Shown here piece after piece: positions 1 through 64,000 of a DNA stretch of 64,000 bases. The position numbers and the translations under genes were made by a program. The DNA is taken from contig KB445800.1 in the NCBI GenBank assembly GCA_000320605.2, forward strand, positions 720,220-784,219. Reading direction: 5' to 3'. How positions within the stretch are numbered: position 1 is the stretch's first letter; the number at the start of each line of letters is the position of its first letter. Below the pieces are notes generated by a model. That model saw only the letters and a list, made by a program, of their open reading frames with translations, was not told the DNA's origin and ran no database searches. The stretch is from Gelatoporia subvermispora B. Lineage: Eukaryota; Basidiomycota; Agaricomycetes; Polyporales; Gelatoporiaceae.

Positions 1-928
1 GGGCACGCGTTCGGAGAGTGCATCCGAATGTGCCACGGTGAGGGCTGAGTCAAGTGGCTGAGTCACGCATCTTCAAGCTCGATTGTGGTCGTCAAGCTTT
101 TTTCGCTCAGACTCGGTCGGCATCGGACAACGTACACTTCGGCGACACTCAAGGATGTCAGATCAGATGAATGCGGTACCTATACCGAGGCTGCCGAGCG
201 ACGTGCGACGGTGAGTTTGCATGCAAAGAGAGTGGTTCAATTAATTGACAAGGCAACAGTGTTGTAAGACGGCTACTAGCATGGTCGCGTCCGGAAAAAA
301 ACGCCTATGTGCCAACACGGATCCCCGCAGGGTCGGTGTGGAAGGATGTAGAAGATGTCGCGCCAGAAGATGTGGATAAGGCTCCACCAAGCCTTAGAAT
401 GTTGTGCTGGGATGGCGATGCCCTGCGCATCGTGGTGCCAGCGGTGGTTTTGCAGTTCAACGGTTACTGGATGGAGCTCCAACTGTTCAGGGTGGAGGAC
501 GGGCATGTCTTGAGGGATTTGGGATTTTGGACAGGGTGGGATGCTACATGTGAGTCGGACTGTTAATGCTCAAGTGCGCGACTGACGAATATCAGTGGTG
601 GTGCGCTAGGAGAACGGTGCTCGTGTCTAGGACTATTCAGGGCATCTACACAGCCTGGGACGAGGGAGGGACAATGAATTTGTTGAGGGCGAGAGGCGTG
701 TGTCCATCAAAAAAAACGTAGTCATTGGCTGCGAGCTGATTCTGATGTCATGGGTGGTCGAGAGTCTGCCGTTGGTGGGAGGAGAAGGGCCGAGAGCTGT
801 GCTACAGCGAGTGATGTACCTCTACGACGCCAGTGTGGACTCACCAGAAGAATAGAATGAAGGGATTGCGAAGACCTTGTGTTTCCGAGTGCATAATAGG
901 AGTCGTAGGCGAGAGCATCTGAGGGCGA
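1..928. other. No recognisable gene
   Basis: I see open frames of up to about 85 codons here, but none starts with a convincing ATG, shows a known motif or joins to a neighbour through plausible introns. The stretch lies on the outer side of the repeat cluster and Helitron and may be degraded transposon DNA. Confidence 0.4.
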
Positions 929-1310
929 ATGCATCTAAGGGCAGATGCATCTGCAATAGATGCATCTGCACACCTTAGATAGGCGGTCACAGCGACGAAG
1001 AAGGGTCTGGGTATCGACGAGGGAGTTGTATATGGTACATTGGTACTGACTTATATCAAAGCCCTTGTGGTGAAGTGGATTTATTGTGCTTATGTGACGG
1101 CAGTGCCGGGTTCGATTCCTGAGTGTCGCAATTTTTGCCTTTCAAACACTGCGTCACGCGGATGCATCTGTTCTCGGCGCGCAGAAACTTGGCGTACAGA
1201 TGCATCTGTGCCTGTGACAGGTTAGGATGCATCTTTCGCATTGGCTTTAACCGCGGATTTATCAACGAAGATACATCTTAGTGGCCCACTTACTCACGCA
1301 AGATGCATCT
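929..1310. repeat. Cluster of ATGCATCT motifs
   Basis: The octamer ATGCATCT occurs exactly seven times in 382 bases, at 929, 945, 960, 1162, 1200, 1227 and 1303. A one-base variant (atacatct) lies near 1271. Several copies extend to the self-complementary 10-mer AGATGCATCT, so each unit reads the same on both strands. Spacing is irregular, so this is not a simple tandem array. It lies some 600-900 bases upstream of the Helitron coding region. It could be a terminal or subterminal array of a mobile element, or a cluster of protein-binding sites. I do not recognise the motif. Confidence 0.75.
1062..1137 (+). other. tRNA-like Pol III promoter remnant
   Basis: An A-box-like element, TGGTGAAGTGG, lies at 1068-1078. 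It is followed 30 bases later by a near-consensus B box, GGTTCGATTCC, at 1109-1119, and then by a run of five T at about 1132-1136, which would terminate Pol III. The order and spacing match a tRNA gene or tRNA-derived SINE head. The acceptor stem does not pair and the T stem has a mismatch, so a functional tRNA is unlikely. A second B-box fragment lies on the opposite strand near 7368, on the other side of the Helitron. Confidence 0.35.
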
Positions 1311-1887
1311 CTCGAAGTGAATCTATACCCCTCCTAGCATCGGAGGAACAATAGCTTGGGCGGTAGGTGTCTGAGGTGTCGCCGGGATTACAACAGGCAG
1401 AGGGGGTGGAGTGACGGGGCGATCAATGCCTTCCGCAATGTTAGTGGCTGGAAAATTTTCCAGAAATCAGTGTCGGCTTTAAAACAAAAAGAGATGGTCA
1501 CTAACCATTGTCAGCGGTGACAGTGGTCGGGGGGACCTGTTCCTTGTCGATGTTGCTCGAGTCAACCTTGCCGTCATCTTTTCCCGCTAGTCAAATGTCT
1601 AGTTAGAAACATTACAAGTTCGAGATCTGTACTACTCACCATACGGTTCAGTGTGTGCCTCGTTGGCACCATTTTCGGTCACGCCATTTTGTCCTTCGTT
1701 CGAAGGGGCAGATCCATCGAGCACTGACACACAACAATCAGACACGATGTGAATCAATCGCGAGTGACATACCATCCGTCGATGCAGTTCCCTTGCTGCG
1801 TGTGGAGCGGGTGGTAGGAGCCTTGGCGGCAGAAGCAGATGGGTTGGCCATGGGTAGAAGTGGTGCCGTGAAAGCTTCCGTTGTGTT
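1311..1887. other. Helitron 5' flank, no resolved gene
   Basis: No coding signal is clear before the Helitron frame opens near 1888. The expected zinc-finger N-terminus of a Helitron Rep-helicase should be encoded here. The frame leading into 1888 has a TAG at 1855, so that part is either spliced differently, eroded or missing. No TC terminus could be placed. Confidence 0.35.
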
Positions 1888-4800
1888 TTGGTCGGTGAGT
1901 TAACCATTCCCGAGCAATTACTGATTGCTCTCGTCTACCCACGTGTATACGTCTTCAAGTTATATCCTCGTTTGCGGGGCTACAAACCGGCTGAGGAGTC
2001 CCTTCAGCGGGCCATGCGGGGCACCGTAAGCACCTTCGAGATAGACACGAAAAGTGTGGCGTCGATGATCGAGGGCAATCTGATGCCACGAAAGATGTCT
2101 GTTTTGGCGTCATTGATCTCGGTCACATTCGTCGGCTCAGGCAAGCTCCCTCGGAATTGGCTGAAGAAAACCTTCCGGGTGCGGCAAAAGCGTATAGGCG
2201 ATGCTCTTGCCTGGCTCCATACCAACAATTCACGCTACTACGGGGACATTGTGATTAGCGAGGAGCGTCTCGCTCTGTTACCAGAAGACGATATACCTGA
2301 TGCGGTAGAATCAATTGTGCGTCATTGCAAGGATGAGGCCGTCCTGGATCGCGAGCATGGTGGATATGTACCATCTGAAGACTGTCCGCTCGGCGAAGCG
2401 TGCCAGTCCGAAGGCAGAAGTAGTGACGTGGCCCCCGACGAAGGTCAGTTCACACATCTCGAAAATCATCTGGGGACTTACAAGCTTTCATAGCTGCTAC
2501 TGTAATACCTCTTCACGTCTCGGGCTCCGTCGACGTGGATCTGTCGCGCATGACATCTGCAGAGATCATGCAGTGGGGCCTCAGCAACTTGTGGCAGCAG
2601 GGAGAAGAAGGCGGCTATGCTGTGCGACACGGGCGTCAGCCTATTAGCGACTTTGGTTTCTCCCGCAATGAAGCCGACACTCAGAGCACATCAAATATAT
2701 TTGAACGTGCATTTCCTTGTTTGTTCCCATATGGTGAAGGAGGAATTGAGCGCCCACGAGTCATCCCTGTCGACTTTCATTCACACATGAGATGGTGCTT
2801 AGAACTCGCCGACCCCCGCTTCCGCCGTCACGAAAGCTTCGTGTTCTATGGATTTGGCATATCTCAGAGGCGACAAGCTCTGGGTTCTGCGCGTGTACAA
2901 ATGCGGCGTAAAGACTTCGAACGCGACGCACGAGTGATGGCTACATTAACTCCGGAAGTTATCCGACAAGCACAACAGGAAGAAGCTGCGGGTGTTCCTT
3001 TCAGCCATCCAGCTATTCATACGCTCCGTCGTCATATGCAGGGCACTGCTGGTCGCGTTCAGGGAACGGACCAGTCTCGTCAGACAATTCGGAGTCAGAT
3101 TTGGTTGACATGTCTCGTTCACGGGCCTCCCTCAATCTGGTTGACGATCAATCCCTGTGACTTACATGACCCGATCGCCCAAGTGTTTGCAGGCGAGTCG
3201 ATTAATATGGATGACTTGCTTAACTGCATGGGCCCGGATGACAAGCAGTGTGCGTTAAACATCGCGAAGGATCCCTGTGCTGCGGCGAAGTTCTTTTACT
3301 TCTTGATTGACACGATCTTTACGACGTTATTTCAAGTAAAGTCAATGTCGCATTCTGTAACAAGTGGAATGGGGGTCCTGGGAAGAGTCAGCGCATATCT
3401 CGGTTCTGTTGAATCTCAAGCTCGTGCCGCCCTTCACCTCCATTGTGTCCTGTGGCTGAAGAATGTGCCATCGTCAGACGAAATGCTGCAGCTCCTAAGT
3501 CAACCCGACTTTCAAACAAAAGTGGAGCAATATATTTCGCATAATATACATGCCTATCGTCCTGGTCTTGATAATGCCGCGTCTTTGGCCACCATAGCAA
3601 AAGATAAAGAAGTTGCATACAACCAGCCTCCTGACCCATCAGCCACAGACTACGAGAGCAACCTGGGTGCCTTTGAACTTTGAGTTGCGCGAACGGAGCA
3701 AATTCATTCGTGTCGTCTAGGAAGTGCCTCAAGTACGACAAGAAAGGAGGTCTACGATGCAAAAGGCGCGCACCTTTTGAAGTGTCAGATAAAGACTACA
3801 TCCTGGAGAGCGGAAAGTGGGCTCCCAAGCGCCTGTATGAGTACGTCAACACGTGGAATCCTGCCGTGTTGATCAATGCGAGATGTAACAACGACATCAA
3901 ATTGCTTACCAATGGGGAGGAGACACACAGCATAACGTTCTATATAGGCGCATACGCCCTGAAGAAGCAACAACCGACGTCGAGTCTCAGTGCAATCGTT
4001 GCGGATGGGTACTCATATCATACGGCTCATATGAAACCAGAGTATGTCCACAAAGTACGCGAGCAACAGCGTCTTCTGTTGTTCCGGCTGGTGAACACTG
4101 TCAATCGTGAGCAAGAACTGGCAGGTCCCATGGTCGTCTCATACCTGATGGGGTGGGGGGATGTGAAAAGGTCTCACATATATACTCCGTTGTACTGGTC
4201 CTCATTCACTGGGGCATTGTGTTGCGAGTTCCCAGAATTACGCAATTTGGCTCGGTATGTCCTGTCTGCTGATTGAGAGAGTCGTGGCTGACTGTTGTTT
4301 AGGTTACGACATGATGCTGCGGTCAGAGCCACTACCATGCGTGAGGCAGAGTTGCCAGAACAGCAAGAGGCAAGACCGGTGGAGGAACAAGAGGTTGCCG
4401 TTGTCACAGAAGTCGCGCCACTCGATCAACAGGACCTAGCAGATTCGTTCGAAGCCGAGGTGTGTAAGATGAGATTAGGTGAAAGAAAACCATTAACTGA
4501 AGTATGCTAGGATGGCAATGAGCGTGTTACTTTAGAAATAGACCAATCAGGCCGTCTCACCACAGGATCACAGGCCACCGACTACCGTCTGCGTGGTCAC
4601 GCGCTGAACGACATGAGTGTGTTCGATTTCTTTATGCAAACATACGAAGCACAATGTACACGGGATAGACGTTGCACTGCAGAAGAGCCTATTGATGGCA
4701 CGCGGTGACGAGGGTGGCCAGCAAACGAACGTGTCCCTTATCTCGAGGGACACCCTCAGTATGAGAAGAAGACACGGATTGTGCGCTCACCTGGTCATCG

Positions 4801-7132
4801 AAATCTGCCCAATGTGATAGGTCGTTGGTTTCCGTGGAGGGACGATCCTAACACGTACGACTATTATTGCGCATCAATGCTAGTTCTACTCAAGCCGTGG
4901 CGCAATATCAAGACCGATCTGAAAGGTTGTGAGCAGACGTGGGCATCAGTGTTCTCCGCTTTCGAGGAGAACTGCAGTGACGACGTGAAGTTTATCCTGG
5001 CGGGTATTCAATATTACCATCAATGTTCAGTGGCGGCGACAGCGGACCAAGAGTGTGAGAATGGAAGCCAACGAGGTAGACAAGCGTGGAACCCTCAGGC
5101 AGAGCTTGAGGATATTGACGAAGCCGACGATGGCATGGATGAGATTCAAGAGGTACTCACAGAAGAAAGCCTGAAATTGCTCAAAGTGAGTCAAGTCCCT
5201 TGGAGGGAGTATCTGCATGGACGCCTTGCACTAGAGACAGCAAAGCTGGTGGGAATCTTCAATGACACGCAGGACAGCTGGGCGGTTCGATCCAGTCACC
5301 TGTTCCGAAATGCCACGGGGGAAGACTTGACCCGATTGCTGCGCTGGAAAGCTCAGATGGAACACGACATCGTTACCCAGGATGCGGAGCCAGTGGTGCC
5401 GCTCCCCAGCAATGGTACAGAGAATACAGGGGTTGTCGAACGCCTGGAGAATTTGGATGTTCAGACACCAGATGGCGTCCCGTCAGTATTGACCAGAGAT
5501 GCCCTGACTCCGGAAGAGCTCCTGACGGCGGTGGATCCAAGCACATTGCGAGAAGACCAGCGTCACGCATATGACATCATGGCGTGGCATCTGGATCAGA
5601 CACTCAAAGGTGCCGAACCACCGGCCCTTCGCATGGTCTTGTATGGGGAAGGGGGGACAGGCAAATCGAAAGTGATACAGACAATCACCAAAGAATTTGC
5701 CCACCGTGGGGTGGAGAACTGGCTGGTGAAGGCGGCTTACACAGGAATTGCAGCGTCACTGATCAATGGGAAGACGACGCACACAATTGCATGCGTTAGC
5801 TTGGACTCAAAATCAGCGCTGTCGGACACCAGCAAGGCGGAGCTGCAGGGCTTCTGGCGCTCACGCAAGTACCTCATCATTGATGAGTACTCCATGATCT
5901 CGGAGTCGTTTCTCGCTCGACTGTCGGAGAACATCAGTTTGGGGAAAGAGAAAGAAAGAGACGCACAGACGGCCAAGCCTTTCGGGGGGATCAACGTCAT
6001 CTTGTGTGGGGACTTGCATCAATTCACTCCAGTATGTCAACCAATGTCGGAGGCGCTGTTCAAGCCCCTCAACCTCGCCACCGATAGCACGCATGCAATG
6101 ATTGGCAGACGGCTGTACGAGGCATTCGACACAGTCGTGATTCTCAAAGAGCAAATGCGTATAACGGATGTAGTATGGCGCGAGTTTCTGACACACCTGC
6201 GATACGGAGAGGTAGAAGAACGTCATATTGAGATGCTGCAAGGCTTGGTGCTCGGAGAAGAGGGAGCGGGAGTGGACTTCACATCCGCACCATGGAGTGA
6301 GGCGTGCCTCGTAACTCCGCGACACGCTGTGCGCGAGCCGTGGAATGCCACAGCAGTGCTTAAATGGTGTCAGGCTTCAGGGGAGCGGCTATTCATCATT
6401 AAAGCAGAAGATCGGGTGAATGGGCGACCACTAACGCTGCGGGAACGGTACGCACTGGCAGCACGAGACAAGAAACGTCAAGACCGATGGAAGCGTCTTC
6501 CAGAGACCATCGAAATAGCCAAGGGGATGAAAGTCATGGTGACTACCAATATCCATACGGATCTGGATGTCGCCAATGGGTCGCGAGGCGAAATCGTGGA
6601 CATCGTTCTTGATCCGGATGAACCACCAATCCCAGAGGAGGGAATCGTAGAGCTGCAGTTCATGCCGGTATATATACTGGTGAGGCTTACACAGACGCGC
6701 GCATCGAAACTGGATGGCCTAGATGAGTGCGTCATTCCAATCGAGCCATCCGCTCTTACAATGCAAATATCCGTGGCCGGGACGGGAGGGGCGGGCATAT
6801 TGCGGAAAACTGTGCGACGAAGACAGTTTAGTATCACCGGGGCTTATACGTTCACCGATTATTGAGCGCAGGGTCAGACGATCCCGATTGTGCTGATTGA
6901 CATACAGACGCCACCGCCGCCAGGGACGCTGACATTATTCAATTTGTATGTCGCGCTGTCGCGAAGCTCGGGGCGGAACACCATTCGACTGCTGAGGCAG
7001 TTCGACCCGAAGCTCTTCATGCAAACACACGACCCAGATTTGAAGACCGAGGACGATCGGCTAGAACTGCTGAATGCAAAGACGAAATACGATTGGGAGA
7101 CGTACAAAGAAGTAGGAGGCCGGGCGAAGTGA
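1888..7132 (+). mobile_element. Helitron (rolling-circle transposon), decayed
   Basis: The segment encodes, in the expected order, the fungal Helitron N-terminal region, the Rep (HUH nuclease) domain and a Pif1-type helicase. Helitrons transpose by rolling-circle replication: Rep nicks and joins single strands and the helicase unwinds. Coordinates are those of the coding remnant only. I could not find the 5' TC end or the 3' hairpin followed by CTRR, so the true borders are unknown. Flanks carry unusual features: the ATGCATCT cluster on the left and tRNA-like fragments on both sides. Two in-frame stops indicate that this copy no longer makes a full protein. Confidence 0.85.
1888..7132 (+). 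pseudogene. Helitron Rep-helicase, interrupted by stops
   Basis: The N-terminal block (1888-2443) carries the MPRK and GSGKLPRNW motifs typical of fungal Helitrons. A 41-nt intron (2444-2484) leads into the Helitron-like block 2485-3683, containing a His-Leu-His HUH motif at 3435-3443. The next block carries the two-tyrosine motif YIGAYALK (3941-3964), matching YxxxYxxK. Likely introns at about 4256-4305 and 4456-4510 connect to the Pif1 helicase: Walker A GEGGTGKS at 5645-5668, Walker B LIIDE near 5873, and the final motif YVALSRSSGRNTI near 6947. In-frame TGA codons interrupt the helicase frame at 4706-4708 and 6863-6865; coding similarity continues directly after each. The second sits where the family reads Tyr-Arg before a Gln-Gly-Gln-Thr motif, so CGA to TGA is the simplest explanation. 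The junction near 3680 is unresolved. Confidence 0.85.
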
Positions 7133-8146
7133 GTGTTTCGTGTGTCACTACAAGGAGAGTACCTTATCCAGAATGGCGCAGGCAATGTGCATAGACAGGC
7201 AATGGAGATACGGAGCAGAAAAGAAATGAACACATACAATTGAGATGTGATCTATACGTAGTAGGAACGGGATGGAAAAGTAGATAAGGCGGTAACAAAA
7301 GCGCGACGAGGTACGCGTCCGAGAGTGGTTGCGACGTGGGGACGACTGCAAAGAAATGGCACGAGGGCGAATCGAACCGCCGGCCTTCTGAGGAAACACG
7401 GCGCTAACTCAGAAATGTGACCGTGGGAAAAAGGGAAGGAAAACCGTGGACAATTGTGGCATGGAGAGACCTTGCAAGCAAGGTGATCTCGGGTCACGCG
7501 GCTGGCACACTGATACGAGATGATGCGATTGTAGCCTATTCCTACCTTTTAAAGACAATTGTAGCTGTACGGGATGCCCGTGTCGAAGGGCATCGTTGAT
7601 CCATGCGCATAGTTTGTTGTTCAAACGGGAACCCGAGAGAAGTTTGTTACTATCGTATGAACAGCTGGACGGAGGCGGAGGCATTCTCGCTTCCTGATGG
7701 CGACGACTATGGAAGCGTTGCTGTGTTCCTCGAGATCTGGGCCCCGTTGGCTTTAGATAGGCTGCTCCTGACAGATGTGCCTCTTTCGAAGTGATATTGT
7801 TCTCGTGACCTCAAACAGCTCTCAAGGGTGTCTACCATTTTAGCGAGCTTGTATGCCGTTGCCTGAACGGTTTACGAACCATGTTCTTGGTTAGACAGTA
7901 ATCAAAGTGCCTGAGGATAACGGAAGGCTCCTCATTATATGAAAACTAGATCATGGCATGCGAGTGTTACTGCAGCCAAGGTTTGCTCGATTCGCTCTCA
8001 CGAACTCAATCGGTGGTGATACACCGCCTGCTTGTACGCCGTCTTGTCGGATCAATATTGTTTTCATCCACGAGGATGATAAAGTCTACACGTCATGACG
8101 TGCTCACAGATCCTAATCCCCCCACTATCGTCCCAGACATACTAAG
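7133..8146. other. Intergenic, Helitron 3' flank
   Basis: No gene is recognisable. A fragment resembling the 3' half of a tRNA lies on the minus strand at about 7350-7425, with a B-box-like CGAATCGAACC (plus-strand orientation) at 7368-7378 and a 3' end reading CGTGCCA. Its T stem has two mismatches and its 5' half does not fold. The Helitron 3' terminus should be in this stretch but was not identified. Confidence 0.4.
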
Positions 8147-9163
8147 ATGCAAACCCGCAAAGTCTGGTTCAGTGAGTCCGCCTGAAATTCGGGCGTTCAA
8201 GACTACTGATACAAGATACAATAGTCACCGGTGCATCCACTGGGTTCGGTCGCTTTATGACAGAGCTTGCACTAGAGAAAGGTGACTCTGTCGCTGCGAC
8301 CTTGCGTCGTCCGGAGGCCATCACCCAGCTTTCCGATAAATATCCCCCATCTCAACTTCTAGTCCTGAAGCTGGATGTTATCAAACAAGACGACATCAAT
8401 GCCGCATTTGAAAAGGCGCAAGCAGCATTTGGCAGAATTGATGTTGTATTCAATAACGCAGGATACGCTACAGTCAGCGAGGTTGAATCCGCACAGGGTC
8501 ACGAGGACGTCGTTCGAGATATGTTCGAGGTGAATTTCTGGGGCGCAGCCCATGTATCTCAGGCTGCAATTCGATGCTTTCGCGACGTGAACAAACCAGC
8601 CGGAGGGCTATTGTTGCAAAATTCTTCCTTAGCGGGTTTAGAGGGTATGCCTGCCGTCGGCTTCTATTCTGCGTCGAAATTTGGTATGTTGTCAGGGAGT
8701 CGTTCACTCGTGACGGAAATATGATGTTTGTGTTGCATAGCGTTTGAGGGGCTGAGTGAAGCAATTGCGGGGGAGATTCATCCATCATGGAATATCAAGG
8801 TGATGCGCGGTGCTTGCCATCCCTTGTTATATGAAAGATCACTCACGAATCGTACAGGTCACCTTGATCGAACCGGGTCCATTTAGGACGACCGCCAACA
8901 TAAATGTCGCAAATATTCCTCAGCTCGTCGAGTATGCAGATACAGCCGCCACACCTGGGCGGATCTACATGAAGCAGGAAGTAGCCGACGATACACGCAA
9001 GGCTGTTGTCAAAATATACGATCTCACAAATATGGCGGAACCCCCGTTGCACTTTCCAATCGGAAAGCCTGCGGTCGACGTCATGAAAAGGAAGGGAGAG
9101 AGCCTCATAGCTAGTGCCGAAGCTTATGCATCGTGGTCTGAGGGCCTCGAGCTTGTGGAGTAG
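8147..9163 (+). CDS. Short-chain dehydrogenase/reductase
   Basis: This is an NAD(P)-dependent oxidoreductase of the classical SDR type; the substrate is unknown. Four exons join in phase: 8147-8171, 8225-8683, 8741-8799 and 8858-9163, giving 282 residues, normal for the family. The cofactor motif TGASTGFG is at residues 10-17, NNAG at 85-88, and the catalytic Ser-143, Tyr-156 and Lys-160 (YSASK) are all present. After the active site comes the usual EPGPFRT segment. The start ATG at 8147 is chosen because it places nine residues before the TGAS motif, as is common. It reads away from the Helitron and towards the ALDH fragment. It could act on a sugar, steroid-like or polyketide alcohol; nothing nearby decides this. 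Confidence 0.88.
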
Positions 9164-9574
9164 TGCGGGGTGAAATCTGGCATTCAAGCAAGCACCGTGG
9201 CGTAATTTGGTTTGGGAGCGACTGAGATGGCTCGGGCTCATTGTAAATAGCACTACGTGATCGATCAAGATATACCAGAGCCTCGTATGTGCATGTAATG
9301 ATCAACTTCGCTAACCTCCCAAGGCTGAATTAAGATGTCATCGGATGGGCAATTGAGGTTTGTTGATGCTCGCTGATTTTGATCCACTGACTGTGCACTT
9401 TAACGAGAGCAACGTATCGCATGAAACATAGATGTAATACAGCTTAGGCAATGTATAAGCACATGGGCATGACAATCTGGAAGGTGAATCTAGCATTCAC
9501 GGCAGAGTAGAGTTACTTACAGGTGGTCAGCCAACAACGGGATACCAAGGTTGCAAAGCGGCGTCAACGACAAT
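9164..9574. other. Intergenic
   Basis: AT-richer DNA between the SDR stop and the ALDH fragment. No coding or structured feature was recognised. Confidence 0.5.
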
Positions 9575-10178
9575 TGATCGCACATCTGTGAAGCTGTCGA
9601 CATCGACATGACCATAACCGGTGGCACCGTTGTTCATGGCATTCAGTCTTCGGACGATACGGGGCTGCTTGAGACCTGGATACTCACCCTAAGCCACCGA
9701 GAGCCTCAGCAGTTCCTTTGAGATGAACGGTGGGCCCGTTCATGTTTACGTAACCTGAAGGCATGAGGCCCCATATTCTCAAGCTGTATTCTGCAGCACA
9801 AACTCGCACGAATTTGACCGCCAACGTCGAAAGCAATATTCACGTTCTGCGTCCACAAAGCTGAGGTCAAGGAATAGTCCGAGGCATTAGCAAGTTCTAT
9901 CGCCTCCTCGATTGTGTCGAATTCAATAACGGTTGTCACTGGATTGCGCGTAAGTCAAGGTTCTGCCGCTGACAGGACAGAATGAGACACCAGCCTGGGC
10001 CGAACGTTTCCCGGTTCCAAATCCACATATCCGTCTTCACGTCGGCCACGAGGTGCGGTTGGACGACCGCGCCCTGCCGGGTACCGTCTCCGACGAGCAT
10101 CTTCGCGCCCTTCTCCTTCGCATCCTTGATCATATTCGTGACCTTGACCGCCGAATACTCTCTGGAGAGTGCGGTGCC
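9541..10178 (-). pseudogene. Truncated aldehyde dehydrogenase copy
   Basis: The minus strand encodes only the C-terminal third of an aldehyde dehydrogenase. It begins abruptly near 10175 with residues equivalent to ALFREDSAVKV in the full gene at 40.9 kb. It continues through GDGTRQGAVVQPH, the WNRETFGP motif, VIEFDTIEEAIELANA and NGATGYG, and ends with YPVVG and a stop close to 9538. The exon phases look broken around 9700-9790. It lacks the cofactor-binding and catalytic-cysteine regions and so cannot be an active enzyme. It is clearly related to, but diverged from, the ALDH at 40915, suggesting an old partial duplication or a relic of a second gene. Its C-terminal tail is intact where that of the other copy is not. 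Confidence 0.8.
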
Positions 10179-10324
10179 TCAGAACGACCGACCACCGGCT
10201 CGCTTTGTTGACGCCTTGTTGACGCGTTTCGGAGTTTTAACTGGCCTTTAATTCATAGCGGCCGACCTTGGCTGACTTGCTCTAGTACTCTACTCCCTTC
10301 GTTGCCCGCTGGACGTTTCCTAGG

Positions 10325-10828
10325 ATGACGAGCTCAAATTCTCCCACTAGATCGCCTACTAAGTTCAATCCTGCCGCAGAACCTCATAAGCGGCCCACAT
10401 CGACAGTCATCTCTCAGCCATTCTCGTCTTTCGACCACCGTAAAAACGTCGTCGAGCCATTCGAAGAGGAATGTAAACGAGATGTGGAATTCATGGAAAG
10501 TGGGTATATGCGCTTCTTTCGAGGATGACGATCCGGTAGTGGATGCGCTGAGGATGCGCTGATATTACTTCACACAGAACTGAATGGAATGATGTTGCAG
10601 CTCATGCTCGAGTTCCACGCGTGGTCTACGGCTCGCCCTTCGTGCGAGAGCGATCGTACGGCAGACACTCTGGAAGCAGAGGTTAAGGCCATCATTGAAC
10701 TGGAGAAAGACCAAGGCATGTCCTCTTCGTCCTCGCTAGTACAATTGACCCTCGTCGGTACACCCATGCTTGTCCTCGGCTCTGTGTCGTGTATGGCCGA
10801 GGGTATCACCGCTGACCAAATTACATGA
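10325..10828 (+). CDS. Small hypothetical protein
   Basis: Two exons, 10325-10499 and 10578-10828, join in phase through a 78-nt intron with good GT and CACACAG ends, giving about 141 residues. The N-terminus is rich in Ser, Thr and Pro. The middle is charged and probably helical, and the C-terminus has a serine run followed by a hydrophobic stretch (LVQLTLVGTPMLVLGSVS). I recognise no domain. It lies 420 bases upstream of the Afi1-like gene on the same strand. The consistent splice phase is the main support for its being real. It could instead be a chance frame or a gene fragment. Confidence 0.45.
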
Positions 10829-11249
10829 AGAGAGAAGCCGTCAACGTTTGAGTGACTTTGTCAATCGCATCAAACTGGCGTTGGCTGCCCTCACCGAACT
10901 TTCTATTTGATCATTGTTGTTCAGCTGCATGTATGCGTTCTGAATTTTCCCTGGTCTTGTTCTTTATCACTTCTTGTAATAGCGACTACGTCAATTGATG
11001 ATTGTTGCTACCTCCCAAGCTGATGCGTTGACTTTGCTCGCTGTTGCGCCGGCTTTCGTCGCTGGTCGTGACAGGTCGTCGACGACGCGATCAGGCGCTT
11101 ACGCGTACGTTCGTGCACGTGGTCGTGTGTTGTATCAGAGCTAAACCCAAGCAGTGCTGCCACCGCCGCTGGCAACCGAGAGAAGACTGCCGGCTCACTT
11201 ATTGTAGTGTATTCGTTCTAATCTCCGTTCTTATCTCTTCGCGAATGCG
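10829..11249. other. Probable promoter region of the Afi1-like gene
   Basis: A T/C-rich stretch runs up to the ATG at 11250. No coding exon or specific motif was identified. Confidence 0.4.
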
Positions 11250-14200
11250 ATGTCCAACGATGCCCAGCACTGCTCTTTCGTCCTCCTAGCTGACTTCGAC
11301 ATTGACCGAGGTGCACAACTCACGTACCAGTTCCCGCAACCACTGGGCACCGATGAAGGGTGCGCACGGCATCTACAGGGTAGTTGTCACTGATCTGACG
11401 CACAAATTTCTGCGTATATGCAGGCTGTTGGCTAATCTGATGCTTCCGGATGGTGCGGAGAGGCAGCTGGAGGACTGGACGATATTCTTCTTGAACCAGA
11501 CGCCATTCAACACTATTGCGCCCGTCCTTGCACTAGAAGATGCTCACGCTCGAGGTCAACTGGAGAGGCGGGAGGAGGAGCAGGAGCTCCTGTATGTCTT
11601 GAATCTGGTGCGGACGAAGCTGGATAAGACGGCTCGCCGGTACGTGAGATGTCCTATGCCTCGACGGCTGGTATGACAGACCGACTTAGAGGCGCTGTGG
11701 TGAAAGCGATGGCAATATGCACGCGACATCCGTTTATTCAGATATTCAAGGTGATCTCAGATATCATGCGCAATTTTCAGGACGCCTGACGTTGTGTGTC
11801 TCAGCCGGTGCTCCTCATGGCTCTCGACGACTACTTTCAGAACCCTTCCCAAGACTGCCTGGCTCGCCTCTTCGATGCCGTAAACTCTATGGACATCTCT
11901 ATGGCCCCTGCACTCAGCCGTCACGAGAAGCTGATCATGCGCACATCCGAACGCAAGGACGTATTCATCGAGAAGTTCGACGATTTCTTGCAGGGCATGC
12001 TCGGCGACTCTGTCGCTGCACTCCAGCAACCTCCGCCCACAGCACACCGACCAACTCACCGCCCGAAAGGGTCGAACGGGTCTCAGTCCAGCTACGAAGA
12101 TGGAGTCATGATGCGCAAACGCGACGAGAACGCGAGTAGGCGTGAAGACAACCGTAACGGGGATCCAGCCAAGCCATCGAGCAGCAAAGGGAGCCACAAT
12201 GGCAATCAATACTCCCCATCCGAAGCATCGTTCTCCCTTGATGGCAGCGCAGTTTGGGTGGGCGATGAGAGTGGGTTGGAGTACGGCGGCGGGGTAGGCC
12301 ACGGTGGTCCAGCACCAGGTACGGCGAGCAGTGTTGGGACTACTGCGTCAGTGCGCGGAAGGCGGTCAATCGACGCATCATCATCTTCGTCTCATGGGCC
12401 ACAACCACGACGGGATGATATTAACCAGGCACAGACGATCGCAAGTGTCACTGCAGCGCTGCTGAAAGACTCGCGGTACTTCCCTGCGGTAATCGACTAC
12501 AATGACCACCAGCTGCCAATGAAGCTCCCTCTATCGACATTCCCAGAAGAAGTCGGCGATGTGCGTTACGTTTCTCCGAATATGACGTCGTTCATCCGAC
12601 TTATCTGCCCACGGCGTGACAGTACTCCTTGATACAGCTCGTTCAGTTGTTTTCCGGACTAAATGCACAGCTGACCGGCCCATTGCATCCCCACCTGCAC
12701 ACCAACGGGGCGTTGACACCTCCCATCATTGTCCTGTTCAATGCATTGATAACGTGTAAACGTATCATCTTCATGGGCCACCACCGACCTGCGGGCCAGG
12801 TATCAAACTATGTGCTCTCGGCATGTGCTCTCGGGTCTGGCTGCGGTATCATCCTGCGCGGCTTCATCAAGCGCGCATTCCCATATGCAAACCTGACAAA
12901 CCGCGAGGAGTGGGAGTCAATGTAAGTGGTCTCATTTTGCAAACCGCAGCTTAAGTGGTCTGACCCATTTGACTGATGTTACCAGACCCGGCTATATTGC
13001 GGGAGTGACAAACCCTATCTTCGAGGCGTCTGGTTCCTGGGACTTACTCTGTGACGTCGGATCAGGTCGCATGGTCGTCTCGAAAGACATCCATGTGAAC
13101 CACCCTGCGACGGCGTCGGGCCAGCCACCACTCGTCCGGACTGGTACCCTGAGGGCGGAAGGTTCAATAGGCAGTGAGGAAGATGTAGTCCGAGCGCCAA
13201 GCAAGGAAGCTACAGCTGCCCAGAAGACCGAGTACGCTAACAAAGCGGACCACAAGGACAATGTGTTTATTGAAGATGTACGTCAAAGTCAGATCGCCTC
13301 GGAAAGTGTGTCCCATTGAGACTAACAAATTGAACGTAGATTTTGTCTGCGATATCCTTCCACTACGGAGAGAACCACGTTCGGGCGCGCTTCACTGAGT
13401 ACGCCGCACGATTCGCTCGTCTTGCGTCACGATATGAAGAAGACGCGACCGGCACGACGACAATCGGTTACCCGAGTATGTCTTACACGGAGCGACCCGG
13501 AGAGCCACGCCGTCTCGGCAGTGGTATCACTTTCGTTGACGAGGTGACGTCCGCGAAAGAGCTGGCTATCAATGCCAGCAGGATTGAGGCGTGGCGGAGG
13601 ACGGAGAGTTACATATTATACCAGCAGGTATATTGGAAAATTATGCTCATGCGATGAGATCTAACATCCCCGGCAATGCAGGACTTCCGGAAGCAGCTGG
13701 CGATGAACCCTATACAGGGCTTTGACTTGCCCCATCAAATTTGGCGTCTGCGTAACGCCAAGATGATGCCGGATGGCGAGGCGGAGCTCATCATGCGCAA
13801 GATCGCTGAGAATGTGCAAACATATGACCAGATCACAGAGGTTAGTTTCGAGACAGTCTGCCAGTTCATGGTCTTCTGACCACACAACCCAACTAGTTAC
13901 TCGCTCTACTTCCTCCTCACCACAGCGGCCTCCTCCCTCTTAGCTTTGGGCTGTTCCATCATTCAGAAACGGTGCGGGATCTCACCATCGACATCTTCAA
14001 CGAGCTGCGTCAATACCCGGTAAGTCTCCACCACGGTGTCACGAAAAGAACGAACCCGCTCAACTTTGTGGTCGTAGATTGGTGTGCAATTCCTACAAGC
14101 ACTCAACCACTTCCAGCGATACGCATACGTGCGACAAGCGCACGATCGTGAGACCCGGCAGCTTCGCGACCAGAATACCCTTACTATACCCCAGTCATCT

Positions 14201-14254
14201 GCGATGTCGCGGACCCCTTCGAATCGCAGCGAGTCTAGCCTGGGTGCGGGCTGA
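11250..14254 (+). CDS. AFI1: Afi1-like DENN-family protein
   Basis: The protein resembles fungal Afi1, which docks the small GTPase Arf3 at the cell cortex and helps maintain polarity. Ten exons join in phase: 11250-11359, 11424-11639, 11690-11750, 11805-12560, 12623-12921, 12986-13277, 13340-13627, 13682-13840, 13897-14019 and 14078-14254, coding 826 residues. The N-terminus begins MSNDAQHCSFVLLADFDIDR and continues with LMLPDG and DWTIFFLNQTP, the hallmark of the Afi1 docking domain. A low-complexity Ser/Asn-rich linker of about 200 residues follows. The second half has conserved hydrophobic blocks (LIQLVQLFSGLN, CKRIIFMGHHRPAG) and ends with a helical region, typical of the SPA/DENN part. 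It converges on RAD52 with only 301 bases between stop codons. The symbol follows the yeast name. Confidence 0.85.
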
Positions 14255-14555
14255 ATTGACTTGGATGTCAGATGCACTATTGGACTTCCCATGTAATCCC
14301 TTAATCTTAATACACTATTATATCTCGCGACGAGGCTGTCGCTGCTTGCTATGTACTCTGCTCCCGCCGCACAACTTGTGCGCGACACTTCGCAATTACT
14401 CCGCCTTGAAAATTACACGAAATCGTTGTGATTATCCAGAGAAACCTCGTCGATGAGCACTGATTTGGCATGATGTGAGTGCAGCTGGACGACAGGTCCA
14501 AATTCCCCGAGTACGTAGAAGAACGAAATGGTATACAATCCAGGTTGATCAGTGT
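14255..14555. other. Convergent intergenic gap
   Basis: The 301 bases lie between the stop codons of the Afi1-like gene and RAD52, so both 3' ends must form here and may overlap. No classical terminator can be defined. Confidence 0.5.
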
Positions 14556-16845
14556 TCATCGTCTCGGCCGTTTCACGTCTCCACCTTCGCCCAAATCCAA
14601 CTGCGCGAATGGCTCTCTCCTCGCTCCAGATGTATGTGATCCGACAAAGCCGCCAGCTGCCATCAGGCCCATGCCTTGCGCCGGTCGCTTGTTGGCAGAA
14701 TGCGCTCTAGGGGTGCAGGGAGCAGTAACACGTTTAGGTGAGTAACTTGTGTGGGCGTGAGGCTATCTCACTTACTGCATTATGTCCGCGCTACGTTTCA
14801 GCCCTATGCCGCTCCCGGAACCCTGTGCTTGTCCTGGATATCGTGGAGGCGCAAGGGTACCGGATTTCTGCTGCTGCGGTGCCTATATGCGCAGTTAGGG
14901 CAGCCCGGCAGGAACATGAAGGGAAGCATACCATCCCAGGTGGGAAGTTAAATCCACCCACTGATGGTGTTGACGAGCGGCTGGTGGCGTTATTCCGAAC
15001 GGATGTTTGGTTCCCGTTTGGAGGGATGTTCTGGTCTGTTCCGGATGTATGCGCCTTGTGTGCTGTACCGTCAGGAGGCGGCATAGCCTGCTGCGGAGTC
15101 AACACTGCGCACGAAGGCTGCTGCTGCGGTACAGGCTGCACAGACCGCATCGGCGGCCGCGCGGTCTCGGCTGGATTATGTTGTGGCCATTGTCGATCGT
15201 GATCCTGTGCATCTCGTAGTTGTTGGTCAGCTTCTAACTGTGCTGCGATGCTTGCAGCACGTTCAGAGAGAACCCTGGGACGGGCGACAGGTGGCTCGGC
15301 ACTGATAACGACGCTCCCGTCGACGCCACCAGCACCCTCATCGAAGTGTATCGGGCCGCCGAGCCCTTCGTCTCCCAAGTCAACCGTTGCAAGGAACGCA
15401 TCATCCTCCGAGTTGAAGTGGAAAGAATCATCATCCATCGTGTCGTCAGCTGCTGCTGGGGCTGGCTTTGAGGGAACAGCGGCAGCTCTCGATGTTGACG
15501 CGGAAGTAGACGCTGCCGCTGCAGGCTGTGGGGCGAAGCTAACCCTGCGGTCAGCTGGTGCAGGTGTCTCCGCTTGCCTCTGCGGTTGACCCTGGTTCTG
15601 CATTTGTGGTTGTGGTTGACCATGCACATTCCCAACGGCCGCTCTTGCACCTGCTGGTGTATAAGCTGGAGTGTGAAGTCCAGTATTCGACGTAGATGTC
15701 GAGTTCCCCCTGTTGTTTGGGGTATTGACCACGGCGGCACCAGCTCCCATGCCTGACTGGTTTCCGTTTCCGTTGGGATTAGAGCGCATATTAGACGAAA
15801 CTGCAGGTACAGGAAAATTTGACGTAGGCTCCGGTTTGACGACGGGCGCAGGTGCGGCAGAGCGACCAGCTGTGGTGGAGCTCGGGCCTGCCCGGTTTTC
15901 GTCAAATTCTGGACGACGATGTAACTCGCTTCTGTCAAATTTTGGCTGCCGTGAAGATCGTGTGGCAAGCACATGAGCACTATGAATATATGGAGAGCAC
16001 TGCTACTGACCGGTGGCACCTTGATCTTAACGACCTCTTGTGCGTACTGCTTGTCATACAGACAGTTACCAAGGAGATTGCCAAAATTTCTCAAGGCACG
16101 CTTCACGGCGTCGGTTACAGCTTCCTTCTTACACTGAATGCGCAACGTATAGTATACTTGGGTGAGTTAACATAACACGCATATAGGCAGTGCACTCGAA
16201 CCTTATCCAGAGCCGGGCCTTTGGTCTTGGAGTTCTCCAGATTACCGTAGCCCACGTCCTCATGGTAGACCCCATCTCGGAGTGTCACCCTCACGACAGC
16301 GGTCACTCCCACATTATATCTCTTTGACTCTTCATTGAAATCAACATAGTCCGTTGTGAGGTTGACGACGCTTGAACTCCAGCCGTTGAAACCAAATCTG
16401 GTCGGACGGCGTCTCAGGGATGATCGAGACGGATGATACAATCGCTCTCACACTTCGTTCGCCAAGTTAATGATTTTCCAGCCTTTGAAGCAGGACTTTC
16501 TATGAACAATCACTCAAGATGCTCACGGATTGACCGACCTTCAGCATACGTCAGCTTCGGCCCCCCACCAGGACCTGGCCTAGTTGAGATGTACTCGGGA
16601 CCGAGCTTCCTATCCAGCTTTGCTTGCAATGTAGCAATCTTCTTCGCAGTATCCTCTGTGAGATCCATGAATGTTTGGGTGAAGGGCATCGGGGTGCCAT
16701 AGAACCCGTGCATCTGTGGCGCAAACGACATCGCTCCAGATGTTGAGATGTCGAGCGGAGCAGTACTGCGATTGAAGGGCGTTCGAATTGATTGTTGTGA
16801 TTCCAAGTATGAGTGTACTAGATGTCCACTGAATGCACCAGCCAT
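14556..16845 (-). CDS. RAD52: DNA repair protein RAD52
   Basis: Rad52 anneals single strands and loads Rad51 in homologous recombination, in the nucleus. Seven exons join in phase from high to low coordinate: 16845-16539, 16482-16452, 16397-16202, 16133-16011, 15945-14932, 14882-14776 and 14706-14556, giving 642 residues. The N-terminal annealing domain is complete: KLGPEYIS and KLTYAEGW (spanning exons 1 and 2), [41 protein letters not shown], then [14 protein letters not shown] long Pro/Gln/Ala-rich acidic region follows. The C-terminus ends KRPRR, a likely nuclear signal. Exon 2 is only 31 nt. The ATG at 16845 gives the N-terminus MAGAFSGHL, as I remember for mushroom Rad52; an upstream extension is open but has no better start. 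The donor after exon 3 (GTTCGA) is unusual. Confidence 0.95.
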
Positions 16846-18482
16846 AACATGGGTAGAGAGCAAGGAGATCAGAGTGTTGAAACAATAGACGGGGAAGATG
16901 GAGGTCAAATCGCGCCTCGCCGCGCGCTTCCCACGAGGCTGGCGTTTGTGTTGGCCGCTCGTGCCACAGCCCACAGGCGCGCATTCTCGCGTCGCGTAAA
17001 TCACGTGGTCCAAGTCTCTGGTATCGTGACCGTTTGTCGCCGGCTGGTTTCTCTGAATACGATCTGGCAGCACGACAGTGCGCCCACTTAATTGAGAATA
17101 TCGTGAAGCCCTCCCAAACGTCGACGAGTGAGCTGAGGTCGATGCGTAATGACTGGGGTCACTAGGATAGAGCTTGTATGATATCACTGACGAAGGAAGT
17201 GCCAACACAAGTACACCGCCAACTTGCCGAGAGGCACGACTGAGGTGGCATTTACATCAGGGCCTATAGCATAGTATGTACATTGCTACACACGCCTCCG
17301 AGCAGTCCGTAGACACGCGTGTCTTACCTTAGCCCGTCCAACTCACTGTCGTCCTCCCGCAGAGTCGCTGCATTCTCTTCTACTTGTTCACATATGCCTT
17401 TTGTAGTAAAATTCGAAACTCGTGACTGTGGCAGCGGCTTCCATGTTGAGCAAACCACGTCTGTTTCAGGCACCTCGACGAGCCAAATCGTTGAAGTCCC
17501 ACAAGCCTATCTGTCCCGTTGGAATCCCAAATTTCCTCGCTTCTCTCGGTTGTTCTTTCATTGCTATGTCTCTCGAAGGAAATCCCTCGACACTGTCAAT
17601 CAACCGATCACCCCTATCAACCGCCTCTTTAGGAATCTCCTTGCCACCTTCCCGGCTTTGCGATTTCGAGGCTTGCGTCCGCTCGTGTCACCACCTATCC
17701 GAGATTCTTGAGAATTCCTAGCATTCCTAGCATAGTATGTTTTAATCTGCTACTACAGTGCTCAGTCTGTACGTTGCATCAGGCGATCGATGTTTGACAT
17801 TGCCGGTACTAGCTCTACAATCTTGCTTGATGTAATACATATTTTGAGTCAACCTCAGTTGACAGCCCTTGTGAACTTAGAGACCAATTTCCGAGAAACA
17901 CTTCATCAGAATAGTCAAATCGCCGTGCGCACGCTATACAAAGTCGCAATTCAGCGTTATCTTCCGGACATTGATACTTCGACTCATCTACTTGACCTGG
18001 CGTATAATTAGCAGTCATGGAAGAATGAGTCAGAGGCCTCTCTCTCCATGACCTCGCGAAAACACCGCAGAAGCTCCACGTGCAAGTTATTCAGACACGC
18101 CATCAGTAGCGTAGCACTATGGTGACGATATGAGTTACTTAGTTGAAATCTGTATAGCTGTGGAGACTTACCCACTGTTCAATTGTTTATTGGGCACGAG
18201 CAGGTTTGGCCAAGGACCAGGGGTAGGTGAAGTTTGCGCTGACCAATAACCAAGTGGAGATAGGACCTCACCCTTGTCCGAGACGGGCAATTGGTGAAAG
18301 TACAGGGCGTCCAGCTCTCCTGAAGCTAAGCGTCAGAATGGTGCGTGTTCCTTGCACAGTACATCTCGATACTTACTCCTAGACTCACCCGGGCTGCCTT
18401 CGCTGAACTCATCCACTTCAATTGTCTACCAATGTTCTCTGCCTGTTACTGAACATGCAAGATTAGTTGTTGCACTCTATAA
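16846..18482. other. Gene-poor stretch
   Basis: Upstream of RAD52. Open frames of 60-130 codons occur (for example 17319-17711 and 17790-18011), but they overlap in different frames, lack known motifs and do not splice together convincingly. No gene is supported. Confidence 0.4.
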
Positions 18483-18533
18483 AGATGTTCTAGACTAGAA
18501 TTATAGACTCTGTAATTCTAGTCTAGAACATCT
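18483..18533. repeat. Perfect 21-bp inverted repeat (hairpin)
   Basis: The arms 18483-18503 and 18513-18533 are exact reverse complements of 21 bases, separated by a 9-base loop (18504-18512). The arm contains the hexamer TCTAGA. Pairing stops sharply: bases 18482 and 18534 are both A. The arms are AT-rich with no T run after the stem. It could be a tiny MITE, a cruciform-forming site or a small-RNA precursor. Confidence 0.9.
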
Positions 18534-18539
18534 ATGACA

Positions 18540-19400
18540 CACACTGAGGATCAATTGACGTGCGTCTATGCGATGATGTTCGGCAAGTTTCATCGCATGA
18601 AACCAGAAGAAGATGTTGACATAGTATAGCGGAATTTGCTCTGGAATACAACTGCAATGTCGATATCCAGGCTCCGGCTTGTACCTGAGCTTGGGAATCA
18701 GGTTTGTCCGTCATCAAGTGACCATAAAGACTCACGTGTATGTCGTTCCATCCCATTCATACTCCAGTCCGCACTCCGTAGAATTATTTCCCGACCAGGT
18801 GTAGGAGATGTCTCCTACATTTTCCAGAAAATCGGCTAAGTTGCCGAGCCGTATGAACGCTTTGGAGGCTTTGTGGTCAATGAAGCCGAAGTCTCCGAGC
18901 CCTGCACACATCCCTGGCGGCATGATCTCGGGGCTCCAAAGGTTGGGTAAATCGTTGTCGTATTAGTGGAAAAAGCGATAAATATCCTTGTAGGAGCACG
19001 TCTCGTCAAGAACTGATAGAAACGCCGCCACAGATTCAGAAGTTGGCTCGTAACGAGAGCAGCCGGACTGCATGATAGATCAATACCCATGAGCTACAGT
19101 GGTGTCATCAGGAACAGAGGCTCACAATCCTTGGTTGTTGCCGCTGACAAGATATAAAGTCTTCGTCAAAGAGAGTGTAAATCAACGCAATAAAGACGAA
19201 CATTGCGCTTTAGCATCCCCAACTGATGCTCCAAAAATGACAAGTTTGCGTTCTTCATATCTTCCACCAAAAGCAGAGGCGTGCCATTCTCCTTCAATGA
19301 CAGAGAAGGTATGCAATCCATGTGGATATGGGTCTATATGCTCCGTCAGATTTAGTATACGATGAGTCGTTGTTTGTATCAAATACCCACTTGCGTATAA
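18540..19400 (-). pseudogene. Broken gene of unrecognised family
   Basis: On the minus strand one reading frame shows protein-like sequence: HIDPYPHGLHTFSVIEGEWH near 19350-19270, then FGGRYEER and LVIFGASVGDAKAQCSSLL. A 55-nt GT-AG intron (about 19121-19067) leads to a second block, with YKDIYRFFH, DNDLPNLWSPEIMPPGM, GDFGFIDHKASKAFIRLGN and NLADFLENVGDISYTWSG, ending at a GTGAGT donor near 18735. An in-frame TAA at 18965-18963 interrupts the second block between Phe-Phe-His and Tyr-Asp-Asn-Asp. It reads as a once-functional, perhaps secreted or enzymatic protein. I do not recognise the family and assign no function. No clear start or stop was found. Confidence 0.5.
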
Positions 19401-20269
19401 TGTGCGACGGAAAACGACATATACAACAGGTGATGGTATAGGTCCTATAAAGCATGTACATCAAGCTGTAAGCGCGATCTCGAAAAATGTATCTCGTAGT
19501 CAGAAACCTGAAAATTAGCTGATAGGCAGGTCTGCATGTGCGAATGAGTACGTATCAGCTGAAAATACTATCGTAGCTTACTCTCCGGATCCAACATAGA
19601 GAGTTGAGTAGATATATTCGTTTGATACCTGGAGCCACATTCAGATCAACCTAGACAATGTGCCAAGAGGTTTCCTACCGGCTTTAAGAACGTAGAACTT
19701 AGTTGAAATGGAGGAGTGGGAATAGCCTAGTATTTGTGCCATATATGGCGAGGGACTGTTTGGTGATGAATTGAGAAAACGCAGAGAATAAGCCATGTAT
19801 AGATTGACCAACCATATCTGTGTATTACGAATAACACCTAGAATGTCCTACGGACACACAAAGTTTTCAACAGCTGTAGCGGCTCGCAACAAACTACTCA
19901 CCTTCACCGAACGATCAGAACGTATATATCTGATCCGAACCGGTCGCTCCTGCCATCGGCCTTCCCATTCTTCTTCCGTTACGCCTCCAGGGCTGGCGTA
20001 CCGCTGGAGCGTGCGCAAGTTTGTAAGATCGCAGGAACGAAAAAGCTTGAGCTACAGAGAGAATAAATGGGTATATTATCTGCTTTGACAATCACGCGCA
20101 CTCCCGTGGAACTGTACAGCGCCTGCCGACTAGAAGATTGCCTCAGTGAAAATATGCAGGCAAACTCCATACTCTGACAGGCTTAGTCAATGCGGATGGG
20201 GACTATGTTACGTTGCGACAAATCAAGATCGGTAGAACAATAAATCAACAGGTTCAGTAAACTACAAGT
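19401..20269. other. Intergenic, no gene seen
   Basis: AT-rich DNA between the broken gene and the 3' end of the P450-reductase gene. The longest frames lack motifs. Confidence 0.4.
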
Positions 20270-23200
20270 TCATTCAAAAATGTCAGTCGCGTATCGTCCA
20301 CGAATGGCGATCTCAAACAACGCCGCTGCTTCGGTCTCGCTCACTCCACGTTGTTTCTGTATCAGGTGGATGAGGACAGTCTTAATCCCTTGAGCAACCT
20401 TTCCTGAGCCGCATGTATAGAACTATGGTAGCATGATCAGCTGCGAGGTAAATTTTACGGTGAGCGAAAGGTTGTTACTTTTGCATCGCTTTTATACATG
20501 ATATCTATATCATCGCCGTCATGCCACACACGACTACAAGGACGTGAGCGTGGTGACATGAAATCGGAGGTGTAAGACTTACTCTTGTACATATCTGCAT
20601 CCGAATGAATCCTCTGTGGACCGAGAGAAAGCGGGTCTGACATCCACGATTCCAAGCTCGATCCACTGCTTCAGGTCGGAATCGGAGTAAAGGAAATCCT
20701 CTTTTGGTGAGCGGCAGCCGAAGAAGAGAAGCGACTTCGCGACCTCGCGCCCTGCCTTCTTCTGCATTGCACGCTCCTGAAGGAATCCCCGCATCGGTGC
20801 CAAACCGGATCCGGCAGCGAACATCACCATCGGGATGGTAAGATCTGACGGAGGGCGGAATGCAGCAGATGACGCCCGCACGGCCATCTGTACTTTGTCT
20901 CCCGGCCTTAGGCTAGCGAGGTATGTCGAAGCGACTCCGAGGAAAGGATCCTTCTTGCCAGAGATCGACGGGGCATCGACGACGCTGATCGTCAGTGTTA
21001 CGCGCTGTGCGTTCCAGAGCGGAGATGACGAGATTGAGTACTGCCTAATCCGCATGGAGGGTAGCATCTGCAAGTAGGATTCGAAGCTCAGCTTGATGTC
21101 CAAGTTGTCTTCTAAGATGTCCAAGACGCTGAGTCTCCGAGCTAGGACCTTCTCCGCATATGCTGCAGAGAGGTCCTGCAGAACGTGCGAAGAAGCGGGA
21201 GAGTTCTCGGCTGAGATCAGTGTCCGAAGGTCGCGGGTAGTGGCAGGCTGCGAGATCTCGACATAGCCAGACAACAGGGCGAACACACTAATTGACTTGC
21301 CCACAGGTAGTGGTGTCGGGCCTGTAGATGATAGCACGACCTCTTGCTCCGCGGACAACTTGAAGTGTGAAATGACTCTATGCACATCGCGGGACGGGTT
21401 TACCGGGAGACTACGCGGAGTGCATCAGACAACATAACATGACGAACTCAGCAGAAGCTCTCACATTGCCAGGTAGTCTCCACTCCGTGCGGCCATACCT
21501 TCTGGCAGCTCAAATTCTGCGGCGTTTTAGTTTATATTCACGCGCTTGATCTGCAAACCGCTCACCGATATGCCGCTTCACAGGCGCTCCTGGAGCTGTG
21601 AGCACACGATTCTCGGTCACTGTGCCCAAGGCAGCATCAGGCTGGCGAAGGACAGATGCTCTCGATGTTCCGGAATCTACAGTGGTCAACTTAAGACCGC
21701 CCTGGATTGCATCGCGCTCTGCCACAGCAACATTGTATTCCTGTAATAATGTCTTGATCAAAACAACTTGGCATCACCCGAGGAACTGGCACAAACCTTC
21801 GGAAGGGTCTCCCAGAGCTTTTCCTCCCACGCATCAAAGGATTCGAAGAATTCGGCAGCACTCGCATCGCCTTCTCCGCGATCGAGCAGCCGCCGGGCGC
21901 CACGGGCTTCCAGTGTCTCGTCAATCAACTTCGGAACGCGTTGGTACGTCCGCACCCAGTCGCGGTTGCCGCAGCCGAAGACAGTGTAGCTGACGTTGGC
22001 AAGCTCGTTGCCTTCGATGCTTGTCAGCCAGTCGACGAAGTGTGTGGCGTTATCAGCGGGTTCGCCTGCGTGGGCGCACTGATAAGGCACACTTCCTGTA
22101 TTGTATGGTACATCATGGTAAGGGCTCACCTTCGAACGACGCCGTGATGATAATTACGGGCCCATCTGTAGGAAGTCCCGTTGCTACGGTATCCAATGTC
22201 CCCAGCTGGGCACGGAACCCTATCGAAGACGCAGACGCATGAGGGCCCGTGTATTGTAAGGTAGCGTGGGATAGCATACCATACAATGCGGCGTCGCCTG
22301 CAATTCTCTGCGCAAACGACTCCGACGTACCAGTGTTTGAGCCATATACCACATACATCGGCTGCTTAGGCGCATCATCGCCCGCGATACTGGCGGACGC
22401 AGACCGCACAGGGCTTCTGCTTCCGCGCGCAGTCTGGAGCACGCCGGCACGCGGGACCATCATCGGCATAGATTCGCGCTTGCGTGGAATGGCGTGGATG
22501 TGAAAGTCCTTCGGCTTCACCGTGAGCGTTTGCTTCAGCTCGAGCTCGTAGGATGGGTCTGCCATCACAATATCGAACTTCTGGATGATACAGGCGAGCG
22601 CAATAATTGCTTCTTGCCAGGCGAGGGGCCTGCCCTGCAACCCGACGTTGATATAAGGAAATACAAAAGAGGGATGAAATCTTACAATACACGCTCGCAT
22701 GCCGAACCCGAACGGCTGCCACGCGTTTGGCTGAACGGAGTCAGTGATTCGGATACCTTTCAGGTAAGCGGTGATACGTACTGGTAACGCCTCAAATTTG
22801 CCATCAAGCATGCGCTCGGGACGGAATTCATCAGCCTTTGGGGAACACATCAGTGACCAGTGAGAGAATAAATGTCACACAACATACGTCTTCTCCCCAG
22901 ACAGCGCGGTCGCGCATAATCATCCTCGACGCAATCACGAGTACATCGTCCTTCGAGATTTGATACTTCCCTCCACCCAGGGTTGTGTCCTCGTACGCTT
23001 TAGACACGCGGAATGACGCAGTAGGACTGAGACGCAATGTCTCGCGCAGGCACGCTAATTTGGGCGCCGGCGTCAAGTTGACAACTGCAGAAGACTTCAT
23101 ATGTCACACTTACCAGTGATGTATGGCAGCTTGCTGATGTCGCCTAGCTGTATCGTCTGATCACCCAATACTTCGTCGACTTCTTCCCGGAGTTTCCGCA

Positions 23201-24492
23201 TCACTTCAGGGTGCTTGACAATGTAGTAAATCGCAAATGTGAGCGTGGACGAAGTGGTCTCGTGGCCTATATCGCAATGAGTCAGATGCCCAGAATCCAC
23301 TGTCCATAGGTAAGCGTACCGGCGATAAGGAACGTCAATAACTGTGAAGAGTGGTTCAGCGACATATTACAGTGAGGGGGAACGTGACACACGTTATATT
23401 TAATGTTCTCGTCTGAGAGGCCTTTGCCTGTCTTCGGGTCTCTGCCATTAATCATGGTGTTCAGCAAGTCGTTCTTGTCCGTCGGGTTTGCTCTTCGGTC
23501 AGCGATAACTGTACTGCGATCAGATTTGGGCTCATGGATTCGTCAGAAGTAAGACATACTCTCTTCTGCCAGTTCCGACATTGTCTTGATATCTTGCTCA
23601 TACTTGGCATTCGTCCCTACCATCATCGATTTCACCAGAGAAAGCCGGTTCGCACGTCGGCCAGACTCGATCAGGAAATCGATCATGGCCTGGATGAACG
23701 GATGGTTGCCCTCCTATGGCTACTTCAGAACGGCACAACTGAAAATTAACACATTATACGAGACATACTCTGTAGAAAGAGTTCAGTCGATATGACATCG
23801 AACATAGCGCGATAGTGTCGAAAGTTAATCGCGTGAAGTCTTCTGAGGGGTCGATGATATGTTTCGGGCCGAAGCTGATGCGGGTCAGCGGCGCCGAATG
23901 CGCAATACAGTCAAATTCACATACCGCTCCCATTTGGCTATAAGCTGCGAGGAGATGTCCAGCATGTCGTCATACATGCCACGTACAGCTGCAGTGCTGA
24001 ATGCGGGCATCAGGAGCCGGTCTTGTGCACGCTTTTATTAGCACAGAACTCTAATGGACGTGTAAACTCGTCGACATACGTGCAATCGCCCAGTTCTCTT
24101 CATGGTTGTACGCCTGGGCGACATGAGAATCTCTCGTACGATTTTGGCGAGAGCGTCAAGTTCAACCTACCGTGAAGAGACCGTCCCCTGCGCCGTTTCG
24201 CACTTCCTCGAGCGCTCCAGTAACGCCCTTGTAAAATCGCTTTTCGTCGCACAGCTCATTCAATAGCTCATACGTGTTGACGACTACCAGCGTCCTGCCT
24301 GACAGACACGCCACCGCGTCAGCTCTCGTCGCATGCGTAAGCCCGCCCTGACGTACCTGGCATGTTCAATCTGAAGATCTCGCCATATTGCTCCGCTAGC
24401 AGTGTGAACGAGCGCAGCGGTATGTCCCTGTCAATTGCCGCGGCATGTCCTATGATAGGGAGGCCGGGCGGGGTCGGTATCGGGGTTGTCAT
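20270..24492 (-). CDS. CYP505-like self-sufficient cytochrome P450-reductase
   Basis: This is a fused monooxygenase resembling P450foxy and bacterial P450BM3, which hydroxylate fatty acids using NADPH without a partner. The gene has many short introns; exons are read from 24492 (MTTPIPTPPGLPIIGH, no membrane anchor) down to the TGA at 20272-20270. Heme-domain landmarks are all present. The I-helix IAGHETTSS spans an intron near 23330-23270, and the ExxR motif ETLR lies near 23070. The heme loop FGFGMRACI carries its cysteine at 22691-22689 and is followed by GRPLAWQEA across an intron. The FMN domain starts with VVYGSNTGTSESFAQR (about 22360) and has FGCGNRDW near 21980. The FAD/NADP domain has RQYSISSSP near 21030 and the end RGRYATDIFE. 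About 1050 residues are expected. I see no stop in conserved blocks, so it is probably functional. Confidence 0.9.
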
Positions 24493-25379
24493 AAGAGCAC
24501 AGTGGGGATCAAGCAAGAGGATGCTCACCTCGAGAACATCAATCGCTCTTATAGAGGGGCGCGCCGCCCCCTGGAGAATCTGATATGAAACCGCCTGCTT
24601 GGCAGTGGGCGGGCATGATGAGTTGCCATCTGGGCCATCTACTAAGTTATCTGCCTGATGTATGTACATCGGCATCGGTGTCTAACGCGTCCGGGCGCGT
24701 GCGTCGCCCTTCAGTTCCGAGCGTTGCGTTCCCGACGCGATCTTGCGACTGTGCTGCATCATCGTCTGCGGGTACCATGCAGTGGCTGTGCGGCCAGGCC
24801 CTGTGAATCCGTTGGCAGTCGCAGTGAGACTCGACAGATGACGCGTACGACATGCATCTTCCGCGCTGCTGCGAATGTGATCTCGACCCCAGCGCCAACG
24901 CAAGGCGACGATTGATTTGCACTGCAGCACACGGCTGCAGCTGTGAACAGCAGTTCGTCGTACAGAACGCGAAACTCTGCGGTCCGGTGGCTGAAAACAC
25001 CGGGCGAATGAACGCGGTGTGCTTGCGAGTGCACATCGGAGAAGATTATTGCCGCGGTTGTTGTAGTCCCCGACCGACTCGGAGGGCGCTCCGCTGCGCC
25101 TGCAGCCATCCTCCACTACCGCCTCTGCGCTCTCTTGGGGGTATCTTCCATACCGAAGAAAGGTTAATCATCTCGTTGACGTTGAGTCATCGGGAGCGAC
25201 CTCCCCGGAGTGAACCCCCGTCTCCAGAGGCTTACGTAGCGAATAGCTCGGGAGACGGGTTCTCAGAGACATTTGTATTTATCCAGTGTACCGTATGCCC
25301 ATTGGTATACCTGCATTACGTGGGTATATATCTACCAGGTAACCTAACGCTAATGAGTGTCCGAGCGCACAATGGCGCA
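24493..25379. other. Intergenic between P450 and ERG6
   Basis: GC-rich DNA upstream of the P450 start and downstream of ERG6. A 203-codon frame on the plus strand (24852-25463) is open but cysteine- and arginine-rich without any motif. It also overlaps the last ERG6 exon and intron, so I do not treat it as a gene. Confidence 0.4.
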
Positions 25380-26719
25380 TTAATTTTCAAGAGGCTTCCT
25401 GGAAACGACGAGATACATCGGGGTGAAAAGCTGCGAAAAGACCCGTCAGCACACCGATCATAAAGTTGCTATGCCCCGATTGCGAAGCTGCCACGACCGA
25501 TTGCATCGATTGCGAACCTGCCATGCACCGATTGCAAAGCTTCTAGTAACAGGTACGACGTACCTTTTGCCTGCCACCCGCGACGAGCGCGTCTGCCGCG
25601 ATCTTGAGCGTCTCGCCGACCTCCCAGGTGCCCTTGGGCACGAGACCGAGCTGCTCGATGAACCACAGGCCGTAGTGCGTGACGAACTTGCCGCTCCAGC
25701 TCATGCGCCAGACGGTGAGGTAGTCCCATGCAGTCTGTGCCTTGAAGACGTCGCCCTCGAGCGGGTAGTACCACGGCACCTCATCCGGACGATCCGCGAG
25801 GTCTTCCTCGTGCTCAATCTCGAAGCCGACGGCGAGCAGAGCCTCGCGGGCCTTCTTCAAAGGACGCATCTCGGGGATACCGTTGCCGAGCTCAATGCCG
25901 TGCGCGATCTCCTTGTGCAGGGGGATCGACGGGTCCCAGGCGTCGGTCATGCACCACTCGTACACACCGAACTATACGACCGGGTTGAGATGCAGTGCCA
26001 GAAGGAGTAAATTTGGCCTACTCACCACACCTCCGGGCTTCAGGACCTTCTTGATCTCGTTGTACACACCCTCCCATGTCGGCGCGTGAACCGTCGCCTC
26101 AATGGCGTACACTGCACAAAGCTCAGCATGCCGCCCAACACCTCGCACGACAACCGCACTCACCCGCGTCGAACGAGTTCTCGCCAAACTGCTCTGCAAG
26201 CTTCATGAAGTCGCCCTTGACGAACGAGACCTGGTCCTCAAGGCCCGCCTTCTTCGTGTACCGGCGCGCACGGCCGATCTGGAAGTCGTTGTTGTTCAGG
26301 CCGACGATGTTCACGTCCGAGAACTGCGCAATCTCGCGCGCAGGCCCGCCAACACCACAGCCGACGTCGAGCACGCGCATGCCGGGCTTGAGGCCCATCT
26401 GCGCGGAGAGGTAGTGCTCGTGCCGGGCGAGCGCAGCCGTGAAGCCCTCGCCCTTGTAGAAGCGGCAGAAGTGGAACGACTTGGCCCAGCCGAACTCGTA
26501 CAGGTCCGTCGCGCCGTCGTAGTAACCTAACGTCTGCGTGAGTGGCAGTGTGGAACGTGTGACGTGGTTGGTGTGCTCACCGTTCACGACGTCGGTGTAG
26601 CTCTCCACACGGTTGTCGGTGTCGGTCTTGGCGTCCGTTGCCGCGTCCTTCTGCCAGAACTTGGTGTAGTTCTGGATGCGCGAGCCAACACGGCCATCGG
26701 CGGTAGCAGCAGAAGACAT
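25380..26719 (-). CDS. ERG6: Sterol 24-C-methyltransferase
   Basis: Erg6 transfers a methyl group from S-adenosylmethionine to C-24 of a sterol in ergosterol synthesis, at the ER and lipid droplets. The start ATG is at 26719 ([14 protein letters not shown]). Exon 1 ends at 26581 and exon 2 starts at 26526, rebuilding [14 protein letters not shown]. The SAM motif [15 protein letters not shown] lies near 26370. The substrate-region blocks [24 protein letters not shown] and [17 protein letters not shown] follow through two more introns. The C-terminus needs a last small exon, 25430-25380, which supplies [16 protein letters not shown] and a stop. It is separated by a 133-nt intron, long for this genome and containing a 30-nt tandem repeat. 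Without that exon the protein would lose its conserved C-terminal strand. Confidence 0.94.
25477..25540. repeat. 30-nt tandem repeat in ERG6 intron
   Basis: CGATTGCGAAGCTGCCA (25477-25493) recurs as CGATTGCGAACCTGCCA (25507-25523), 30 bases later. The intervening CGATTGC at 25498 recurs at 25529. The array lies wholly within the last ERG6 intron (25431-25563). Confidence 0.85.
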
Positions 26720-27684
26720 TCTGACCTGGCAAAGTGCGCGTGTAAGCAACGCGTCTCGCTAGTCGGACTCCGTTGACGATGTGGAGGCGTCTGGACGCTC
26801 GTTTCGAGCGTCCATCGCAGACAGGATCCGAATAGGGCACTCACAATTGAGGTTGAACTCGAAAGGAGTGGCAGGGTGGTGGGATTCACGGACGAGTGGG
26901 ATTTGGAGATTTATGGGACGAGCAAGGCCCAATATTTAGCGAGAAACGGCGCCATATCTAACTAGCCAATCACAGCGCGCCCTCCTCATACTGGCACCCG
27001 TGTGAAAGGCCCTCCCAAAGCCGCCACATTCCGCAGCCGCCACATCCCAAGTCCGAATCTCCGTCGAAGGGTGAAGAGCTCGAGCATCTGGCAGGTGCGT
27101 TGATGAGGGCACGGAGCACAAGAGAAAAGCGAGAAAGGGGCTTCTAAAACCTCCAACTCAATTCAAGGTTTATATACGTCAGGAGGAGTTTGAGTTTATT
27201 GGATATTTTGAGTATTTCAACCCGAGCGCGACGCGCGAAGACGAGGACCGAAACAACATTCAAGATCACCTCGGTAGGATGTACGGAGCACGACAACGAA
27301 AAGCAATATCGAGGTATACTATTTTCAAACTAGATACCTCCAAATCTGCAATGAACAAAAGCCAGTGTATGTCAATGAGAGATACGCAACGGAATGGGTA
27401 ACGGTCATGAGGGGTCGTGACTTGTAGTAGTAGAATCAGCAGCCAGGTATGTAGGAACGTGCGGTGTGCGACGGGAAAGACAGTACGTACTGAAAGCGCA
27501 AAGGACGGGGTAAGGTAACGGAAATCACGAGAGCGAGCAATCCTGCCGATAGAACGATGGAGATGTAAGTAGTTGAGACGAGAGGGGCCCCAAGCTGCGC
27601 GCTTGGAAACATTCAATCAAGAGAGTATTGACAAGTACTTTCGTGGAGAGGAGCGTCCGGGGGCATAAGCCTCGGGTTTGGTAT
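26720..27684. other. Intergenic, ERG6 promoter side
   Basis: It contains the 5' region of ERG6 and the 3' flank of the Rrm4-like gene, both minus strand. No exon was recognised. Confidence 0.45.
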
Positions 27685-30545
27685 CTACGGGGGCAACAGA
27701 GGCAGGATCGCCTGTGCCTTCTCCTTCATTACGGAGGGGTAGCTGTCGAGTAGGTGCGCCAAGGCGCGCAAGTCATCCGTGTCGACCATGTAGACCGCGA
27801 TCTTGGCCTACAAAAGTATCAGCATATTGCAAGTTGTGGGATACCCGTATATGAAGCTCACCGATTTCTTGACGCCCCAATCTCTGAGTTGTCGGTGTCT
27901 GCAAAAGCGTCATCAGTCAACATAGGGCAGGACCATGTTTGTGAACACGAACATCTTGGAGCCAACGGCTTGCTTCTGAGCGGCCTCAATCTTATCCATA
28001 AGGGAGTCGACAAACTCATCCGTAGCCTTCACGACGGCAGGATCCGCCTTGGGCAGCGGCAGTCCGGTAGCAGACGACGACTTCGCGAGCTCGATGATCT
28101 GCACCGCAGGCAAGCGCGCCAGGGACGCGATCGTGTACGACCCGACGACGGGGGTGACCGGCGTGGGCGAGGCGGTAGCAGATGGGCCGCGGGACGAGAG
28201 GTCGGGGGTCTGCGGGGACCCGTCGAGGACCGTCGCGCGCTTCTTGGCCTGGGGCGTCTCGGGCGTCGGGACTGGCACGCTCTCATCTTCGGTGTCGTCC
28301 ACCTCGAGCACCATCTTCGCGTCCGCAATCTTGGCGCGGAGCACCTCAACATTGAACAAGCACATCGCGCGCTCTCGCTTCGGCAGGCTCATGAGCAGCT
28401 CGGTGAGCTCCGCGGCCTGCGCCGACTCGAACTTGCTGACCGCGCTGAACATGCGGTCGCGCTCGGACGGCGGCGCGACCGAGCCCGACGGTGACTCCGT
28501 GCGTGGCGGCGTGGAGAGCGTGGCGGGCATCGAGAGCGGCGTGGATGGGTGGTCCGGCGCGGACGCAGTGGCATTTGGCGCATTGGGATCCAGCAGGCCC
28601 GAGTCTTGGGACGCGGACGGCGAGGGCGACTTCGCGGGAGAAGGCGCTAAGGACTTGTCGTGCAACTGACGTTGCGCAATCTCGACTTGCTCCGCGAGTT
28701 TGTCGGCGTTTTCGATGCCCTGCACGACCTCGCTCAGCGACATCACAACGAGGCTCTCGACGACTGCATCAAGATCTCCGGCAGGCACAGTATCCAATAC
28801 TTTGATTCGCCTGCTCAGTTCCCCTGTGAGAATCTCCTTGCGAACGATTGGCGACAAAGCTGCGAGATCGTCGTAGCGCATAGGCATATTGAGGGTACCT
28901 GCCAGGGCAGCCTGAGAGTAAGTGTATTAGTCGTCACGACTTTCCTTACAATCCATCCGATTCTTGAGCGAAATCTTACGTGGTAGTAACTGCCCGAGCT
29001 CCTTCTTGCTCTGTCAGGACGATCACTCTGGCCCATGACAGGGGATCCAAGAGTGGAGTGACGTGGGCTGGGGCTCGCCCATCCAGCATAACTCTCGCCA
29101 GCCTCACTTGCTGTTGGGCTTGTCGCTCCGCTCCCATTCCTTGGGTGCCCGTTGTGACCACCAAAGCGCGCCGCGAGCTTCTCTTGTCTCAGCTGTTTTG
29201 GCTCATGCAGTCGCACAACAAGCTGCTTGTTCCCGAGAAGCATTCCGTTCATCGCATGCATAGCCGCAGCAGCTGTGGGTACATATTGTAGGCTGAGTGT
29301 ATTCCTTTTCGAAGTGGCACATATAACGTACCTTGGTCAGGTGTCTGGTATGAGACAAACCCGAAGCCACGGCTCTCTCCATTCTCGTTTCGCATGACGC
29401 GTGCACTGTGTATCATTCAGGGACACGTTCTGGGTGCTCACCTGTTATTTCACATACCTAACGATTTGACCGTACTAATCATACTGTCAGCGTACTAGTT
29501 GCATGAGGAGATCGTATTCACATACCGCTCGGAAGTGAGAGAAGAGGCCATTCGAATCGATAGACGTGTCGATATTCTACGATATGTTTATCAAGACTGC
29601 TCAGCTTCAGCCAGAAAGAAACCCTACTTTGATGAACAGGTTGCAAGGATCAATTAAACCACTGTGGCTGTTAGATCCAGGGCCATGCAGCGGAGCAAGC
29701 TGCACCTGCTGGCCTGGACCGTGGACGAACGCGGCGGGCCGTTGTGCATGATGGAATGGTGACGTACGCGGGGGCGAGTACTACCGCACGCTTTTGTCAG
29801 AGCGCGCCATGCCCTTGAACGCATCACTCACCTGCGTGGGGTACGGAAACACAGATCCCGTCGGGACAAAGGGCGCCGCGTTCGGGCTGAAGTCGCTCAT
29901 TGTGGCAGCGCCCAAGCGGCGGGGCTGGTACACCTGCACGACGATGTTCTGCCCGCCGACCTCCGCGCAGTGCAGCGCCTCCTCCGCGTCGCGCGCATCG
30001 TCCTCGCGCCAGAACTCCACGACGGCGGTGTCCCTCCCGAACGGCGCCTGCGTGCGCACACTCGCGAGAGCGCCGAACGGCCGGAAGAGGTCATACAGCT
30101 GGAAGTCTGTGTAGCCCAGCGGGAGCTGTTTCACGAGCCGCGGCGAGGCAGACGGCGGGGGCAGTGGCGTCGGGGGCGTGGTCGGCGGGTAGGGCGAGAG
30201 CACGAGCACGACGGGTGGGGTCACACCCAGGATCGGGCGCGATTGCAGCGTCGCGAGCGCCCTCTCCGCTGCACGGGATGTGAGACGCGTTCGCACAATC
30301 AGATGTGGTGGATGGGAAGTCTATTCACCTGAGTCCATATTCTTGAATTGGATTGTGCCCGAAAGGGGCCGGTCGGTGCCATCGCGGGGGATATTTGGCT
30401 TGAACGGCGCGCAGGGCTGGAAGGCGACTGCAAGCTGCTCGTCCTGCACGTACTGAGGCAGACCGGTGATGTAGATGAGAGGCTCGTGGAGGTACGGATG
30501 GGGCTGGCGTTCGGCGGGGCCGACTGTCGGATATTCGGAAGACAT
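27685..30545 (-). CDS. RRM4: Rrm4-like RNA-binding protein (three RRMs plus MLLE)
   Basis: In Ustilago maydis Rrm4 ships mRNAs along microtubules on moving endosomes and is needed for polar hyphal growth. Ten exons join in phase from 30545: 30545-30329, 30268-29832, 29780-29628, 29576-29526, 29474-29458, 29405-29332, 29272-28980, 28911-27953, 27898-27862 and 27807-27685, giving 786 residues, close to the Ustilago protein as I recall it. RRM1 starts at LIYITGLPQYV and RRM2 at LVKQLPLGYTDF. RRM3 starts at CNLFIKNIDTSIDSNGLF, carries RGFGFVSY, and is followed by a Gly/Ser-rich linker. An MLLE-like helix bundle follows (LAALSPIVRKEILTGELSRR), then a low-complexity region and a helical C-terminus ending LDSYPSVMKEKAQAILPLLP. 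Exon 5 is only 17 nt and lies inside RRM3. A plain poly(A)-binding protein is less likely, as that has four RRMs. Confidence 0.82.
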
Positions 30546-30939
30546 GGTGGACGTCGAGGAGAGTAGATCGTAAACCTCGCGTTGGTGGTCCTCAGCAGCG
30601 CTCGCGATGTTCGAGCAGGGTGAGCTGGAGGAGACGAGGTGACCGTCCGGACACGGTGGCGAACCGCAGACGACAAGTTGAGCGTGGAGGCCAGGAAAAA
30701 CAATCAGCTACCCTGCCAGCTTATGTAACTGCGTTCGTTTCCCCGTAAAGATGGGCGTTTGGTCCTGATGATGGTGATGCGAGCATGCACCGAGCCACGC
30801 CAGAGCGCCTTCCGCGCCGCGCAAATGCTTCCGTCTCACTCGGGATGTTTTCCCAACCATGGGTATGATCATCATCTCGTTGTCGTGGTTGTACATTACA
30901 ATAGTCATCTCAGGTATCCTACAGCAACGGGAATACCGC
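30546..30939. other. Intergenic
   Basis: Upstream of the Rrm4-like gene and downstream of the MFS permease gene; no feature was recognised. Confidence 0.45.
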
Positions 30940-33110
30940 TCAAGGTACATATCGGAAATCAGGCGCCTGAGCATCGATGTTCGAACAATGAGCGGGGCAA
31001 CTTACGAGACGGGAGCAATATTCACGTACCTTGTCTGCCAATTCGGACGTATCGACGGTGGCGTCAGAGTCGACCCTTCCGTATTTTCGGTCTCTTTGTC
31101 TATTGTCTAAGCGATATGAGATCTGGCGCGCACCAACATTCAGCTCCATGGCTACCAAGCGGAAGTAAAGCGAACTCACGGAAACAACGAGAGCAACGAC
31201 AGCGGAAAGCAACTCGAGAGCACAAGTGACTGAAACACGGGAATTAGTTTCTGAGGATTCTTATTGTCAGAAGAAGACGTACTAGCAAATCCTTTGCTGC
31301 AAATAAGTGAGCACACAGCTTTCAGGAATCAGAATAGGGCTACTCACACATAATGGGGTCCCTCTGTGGAAGGGTAAATGTGAGAGCCAAGGACGCTTCC
31401 GCATTGTCCAATAGCCATGTACATCGGTATACCCGTCGCCTTCTTCGTCTCGGAACCCAGGTTATGGGAGACTAGTAATGTGTGAGGGTGGGCGGCATTA
31501 ACTTGGACAAAACCACTTACACCATGCAATGACGATTCCAATGACTGAATACGTCCCGCTTGTGATACAGAACACCGCAAAATAGCGAACATGATTGTTA
31601 GATTCTACCGTCAATAGTAGGCTGGTCAGGAGAACAATTCGTCAGTACTCTCCGAGGCGAACGCATTGGGATACGTACATATAACCGATGGCAGCTAGGG
31701 TGCTAACACCCGCCACAAACAAGCCTCTGCTCTGGAGTCTATCGGAGAACCATGAACAGATGCACAAAACGATAGCTGCGACAGCGTAAGGTGGCACAGT
31801 GAGAAGTTGTGCAAATGCGTCGGCTGGGAATTAGCGGTGATCAGCGGGATGCTAAAAGGTATATCTGTCTGCACTCACTGAAGCCGAGAGTAGTAAGAAT
31901 AGTCGGAAGGAAAGCAGAGATGGAGGCAAGAGCACAATTTGCGCCGAAATAGATAACTCCAGCGGCATAGATCTGGACATTTTCAGTCAGACATAGGCAT
32001 ATCGTGATCGATCCAGCCAACCTACCCTCCAGTCTTTGAAAGCAGCTGTGATGTGCTCTGGAAGTTATCAGGGGATCAGTAATATCACCAATTATTACAT
32101 AGATCCCAACATACTCTTATTGATGGTGCGGCCGACATCAGCCTTTAGCCCCCGGTTCATCCGTTCTAACGCCAACTCTCGCTCCCTCTCATTGAACATT
32201 GTTGTCTCCTCGGGCCGATCAGGTAGCAGGTACACAGACAGCAGGCCCAGAAGAACGGTCGGACAGCCTTCGATGATGAAAAGTAGCCTCCAATTCGCAA
32301 CAGAGGCGTGGATGTGCTGCACGCCGAATGCTACGAGACCACCGAAGGCGCCTGCGACGGCCGCGAAGCCGAACCAGTAAGCCATGCGTACCCCCATCTC
32401 CCTTCGCGTGTAGTAAAAAGCTGCACGATGTATTCAGCATTTAATTGTCGACCCAAGGATGAGACCACTTACACATGTAGAGTGGGATCCCGGGGCCGAA
32501 TCCAGCCTCGAATACGCCAAGACCAAGCCGCGCCACCATCAGGCCAGGGAAATTGAACGCAGTAGACTGACATGTTGGACATTAATGTTGACTGAATCCA
32601 GAACTATCTGGATCGAGCGTACCATTAGCGTAGAGCATAATCCCCATCCAATCACCGCGCAGCCCAACCAGATACGAGGAGGGAACAACTTGGACGCGAT
32701 CGTGGCAGGTATTTGGCAGATGATCTGAGAAATCGATTCTGTCAGAAACGGAGTAGACAAGCACGATTGAGAAATCGAACCCACATATGAGAAGAAGAAA
32801 ACTGAGTTGACCCAGTCAAAAAGCACTCCAGTCGGATCTCCATGCAGAGTATCCTGTGGAAGTCCCTGCAAACGTGCATTCCCCAAGTTCGTCCTGTCGA
32901 GATCTTCGCGGAAAATTCAGCACAGCATGGGCAGCGAGTAGAAGAGTCAGGTAACTCACATGCGAATAGGTATAGGATGCATGCTATCGGCATGATCCGC
33001 ATATCAAGTTTCCTGACGAGTCTTCGCTCTTCGACCGTCGACTCCACGGCTACCTGTTGGACAGTCTCATCCTTTCCATCGAACGAATTGGCCTTCTCTT
33101 CTAGCGACAT
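30940..33110 (-). CDS. MFS permease, anion:cation symporter (Dal5/Tna1-like) family
   Basis: This is a plasma-membrane transporter of the major facilitator superfamily, in the fungal group that imports allantoate, nicotinate, pantothenate and similar small organic anions. The ATG at 33110 opens a cytosolic tail followed by KLDMRIMPIACILYLFAYLD and RSNLGNAR across an intron, the typical first-helix region. Further blocks are LPATIASKLF-like CQIPATIASKL, GVFEAGFGPG, YYTRREMGVRMAYWFG, NWRLLFIIEGCPTVLLG and LPDRPEETTMFNE. The C-terminal half has SHNLGSETKKATGIPMYMA and GQCGSVLGSHIYP. The last two exons give DNRQRDRKYG and FRYVP before the TGA at 30942-30940. About ten exons and near 500 residues are expected. 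The substrate cannot be told from sequence alone. It is divergent from MAD3 with an 811-base shared upstream region. Confidence 0.88.
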
Positions 33111-33921
33111 CCTGGCTCAAATGATGAGGTCGCGGCGGTCTGGTAGAGAGAGGCTGAGCAGCAGAGAGCCGCGCTCCAACCGGAGTCACTGACCAATGCA
33201 TTTAAAGGAAGCCCCCACCTGCCTGCTGGCGAAGCGGGGACATCACGCGGGGAACCACTCGGTGTCACTTGACCTTCCTGAAGTATGGGAACGTAAGTTC
33301 CGCGTTCCTGGCGTCCCCGCACTGAAAATAAACCGCATCCTGGAGCGAGGTGTGAGAGATTTGCCGCGATGCGCGATGCGGATATGAGTCTTGCCTATGA
33401 TCAGCCCTACCAGCAACGCAGAAAGCGGGCACAATATCAGCAGAAGGGCGAATCTGTGAGCGCACATTTGGAGCCGAGTATCTCCACGGCGGCGTTGATG
33501 AGATGGAAGCCGTCCATTTCAGCAGGGGGCTAACCCGTAAACACTGCTACCCAATGCAGGGGAAGGTGCATACCAACTGACTGCACCTTCAGCCCTTCAT
33601 ATATAGCGGCGCCTGAGTGAACCGCGCCTGCAGAAAGGAGCCATGCTCTCCCATGCGAGTTTGAAGTCACGATCTATTTCAGGATGGACTGCCCCGCATG
33701 ATCTCCCCCAGGCGAGTCGATGTAAATTCCGCTGAACTAAGCTATTTGGAGCGTTCCAATGCTGTCTTCCTAACTAGCCAAAAATAATGGGTAAACTCAT
33801 CGCTTGTCGCGACATGTCGCGTCGCATCGGGCCGGCTCGATCACTACTTTCTGCTCTTTCAACCTGTTGCGCCGCCACACTCGCGACATCCTCTCCGAGT
33901 TTGTTGTCTTCTGCTAACACC
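33111..33921. promoter_or_regulatory. Divergent promoter between MFS permease and MAD3
   Basis: The 811 bases lie between two ATGs pointing apart, so both promoters must be here. A TATATA-like stretch occurs near 33597-33604. An upstream in-frame ATG at 33787 would add 45 residues to Mad3, but the ATG at 33922 has the better context (CACCATGG). No specific operator was identified. Confidence 0.45.
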
Positions 33922-35658
33922 ATGGCCGACGTGTTTGATGATGCAGGGGCTGCTATTGTTGACGGCGACTTGCTCGAAGCTGCCAAGGAGAACATCCAAC
34001 CTCTCGCTCGCGGCAGGCGCGTAACGGCCCTTTCAGCCATCCTTAGCACTCCGCACGCACAACGCGAAAGCCGGCTCGCAGCTGCACGCAATCGCTATCG
34101 GATCAATGTCGAAGTCGCACTCGGGGATGAAGATGACGATCCACTTGAAGCATACTGCCGTTTCGTTGACTGGACAGTGGAGAACTACCCTCAAGGCCAC
34201 AGTGCCGAGTCCGGGATCCTCGAGCTGCTCGAGGAAGCAACGAGGGTCTTGAAGGACGATCGGGAAGGAAAGTGGAGAGGAGACATGCGCTACCTCAAGT
34301 TATGGGCGCTCTACGCGAGCTATGTCGAGAAGCCCGCGATCATCTACAAGTTCCTGATGGTGAACGAGATCGGGACGAGTCATTCATTGTTGTACGAGGA
34401 GTTTGCGACGGTGCTAGAAAGGGCTGGCAGGTGAGTGACTTGGAGTATCTGGGGAGAGGATGAGCGAACCCTTGTGCAGACGTACAGAGGCAGACGAAGT
34501 ATACTTGCTGGGTATCGCATGGAAAGCAGATCCTGTTGCACGTTTGGAGAACAAGCACCGGGACTTCCAGAAGCGGATGATGTCCGCTATCAGCCTCCCA
34601 CCTGCCACACCCACCGACTCGACTGCTGCACAAACAGCGACCTCCAGCACGCGTCGCACTGTTCTTGGCGAGACACCTACGCCTTCCTCCTCGTCCGGTG
34701 GGACGCGCGCGACGCGTTCCTCGTCGCGTCTTAACCCTTCTACTCCTACCGATACCATTGCTACGCCCACTCCCGCTGTAGCCCGCCCAAATGCTCGCAT
34801 GCAGGTCTTCGTGGATCCCTCGGGCACGGCAGAGAATGATCCATCGGAGCCGTCACCTTGGCCGGAGTTGGGTACCCGCAAGTCACGTATCAAGGAGAAC
34901 ATTCCCGAGGTCAGCAAGGCCGCGGGGACGACTCTCCGTCAAGCAGGCAGGACGCAGCGTGCGGCGTCTGGTGCCGGACCGTCCAGGATCGCTGTATACA
35001 GAGACCCAACGCCCGAGGTTGAGGAGGACGAGACGGCATCGATGCCCCCACCACCGGTCCCTGCAAGCAAGAAGGAGAAGACGAAGAGCTCGATTGCAGT
35101 ATTCAGAGACGATGAGGCTGAGAGTGATCAGATTGAACCGGCTGCGCCCGCGACGAAGAGGAAAGCGAAGGCGAAGAGTACTATATCAATTTTTAGGGAT
35201 GAGGAGCCAGAGGCCAGCGGGAGCAGGCCTGCAGTCCCTGAGACAAAGAAGACATCGAAGAGCGCGATTACGGTCTTTGTTGATGAAGATGCTCCGGGAC
35301 CTCCTGCGGCTCCACCGAAGAAGAACGAGAAAGCGAAGAGCGGCATTGCAGTCTTTCGTGACGAGGAACAAGAGCCGAGCAAGGGTACCCCGAAGGTTCC
35401 GTCAACACCGAAATTCACGCCATTTAGGGACGAGGAGGTACGTGTGTTGCTTGTGCAGACCCTGGGTGCTGTAAAGATGCTCATGCGTCTATGTATACAT
35501 AGCATCGACCATCCTCTGCAGCCTCCACGTCTTCCACGTTGGCACCAATTATCAAACCCAAACCTGCAGTTGACGGCGCACGTATGACAGAGGCAGAGGC
35601 CTTGCGTAAAGATCCTTTCAAGAACTATAGCGCGGAGGAGAGGCCGACCGAGGACTAG
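33922..35658 (+). CDS. MAD3: Spindle checkpoint protein Mad3 (BUBR1-like, no kinase)
   Basis: Mad3 joins the mitotic checkpoint complex and blocks Cdc20-APC/C until chromosomes attach. Three exons join in phase, 33922-34430, 34480-35437 and 35503-35658, giving 540 residues. A first KEN box is at residues 22-24 (AAKENIQP). The Mad3/Bub1 homology region follows, with DPLEAYCRFVDWT, YLKLWALYASYVEKP and ADEVYLLGIAWKADP. A second KEN is at 308-310. ABBA-like motifs flank it at 277-282 (MQVFVD) and 340-345 (IAVYRD). Five more occur downstream at 375, 405, 433, 459 and 482, in Lys-rich spacers. No kinase domain follows; the protein ends DPFKNYSAEERPTED. Two known functions fit directly: KEN1 as Cdc20-blocking motif, and KEN2/ABBA as Cdc20 binding. 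The amplified array is unusual. Confidence 0.93.
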
Positions 35659-36074
35659 ATAATTACATTGTGGGTCAGACAGATCTTCATGCCTCCATTC
35701 TTTTTTACTTTTCCTTATGCGACTATGTTTTCGGCACCTGTACGAAGATGAACCATGCTTGTACACAATTCTGACCATCTCCATGTCATTGTATCACACT
35801 GCTCAGAAGCTGTAACCGAGAGCGATCGGAATCGGATGCCCTTGCCGCGACGCGCTTGGGTCATGTGACCGCGACGCTTCCTATCGGCGGCACATCAGAT
35901 CCTGCGCTCGGCCGCAGCGACGGAGGCAGCTCGCCTCGAGGTCCATACCGAGCCCAAGTGTCCATTGTTCATACCCGCTCTACATCGTGGCAGACAACCA
36001 TTCTGGTCATCCATTGTTCCATCACATTTAAATCCTGGAGGATCCAAACCTGAGGACCTTGCTGAATACACACC
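35659..36074. other. Intergenic between MAD3 and AIP1
   Basis: Contains the MAD3 3' flank and the AIP1 promoter, both plus strand. No other feature was seen. Confidence 0.5.
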
Positions 36075-38612
36075 ATGTCGTTCAAGAAAGGCGTCCTGTA
36101 TCCGTGCAACCCGGCGACCGCCCGCGGAGAACCGACGAGACTAAGTGCGAGCAAGGACAAGATTACCTACACTAATGGCAGGACCGTCATAGTGCGTGGC
36201 ATGTGCATTGTTGTAGTCGCCTACTGATGTGCCTACGATAGATCCGGGACCTGAAGGTACTTACTTGACTCTATTCAGGATCGCAGCCATGCGCCGACCG
36301 AGCTCGCCCGTATCGTAGGACTCTGCGAGTACTGTATCATACTCAGGACATGTTTACAACGCAACCGTCGCGCGTATCTCTCCTTCGGGTTACTATTGTG
36401 CGTCAGCCGATATGAACGGCACCGTGCGCATATGGGACACCGTCGGAGAGGACCAGTCATTGAAGGGAGAGTTCAAGGTTCTTCCAGGCAAGATGTATGT
36501 CAGACTGTCATGCTGCTTCCTTTTTGCCTCACAACTTCGTGCACAGACAGGACCTGGCTTGGGATGGAGAGAGCAAGCGAGTGATTGCAGTTGGAGAGGG
36601 AAGGGACAAGTACGCCTCTTAGACAACACAACCGAATCCCCGGCTGAATGCGTGCGTTCCACAGGTTCGGCCACGCGTTCATGATCGACAGCGGCTCCTC
36701 GACCGGGGAGATCATTGGCCACTCGAAGACAGTCAATGCCGTTAGTATCCGGCAACAGCGGCCCTATCGTGCTGCTACCGCATCCGACGATGGTGCAATT
36801 ATATTCCACCAAGGTCTATCGCTTCTACGTAGTGTTTATATGTCAAACTGATGTAGTCGACCTCAGGCGCGCCGTACAAGTACGACAAGGTATGCCCGGC
36901 GCCACCAGTCTCATGAGTGGCTAAAGCTCACCAAGTACATACATAGACTATCAAGACGCACACGAAGTTTGTACAAGACGTCCGATATGCACCCTCTGGT
37001 GATCTGTTCGCCAGTGTGGGGGCAGATGCAAAGGTCTTCCTCTACGACGGCAAGACTGGTGATACACTCGCCGAGATCACCGACAGCCCGCACTCGGGCA
37101 GTATCGTAAGTCTCAATACAGTGTATGCCATTAGGCAATGTATCCCACTCACACTCCGGTTGCATCATAGTACGCCTGTAGCTGGAGTGCCGACAGCACG
37201 TCATTCATCACATCCTCCGCGGACTGTACTGTCAAGCTCTGTGCGTAGAACGCTTTGTCCGCTTGCATACTTATTCTGACGTGTAGCTGTTGACTCAAGG
37301 GGATGTCGAGTCGCGCAAGGCCGCGACAACATGGTCCTTGGGATCCGGGGTCGACCATCAGCAAGTCGGGAACGTGTGGACGGAAGGTGGCGACATCGTC
37401 TCGCTCTCTATGTCCGGCGAACTCAACATCTTCGACAAGCGTGTCGGAGACAAGCCTACGCGGGTCATCGTGGTATGTCTCTCCCTATAAACCGCACATC
37501 ACCATTGGAGCTCATATTATTGTTTAGGCTCCGCAGAAGGCAATTACGGCGGCGGTACCGGTCGCATCTGAATCCAAGACCTTCTTTGCTGGCACTGCCG
37601 ATGGGCGCCTCCTGTCTTTCTCGGGCGACGAGTACTCGTACGTGAAGGGCGAGGGCCATTCCAGTCTCGTCTCTGGGCTCACTTCCGAGCGCGACGGGAC
37701 CGTGTTCTCCGTCGGATTCGACGATCGCCTCCGGGAAATCGACGTCAAGAGCAAGAGCTTCACGTGCGTCTCGCTTTCTCCGAAATCAAATGTGCCCCTG
37801 ATCAAAGCATGGACAATGCAGGCCAGCGTCATGCCCGACAGCGCACCAGCCGCGCGCGATCGCGGTTGGCAACGACGGGACCGTGTTCGTGGTTGAGGCG
37901 GACGACACCGTCGAGGTGTTCCAGCACAACCAGAAGGTCTTCGAGATGAAGGAGATGCCGGGGGTCGTGCCGAGCGTTATTGCGGCACACGGCAACCTAG
38001 TGGCGATCGGTGGCGAGGTGCGTCCTTTGTCCCATCCTTGGCACGCGCCCGGATTTAACGGGCCCGCAGAACCAGCAAGTTCACCTATGGCACTGGGACG
38101 GCCAGAAGCTCACGGAGGAGTGCTTCCTCGTGGGCAACAGGGCGACGATCAGCTCTGTGGCATTCTCGCGCGATGGCAAGTACCTCGCCTCGGCAGACGT
38201 AAGTCCCAGGTTCGACTAGAGTTATGCGCGCTTCTGAAGGAGCTTGCGGTACAGGCGAACGGGAAGATTGCCCTGTACGACGTGGCAGAGCGAATGGTGA
38301 GGCAGGATTTTCGCTCTTTGAGGTTTCGAGTGATATTGACGCATCGACCCATAGCTGCTGACGACGCGCTGGTCGTTCCACAACGCACGCGTAAGCTCGA
38401 TGGCATGGACTGAAGACGCGAAGCATTGCGCAACCGGCTCGCTGGATACACATGTTTATGTGTACAGCGTTGACAAGCCAATGCGTAACATCCCGATCAA
38501 GAACGCAGCGCCCGGCGGTGTCAACTCGGTGTTCTGGCTTGAGGACAACGTACTGGCGAGTGCCGGTACAGACGCATGTGTGAGGACGTGGAACATCACG
38601 TTCCACAAGTGA
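36075..38612 (+). CDS. AIP1: Actin-interacting protein 1, WD40 cofilin cofactor
   Basis: Aip1 works with cofilin to disassemble and cap actin filaments in the cytosol. The ATG at 36075 gives MSFKKGVLYPCNPATARGEP. Many short introns follow; the second block is the five-codon IRDLK and the third begins DSASTVSYSGHVYN. WD40 units are visible throughout: YYCASADMNGTVRIWDTVGE, FGHAFMIDSGSSTGEIIGHS, FVQDVRYAPSGDLFASVGAD-like, VFLYDGKTGD, TWSLG, NVWTEGGDIVSLSMSGELN, FFAGTADGRLLSFSGDEY, FSVGFDDRLREID, SSVAFSRDGKYLAS, and the end GGVNSVFWLEDN with CVRTWNITFHK. About 600 residues and two seven-bladed propellers are expected, as in the family. No break was noticed. Confidence 0.92.
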
Positions 38613-39057
38613 GCATACAATAGCTAGAAAGGAAGTTTGGATCGTTTGGACCTTCGTGTACGTTGGCCGGGGAGAATCTTTCAGGGGAATATGGAATGTG
38701 TAAGACTCGCCTATGCAGTGCGCTGGAATAGATGACCTCAGGAGGCGGTTTGCCGGCGGTGTGATCGATGCTGTCTGAATACATTGCAAGCAATGGGACC
38801 GGATGCAGAGAGACGAAACAAGGTAGATGAGCACGCAGCTATCCAGCAAATGATATATGGCTACGGAATGCGGTCGCTGGCGGAGGCACAAGCGGGTTTT
38901 TCAGGCGGACATCAAGCAAACGAGAGCGCAGACACAAAGAAGACGTGGACAGCACCACAGGCCCATTTTGCTCCATCTGACCGTATCTCCCTCCCCAGTC
39001 CAGTCCCCCAACCACCTCCACAGCCTCACTACTCCCCTCTAGAGCGTGTCGCGCCCC
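38613..39057. other. Convergent intergenic gap AIP1 / NAC beta
   Basis: No coding feature was recognised; both neighbouring genes end here. Confidence 0.5.
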
Positions 39058-39684
39058 TTAGTTGAGCTCCTCGAGGTTGCTCTGCTCGGCGGGCTTGTCC
39101 TCAACGGCGTCGAAGTTCTCGACGAGGTCAGGAACATCGTCATCGTCCTCCTCCGCGCCGCCCTGTGGTGGCCGCTGCTGGTTCTGCTGGATCGCCTGGT
39201 ACGACTCGGCGAGCTTGCGCAGCGACGCGAGCGAGTCGGGGCCGAGCTGGTTGAGGATGCCCGGCACGAGCTCAGTGAGCTCCTTCACGTGTCCGGCACC
39301 GTAGATGGCGAAGGTGTTGGCAGTGACCGCCGCGTGGACTGCATAATGCAAAAAGCTTCAATTATTGCGCGCATGTCACGCGGGGGAAACGCACCCTTCG
39401 GGGCAGAGAAGTGCAGGACGTTGCCGTCCTCCCGGAACATGTTGACCTCCTCAACACCAGGGATGGGCTGGACATTGAGCTTCTTGAGCGCGCCCTGGAG
39501 CTTTTTGTCGTCCTGCGCGGTGGACGGCTTCGCCTTGGGCACGATCTTGCGGCGCATCGTCCCCTTACCGCCTGGCGCGCGTCGGGGTCAGCGTCGTGGT
39601 CGCGCCCGCTCAGGCTGCGCTACGCTCACCGATCCTGTTGGCTGCGGCCTGGGCCTGCAGCTTGGCGAGTTTGGCGGGATCCAT
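39058..39684 (-). CDS. EGD1: Nascent polypeptide-associated complex subunit beta
   Basis: NAC beta binds ribosomes near the exit tunnel and shields nascent chains. Three exons join in phase: 39684-39630, 39571-39395 and 39338-39058, giving 170 residues, normal for the family. The N-terminus [20 protein letters not shown] runs into [14 protein letters not shown], the ribosome-binding RRK-x(n)-KK region. The NAC domain core is [36 protein letters not shown] and [18 protein letters not shown]. The C-terminus is acidic, ending [16 protein letters not shown]. It converges on AIP1. Confidence 0.96.
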
Positions 39685-40914
39685 TGTGAAATTGGGCGTG
39701 GATAAGGGTCAGCGACGGCGAGGCGGGCGAATTTTGGAGACGGTAGTGGGCGTCGTGAAAAGAATAAGGTTCGCGCATAACACGCGCATACAACTATCCA
39801 ATAAAACCAGCGCCCGCCTCTCACAGCCGCGCATCTCATCTCTGGAAACTCTTCAGTCGGTCACTTCGTGAATATTACTTGACTGTCTTGCTTGAGGGAT
39901 CGCGAAGTCGTATTATCGAGAATCTCACTCGGCGAGCGCAGCAGACGATGTGGACACATATCACTAGGGACCCTTGCCAGTATAAACCAGGCCGTTCTAG
40001 CTCCAATCCTAGTCACGCTATGGCGACTAGAAATGCGCAATCGCCTCCGCCATTTCGGAGCGCTCAGCATAGATAGCTCCTCAGAGTGATGATTAGAAGC
40101 TGTTTGAAGTGACAACCAGAAGTTGTGCGAGACAAGTACTTCTCGAATGCACCTCGAGGCCAGAAGACCACAGCACAGGTTAGTCGGTTTGAAGGGCATT
40201 CCATAGACCTCACACAGGCGAGTGCGTAATGTGTAGACGTGACGGAAGAGTATATGCACATATCTTGACCAATCGCCGAGGTGAGTGAACGCCCTAAGTA
40301 TCTGTTCTACTTTTTGTGAAGCTATCTGTCAGGCGGTACCAGGGGAATATCATCTACGTCAACGAAGTTAGTTGCCTGACATAATTTCCAGGGTAGGCTG
40401 ACATGGACCGAAGGGACGAAATATCATCGACTGATCACACTATAGACAGCGATGAGTTACTCCACACGAGCAAATCCCACACAGGCATCTGCGTATCTCG
40501 ATCGGTACTTACTTCGCGCCGCAATGTCCGACGCAGAAGAAATGAGCCGTTCTGTTCGCCAGGCAATGATCAGGCGGTTGCAACGAGGTCCCGCGTCTGT
40601 ACACACACCACTTCCGCGTCTATCTGATGGTCTACCTGACCACAGATTATGCGCACGAAGCGAAGGATCTGCAGGCGGCTTGCCAAACTTCGTAGCCCTT
40701 TCTGGTGGAATCCTTAGTGTGGCATCCAGAAGGACTTTTGCAGGTCTTTTGACCTATCTACATCCCTACTTAGTCCTCCGCTCAGGGGCATCCCGGATAG
40801 CAGCGTTTACAGACGCTCGAACGTTCGCATAAAGATTAGCTGCACGCCTTTAGTTTGCGATGAGTGACCGTTTTGACGCAGTTTACCTTCGATTCTATCT
40901 GCATAAGAAGTGCA
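39685..40914. other. Intergenic, NAC beta and ALDH promoters
   Basis: About 1.2 kb separates the divergent starts of NAC beta and ALDH. A 126-codon ATG-initiated frame (40452-40832) lacks motifs; I leave it out as a gene. This is the boundary where the housekeeping block ends and the accessory region begins. Confidence 0.4.
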
Positions 40915-42730
40915 ATGTCCGTCCCTTTCACGTCGCTCTACATCGCTGGCCAGTACCGCCCTGCTAGTGACACCGGCACCTACGAGATTCGGAATCCTTA
41001 CAGCCAAGAGATCGTTGGCCTCGCTGCTGCTGCTACGAGCCAGGATTGCCGGGATGCAGTCGAAGCTGCCAATCGTGCCTACCAATCCTGGGAGAACACA
41101 CCGCTCAGTGTTAGGCGTGACGTCTTCCTGAAGGCTGCCGAACTCGTCCAGGGAGACAAATACAGACAGAAGTTCACGTCTGCTGTGCAAGACGAGACGT
41201 CTGCCGTCGAATGGATGGTTGAGTTCAATCTCGGGGAGGCCGTCAATTGGTTGCGTGAATACGCAGCGATGACACTCGAGTACAAGTCGCGTACTTATCC
41301 GTCCGGGTTTCCTGGAGGGAATGTGGTCGAAGTCAGGAGAGCGAAGGGCGTTATGTGGGTATTTTGCATATACACGGAAGTTTCTCAACTCAAAGTTGTC
41401 GGTAGTTTCGGCATTGCTCCATGGAATGCGCCTCTGATCCTCACATTACGAGCCGCTGCGATCCCCATCCTGGGTGGCAATGCAGTCGTTCTCAAGTGCT
41501 CCGAAGTGAGCCCTCGAAGCCAATCAATTGTAGCAGAACTTTTCAAAGAGGTACAGTACTTGTTCGATTTATTCGATCGTGTTTTAAGTACTAATCGGCA
41601 CACCGCAGGCTGGGTTACCGGATGGTGTTTACAATTTCATCTCGACGTCGAGGGCAGATGCCCCCGCTCGAGTGGCAGAAATCATCGCAAATCCTCTCGT
41701 TCGAGCAGTCAACGTGAGCCTACGGGAGCGTCACCAAAAATCTAGAGCTGACTGCTCGAATCGACAGTTCACAGGTAGCGATGTGGTGGGAAGGGTCATC
41801 GCTGGCGAAGCTGCGAAATACTTGAAACCATGTATTTTCGAGCTCGGCGGGAAGTCCGCAGTTGTCGTATGTTTCAATTGCAATAGCGACCACTCCCCTT
41901 TTCACATGGTTCTAGGTTCTCGAAGATGCTGATATCGAAAGGGCGGCACGGGCGATCACGTCTTCCACCCTATGCCACTCTGGGCAAATCTGCATGTCCA
42001 CCGAACGCGTGATCGTTGCTCGCAAAGTGGCGCCGGTCCTTACAGCCGCGCTGACAGAGCTATTCAGCAAGACTAGAGCAGGAGGCCCAGAAAACGATAT
42101 TTCCGCGCTGTTCAGGGAGGATTCCGCAGTCAAAGTAACTCAGATGATCAATGACGCGAAGGAGAAAGGCGCCACACTTTTGGTGGGCGATGGATCGCGA
42201 AAAGGCTCCGTCATGCAGCCGCATCTGGTGACCAATGTCAAGCGTGACATGTGGATCTGGAATAGGGAGACCTTTGGACCAGGTGCGCATTTCGTCAGGC
42301 ATATATAACCACAGCTGATCTGGCGTACCCAGTGACAACTGTTGTCGAATTTGACACTGTCGAGGAGGCGCTTGAATTGGCAAACGCCACCGATTACTCC
42401 TTGTCGTCTGCACTATGGACACAGAATGTTAACGCTGCCTTTGACGTTGGAGGCCGCATTCGGACCAGTGAGTACACAAGTATTATTGTACGTGGTCGAA
42501 GACTCATTCTGGCAGGCTATGTGAACGTCAATGGTCCAACGTTCCACTTAGAAGGGTCTGGAGATGGCCTTGGAGGCTTGGGGTGAGCGCGTCCTACAAT
42601 TCTATGTCTGGCTTTCCTTAACTTTTGCTGTAGTGGTGCCACCGGATATGGGCGTTTTGACATTCACAACTTCACGGACGTCCGCTGCAACAATGCCATA
42701 CCCTGTAGTCGGATGATTTGTGCGTCGACA
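40915..42730 (+). CDS. Aldehyde dehydrogenase (aryl/vanillin-dehydrogenase-like)
   Basis: The enzyme oxidises an aldehyde to an acid with NAD(P); its closest look is to aromatic aldehyde dehydrogenases. The ATG at 40915 gives MSVPFTSLYIAGQYRPASD. Conserved blocks follow in order through several introns: GIAPWNAPLILTLRA, KCSEVSPRS, GLPDGVYNFIS-type, FTGSDVVGRVIAGEAAKYLK, FELGGKSAVVV (general-base Glu), SGQICMSTERV with the catalytic Cys at 41991-41993, WNRETFGPG, and GATGYGRFDIHNFTDVR. The expected end, PYPVVG and stop (about 42690-42718), is in the +1 frame relative to the upstream exon. Compared with the fragment at 9.5-10.2 kb, about 20 bases are missing just before it, so the conserved frame reads on with an unrelated tail. 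That is a real mutation or an assembly slip. It lies next to PAL, which suits cinnamate or benzoate metabolism. Confidence 0.82.
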
Positions 42731-42939
42731 TGTTTGCAGAATGTACTAATCTTCTACGAATGTATGTTCGATATCTCCCACAAAGACATTCCTATGTTAC
42801 ATCGAGATGCTACAAGATCAAAAGGAGATAAGCATCGTATTCTCACTCCAAAGAATTCCCGCAAACATGGCACTGGATAGACGAAATACTGAAGCTTGGG
42901 CACAAATACAGGGCATCATGCCAAAATGCGACGCCGGAA

Positions 42940-45507
42940 TTATTCAAGCATTCCGATGATCACGTCTTGCATTTTGCCATCTCGGATTGCCTGGGGTACG
43001 CATGAGTGAATCGTCGGAAGCAATGATGATTGTGTGATTACCTCATGAATGACTGAGATCTCCTGTCCAATTGTTGCGTCGGAACCCTTGAAACCGGAAA
43101 GATTGTGTGCGCCGTGCATGCGTATGCCCAGAGTGGTGCGCACAAACTCATAGACTGTCCGCGTGCCTCCAAGCATCTTGCTCGCAGGCGCCACACCCTT
43201 CTTACCAGTTAAGTACGCCTCCCGCAGTTCTATCAGCAAATTCGCGCCTAGCAAAGCGATATCATCACGGAAGCGAATGATTTCTCTGAGTACAGCAAGG
43301 GTTCCTTGCTGCGAGCAGAATTCGACAATGGGGGGTAACGTCGCAGCTGCGACAGCTTGCATTCGCTCCGAGGCGTCCTTGGTACTCGTGTGCTCGAGCT
43401 CTCGAGCGATCGCACGAGACACTGGTGGGTAGAGTTTATCGAGCTTATCCTGAGAGAGATGAGCGCCGAAGTGCTCGCCGAGCTTCTCTTTGACGATGAC
43501 TCGCAAACCCGCGTCGAACTCTACCTGCATTGCACGGAGGTCGAGCGCCTGGCAGAGCGCGTAGAGGTAGCTTGCCGCGAGTAGCGAAAGCACCTGGACG
43601 GCGTCCACAGTGGCACGAGCAGATACCAATGCCATCGAACTACAAAAGAATTAATCTTCAGCGCATTCTTAATATACATAGAGCGTCGAAATACTCACTT
43701 GATAGCCTGATTGTGCATCTCGGCCGATTGCACGTGCGTCGAAACAGGAGACGCGAGGTGGCCAAGTTCAGCAACGTACGCTGCAGTATGGACGTCGATC
43801 CCCTTCGCCAAATAGTTCAGCGATGGATCCGTTGCGGCAAGATTCGGTGGCAGTCCTCGATTCATGGCAGGGTTGATTAACTCAGTGCACTGCGCAAATA
43901 GGAGTTTTCCGACGTGGTGCAGAGAAAGGCGAGTCTTCTCCATTGCATTAGTGACAGACATGGCCTGGAAGTTACCGCCATGATGAACGCGACCGGTCTC
44001 TCCGTCGATAAGCGGGTTGTCCGTTGCTAGTCACGTGAATACGTAAGTGCTGAACGCAGCGCACAATGTCGTTCGCTTACTAGAGTTACATTCCCTGGTG
44101 ATGACTCTAAGTGCAGAGAGTATGTCTTCGATTTGCGGGCCCAGAAATTGCGCTGAAGTGCGCAAAGGATAACGATCCTGGCGCAATTCCCCAACATCGT
44201 CTGAGATATGCTTCTCCCCTTCTTCTGCAGCTACCGAGAGCTGCGAGTTCTTCAGTAGTTTCCGCACGTTCTCTGAGACTTCGACCTGGCCGGGGTGCGG
44301 GCGAGCGACGTCGTGTATGAAGGGGTCAAATGAACCCTGTGCGCCGATTAAAGCTTCGGTACCCATGGCAGTGCAAACTTGTGCCAGCAGGGCGAGATGG
44401 GCTGCATCGTGTAACGCAAGCGCTGCGACTGAGGCGGAGAATGCCGTTCCATTGACAATTCCAAGATGCTCCTTGGACGACAGTGAGATCGGCTCGATAC
44501 CGTGAGCGGCTAGCGCACGATCCGATGACACAATCTGTCGTGATTTCGATAAGGAAGGCCCATCGAATACTTGGATAGATGGGTTTCCGATTATAACGCC
44601 CGCAATATACGAAAGTGGTGAGAGATCTGCGACGAAATGGGAAAATACCGAATAAATAGGTTGTGTATGCGTGTAATAGCCAGGGTACTTACCACCAGAA
44701 GCAGAAATACTCCCACGAAGGGGAACGAAAGGCGTGATATCTTCTCGGAGAAGCTCAACCATCTTCTCTATCAGCTCCCATCGTACCCCGGAATGGCCTC
44801 GAATGAGTGAATTGACTCGGATCAATATAGCTCCGCGAACCCAAGCTTCAGGCATACTAGTAGACGCGAGCGGATCAAGAAGTGGAAGGACCGGTAAGAT
44901 CGTATTGACGTCCGACGGAAGAACGCCACATTGAAGATGCTGCAATAATGCGTGTCCGAGTTGCAGAGGGTCCCCAGTCCGTGTATCAGCTGGTAGGTTA
45001 CGTGAGATCCGCTTCAAAAGTGGCAATCAAGAGTGGGGCACTTACCGCTTCCGCCAAAACCCGTGCTGACACCATAGACGCTGGTTTCGGCGCCAACCTT
45101 CGCCACGACGACTTTGCGACTCTTTGCAACCTTATCCTTGACCTGAGCGGAATCGTCTAACAACACAGGCACTCGATATCTAGCAGCAGCTGTGATGGCC
45201 GATAATGACAACTTGTATCCATTCACGATAAGAGATTTTCCGTCCCTAGGGAACGGCGAGTATCAGAATCAAATTTCGTAGACGCAACGCGTCGATGCCG
45301 ACTAGCTGACACCGTAATAACTGACCTTAATGCTTGGAGGTCCTTGTGTTCGCGGATAAAGGTAGTCAATAGCGTAGGCTCCGAGAAGGCGTGGTATTCC
45401 GACTGCGAATGCCCGTTCATCTTGACAACATCTCCGTTGGACACTATGTGCGGAACGGGCAACCGAGGTAGGCTCTCCAACAGGTGTTCAGTGGTCGTGA
45501 CGGTCAT
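42940..45507 (-). CDS. PAL: Phenylalanine ammonia-lyase
   Basis: PAL converts L-phenylalanine to trans-cinnamate and ammonia, the entry to phenylpropanoid metabolism. The ATG at 45507 gives [16 protein letters not shown]. The active-site tyrosine motif [10 protein letters not shown] is encoded near 45080-45045. The Ala-Ser-Gly triad that forms the MIO cofactor is at 44702-44694 and is completed as [13 protein letters not shown] across an intron (44692-44627). Other hallmarks are [34 protein letters not shown], a [10 protein letters not shown] segment and MHNQAIK. The C-terminal shielding domain has [16 protein letters not shown] and ends [11 protein letters not shown] at 42942-42940. Around 720 residues are expected, as in fungal PAL. 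All key residues are present. Fungal PAL and HAL share this fold; the overall similarity favours PAL, or PAL/TAL with mixed use of tyrosine. Confidence 0.93.
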
Positions 45508-47248
45508 GGCGGAGAGATCGCAGAATGTATGGGGGCAAGTCAAGAAGTCAAGCACGACACACAGCGGGACCACAATTCAAGTTATCTGCAGTGGAGGCGA
45601 CTTATAACTCACGGGCGGAGCGCAGGTCTGGTGCTGGACAGCGCCCGAAACGTCGGATCTGCCCGAAAAACCGAGTCGCCGGCAATACACTTTGAGAGTG
45701 TGAAGACCTTTACTGTATCAACGTCTGCTAGAGACACCGTAATAGTTCCGTTGCTGTAGAAGTGGTTGGTGAGCCTGCCCAGTGCTGGGTCGAAACAACA
45801 GCGTACCAAAGCCCGTATAAATATATCGGACCTCACACCCAGACCGTAGATAGAGGACCCCAGTCCGCAGTCGGATCAGTTTGGTAGAACAGAAATCTGA
45901 TAACCAATCAGACAGACTGATGCTGAGAACGTCCTTTCTCGAGTGCTTTCGACAAATGAGCGAGCTTGTAATGGCGTTCGTGGCAAAGCGTGAGTTCTGC
46001 ACCATCCTTGAGGCTGTATGATAGGCCGTCAGTAGTGGCAGTTGAGATGCCAAAGTGGGAGTTGCGAACACTCTCAAAAGAGAGCCAAGATACACTATCA
46101 CTCCAACCGATCAGATGTCACCTTGAGAGTACTGCAATGCATCATAAAATCATGCCTCATACAATAATACGACGCTCGTGGGTTGTGCGATTAGAGTATA
46201 CCCACCCAAATGCCAAGACACCATACAAGACCAAGGCATCTAAGCTCCTGCGCGTCGTACTGTATAAGGAAGGAAATATACGATGCACCATTACCATGTT
46301 CTCGGATGGGAAGGCATTATCACGCGTTGGAGGGTCTCGTGAAAGTCGGCTCTGAAGATTCAAACCGGCCGCCGTACTTTCAGAGGAGCATTGAGCAATA
46401 TGAAGAGGACATACAGCCAAGGGCGCCGCGTGGGAGCTAATGACCTTCGAATATTGAATGGCTACTATGACCTGGCGGCTGCAGCTAATCTCAGATTACT
46501 CGGAGCACAAATCCACTCACCAGCCTACACTGACGGAGCTGGTCGGAGTATGTTGTCGGAGGCCCAACTGAACTTCAAGACTCAAGTAAGCAACGACACG
46601 TCTCATGCACCACCGCACTGGTGTGCTTTTGATACGTGCAACCACCTAGTTGGCATGCCAAACATTTCATTGGTATAGGCCCCGGCGTTCCAGCAGGGAA
46701 CTGTACCGGATAATGTATCCTCCTTCTCCTGGCCGCTTTATCCTAGCTGTTAGTGACTTTACGCGTGAGATCCAATTGATCAGGGCTGGCTTGGTATTGA
46801 CGGTTCTTCACGATTACCTACATATCAGTACTTGGATTTGGTCAGCACTCAGTCGCTGGTGCGCGCATCTCTCGATGTCTTTCTGCTAAATCTACCATTG
46901 GTTCTATGCACTTCATCGGGGGCCACCGGGACAATCGGGTGAGTGCTGTGTCATACCCGCGAGGATCCTCTTTGTGCGGATCTTACGGCGCTGCCTTCTG
47001 TCCTGCCATGTACTATAGTTGTGACCACCGATTTCGAAGCAAGGCAGGAGGCAAATGTTTGATACATCGGGTCCTGGAAGGTGGTAGCCAAGCCGGAAGC
47101 GTGTTGCCGGACTCGTAGGACAGATAGACAAGATCACGATTATGACTGAATGATTCAGCAACACAGGTTCCGACTTGAGAAGGAGGGTATATAGTAAGCA
47201 ATGTGTACAAGATAGCTATATCCTACTGAAGCTCTCATGCAAGTGGAC
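45508..47248. other. Intergenic between PAL and the CoA-ligase gene
   Basis: This 1.7-kb space is PAL's upstream region and the ligase's 3' flank. Frames at 45609-45836 and 46391-46678 look loosely protein-like but have no known motif and no in-phase partners. They may be relics. No gene is called. Confidence 0.35.
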
Positions 47249-49253
47249 TTATGCGCATAAATAGACTCTATCTATCAGTGTTGCGAAGATCTCTTCAGTG
47301 GCCTTCCTCTTGATATTGCCTTTCTCCTGGAAAGATATCAGCTGACAGCAGCGATTCTTTAGTGTCACAGAACTGACCGCGGTGCGGGGTAACAAGCCGG
47401 GAGACACAACTATAATGCGCGATGGACAATTGATCCTCTCAAAAGGGAACAGCCGGTCATTGAAAGACGCAATCCTCTCGACAATCTGCTCCTTCAACTG
47501 CTTGTTCTCGTCTGGCGAACCATGGACAGATGTCGGGGTAGCGTGTGGTTCCACCATTAAGACGGCGTGCGGTCTGTAATTACCCACCACCACGCATGCG
47601 TCGACGATGTCGGGACATGTCTTCAAGACGTTGCTCTCGATGTCCCTTGACTGATTATCAGTGACGCAACACAACTGTGGGGTAATGGACATACTTGGCA
47701 TCGATTAGACCGGGCTCGGTGCATCGAATCCAGTCATCACGTCTGCCGCCTAGTCAACGTCGTCAATGTTATTCACCGTGATAGCACTGCCCATTTCCGC
47801 TTACGAAATAGGTATGCACCCGGTTCAACTTCTTCGAAGAAATCACCAGGGGCATGTCCATCGGGTCGGTTACGAATTGAAACGTGGGGGCAGTTGCGAG
47901 CATGAGCAGGAACAAAGAACTCGTATAACTGAGGCCGGGAGCTATCTTGGTCTTGCCCGTTGGCTTCAGGATCAACCCCGGCGGGTATCATGCGGCACTG
48001 AACACCAGGAATGAAGCGGAAATGCATGTTCCCAGAGCGCAGTGTTGATACCATGCATGGAGCTACGGTAGTTACTGCGTATCAGATCTATTATAGCATA
48101 CGAAGATTTGAACGAACCACATTCAGTGGACGCGTAAAACACCTATGAATCGATGCAATGAGCATTATGTCACACAGAAATTGCAGCACTGACAGTAATT
48201 GGGATTCCGTTATCAAGCGCCCATTTTTCGTCTGCGGGGCTCAGAGGCGAACCGGTAAAAGCAACTTGGCGAACGCCCTGAAGCGCCTGTAAGACGTCGG
48301 GGTTCTCGCGTGCAGTCGCGATGAGCTTGGTTAACCAGTTGGCGTACTGACTGAGGCGATTCAGCCCGCAGTTGCGCACTGCGGAGAGGAAATTATCAAC
48401 GCTGATGTCGAGCCTGGGCATAATGACAAGGCAGGCTCCAAAAGGCGCAAATTTCGGAATGCCTTAGAGGACCAGGACTGTCAGTATCCTTCGGACACAA
48501 TTTTCTGCCGTAGGCTCTGAACTCACTCAGGGCGGCCCCAATATGGGCGAGGCTACCCATGTTGTTGAATACGTCCGGGCCGTCCTTGTAGCCACCTTGC
48601 CAGATACCTGGCCAGTTGACGGTGGTGAGTGCGGTGATCCATCTGTGGGTTTCAGGGATTGGCTTCGGCCGCCCCCCAGTTGTGCCGCTCGTATGGAAGA
48701 TGATGGCAACATCTTCGCCCTCTACAGTTGGAAGGGGTCCAAGAGAGTCAGGACTAGGTGTCATAGCAGCTATATCGATGACCTCAAATGAGGGACTGAG
48801 GAAGTCAATTTGCTTGACAACGTCAGCAAAGCGGGACACATAAACTAGAGCCTTGGCGTTGCACTCCCTCAGTAGATCGCGTACTACTACACCTCCAGGG
48901 TGAGAGTAACGTATACTGAACACTTCGGGGACAAATCCGGCCCTCGAGATGGCGTACAGGTGAACCAAGTCCGTCCAAACTTCGCCGGTCAGCCTTGGAG
49001 AGAGTGAGGCATGATCAGCCTAGGTTAGGATACGACGAGCGTACCATAGGCCAACTACGTCTTGTTCTACAAGCCCGGATGCCCTAAGAGTCTGTTTCCA
49101 ATGAGCAGCAGCCTTGTGGAGACTCTGTGCGTATTCCCTATATGTAACAGAGCTCCATATGAGCTCGGGCGATGTTGCTGCAGCATATCGAATGAGGATA
49201 GAGTCCGGAAACTTTTCGAGACCCGTGAGAACAGTTGTCAGAAAGTGCGCCAT
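47249..49253 (-). CDS. AMP-binding acyl/aryl-CoA ligase-like enzyme
   Basis: This member of the ANL superfamily activates a carboxylic acid with ATP and usually transfers it to CoA. The ATG at 49253 gives MAHFLTTVLTGLEKFPDSIL. After a short intron comes LTGEVWTDLVHLYAISRAGF. The ATP loop is FHTSGTTGGRPKPIPETH near 48700. The later core region is rebuilt across two introns as GRRDDWIRCTEPGLIDAKD, containing the hinge region. The C-terminal lysine motif is KGNIKRKA near 47310. The stop is at 47251-47249. I see no carrier-protein or reductase domain, so it is a stand-alone ligase rather than a synthetase fragment. Its position between PAL and a halogenase suggests cinnamate or benzoate as substrate, but the binding pocket cannot be read reliably here. 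Confidence 0.85.
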
Positions 49254-50860
49254 GTTCTAGCACTGTTCGCCCAAGCGCACTACAACGTCCGTTATATATT
49301 CACGCACATATTCCTCGAGCGGGTCCTGATGCTCATAGTCCGTGATCGGATATGACGAGTTACACCAGATTGTGAAACCGATGCAGGAGCTTTCAAGGGC
49401 ATCTGATACGGTTGTTGTCATTGTCATTGAATGATGCATTACCATCCCTATACTACCTGAATGGAGAGAAGTTGCATCCGTGCGAACTTCAGTTATCACA
49501 TCAGGAGATGCGCAAATCAATAAACCTTCCTTTTGTGCCCTTAAGACCATCCACATCCTCGGAAATGTTATTCTGATGAACAACGGCCAGATTTAACGTA
49601 AGTGTGATCGATGACACCTTCGTTGAAGGATGATGTAGTTTCAGCCTTCGAGAAGTTTGATACGGAATGGTGCGAGAGCAGCACGCAGAATCGTTTCGGT
49701 GTGAGACTCACAAGTATTGCTTGAAGAAGGCCCGCCTGTGACTTCTTTCTCAATGACTATCACAGACTTCGAAACGCTCGGCAGGGGCCGCACTACATCC
49801 CTGCGAAACACAAATCCCACTGGAGAAAGAAGACGGGAAAGAGCATCAGCATGTTCCCGCCACCGTGTCGCTGCCAGGTGCCGGCCCCTCAGAGGCCCTG
49901 TTGTGTCGACGCGGTGCGTGCTGCTGTTGAAAGCCTTGAACGATTTGACAGAAATTCTCTGTCAGTACGGATGTCACTTGCGTGTCGCGATGTTCCAGGT
50001 AGCCCACCTTGATCGATGTTATAAACAGCCGCCATACTTAGGCATTATCCCAGCAGTCGACTGGCACGTAGCGCAGGATATGTCGAAGGCAACGCGTTAC
50101 TCAAAAGGTGGCATGAGCAGCGCCGTACGGTGTTGGCGCTCGCACACAGCTCCGATGTCATCGTGGCAGACTGCCGCTGTTGTATTAGTTTCATGGGAGG
50201 ATCTCCCGCACGCTCCTCATTACGGCGCCACTGGAACCCAGGGAAGGAAATTGAACTGACTTCGAAAATCGCTTTCTGCGGACAGGCTGTGGTCAAAATG
50301 CATCATCGTGCGATCCGAGCGAGTTGAGTGCGAATCCCGTAAGGTGTTCTCGGCATTCGTGTACGAGCAAGCAGTTATTCGAACTTCCACCAATCCAAGC
50401 GGTGGCGTCGGACGATGTAGACTTGCGCTCCTCGAACCACGTGTTGGTTGCGGCAGCGAGACATCCCGACGAGAGTAGATTCCGAACTAACGTCCACGAT
50501 AAGCGCTTAATCTGGACGTAACTGAATGGTCATGTGAGCTTGCTCACAGTGAGCACTGCTCGCTGAAGAACCTTGAGACCAACGACTGCTATTTTTGTCC
50601 TACAGCGTTTGCTTATCCGTAGAGATTTTCACCACTGTCATGTTCCTGATGCTCAAGAATAGATCCGGTGATAGTACCAGCCACGAAGAGAGTCCAGTAT
50701 CAACCCGGATCGGACTGGACAGCCATTGCAAATGAACGTGTCGGCGTTTTCAGTCATTATAGTTTGATATCTGATTGCTACAGCGCATGACTCCCCACAA
50801 GTCAATAGACCTATAAACAGAGTCCGCCCATGGATCGACTGAGTGCACTTTGTCGCCACG
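49254..50860. other. Intergenic, divergent region
   Basis: 1.6 kb between the divergent starts of the ligase and the membrane-protein gene. A 180-codon frame (49717-50259) starts at a non-ATG codon and has no motif. No gene is supported. Confidence 0.35.
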
Positions 50861-52046
50861 ATGGCTTTCGGTCTCATCGAGGCCCGTATCTTAGGCTTGC
50901 TCATTTCCAGTTTCTTCCTTGGTGTCCACTTGACGACTACATGTGTGTGCGTTTGGGCCATTCTCGTATGGAATCCTGCGCGCGGAAGACGCGTTCATTG
51001 GGGATTTCTCGCCGCAACATTGATGATGGCAATTATCGGCACAGTCGATGTGTCGACAGACGGTGTTACCAATGTTCGCGTGTGGACAACTGGAAACCTG
51101 AAGTTGTTTACTGACGAGACCGTATGGATGAACTTGACGAAGGTGAGTACCTAGGCTGACACACGTTCGCAGGAAATCTCATACACTGTCACTCGCAGAA
51201 TGTAGACATCAGTCTCCGGTTACTCATAGGAGACGCTGTGCTTGTCAGTTGGTTGAGTTTGTCGCATATATGTATTGATTATCGTGCAGATCTACCGTTG
51301 CTGGATAGTGTACGAACGCAAGTGGTTAGCTGTCATCCCGTCGTTGCTCGTGTGGTTGGGCAACGTGACCGCCTCCATTATCCTGATCGTACGATCTGCG
51401 GATGCCGTGGGGATATCATCTGGAATCAACGCGCCGTCTCTCGTGCCCTGGACCACCGCAGAGCTGGCTCTGACTGTGGCTCTGAACACCATCACATGCT
51501 GTAAGTGCAACAGAATGCACTTGTCGTTATGAACATGAACAGCTGACGCAATACAGCACTCATCGTCTTCCGCATCTGGACTGTTAGTCGCTCTGTCAGG
51601 TCAATTGTAGCAGGCCCAGACAGGCTGTTGTATGCCATGCGCGTTCTCGTCGAGTCTGGAGGATTCTACGTGCTCAGCGCGACCATCACTCTTATCACTG
51701 TGTTGACGCGGAGCGCTGCCGTCTACATCACTGCTAACAGCGTAAGTGGAATCGTTATCTTCAGAACCGGCCGGAGTCTCTCATCGTTGTGCACTATCTT
51801 TAGCTCTGTCAGATAACGGCCATTTGCTTCAACTTGATTATCATCCGCTTCGATCGCAACCTTGCGAACAAGAGCCAGATTGCAACAATGTCTGCTTCAA
51901 GGAGCATTCCGATGAACTCTCTGAATCAAGGCAGCCGGGCCAAGTCTAGCACAACTCCACAGCGTTTTGTGGAGATCGAGGTGCAACGGGCGACTGCAAC
52001 GGATGCAGAGTCTCTCTCAGTAAACTCAAAGGCAGGCGAGCTTTGA
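50861..52046 (+). CDS. Seven-helix membrane protein of unknown function, copy 1
   Basis: A multi-spanning membrane protein from a family that, as far as I remember, is expanded in basidiomycetes and has no known function. The ATG at 50861 gives MAFGLIEARILGLLISSFFL. Helices follow in LTTTCVCVWAILV, GFLAATLMMAIIGTVDV, QIYRCWIVYERKWLAVIPSL, ASIILIVRS, VALNTITC, LIVFRIWTVSRSVRS, VESGGFYVLSATITLITVL and CFNLIIIRFDRN, and then a Ser-rich cytosolic tail ends at KAGEL. At least four introns are needed. Copy 2 at 59.3-60.5 kb is close to it block by block and on the other strand; copy 3 is broken. A role in the neighbouring metabolite locus (transport, sensing or resistance) is only a guess. Confidence 0.8.
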
Positions 52047-53586
52047 ACGACACCACGTTTTGTATTGTACTAGGTTTCTGGCCTTCATTGTGTACAGTCG
52101 GTAGACGATACTTCTCTATGCCCTCCTGTTGGTGAACGCCTCTGATCATTGATAGTATGTATTATTCTCGAGTGCCGATATGTAGCGTTAATTGGGTGTT
52201 ATTTTGTTTTCGCCAAATCGGTATGATCTGAAAGTCTGAATAGATTGTTCGGTGTGCCTACGGCATGCTCGAGAAACTGATGCCATCTTAGATACTTCCC
52301 TTCTGTCTCGGGAGGAGTTCTGCATTAGTGATGAGTGAATTGCATCTGCATATGCTTACTTCCTACAAATCAATGTCTTGCTAAGGCACAAGGCTGAGCT
52401 TGACGAGAGGGGATCGGGACGAGCAGGCGCGGATATTTCGGTGATTGCTGCCTGCAGATTGGCGCCATCGAGCTCCGATTGTGACCCTCAGAGAACTTGA
52501 CAAGGCTTCGCCCTGAACGTGATACTATTTGCCATCCTTCTCACGTAACTGCAGCTGAACCCACTTCTTGCCGCTAGTAATGATAGTGATGATCATGTTA
52601 CGCGCAGTGCTGTTGTTGCCGTTGTTGTTGAATTATCTGACATGCACACTAGACACGTGAGTTGATATCTCCTCATAATCATGTTTTTCGGCTCGGGATG
52701 ACTCCGGGTGCATGGCTTGTATCTACGTCTGCATTGTAATCTCTGTTCGGCGATGCCAAGCGGAATCAATAAAACTGCAGACCTCCGCACCCTATATGAC
52801 GGCTGCTATCTATCCTCGAAGTTCGATATCTATCTGTTGGGTGCTGTACAAGGATACCTGGCGTACACATAAAGCCGGTAAACGCGAGATTACATAGCCT
52901 CAATCAGAATATCCCACGAGCACTCTTTCTGCTTCGGAATTGCAAAGGGATCCAGGCATAAGTTATGCCCTCATGTCAAATGCTGATGTGAAGATGCACA
53001 TGGCAAATTCTGGAAGTTCACAGTCAGTGTTGTCATGGTCCTTTCCCGGCTAACTTCTCTCTATTCTCACTCTGTCCATGTACTCGGTGGCACTTCTTAT
53101 TTTCTGATGACGCCACCATTTGCTGAAAGCAGACAGAACTTCACAATGTAGCTCTGTTCTTCTATGACGACCTTCGCTGCTCAAACCCGCCACCATTGCC
53201 AATGTGTCTGCACCTATCACATCGAGTCTACTTCATGTGTGTCCTCAAGGCCACACATGGATTTCGTGATAGACAGATGACTGTTCTCGGGTATGCGAAG
53301 CTGTCTCAGATTCTCATTCAGCTTAAAGCGTCCACATCTCAACCATGGAACACTATCAGAATTCCTCCAGATGCGACTACCATAATGTTGGAGAGATATT
53401 CGGCTAAAAATTGAGATAGACCAAACTTTCGAAACATGTGACTAAGTCGTTCACTTTGGAGAGGCCTCTCCCGAGCTAAAATTTTGATAAGTGCCTTGAG
53501 ATATTACCAATATATATAGAGCACTGTACCAGATTCACCTCTCAGTCAGCCAAATTGCCTCGCTCAATCGCAGTATATTCGAGAAC
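52047..53586. other. Intergenic, no gene seen
   Basis: 1.5 kb upstream of the halogenase-like gene; it must contain its promoter. Short frames only, and a few GTTGTTG-type repeats near 52613. Confidence 0.4.
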
Positions 53587-55732
<2,146 letters not shown>

Positions 55733-56815
55733 ATACGCCTTAGCGATTGCTATCTTTTTGCTGTATATGGGCTGGAGCGTCCTGTACAAATATATCCCTT
55801 GACGAATTGTCCTGATACTAGGCCATCGAATACACTTTTTGCGATCTTATGACCATGACCCGAGATGTCACCCAGACAGGTTATGCATCTAAGAATTCTG
55901 TGAAGCAATTGCCATTGTCACCTACTCATACGTGCCGCAAATGAGGCACTATCGATTAGCTATATCAAAGGTCATTCCTACCAGGTTGCGGGACCCTGGT
56001 TCTCATCTGCGGGAACTGACAGATGGATCGCAGTACCTCCATAGACATGTCGACACTGCCGAAGAAAGATACCACAAAGCTGCCGTCAGCAAATGCACTT
56101 TTGTCAAGCCACTTCTCTGGCAAAGGCATATCAAGCCTCGGAAAGAGCCTCCGAGCCGGAATAATGCGACCGATAAACAGTTAGATCAACAGATGTAGAT
56201 GTCGCTGTGTTGCTGTGTGCGATGGGGCTCTCGATCACGTACTCAATAAGCTCGTCAAGGCTGCGCATGGTCGAGAATCCGAAAGGCCTAGCCAGCTAAC
56301 CCCTGCCGTTATCGACGGACCCGCGGCATGCAACGCTCGGTGATTGGGTATGTACCAATCAAGGTTGCATTGGGCCCCCTTTGGGATTCTGACTGTCTTC
56401 GATCACGTTCCTATTATGTGCCTGTCAACGTTTGCATTCGCAGTTGCGATCGGCTACGAAACTGATGCGAGTTGCAAGTCCTCCCGCGATCACACTGCTT
56501 GATACTTCATGAAACGTACCCGCGCTTACATCTACCATGCATCTTTTCAGGGATATGATGCTGCGGATCGTGGCATACTGCGAAACTATAGGCTAAGGAT
56601 GTGGGCGATCTGCAGCAGCCGACAGCATGCCATCCCATTCTCTGCCCGACGTTTACCGCGTGAAGAGAGTACAGCACCATACGTGTGCCAATCTTAGTGT
56701 GCATAGTTGGTGTATCACGGATTTTCGCGTAAATATCAACCTCCAAGAGTAAAAGTACAGCAGTATCAGACATCAGTCACATAGAACAGTTTGGTCTTTG
56801 CAGCACTTTCGAAGT
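55733..56815. other. Convergent intergenic, halogenase / O-methyltransferase
   Basis: 1.1 kb between two 3' ends. No coding feature was recognised. Confidence 0.45.
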
Positions 56816-58721
56816 TCAGATAGGCGAAGCAACTAAGCGAGGCCACCTTTCTCCACGTCCACAAACCACCCGCTCAAGCCTCCACCCTGCTTGCTTGAGC
56901 AATTCCCAGAAGTGCGGAATAGTGCGCTCCTGCGCATTGAAGTGCTCCATCACCTACATGACATGGCGTGAGCACGCTGTTCATAGGAGTCTGTACCTGG
57001 CTCTGTACTCACAAAGCAATCCGTGTTGTACTGGACAGAAGACACGATTCCATAATTCGGCAGGAGAGGCGAGGGTGCGTTCTGAGGTTCTGAGCCAGGG
57101 ATATCCATGTAACGACCCTCGGTGCGGCAGGCATATTGCACGATACTATCCGATACGATAAGTAGCGTCTCCGGGGCGGCCGCCTCGCGAAGCCGGCGTA
57201 AAATTTTGACTGCGTATGGGGTGGGCCAATTGTGCGTGATACCTCGTACAAAGAAGATTCGCGCGTTCTTAATTGGCTGCTCGTTGAAGAAGTCGTGTAC
57301 TGTATTGATGCATCAGCTCAGAGTAGATTATGGGGTGCCGAAATGAGATGTCCCACCTTGAAGAAGCACCTGGCCAGACTCAACCGCCTCCGGTCGGTTT
57401 GCTTTCCAAAACTGAGATAATATCTTGTCAGTGGCATAGATTGTTTTTGATACCTCCCACGTACTGCATGCGCGTCTGCAATGACAGGCTCGATGTCTTG
57501 CACCACGTATTTCAAATGCTTACATTCGTCGTATAGTACTTGCATGCTCGAGCCGACACCACCGCCGACATCTACAACTACACTTCCCTCCGGAAGCTCA
57601 CTCCATTCAAACCCTATACGGTTCACCAGTTAGCTTGTCGACTATTAACGAAAATGATTCTCACCGGTGAGAACCTCCCGTAGGCTACCAAGTTGATTGG
57701 TACCCGTCATGGCCGCGTCAAACCTCTTCCCTCGTGCTCTGTTCTCCGGACGGTGTAGCCACTCGTAGTACGGAAGCTCAGTCCCGAATGCACGATTGAA
57801 CGCCGTATCAGTATGGGACTCGGAACGAGCCGTGCGCGGGTCGGTGAGAGTTTCAGTGAGATATACGGCACTCTTCGACATATCGGCAACCCTACACACG
57901 GACACGAGATTAAATCACATCAGACGCGGAAAGAGATGTGCAACCTACATATCCACTAGTGCTGCAATACCAGTGGTTCCTTCGAATTTGTCATCAGGGC
58001 TGTTGAAGGGTGAGATCTGATCAACGAGGCATCGTTCAAGACTCAAACAGGTCATACTTCGCTTTGAGTTCTTGGAGCGTCTTGCGAGTATCCAGCGATG
58101 CCGAGATCCGATTATTGGAAAAGACATCGGGAGAGACCTCCTTGAAGACATGGTATGTGGCGAGAAGCCGCAGTAGCCGGGCTGTGAAGGAAGTTCACAG
58201 AATCAGCTGACCTCTTTTGGAGTAACATTACCTAGCTTGTGACTATCCATGTTGTTCTTTGCGGCAATTTCATCTGCATGCATCCCCTAGCAGACTCACA
58301 TCAGAATGAGATTGCAAAAACTAATAGATAGTTCACCATGCACCTGTGTCCCAGCATCTCGCAGTATTTCTGGCACATTTCCCGCCATCACAGCTCTCAG
58401 CGCAGCGTTGGGTTGGATCTAGCACATATCTTGTCAGTGCCCAATTTATCCCATAATCCAATCGACCAATAACGGAATCAGACACACATGGCCCACAATA
58501 GTTCCCGCAAATTGGCCCGGAGGCTGCAGTGTTGCTATGAGCTGGTGCGCTGCCGCGATAACTGCCATCGTGTCGCCGAACACCGACTGGCGGACTGCTT
58601 CGCCGGCGAGTGAAAAGGGGTCATCGAGGGTTGGGAACTTGGTCCCTCTCTCAGCGCACTTGGTTTGGATGGTGGCGACACCACGAGAAATGATACTAGC
58701 GAGCGTTTCGAGATCGGCCAT
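56816..58721 (-). CDS. SAM-dependent O-methyltransferase
   Basis: A class-2 O-methyltransferase, the type that methylates phenolic or carboxylic oxygens of small molecules. The ATG at 58721 gives MADLETLASIISRGVATIQT. An N-terminal helical (dimerisation-like) region follows in several exons, including LFRALRLLATYH-type sequence near 58180-58130 and a hydrophobic segment near 57960. The SAM site is VVDVGGGVGSSMQVL near 57590-57540, followed by QDIEPVIADAHA. Later blocks are the HDFF-like and RGITHNWPTPYAVKILRRL segments near 57230-57170. The end is VMEHFNAQERTIPHFWELLK then WRLERVV, with a TGA at 56818-56816. About ten exons and 450 residues are likely; many exon edges are uncertain. It could methylate the halogenated phenol of this locus; I infer this from position only. 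Confidence 0.82.
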
Positions 58722-59338
58722 GACCAGTCCTGGCGTATAGGGATGAAGATGGAGTCAACAGAGGGTATTGCGGTCCGTCCATGGGAGGGCCTTTAAGTTG
58801 AGATGATATACCACTAGTTGTTTCGGCCATCTGAAGCTGTCAAGAACCGGGACCACCTGAGCGATGGACTACAACACCGGGTCAGAGATGCTGGAAGGAG
58901 ACTATTTCTATTCTAGGTTGCTTATGTGGCAGCCTAGGGCTATGGCGCCAATTGAGGAGGAAAGCGCCAAATTAAACGGTCTTCCACCGATAGAGCCCCA
59001 TGAGATATGTTCCCATGTATATACACGGAGCCAATAAGCGGAGTAGGAAGAGCCCGCTCTGTGTACGTTACGTTCGATGTCGAGTGCCGTTCACACTCTC
59101 AGAGCGGTCGCTGCATCTTTTTGTGCCTACACTCGACCTCGGGATATGCCCGAAGGGTTCACTTCTCAGCGCACTCTGGTGTTACAATGTATACTACTAC
59201 ATACAATAAATATCATGGTTACCCAAGCTGGTATGCAGCAGCTACAACATGAGATCGAGAACTTTGGACTGAGACATCCGCAATGGCGTACACATGGAGG
59301 GGCGCATAGATCGAGCGTATGGAGACAGGATGGGCCAT
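58722..59338. other. Intergenic
   Basis: Upstream of the O-methyltransferase and downstream of membrane-protein copy 2. No gene was seen; the methyltransferase promoter must be here. Confidence 0.45.
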
Positions 59339-60547
59339 CTAGGCAGCGCTCCATTCAGTGTCTTTGAGACTTCCAGCCTTGAAGTCTCCAGAGAAGCTAG
59401 TATCTACCTCCATGTTGCGCGATACCGCTATTTCCACATGCTGCGCGCCTTGACCTACGCTTGTGGGTGCGCGGGTGGAGGATGGTGCTAGCGAGCTCAG
59501 CGGTATGACTTTCGAATTGATTACTGTCTCAACCTCGGTTTTACTTGCGAGGTTCCTGTCGAAACGGATGATGATCAAATTGAAGCATATGGCAGTGATT
59601 TGGACGAGCTGTCCACTTCCGTCAGTCACATTATTCGGTCAAGAGAGAGGACACGCTCACGGAGTTGGCAGTGATATAGACTGCGGCATTCCGCGTGAGC
59701 ACGGTTATGAGCGTTATCGTCGCAGTCAACGCGTATATTCCACCAGATTCGACGATAACGCGAATCGCATAGAGTAACCTGTCCTGTCGTCTTCCAGCTA
59801 TGTAGGCCCTAACCAAGCGGCTGACGGTCCAAATGCGATACACAATTAGTGCTAAAAGAGTGTCAGCAATATTTCGATAAATGAGTCAATAGACACACAA
59901 GACGTCAGTGTGTTGAGTGCCACAGTAAGCGCCTGCTGTGCAGCTGTCTCGGGCACCAGAGATGGCGAGTTGATGCCAGATGAGTTGTTGACCGCGACTA
60001 CGGATCGCACGAGAAGAATCACGGTGGCCACCAGATTACCGACCCAGAGAAGTAGCGACGGTGCCACCATAAGCAGCCTGTACTCATAGACTATCCAACA
60101 CCGATAAATCTAGCATGGAGCATCAGACTGTCATTTTCGAAAATAAGCAACTGAGATGACTTGCGAGTACGGCATCTCCGATGAGCAGCTGGAGGCTGAT
60201 CATAATATTCTGCACCGAACATTAATGAGTATTCCATCCGAAGACGCGATGCGGAGGATACATACCCCGAACAGGCTCTCCCACGAGGACTCATCGATGT
60301 ACAACATGACATCCCCGGTTGTCCACACGCGGACATTGACGAATCCGTCTACCGCCACACCGAGTGTACCGATGATCGCCATCGTCACCGTTACCGTGAA
60401 AAAGGCCCAGTTGATGCGCCGCCCCTGCGCTGGATTGCGGACGAGCAGTGCCCACAGGCATATCGTCGTAGTCGTGAGGTGCGCCCCGAGGAAGAAGCTC
60501 GAAAACAGCAGCGCAAGGATGCGCGCCTCGATAAGCCCGAACGCCAT
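59339..60547 (-). CDS. Seven-helix membrane protein of unknown function, copy 2
   Basis: Paralogue of the gene at 50.9 kb. The ATG at 60547 gives MAFGLIEARILALLFSSFFL, differing at three of the first 20 residues from copy 1. Matching helices are LLMVAPSLLLWVGNLVAT, VALNTLTS, IVYRIWTVSRLVRAYIAG, VESGGIYALTATITLITVL and CFNLIIIRFDRNLASK. The Ser/Thr-rich tail ends in KDTEWSAA and a TAG at 59341-59339. Introns sit at the same places as in copy 1, so duplication was at the DNA level. It is close downstream of, and in the same direction as, the broken copy 3. Confidence 0.8.
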
Positions 60548-61589
60548 TGCTACTGCGGGTGCGCAGCTTGCCCGGTGTGTGTTCGTTCTCGTTTATACGA
60601 ACCACTCTACGACTTCTTCGACGAGAACAACTGAACTTATTTAGAGGAAGCTGGTGAGCAGTGCGTTCATTCACCATATGAACTATTATTGAGAGCTAAC
60701 AACCATGAGTGAAATGTATGAAACGCGCTTAGAGGGGTCGCAACGCAGGGACGGTGCGAGAATCTCGACCAGTATGGATTGGGCTCCATGGACAACCCGG
60801 GATGATCAACCATGACCATCGTCGTGGCGCGCGATGCTATACAAGTGGACAGCAACCGGCGCTGTTCGTCTGTGAACTATTATCGCAGACAAGGAATGCA
60901 AGGCAGTGGGCTCCTAACAATCGGAAGACGGTGGCAATATACGTGCGCAGCTATCGAGAAGGCGCACGTTATTGGACTCATGGTGGGCATGGGATCGGCA
61001 TGAGATTCGCTGCGACCTGATCATCAGTCAGATGCAGGACGAAGGGCGCCAGTATGAGCTCATGTTCTGGTACTTGGCGGCGCGCGCGAAAGGGGTCCAG
61101 GGTTCTGAGATGACAGCGGCGATGCGAGCCCCAGGTAGGGTGTAGGATGCCATGCTGAATAAGAATCAGCTCCTTTAGATCTTCTCGGGGGTCACGCTGG
61201 ACGGGCGGGGCTGTTCAGTCTTACACGCTATAGAAGCCCCAGCTCACCTCATGTCTGCAGGAGCCACAGATAGAATACATCATTGAAACGGCACGATGCC
61301 TGTCAACGTAAATTCACTGCACACGTCATGTCTGCGGTTGCCCGAGGCGCGCTATAGTAGGACTTGTCAACGGGTGACAGATCATGTGACCTACTTCAGA
61401 ACTATGGCCACAATCTGCTCGAGACGGTCACAGGCGGGTTACGGCGGGGTGGAAGTCAATGGCACATTCAGGAGGTGATGAGCCGGGAGATCGTGGCGTA
61501 TGTGCAATCCGGGTGCCTGAGATCATCAAACGATTGATTGTCTAAATCCGCCTTCCAGTTCCGGGAGCCCAGTGTGTCCACCAGACACG
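60548..61589. other. Intergenic, no gene seen
   Basis: About 1 kb between copy 2 and the broken copy 3 of the membrane-protein gene. Short frames without motifs. Confidence 0.4.
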
Positions 61590-62190
61590 ACTACCGTCGG
61601 TTGCCGTGTGTGGGTGGACAGATGCACTCGCGCAGTTCGCGGTGATATAGACAGCGGCGCTCCGGACGAGCACGATGATGAGCGTGGCGGCGGCGGCGGC
61701 ATAGGCTCCGCCCGACCCGACGAGAACGCGTATCGCCTACATCATTCTCTCATGCCGGCCCGCTATGACTGCCCTGACAGAGCGGTTGGCGATCCAAATG
61801 CGGTCGACTATCAGACCTGTGGATGCTATTAGTGGAACTACCCCATTCGAAGTGGATCGGCGTACAAGACGTGAATACGTTGAGTGCCACAGTCAGAGTT
61901 TGTTGGGCGGCAGTTTGGGGGACGAGAAACGGCGCGTTAATGCCAGATACTACTAGGATAGTCCAGTCACGCTGTCTACTACGGATTGGACTACAAGAAA
62001 GATGGTCGCTGCGAGACTCTCTAGCCACAGCATCATTGATGGGACAATCGTAGGCCATTTTCGATCGTAGACAACCCAATGCCTGTGAATGTGCATACGT
62101 GTCAGGAATGAACGCGCACAAAGCTCTGTAAGCACTAGCGAGGACGGCATCTCCAACGAGTAGCTGAAGGCTGATGCCTATATTCTACAA
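61590..62190 (-). pseudogene. Broken third copy of the seven-helix membrane-protein gene
   Basis: Minus-strand blocks match the other two copies in order: HWVVYDRKWPTIVPSM near 62070, VVSGINAPFLVPQTAAQQ with TLTVALNVFTSC near 61950-61870, VDRIWIANRSVRAVIAGRHE near 61790, and AIRVLVGSGGAYAAAAATLI near 61730-61670. The TAC codon expected before AIRVLV reads TAG (about 61741-61739), an in-frame stop. The N-terminal part is missing or unrecognisable. The segment 61650-61720 is noticeably GC-rich compared with the other two copies. It cannot encode a complete protein. Confidence 0.8.
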
Positions 62191-63165
62191 CAGATAGAGA
62201 TTTGAAGGTGCCCGTCGCTCGAGCGCATTTCTTCGGGCCCATGACAATTCCCGAGGCAACGGGGGCAACGGGCAACGATTATTCAACAACTCGTTACCGA
62301 TATCAGTTTATCCTTCAGACTCCACAAAATGGAACGTTCACAGTTATTTGCTTTGAGAACCAAGATGAAACGTGTAGGGCGGTATAACATGAGAAGCAGT
62401 GGCTTGGAAATTGCTCACCTCGACCGTTAGGACTCAGAAAATTGTACCAGGAAGGTCATATTGCCCTTGAAGAGGACTACATCGTGCTGTCAGGAGTTCG
62501 TTGCACAAGAAAGTCTTTCCAGGACCTCTGCGAGATGCTTCATGAGTAACACTCTGTTGGAGTTGACTTTGGGCTGACGATGACGGTTTCGAGCGCGCGC
62601 TCTCCCGCGATGCGGTATTATGACTTCCCATACATGGATATATCGGCAACTTCCGTCTGACCGCCGCTTGACCGCCGCTGTGGCTCCGGTATTCTTCTCT
62701 TTGGTTGTCGACTGAAGTACTGAAGTCTGCCCACTGATTTCTTTGGGAGAGACGCACACACGGCTGCAATCATTCTCAAAGTCTGGTCTCAAATCCTCCT
62801 AGATCAACATTACTTTTGCATCCGGAGCATGAAGACGTGAGAGACACACACCCGAAACATTCGTGGCAGACGCCGCGGGGCGCCTTCCCTGCCTCGCGGT
62901 TTAGCTACATTCTATCGTGCATCTCCAATTCCGCCGCACGAACTCTGATATGTACGCAAATAGCTGCGAGTACCGCAATTGGCCAATGCGGACCGGCCGG
63001 ACGTGCAGACACACCCTTAGCAGGTGTATGGGTGACACACCTACTGTGGCCTACGCAGATTGCTCCGCGCCGCATCCTGAAGGCCTGATCCTTGGCGGCT
63101 CGAATTCTGCTCTGGTTGAGCCCCAGGTCTTTCCAAATTCCTACTGAGGCTACCAGAATCTTGAG
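62191..63165. other. Intergenic, upstream of the MFS exporter
   Basis: No coding feature was recognised. It includes the exporter's promoter. Frames at 62434-62792 on the minus strand are Arg/Ser-rich without motifs. Confidence 0.4.
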
Positions 63166-64000
63166 ATGAGTACATCTTCCCCCCAGAGTGTACCACCAGC
63201 GGGTGCGGCTGGAAGTGTTCAGGTCGTTGAGGCCAGCGGTAGCAACTCCGCGTTGACCGCAACTGGGAATGATACGAACGCTCTTTCAAAGGTCGATGTA
63301 GTCGAAAAATTACAATCAGAGGGTGGCGAAGATGAGGGGCCCAAGCAGGACGCAAGGTTCTGGCTCGTCTACGTCGCGATTTGCACTGCGCTCCTGTTAG
63401 CTGCTCTGGACATCGTACGTTACTCTGAAGTGCTCGGAGCTTCACCTCGACCTTACCTTCCACCTCAGACATCCGTATCAACCGCTGCACCAACGATCGT
63501 TAGTCAACTACATGGTGAAGACTTCACATGGGTGTCCACAGCGTACACTCTCGCGTCCGCCGCCTGTCTTCCTATGAGTGGCAAGCTCGCGCAGATATTC
63601 GGACGGAGGTCGACCATGCTCGGGGCGCTGCTCATCTTTGCAGTGGGGTCTGCGGTGTCTGGGGCGGCGAAGAGCATGACAATGCTGATTGTGGGTAGAG
63701 GTACGGTTCTACCTTGGCACGTCTTAAATGTCTCGCATGACGTCGTGTAGCTATCCAGGGCGTTGGAGGCGGAGGAATCCAGTCGTTGACAAACATCATC
63801 ACTGCCGACCTGGTCCCGCTGAGCAAGCGCGGCAAGTTCATAGCTATCACTACGATGTGAGCCCGCGCTGAAGATTGTTACGACCTTGACTGACAACAGA
63901 CTCGTAGGATGTTTGCTATAGGTTCTCTTACTGGACCATTCATCGCTGGAGGCCTCGCTCAGGACGCTACATGGCGCTGGCTGTTCTGTGAGTGTGTTAG
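63166..64000 (+). CDS. MFS drug:H+ antiporter (DHA2-like), 5' part only
   Basis: This exporter belongs to the 14-helix drug:proton antiporter group of the MFS, often found in fungal metabolite clusters for self-protection. The ATG at 63166 is followed by a hydrophilic cytosolic tail of about 60 residues. The first helix is FWLVYVAICTALLLAALDI, then after an intron SVSTAAPTIVSQLHGED and FTWVSTAYTLASAACLPMSG. The loop motif KLAQIFGRRSTMLGA follows, then the helix RAIQGVGGGGIQSLTNIITA-like region across an intron, and IGSLTGPFIAGGLAQDATWR. The sequence stops inside or at the donor of the next intron (TTCTGTGAGTGTG). The remaining roughly two thirds lies beyond the window. It reads away from the cluster core. 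Confidence 0.88.

What the first reader, a model, noticed from the sequence alone, without database searches (positions are those of the whole stretch)
40915..64000. Candidate halogenated phenylpropanoid/benzoate metabolite locus
Within 23 kb lie an aryl-type aldehyde dehydrogenase, PAL, a stand-alone acyl/aryl-CoA ligase, a WxWxIP flavin halogenase-like enzyme, an O-methyltransferase and a DHA2-type exporter. Seen: the catalytic motifs of each. Known: PAL plus CoA ligase gives cinnamoyl/benzoyl units in fungi, including strobilurin biosynthesis; some basidiomycetes make chlorinated anisyl compounds from phenylalanine. Inference: these genes form one pathway making a chlorinated, O-methylated aromatic. 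No polyketide synthase is in the window; one beyond 64 kb would shift the reading towards a strobilurin-type product.
Basis: partly seen in the sequence, partly recalled or inferred. Interest (0 to 1): 0.8.

Follow-up and report, generated by a model that had tools for sequence, protein, structure and literature searches.

The report
Halogenase–ligase gene group, white-rot fungus
A wood-rotting fungus carries, side by side, a gene for an enzyme that probably puts chlorine on aromatic rings and a gene for an enzyme that probably activates aromatic acids, and relatives of the two also share a contig in some distant mushrooms, so this may be a small production unit for a chlorinated aromatic compound whose identity is unknown.

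Summary
All six genes are real and look intact in the models. The genome is Gelatoporia (Ceriporiopsis) subvermispora B. The halogenase (53587-55732) is RadH/ArmH-type with the expected motifs. The 'ligase' (47249-49421) is a stand-alone adenylate-forming enzyme of an uncharacterised, mostly Agaricomycete family; a second copy lies just past the window (67198-69205). In public protein tables this ligase family and the halogenase share a contig in 6 of 19 other species (0.5-0.9 expected), and one protein model in a further species holds both. The pairing is probably selected, though five of the six species are Agaricales. An OMT and an exporter sit beside it. Other links are weaker: PAL shares a contig with halogenase or ligase in 1 of 25 species, chance level, although window PAL is a faster-evolving duplicate with a tyrosine-lyase-like His-Leu dyad. 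No ketosynthase match lies within about 596 kb, so a strobilurin-type cluster is not supported. Best reading: a PKS-free, carrier-free unit making a chlorinated, probably O-methylated aromatic. Origin from phenylalanine or tyrosine is possible but unproved; the product is unknown.

The parts
40915..42716 (+). Aldehyde dehydrogenase, vanillin/salicylaldehyde-dehydrogenase-like; one of three local copies (two lie left of the window)
   Evidence: Gene model; PF00171; best PDB hits vanillin and salicylaldehyde dehydrogenases. C-terminal exon ends are approximate. Link to the halogenase not shown.
42940..45420 (-). Phenylalanine/tyrosine ammonia-lyase, diverged duplicate with His-Leu selectivity dyad
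   Evidence: PF00221; public protein P0178 scores 807.6 bits on TIGR01226 (cut-off 519.15); dyad; tree. Contig test against linkage: 1 of 25 species.
47249..49421 (-). Stand-alone adenylate-forming ligase AMP1 (PF00501+PF23562; no carrier or reductase domain found)
   Evidence: relatives share a contig with a halogenase in 6 of 19 other species
50861..52046 (+). 7TM-like orphan gene, copy 1 (model approximate; 7TM nature judged by eye)
   Evidence: no Pfam hit
53587..55732 (+). Flavin-dependent halogenase, RadH/ArmH type
   Evidence: PF04820; 441 bits to RadH 8gu0; GWAWFIPL at 223 and GFARKPGA at 71 of P0001
56766..58721 (-). O-methyltransferase, GedA-like; glycine-rich SAM motif and HNW present in the model
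   Evidence: PF00891; GedA 7wh9 158 bits; about 14 related loci elsewhere in the genome
59339..60547 (-). 7TM-like orphan gene, copy 2
   Evidence: no Pfam hit; 25% identity, 3e-15 to the N-terminal part of P0149, whose C-terminal part is a ligase
61632..61947 (-). Degenerate third 7TM-like copy (two fragments, one with an internal stop)
   Evidence: C10:781851-781982 and 782083-782166
63166..64000 (+). MFS exporter, 5' part; the gene runs on to 65538
   Evidence: PF07690 and PF06609; flank fetched

Best explanation
The core is a two-enzyme unit: a RadH/ArmH-type flavin halogenase and a stand-alone adenylate-forming ligase, possibly with the 7TM-like genes, here joined by an O-methyltransferase and an MFS exporter. 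Proposed working (general halogenase chemistry is recalled): the halogenase forms HOCl from FADH2, O2 and chloride, passes it along the catalytic lysine (K75 of P0001) and chlorinates a phenolic ring. The ligase adenylates an aromatic carboxylic acid and makes its CoA thioester, or transfers it to another acceptor. The OMT caps the phenol and the exporter removes the product. PAL and ALDH may supply cinnamate/p-coumarate and benzoate-type precursors, and the A-T-R reductase 11 kb beyond the window could reduce an aryl acid to the aldehyde; together that would give a chlorinated anisyl-type product. Shown: genes, domains, motifs, and halogenase-ligase contig sharing in other species. Inferred: substrate, order of steps, product, roles of OMT and exporter. 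Weakly supported: PAL, ALDH and reductase as parts.
For: Genes with catalytic motifs. Halogenase and ligase relatives share a contig in 6 of 19 other species (P. gigantea 96,561 bp; T. rancida 29,678 bp; M. crocata; L. atratum; M. filopes; M. floridula), expected 0.46-0.91. One protein model holds both domains (P0155). In the trees the window halogenase falls in an 11-row clade that includes P. gigantea, and AMP1+AMP2 group with P. gigantea and Irpex lacteus with weak support (94/58). A 7TM-like domain related to the window gene is in one model with the ligase in Steccherinum, and a 7TM relative lies 1.6 kb from the C22 halogenase. The AMP2 fold model (pLDDT 90.5) ranks 4-chlorobenzoyl-CoA ligase, CytC1, CAR and DhbE first in Foldseek. 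The PAL dyad HL was found in 4 of 120 PAL hits, the window's own included, and is called characteristic of TALs in PMC3789393 (passages).
Against: 13 of 19 species did not show the pair on one contig, though only 120 of 7791 halogenase hits were listed. Five of the six matches are Mycena or Lyophyllaceae (both families of Agaricales; the other Mycena species taken as the same genus), and two of the six contigs exceed 2.8 Mb, so independent support is two or three events at most. The C22, C17 and C10:1374 kb halogenases have no ligase relative beside them. The 7TM-like family has many other loci, about a dozen on C22 alone, so its nearness is weak evidence. PAL is at chance level elsewhere. No expression or metabolite data. 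The fold match is shared across the ANL superfamily.
Confidence: 0.47

Rival explanations
1. All six genes form one phenylalanine-derived pathway: PAL, ligase and ALDH make a benzoate/cinnamate unit, halogenase and OMT decorate it, the exporter removes it.
For: All genes lie in 25 kb; window PAL is a diverged duplicate, unlike the shorter-branched C17 copy; ALDH resembles vanillin/salicylaldehyde dehydrogenases.
Against: PAL shares a contig with halogenase or ligase in 1 of 25 species, as expected by chance; Obba has the same PAL duplicate and no ligase among the 57 listed; ALDH has two more copies about 53-58 kb to the left.
Confidence: 0.22
2. Only the halogenase-ligase pair (with or without the 7TM-like gene) is a unit; PAL, ALDH, OMT and MFS are neighbours of separate function, and the substrate need not be a phenylpropanoid.
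For: The pair is what comparative data support; the OMT has about 14 related loci and none near the other halogenases; PAL is not linked elsewhere.
Against: OMT and exporter lie beside the ligase and halogenase, between a NAC-domain gene at 39058-39684 and a TENA/THI-4 gene at 81665-82529. The link of OMT to the pair was not tested in other species.
Confidence: 0.25
3. Strobilurin-type cluster with the PKS just outside the window.
For: PAL plus ligase plus OMT plus halogenase; strobilurin B is chlorinated (PMC6158276 passages).
Against: Nearest ketosynthase match on the contig is about 596 kb from the window end and none lies to the left; no 2OG-Fe(II) oxygenase match on C10; the strobilurin cluster itself has no obvious halogenase.
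Confidence: 0.02
4. The halogenase homologue is a non-halogenating flavin monooxygenase.
For: No activity data for this protein; the wider family includes oxygenases (for example NCBIfam QhpG, 139.9 bits, under its cut-off of 240).
Against: Lysine and GWxWxxPL motifs kept; 441 bits to RadH over residues 4-429; all five ArmH enzymes are reported to chlorinate melleolide F (PMC9144378 section 36).
Confidence: 0.04

Closest known systems
RadH and ArmH1-5 flavin-dependent halogenases
   Same: Motifs, length, best PDB match (8gu0, 441 bits); ArmH enzymes act on free substrate (PMC9144378 section 36)
   Different: 52-53% identical to the two Armillaria-group proteins listed; armH genes are described as lying outside the melleolide cluster, whereas this one sits beside a ligase gene
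Strobilurin cluster (Strobilurus tenacellus)
   Same: PAL, ligase-type enzyme and methyltransferase in one stretch
   Different: Here no PKS match within 596 kb, one OMT rather than two methyltransferases, and a halogenase, which the strobilurin cluster is said to lack (PMC6158276 passages and section 6)
Chlorinated anisyl metabolites of Bjerkandera and Hypholoma
   Same: Would need chlorination, O-methylation and aryl acid reduction; candidate genes for these lie here or within 16 kb of the window end
   Different: I saw no report of such products from this species in the passages read; the cluster predicted in Hypholoma (PMC8181146 passages) has a benzoic acid reductase-PKS and a terpene synthase, with no halogenase named in those passages
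4-Chlorobenzoyl-CoA ligase, DhbE, CAR A domains (ANL superfamily)
   Same: Fold and core motifs
   Different: 14-19% identity in the 50 Foldseek rows shown, 12-18% in the 50 VIA rows; AMP2 reaches no NCBIfam cut-off

Membership tests
Fungal flavin-dependent halogenase (RadH/ArmH type) | GWxWxxPL motif | tested here: met
   GWAWFIPL at 223 of P0001; 119 of 120 listed relatives have the motif
Fungal flavin-dependent halogenase (RadH/ArmH type) | Lysine aligned with RadH K74 (its number counted by hand; its catalytic role is recalled) | tested here: met
   K75 of P0001, aligned; invariant in the 35-row alignment. The wider pattern G[FL]xxKxGA is met by 109 of 120 listed relatives
Fungal flavin-dependent halogenase (RadH/ArmH type) | Chlorinating activity | not testable with these tools
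   Needs protein
Strobilurin-type cluster | Highly reducing PKS in the cluster | tested here: not met
   The only PF00109 match on C10 is at 1,380,555 (exon-wise search)
Strobilurin-type cluster | PAL and CoA ligase | tested here: inconclusive
   PAL and a ligase are present; orthology to Str11 and Str10 not tested
Strobilurin-type cluster | Non-haem iron oxygenase for cinnamate to benzoate | tested here: inconclusive
   No PF03171 match on C10; that Str8 belongs to PF03171 was not checked
Phenylalanine ammonia-lyase | TIGR01226 above cut-off and MIO motif ASGDLSP | tested here: met
   P0178: 807.6 bits vs 519.15; ASGDLSP present in the model
Phenylalanine ammonia-lyase | Substrate: Phe rather than Tyr | tested here: inconclusive
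   Dyad is His-Leu, called characteristic of TALs in PMC3789393; the C17 copy is His-Gln
Aryl-CoA ligase | ANL domains and motifs | tested here: met
   PF00501 and PF23562; SGTTGG, GRRDDW and KGNIKRK present in the model
Aryl-CoA ligase | Aryl acid substrate and CoA acceptor | not testable with these tools
   No close relative with a stated function in the rows
Conserved biosynthetic cluster | Co-localisation of halogenase and ligase in other species | tested here: met
   6 of 19 species on one contig, 13 not, plus one single-protein model; gene distances not known
Conserved biosynthetic cluster | Co-localisation of PAL with halogenase or ligase | tested here: not met
   1 of 25 species, at chance level
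Conserved biosynthetic cluster | Co-localisation of the OMT or MFS with halogenase or ligase in other species | not tested
Chlorinated anisyl metabolite pathway | Production of the metabolite by this species | not testable with these tools
   No metabolite data; the five papers holding both this species and a halogen term that I opened (passages) do not report it from this species in those passages

The most novel reading that the evidence does not exclude
A PKS-free and carrier-free halogenation module of mushroom-forming fungi: a dedicated aryl ligase and a flavin halogenase, kept together from Polyporales to Agaricales (Mycena, Lyophyllaceae), act on a simple aromatic acid (perhaps p-coumarate or 4-hydroxybenzoate, possibly as its CoA thioester). 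It would be the missing genetic basis of chlorinated anisyl-type metabolites.
Probability: 0.2. Interest if true: 0.75.

Novelty: new variant of a known kind. Interest (0 to 1): 0.46.

Why it matters
Chlorinated anisyl metabolites are described as the most common organohalogens of basidiomycetes (PMC7036779 passages), yet for such a compound I found only a predicted cluster in the papers held here (PMC8181146). A ligase-halogenase pair seen in two orders gives a small, testable handle on that question, and a tag for finding further loci that searches anchored on a PKS or NRPS could miss.

Tried and rejected
PKS nearby: rejected. GMC/aryl-alcohol oxidase nearby: the only PF00732 match on C10 is at 451401, about 269 kb left of the window. 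2OG-Fe(II) oxygenase: no PF03171 match on C10. CYP53: not searched by family; the one P450 among the models that I scanned from C10:690-844 kb is a P450-reductase fusion at 20579-24363, and not all models there were scanned. Pseudogene reading of the ligase: rejected, no stop and 8 of 8 introns GT-AG. Hidden genes at 45421-47248 (six frames) and 49440-50860 (four of six frames): nothing convincing (best DUF4685, E 0.035, below cut-off); the other gaps were not scanned. PF04820 alone listed one place, on C7, and missed the window halogenase, presumably because of its short exons; a search with the whole protein found it. First gene-finder settings failed and forced settings fragmented genes; both discarded. 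Hand-drawn ALDH exons had frame errors; not used. The halogenase exon table was out by a base; P0001 used instead. Paper searches: I saw listings, and opened passages of PMC6158276, PMC9144378, PMC8181146, PMC3789393, PMC7036779, PMC4394507, PMC4752945, PMC7089950, PMC10117130 and PMC13413372, plus section 6 of the first and section 36 of the second. None of what I saw describes this locus; the other listed papers were not opened. PMC7089950 reports that another polypore, Rigidoporus microporus, has no Arm-like halogenase. On checking this report I corrected 'four of six' to 'five of six' matches from Mycena and Lyophyllaceae, and for that lowered the best explanation from 0.50 to 0.47 and raised the pair-only rival from 0.23 to 0.25; the non-halogenating rival went from 0.05 to 0.04 only so that the odds of the five readings sum to 1.
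Full report
What is there. The window is C10:720220-784219 of a 37.7 Mb assembly in 52 contigs. The halogenase matches 'halogenase [Gelatoporia subvermispora B]' at 100% identity, held on a contig of 1,486,382 bases, the length of C10, so the organism is the white-rot polypore Gelatoporia (Ceriporiopsis) subvermispora B. A self-trained gene finder (mean intron about 55 bases over 258 introns) and Pfam give: NAC-domain protein 39058-39684 -, ALDH 40915-42716 +, PAL 42940-45420 -, stand-alone ligase AMP1 47249-49421 -, a 7TM-like gene 50861-52046 + (membrane nature judged by eye), halogenase 53587-55732 +, OMT 56766-58721 -, a second 7TM-like gene 59339-60547 -, a degenerate third copy, and MFS 63166-65538 +. 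Beyond the window: a second ligase AMP2 67198-69205 +, an SDR 70769-71672 -, and an adenylation-carrier-reductase protein 75376-79480 - (PF00501, PF23562, PF00550, PF07993); its substrate is unknown, and L-aminoadipate reductases are also described as NRPS-like proteins (PMC7089950 passage).

The halogenase. Its best solved relative is RadH (8gu0, 441 bits over residues 4-429). The FDH motif GWxWxxPL, called strongly conserved in PMC9144378 section 36, is present as GWAWFIPL, and the lysine that aligns with RadH K74 is present and invariant in a 35-row alignment. That K74 is the catalytic lysine is recalled, not looked up. A halogenating enzyme is therefore likely, but untested. The genome has at least three other close homologues, at C22:433 kb, C10:1374 kb and C17:69 kb.

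Comparative test of the grouping. No eukaryotic genomes could be searched for synteny, so I used contig lengths in the protein tables as contig labels. Nineteen species other than Gelatoporia occur in both the halogenase list (120 best of 7791) and the ligase list (57). In 6 of 19 a halogenase and a ligase sit on a contig of the same length: Phlebiopsis gigantea 96,561; Tephrocybe rancida 29,678; Mycena crocata 483,686; Lyophyllum atratum 825,092; Mycena filopes 2,829,831; Mycena floridula 2,869,067. A simple contig-size null gives 0.46 to 0.91 expected and P of 2e-6 to 8e-5 for assumed genome sizes of 60 to 30 Mb. Thirteen of 19 showed no match. The list cut-off may hide partners. The contig column is for the longest contig of a cluster, so a cluster of several sequences may be mislabelled. 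Five of the six species are Mycena or Lyophyllaceae and only one is a polypore, so the six may stand for two or three events; two contigs are too large to say much. In addition, one protein model of Arthromyces matolae (P0155, 986 aa; Lyophyllaceae) contains both a halogenase and a ligase domain, and one model of Steccherinum ochraceum (P0149, 865 aa) joins a 7TM-like domain (25% identity, 3e-15 to the window gene) to the ligase. Both may be annotation fusions of neighbours, which would still mean adjacency. Trees put paired halogenases in a polypore-containing clade with the window gene and in a Mycena/Lyophyllaceae clade, with M. floridula apart, and put AMP1 and AMP2 with P. gigantea and Irpex lacteus, though that fork has weak support (94/58). 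The C22, C17 and C10:1374 kb halogenases have no ligase relative beside them.

PAL. The same test gives 1 of 25 species with PAL on a contig of halogenase or ligase (Crucibulum, 3.28 Mb), against 0.56 to 1.12 expected (PAL list is 120 of 4326; in some species the tables may hold different strains). So PAL is not a general partner. Yet it is not the plain copy either. The tree (41 rows) shows a duplication before the split of Gelatoporia and Obba: the C17 copy and Obba P0180 have His-Gln and short branches (0.098, 0.068), while window PAL and Obba P0179 have His-Leu and longer branches (0.32, 0.20). An HL dyad was found by a simple pattern in 4 of 120 listed PALs, the window's own included; four rows gave no motif. 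A paper passage calls HL characteristic of tyrosine ammonia-lyases (PMC3789393). This suggests, but does not show, more tyrosine use, which would give p-coumarate and a ready 4-hydroxyl group. Obba has the PAL duplicate but no ligase relative in the list, so the duplicate probably did not arise for this cassette.

Strobilurin. The strobilurin cluster has a PKS, and its authors found no obvious halogenase in it (PMC6158276, passages and section 6). Here the only ketosynthase match on the contig is about 596 kb from the window end. That one belongs to a different group: MFS, halogenase and P450 at C10:1371-1379 kb beside the KS.

Mechanism. My best reading is a small unit in which a free phenolic acid or its derivative is chlorinated by the halogenase, activated by the ligase, possibly O-methylated and exported. 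The order of steps is open. Confidence 0.47 for the core unit with OMT and exporter, 0.25 for the pair alone, 0.22 for the six-gene pathway.

Novelty. Enzyme classes are known; the recurrent ligase-halogenase pair is not described in anything I saw in the held library (searches; listings and passages as named under Tried and rejected). Those were narrow searches of open papers only.

Noticed in passing
G000:C10:1371169-1381238: MFS, halogenase, P450 and a ketosynthase lie together: a separate candidate halogenated-polyketide cluster on the same contig.
   Followed up: partly
G000:C22:430531-437456: A second close halogenase (433429-435533) with a 7TM-like relative 1.6 kb downstream and an SDR upstream, but no ligase relative beside it.
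   Followed up: partly
window 50861-52046, 59339-60547, 61632-61947: Three copies of a 7TM-like family without Pfam match, one degenerate; the family has many other loci in the genome, about a dozen of them on C22.
   Followed up: partly
G000:C10:702876-707510 (window -17343 to -12709): Two more ALDH copies related to the window ALDH, about 53-58 kb to its left.
   Followed up: partly
window 4337-7194: PIF1-like helicase next to a second ORF (2065-3683, not scanned); looks like a Helitron-type element (type recalled, not tested).
   Followed up: no
window 20579-24363: P450 fused to a flavodoxin/FAD reductase; CYP505-like by recall.
   Followed up: no
G000:C10:842379-843663 (window 122160-123444): Terpene synthase family 2 gene (PF19086) outside the window.
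   Followed up: no
window 47249-49421: The ligase AMP1 has no identical entry in the 57-protein list, so it may be missing or fragmented in the public gene set.
   Followed up: no
window 8147-9163 and 70769-71672: Two SDR genes of similar sequence (by eye; both adh_short) stand on either side of the locus on opposite strands.
   Followed up: no
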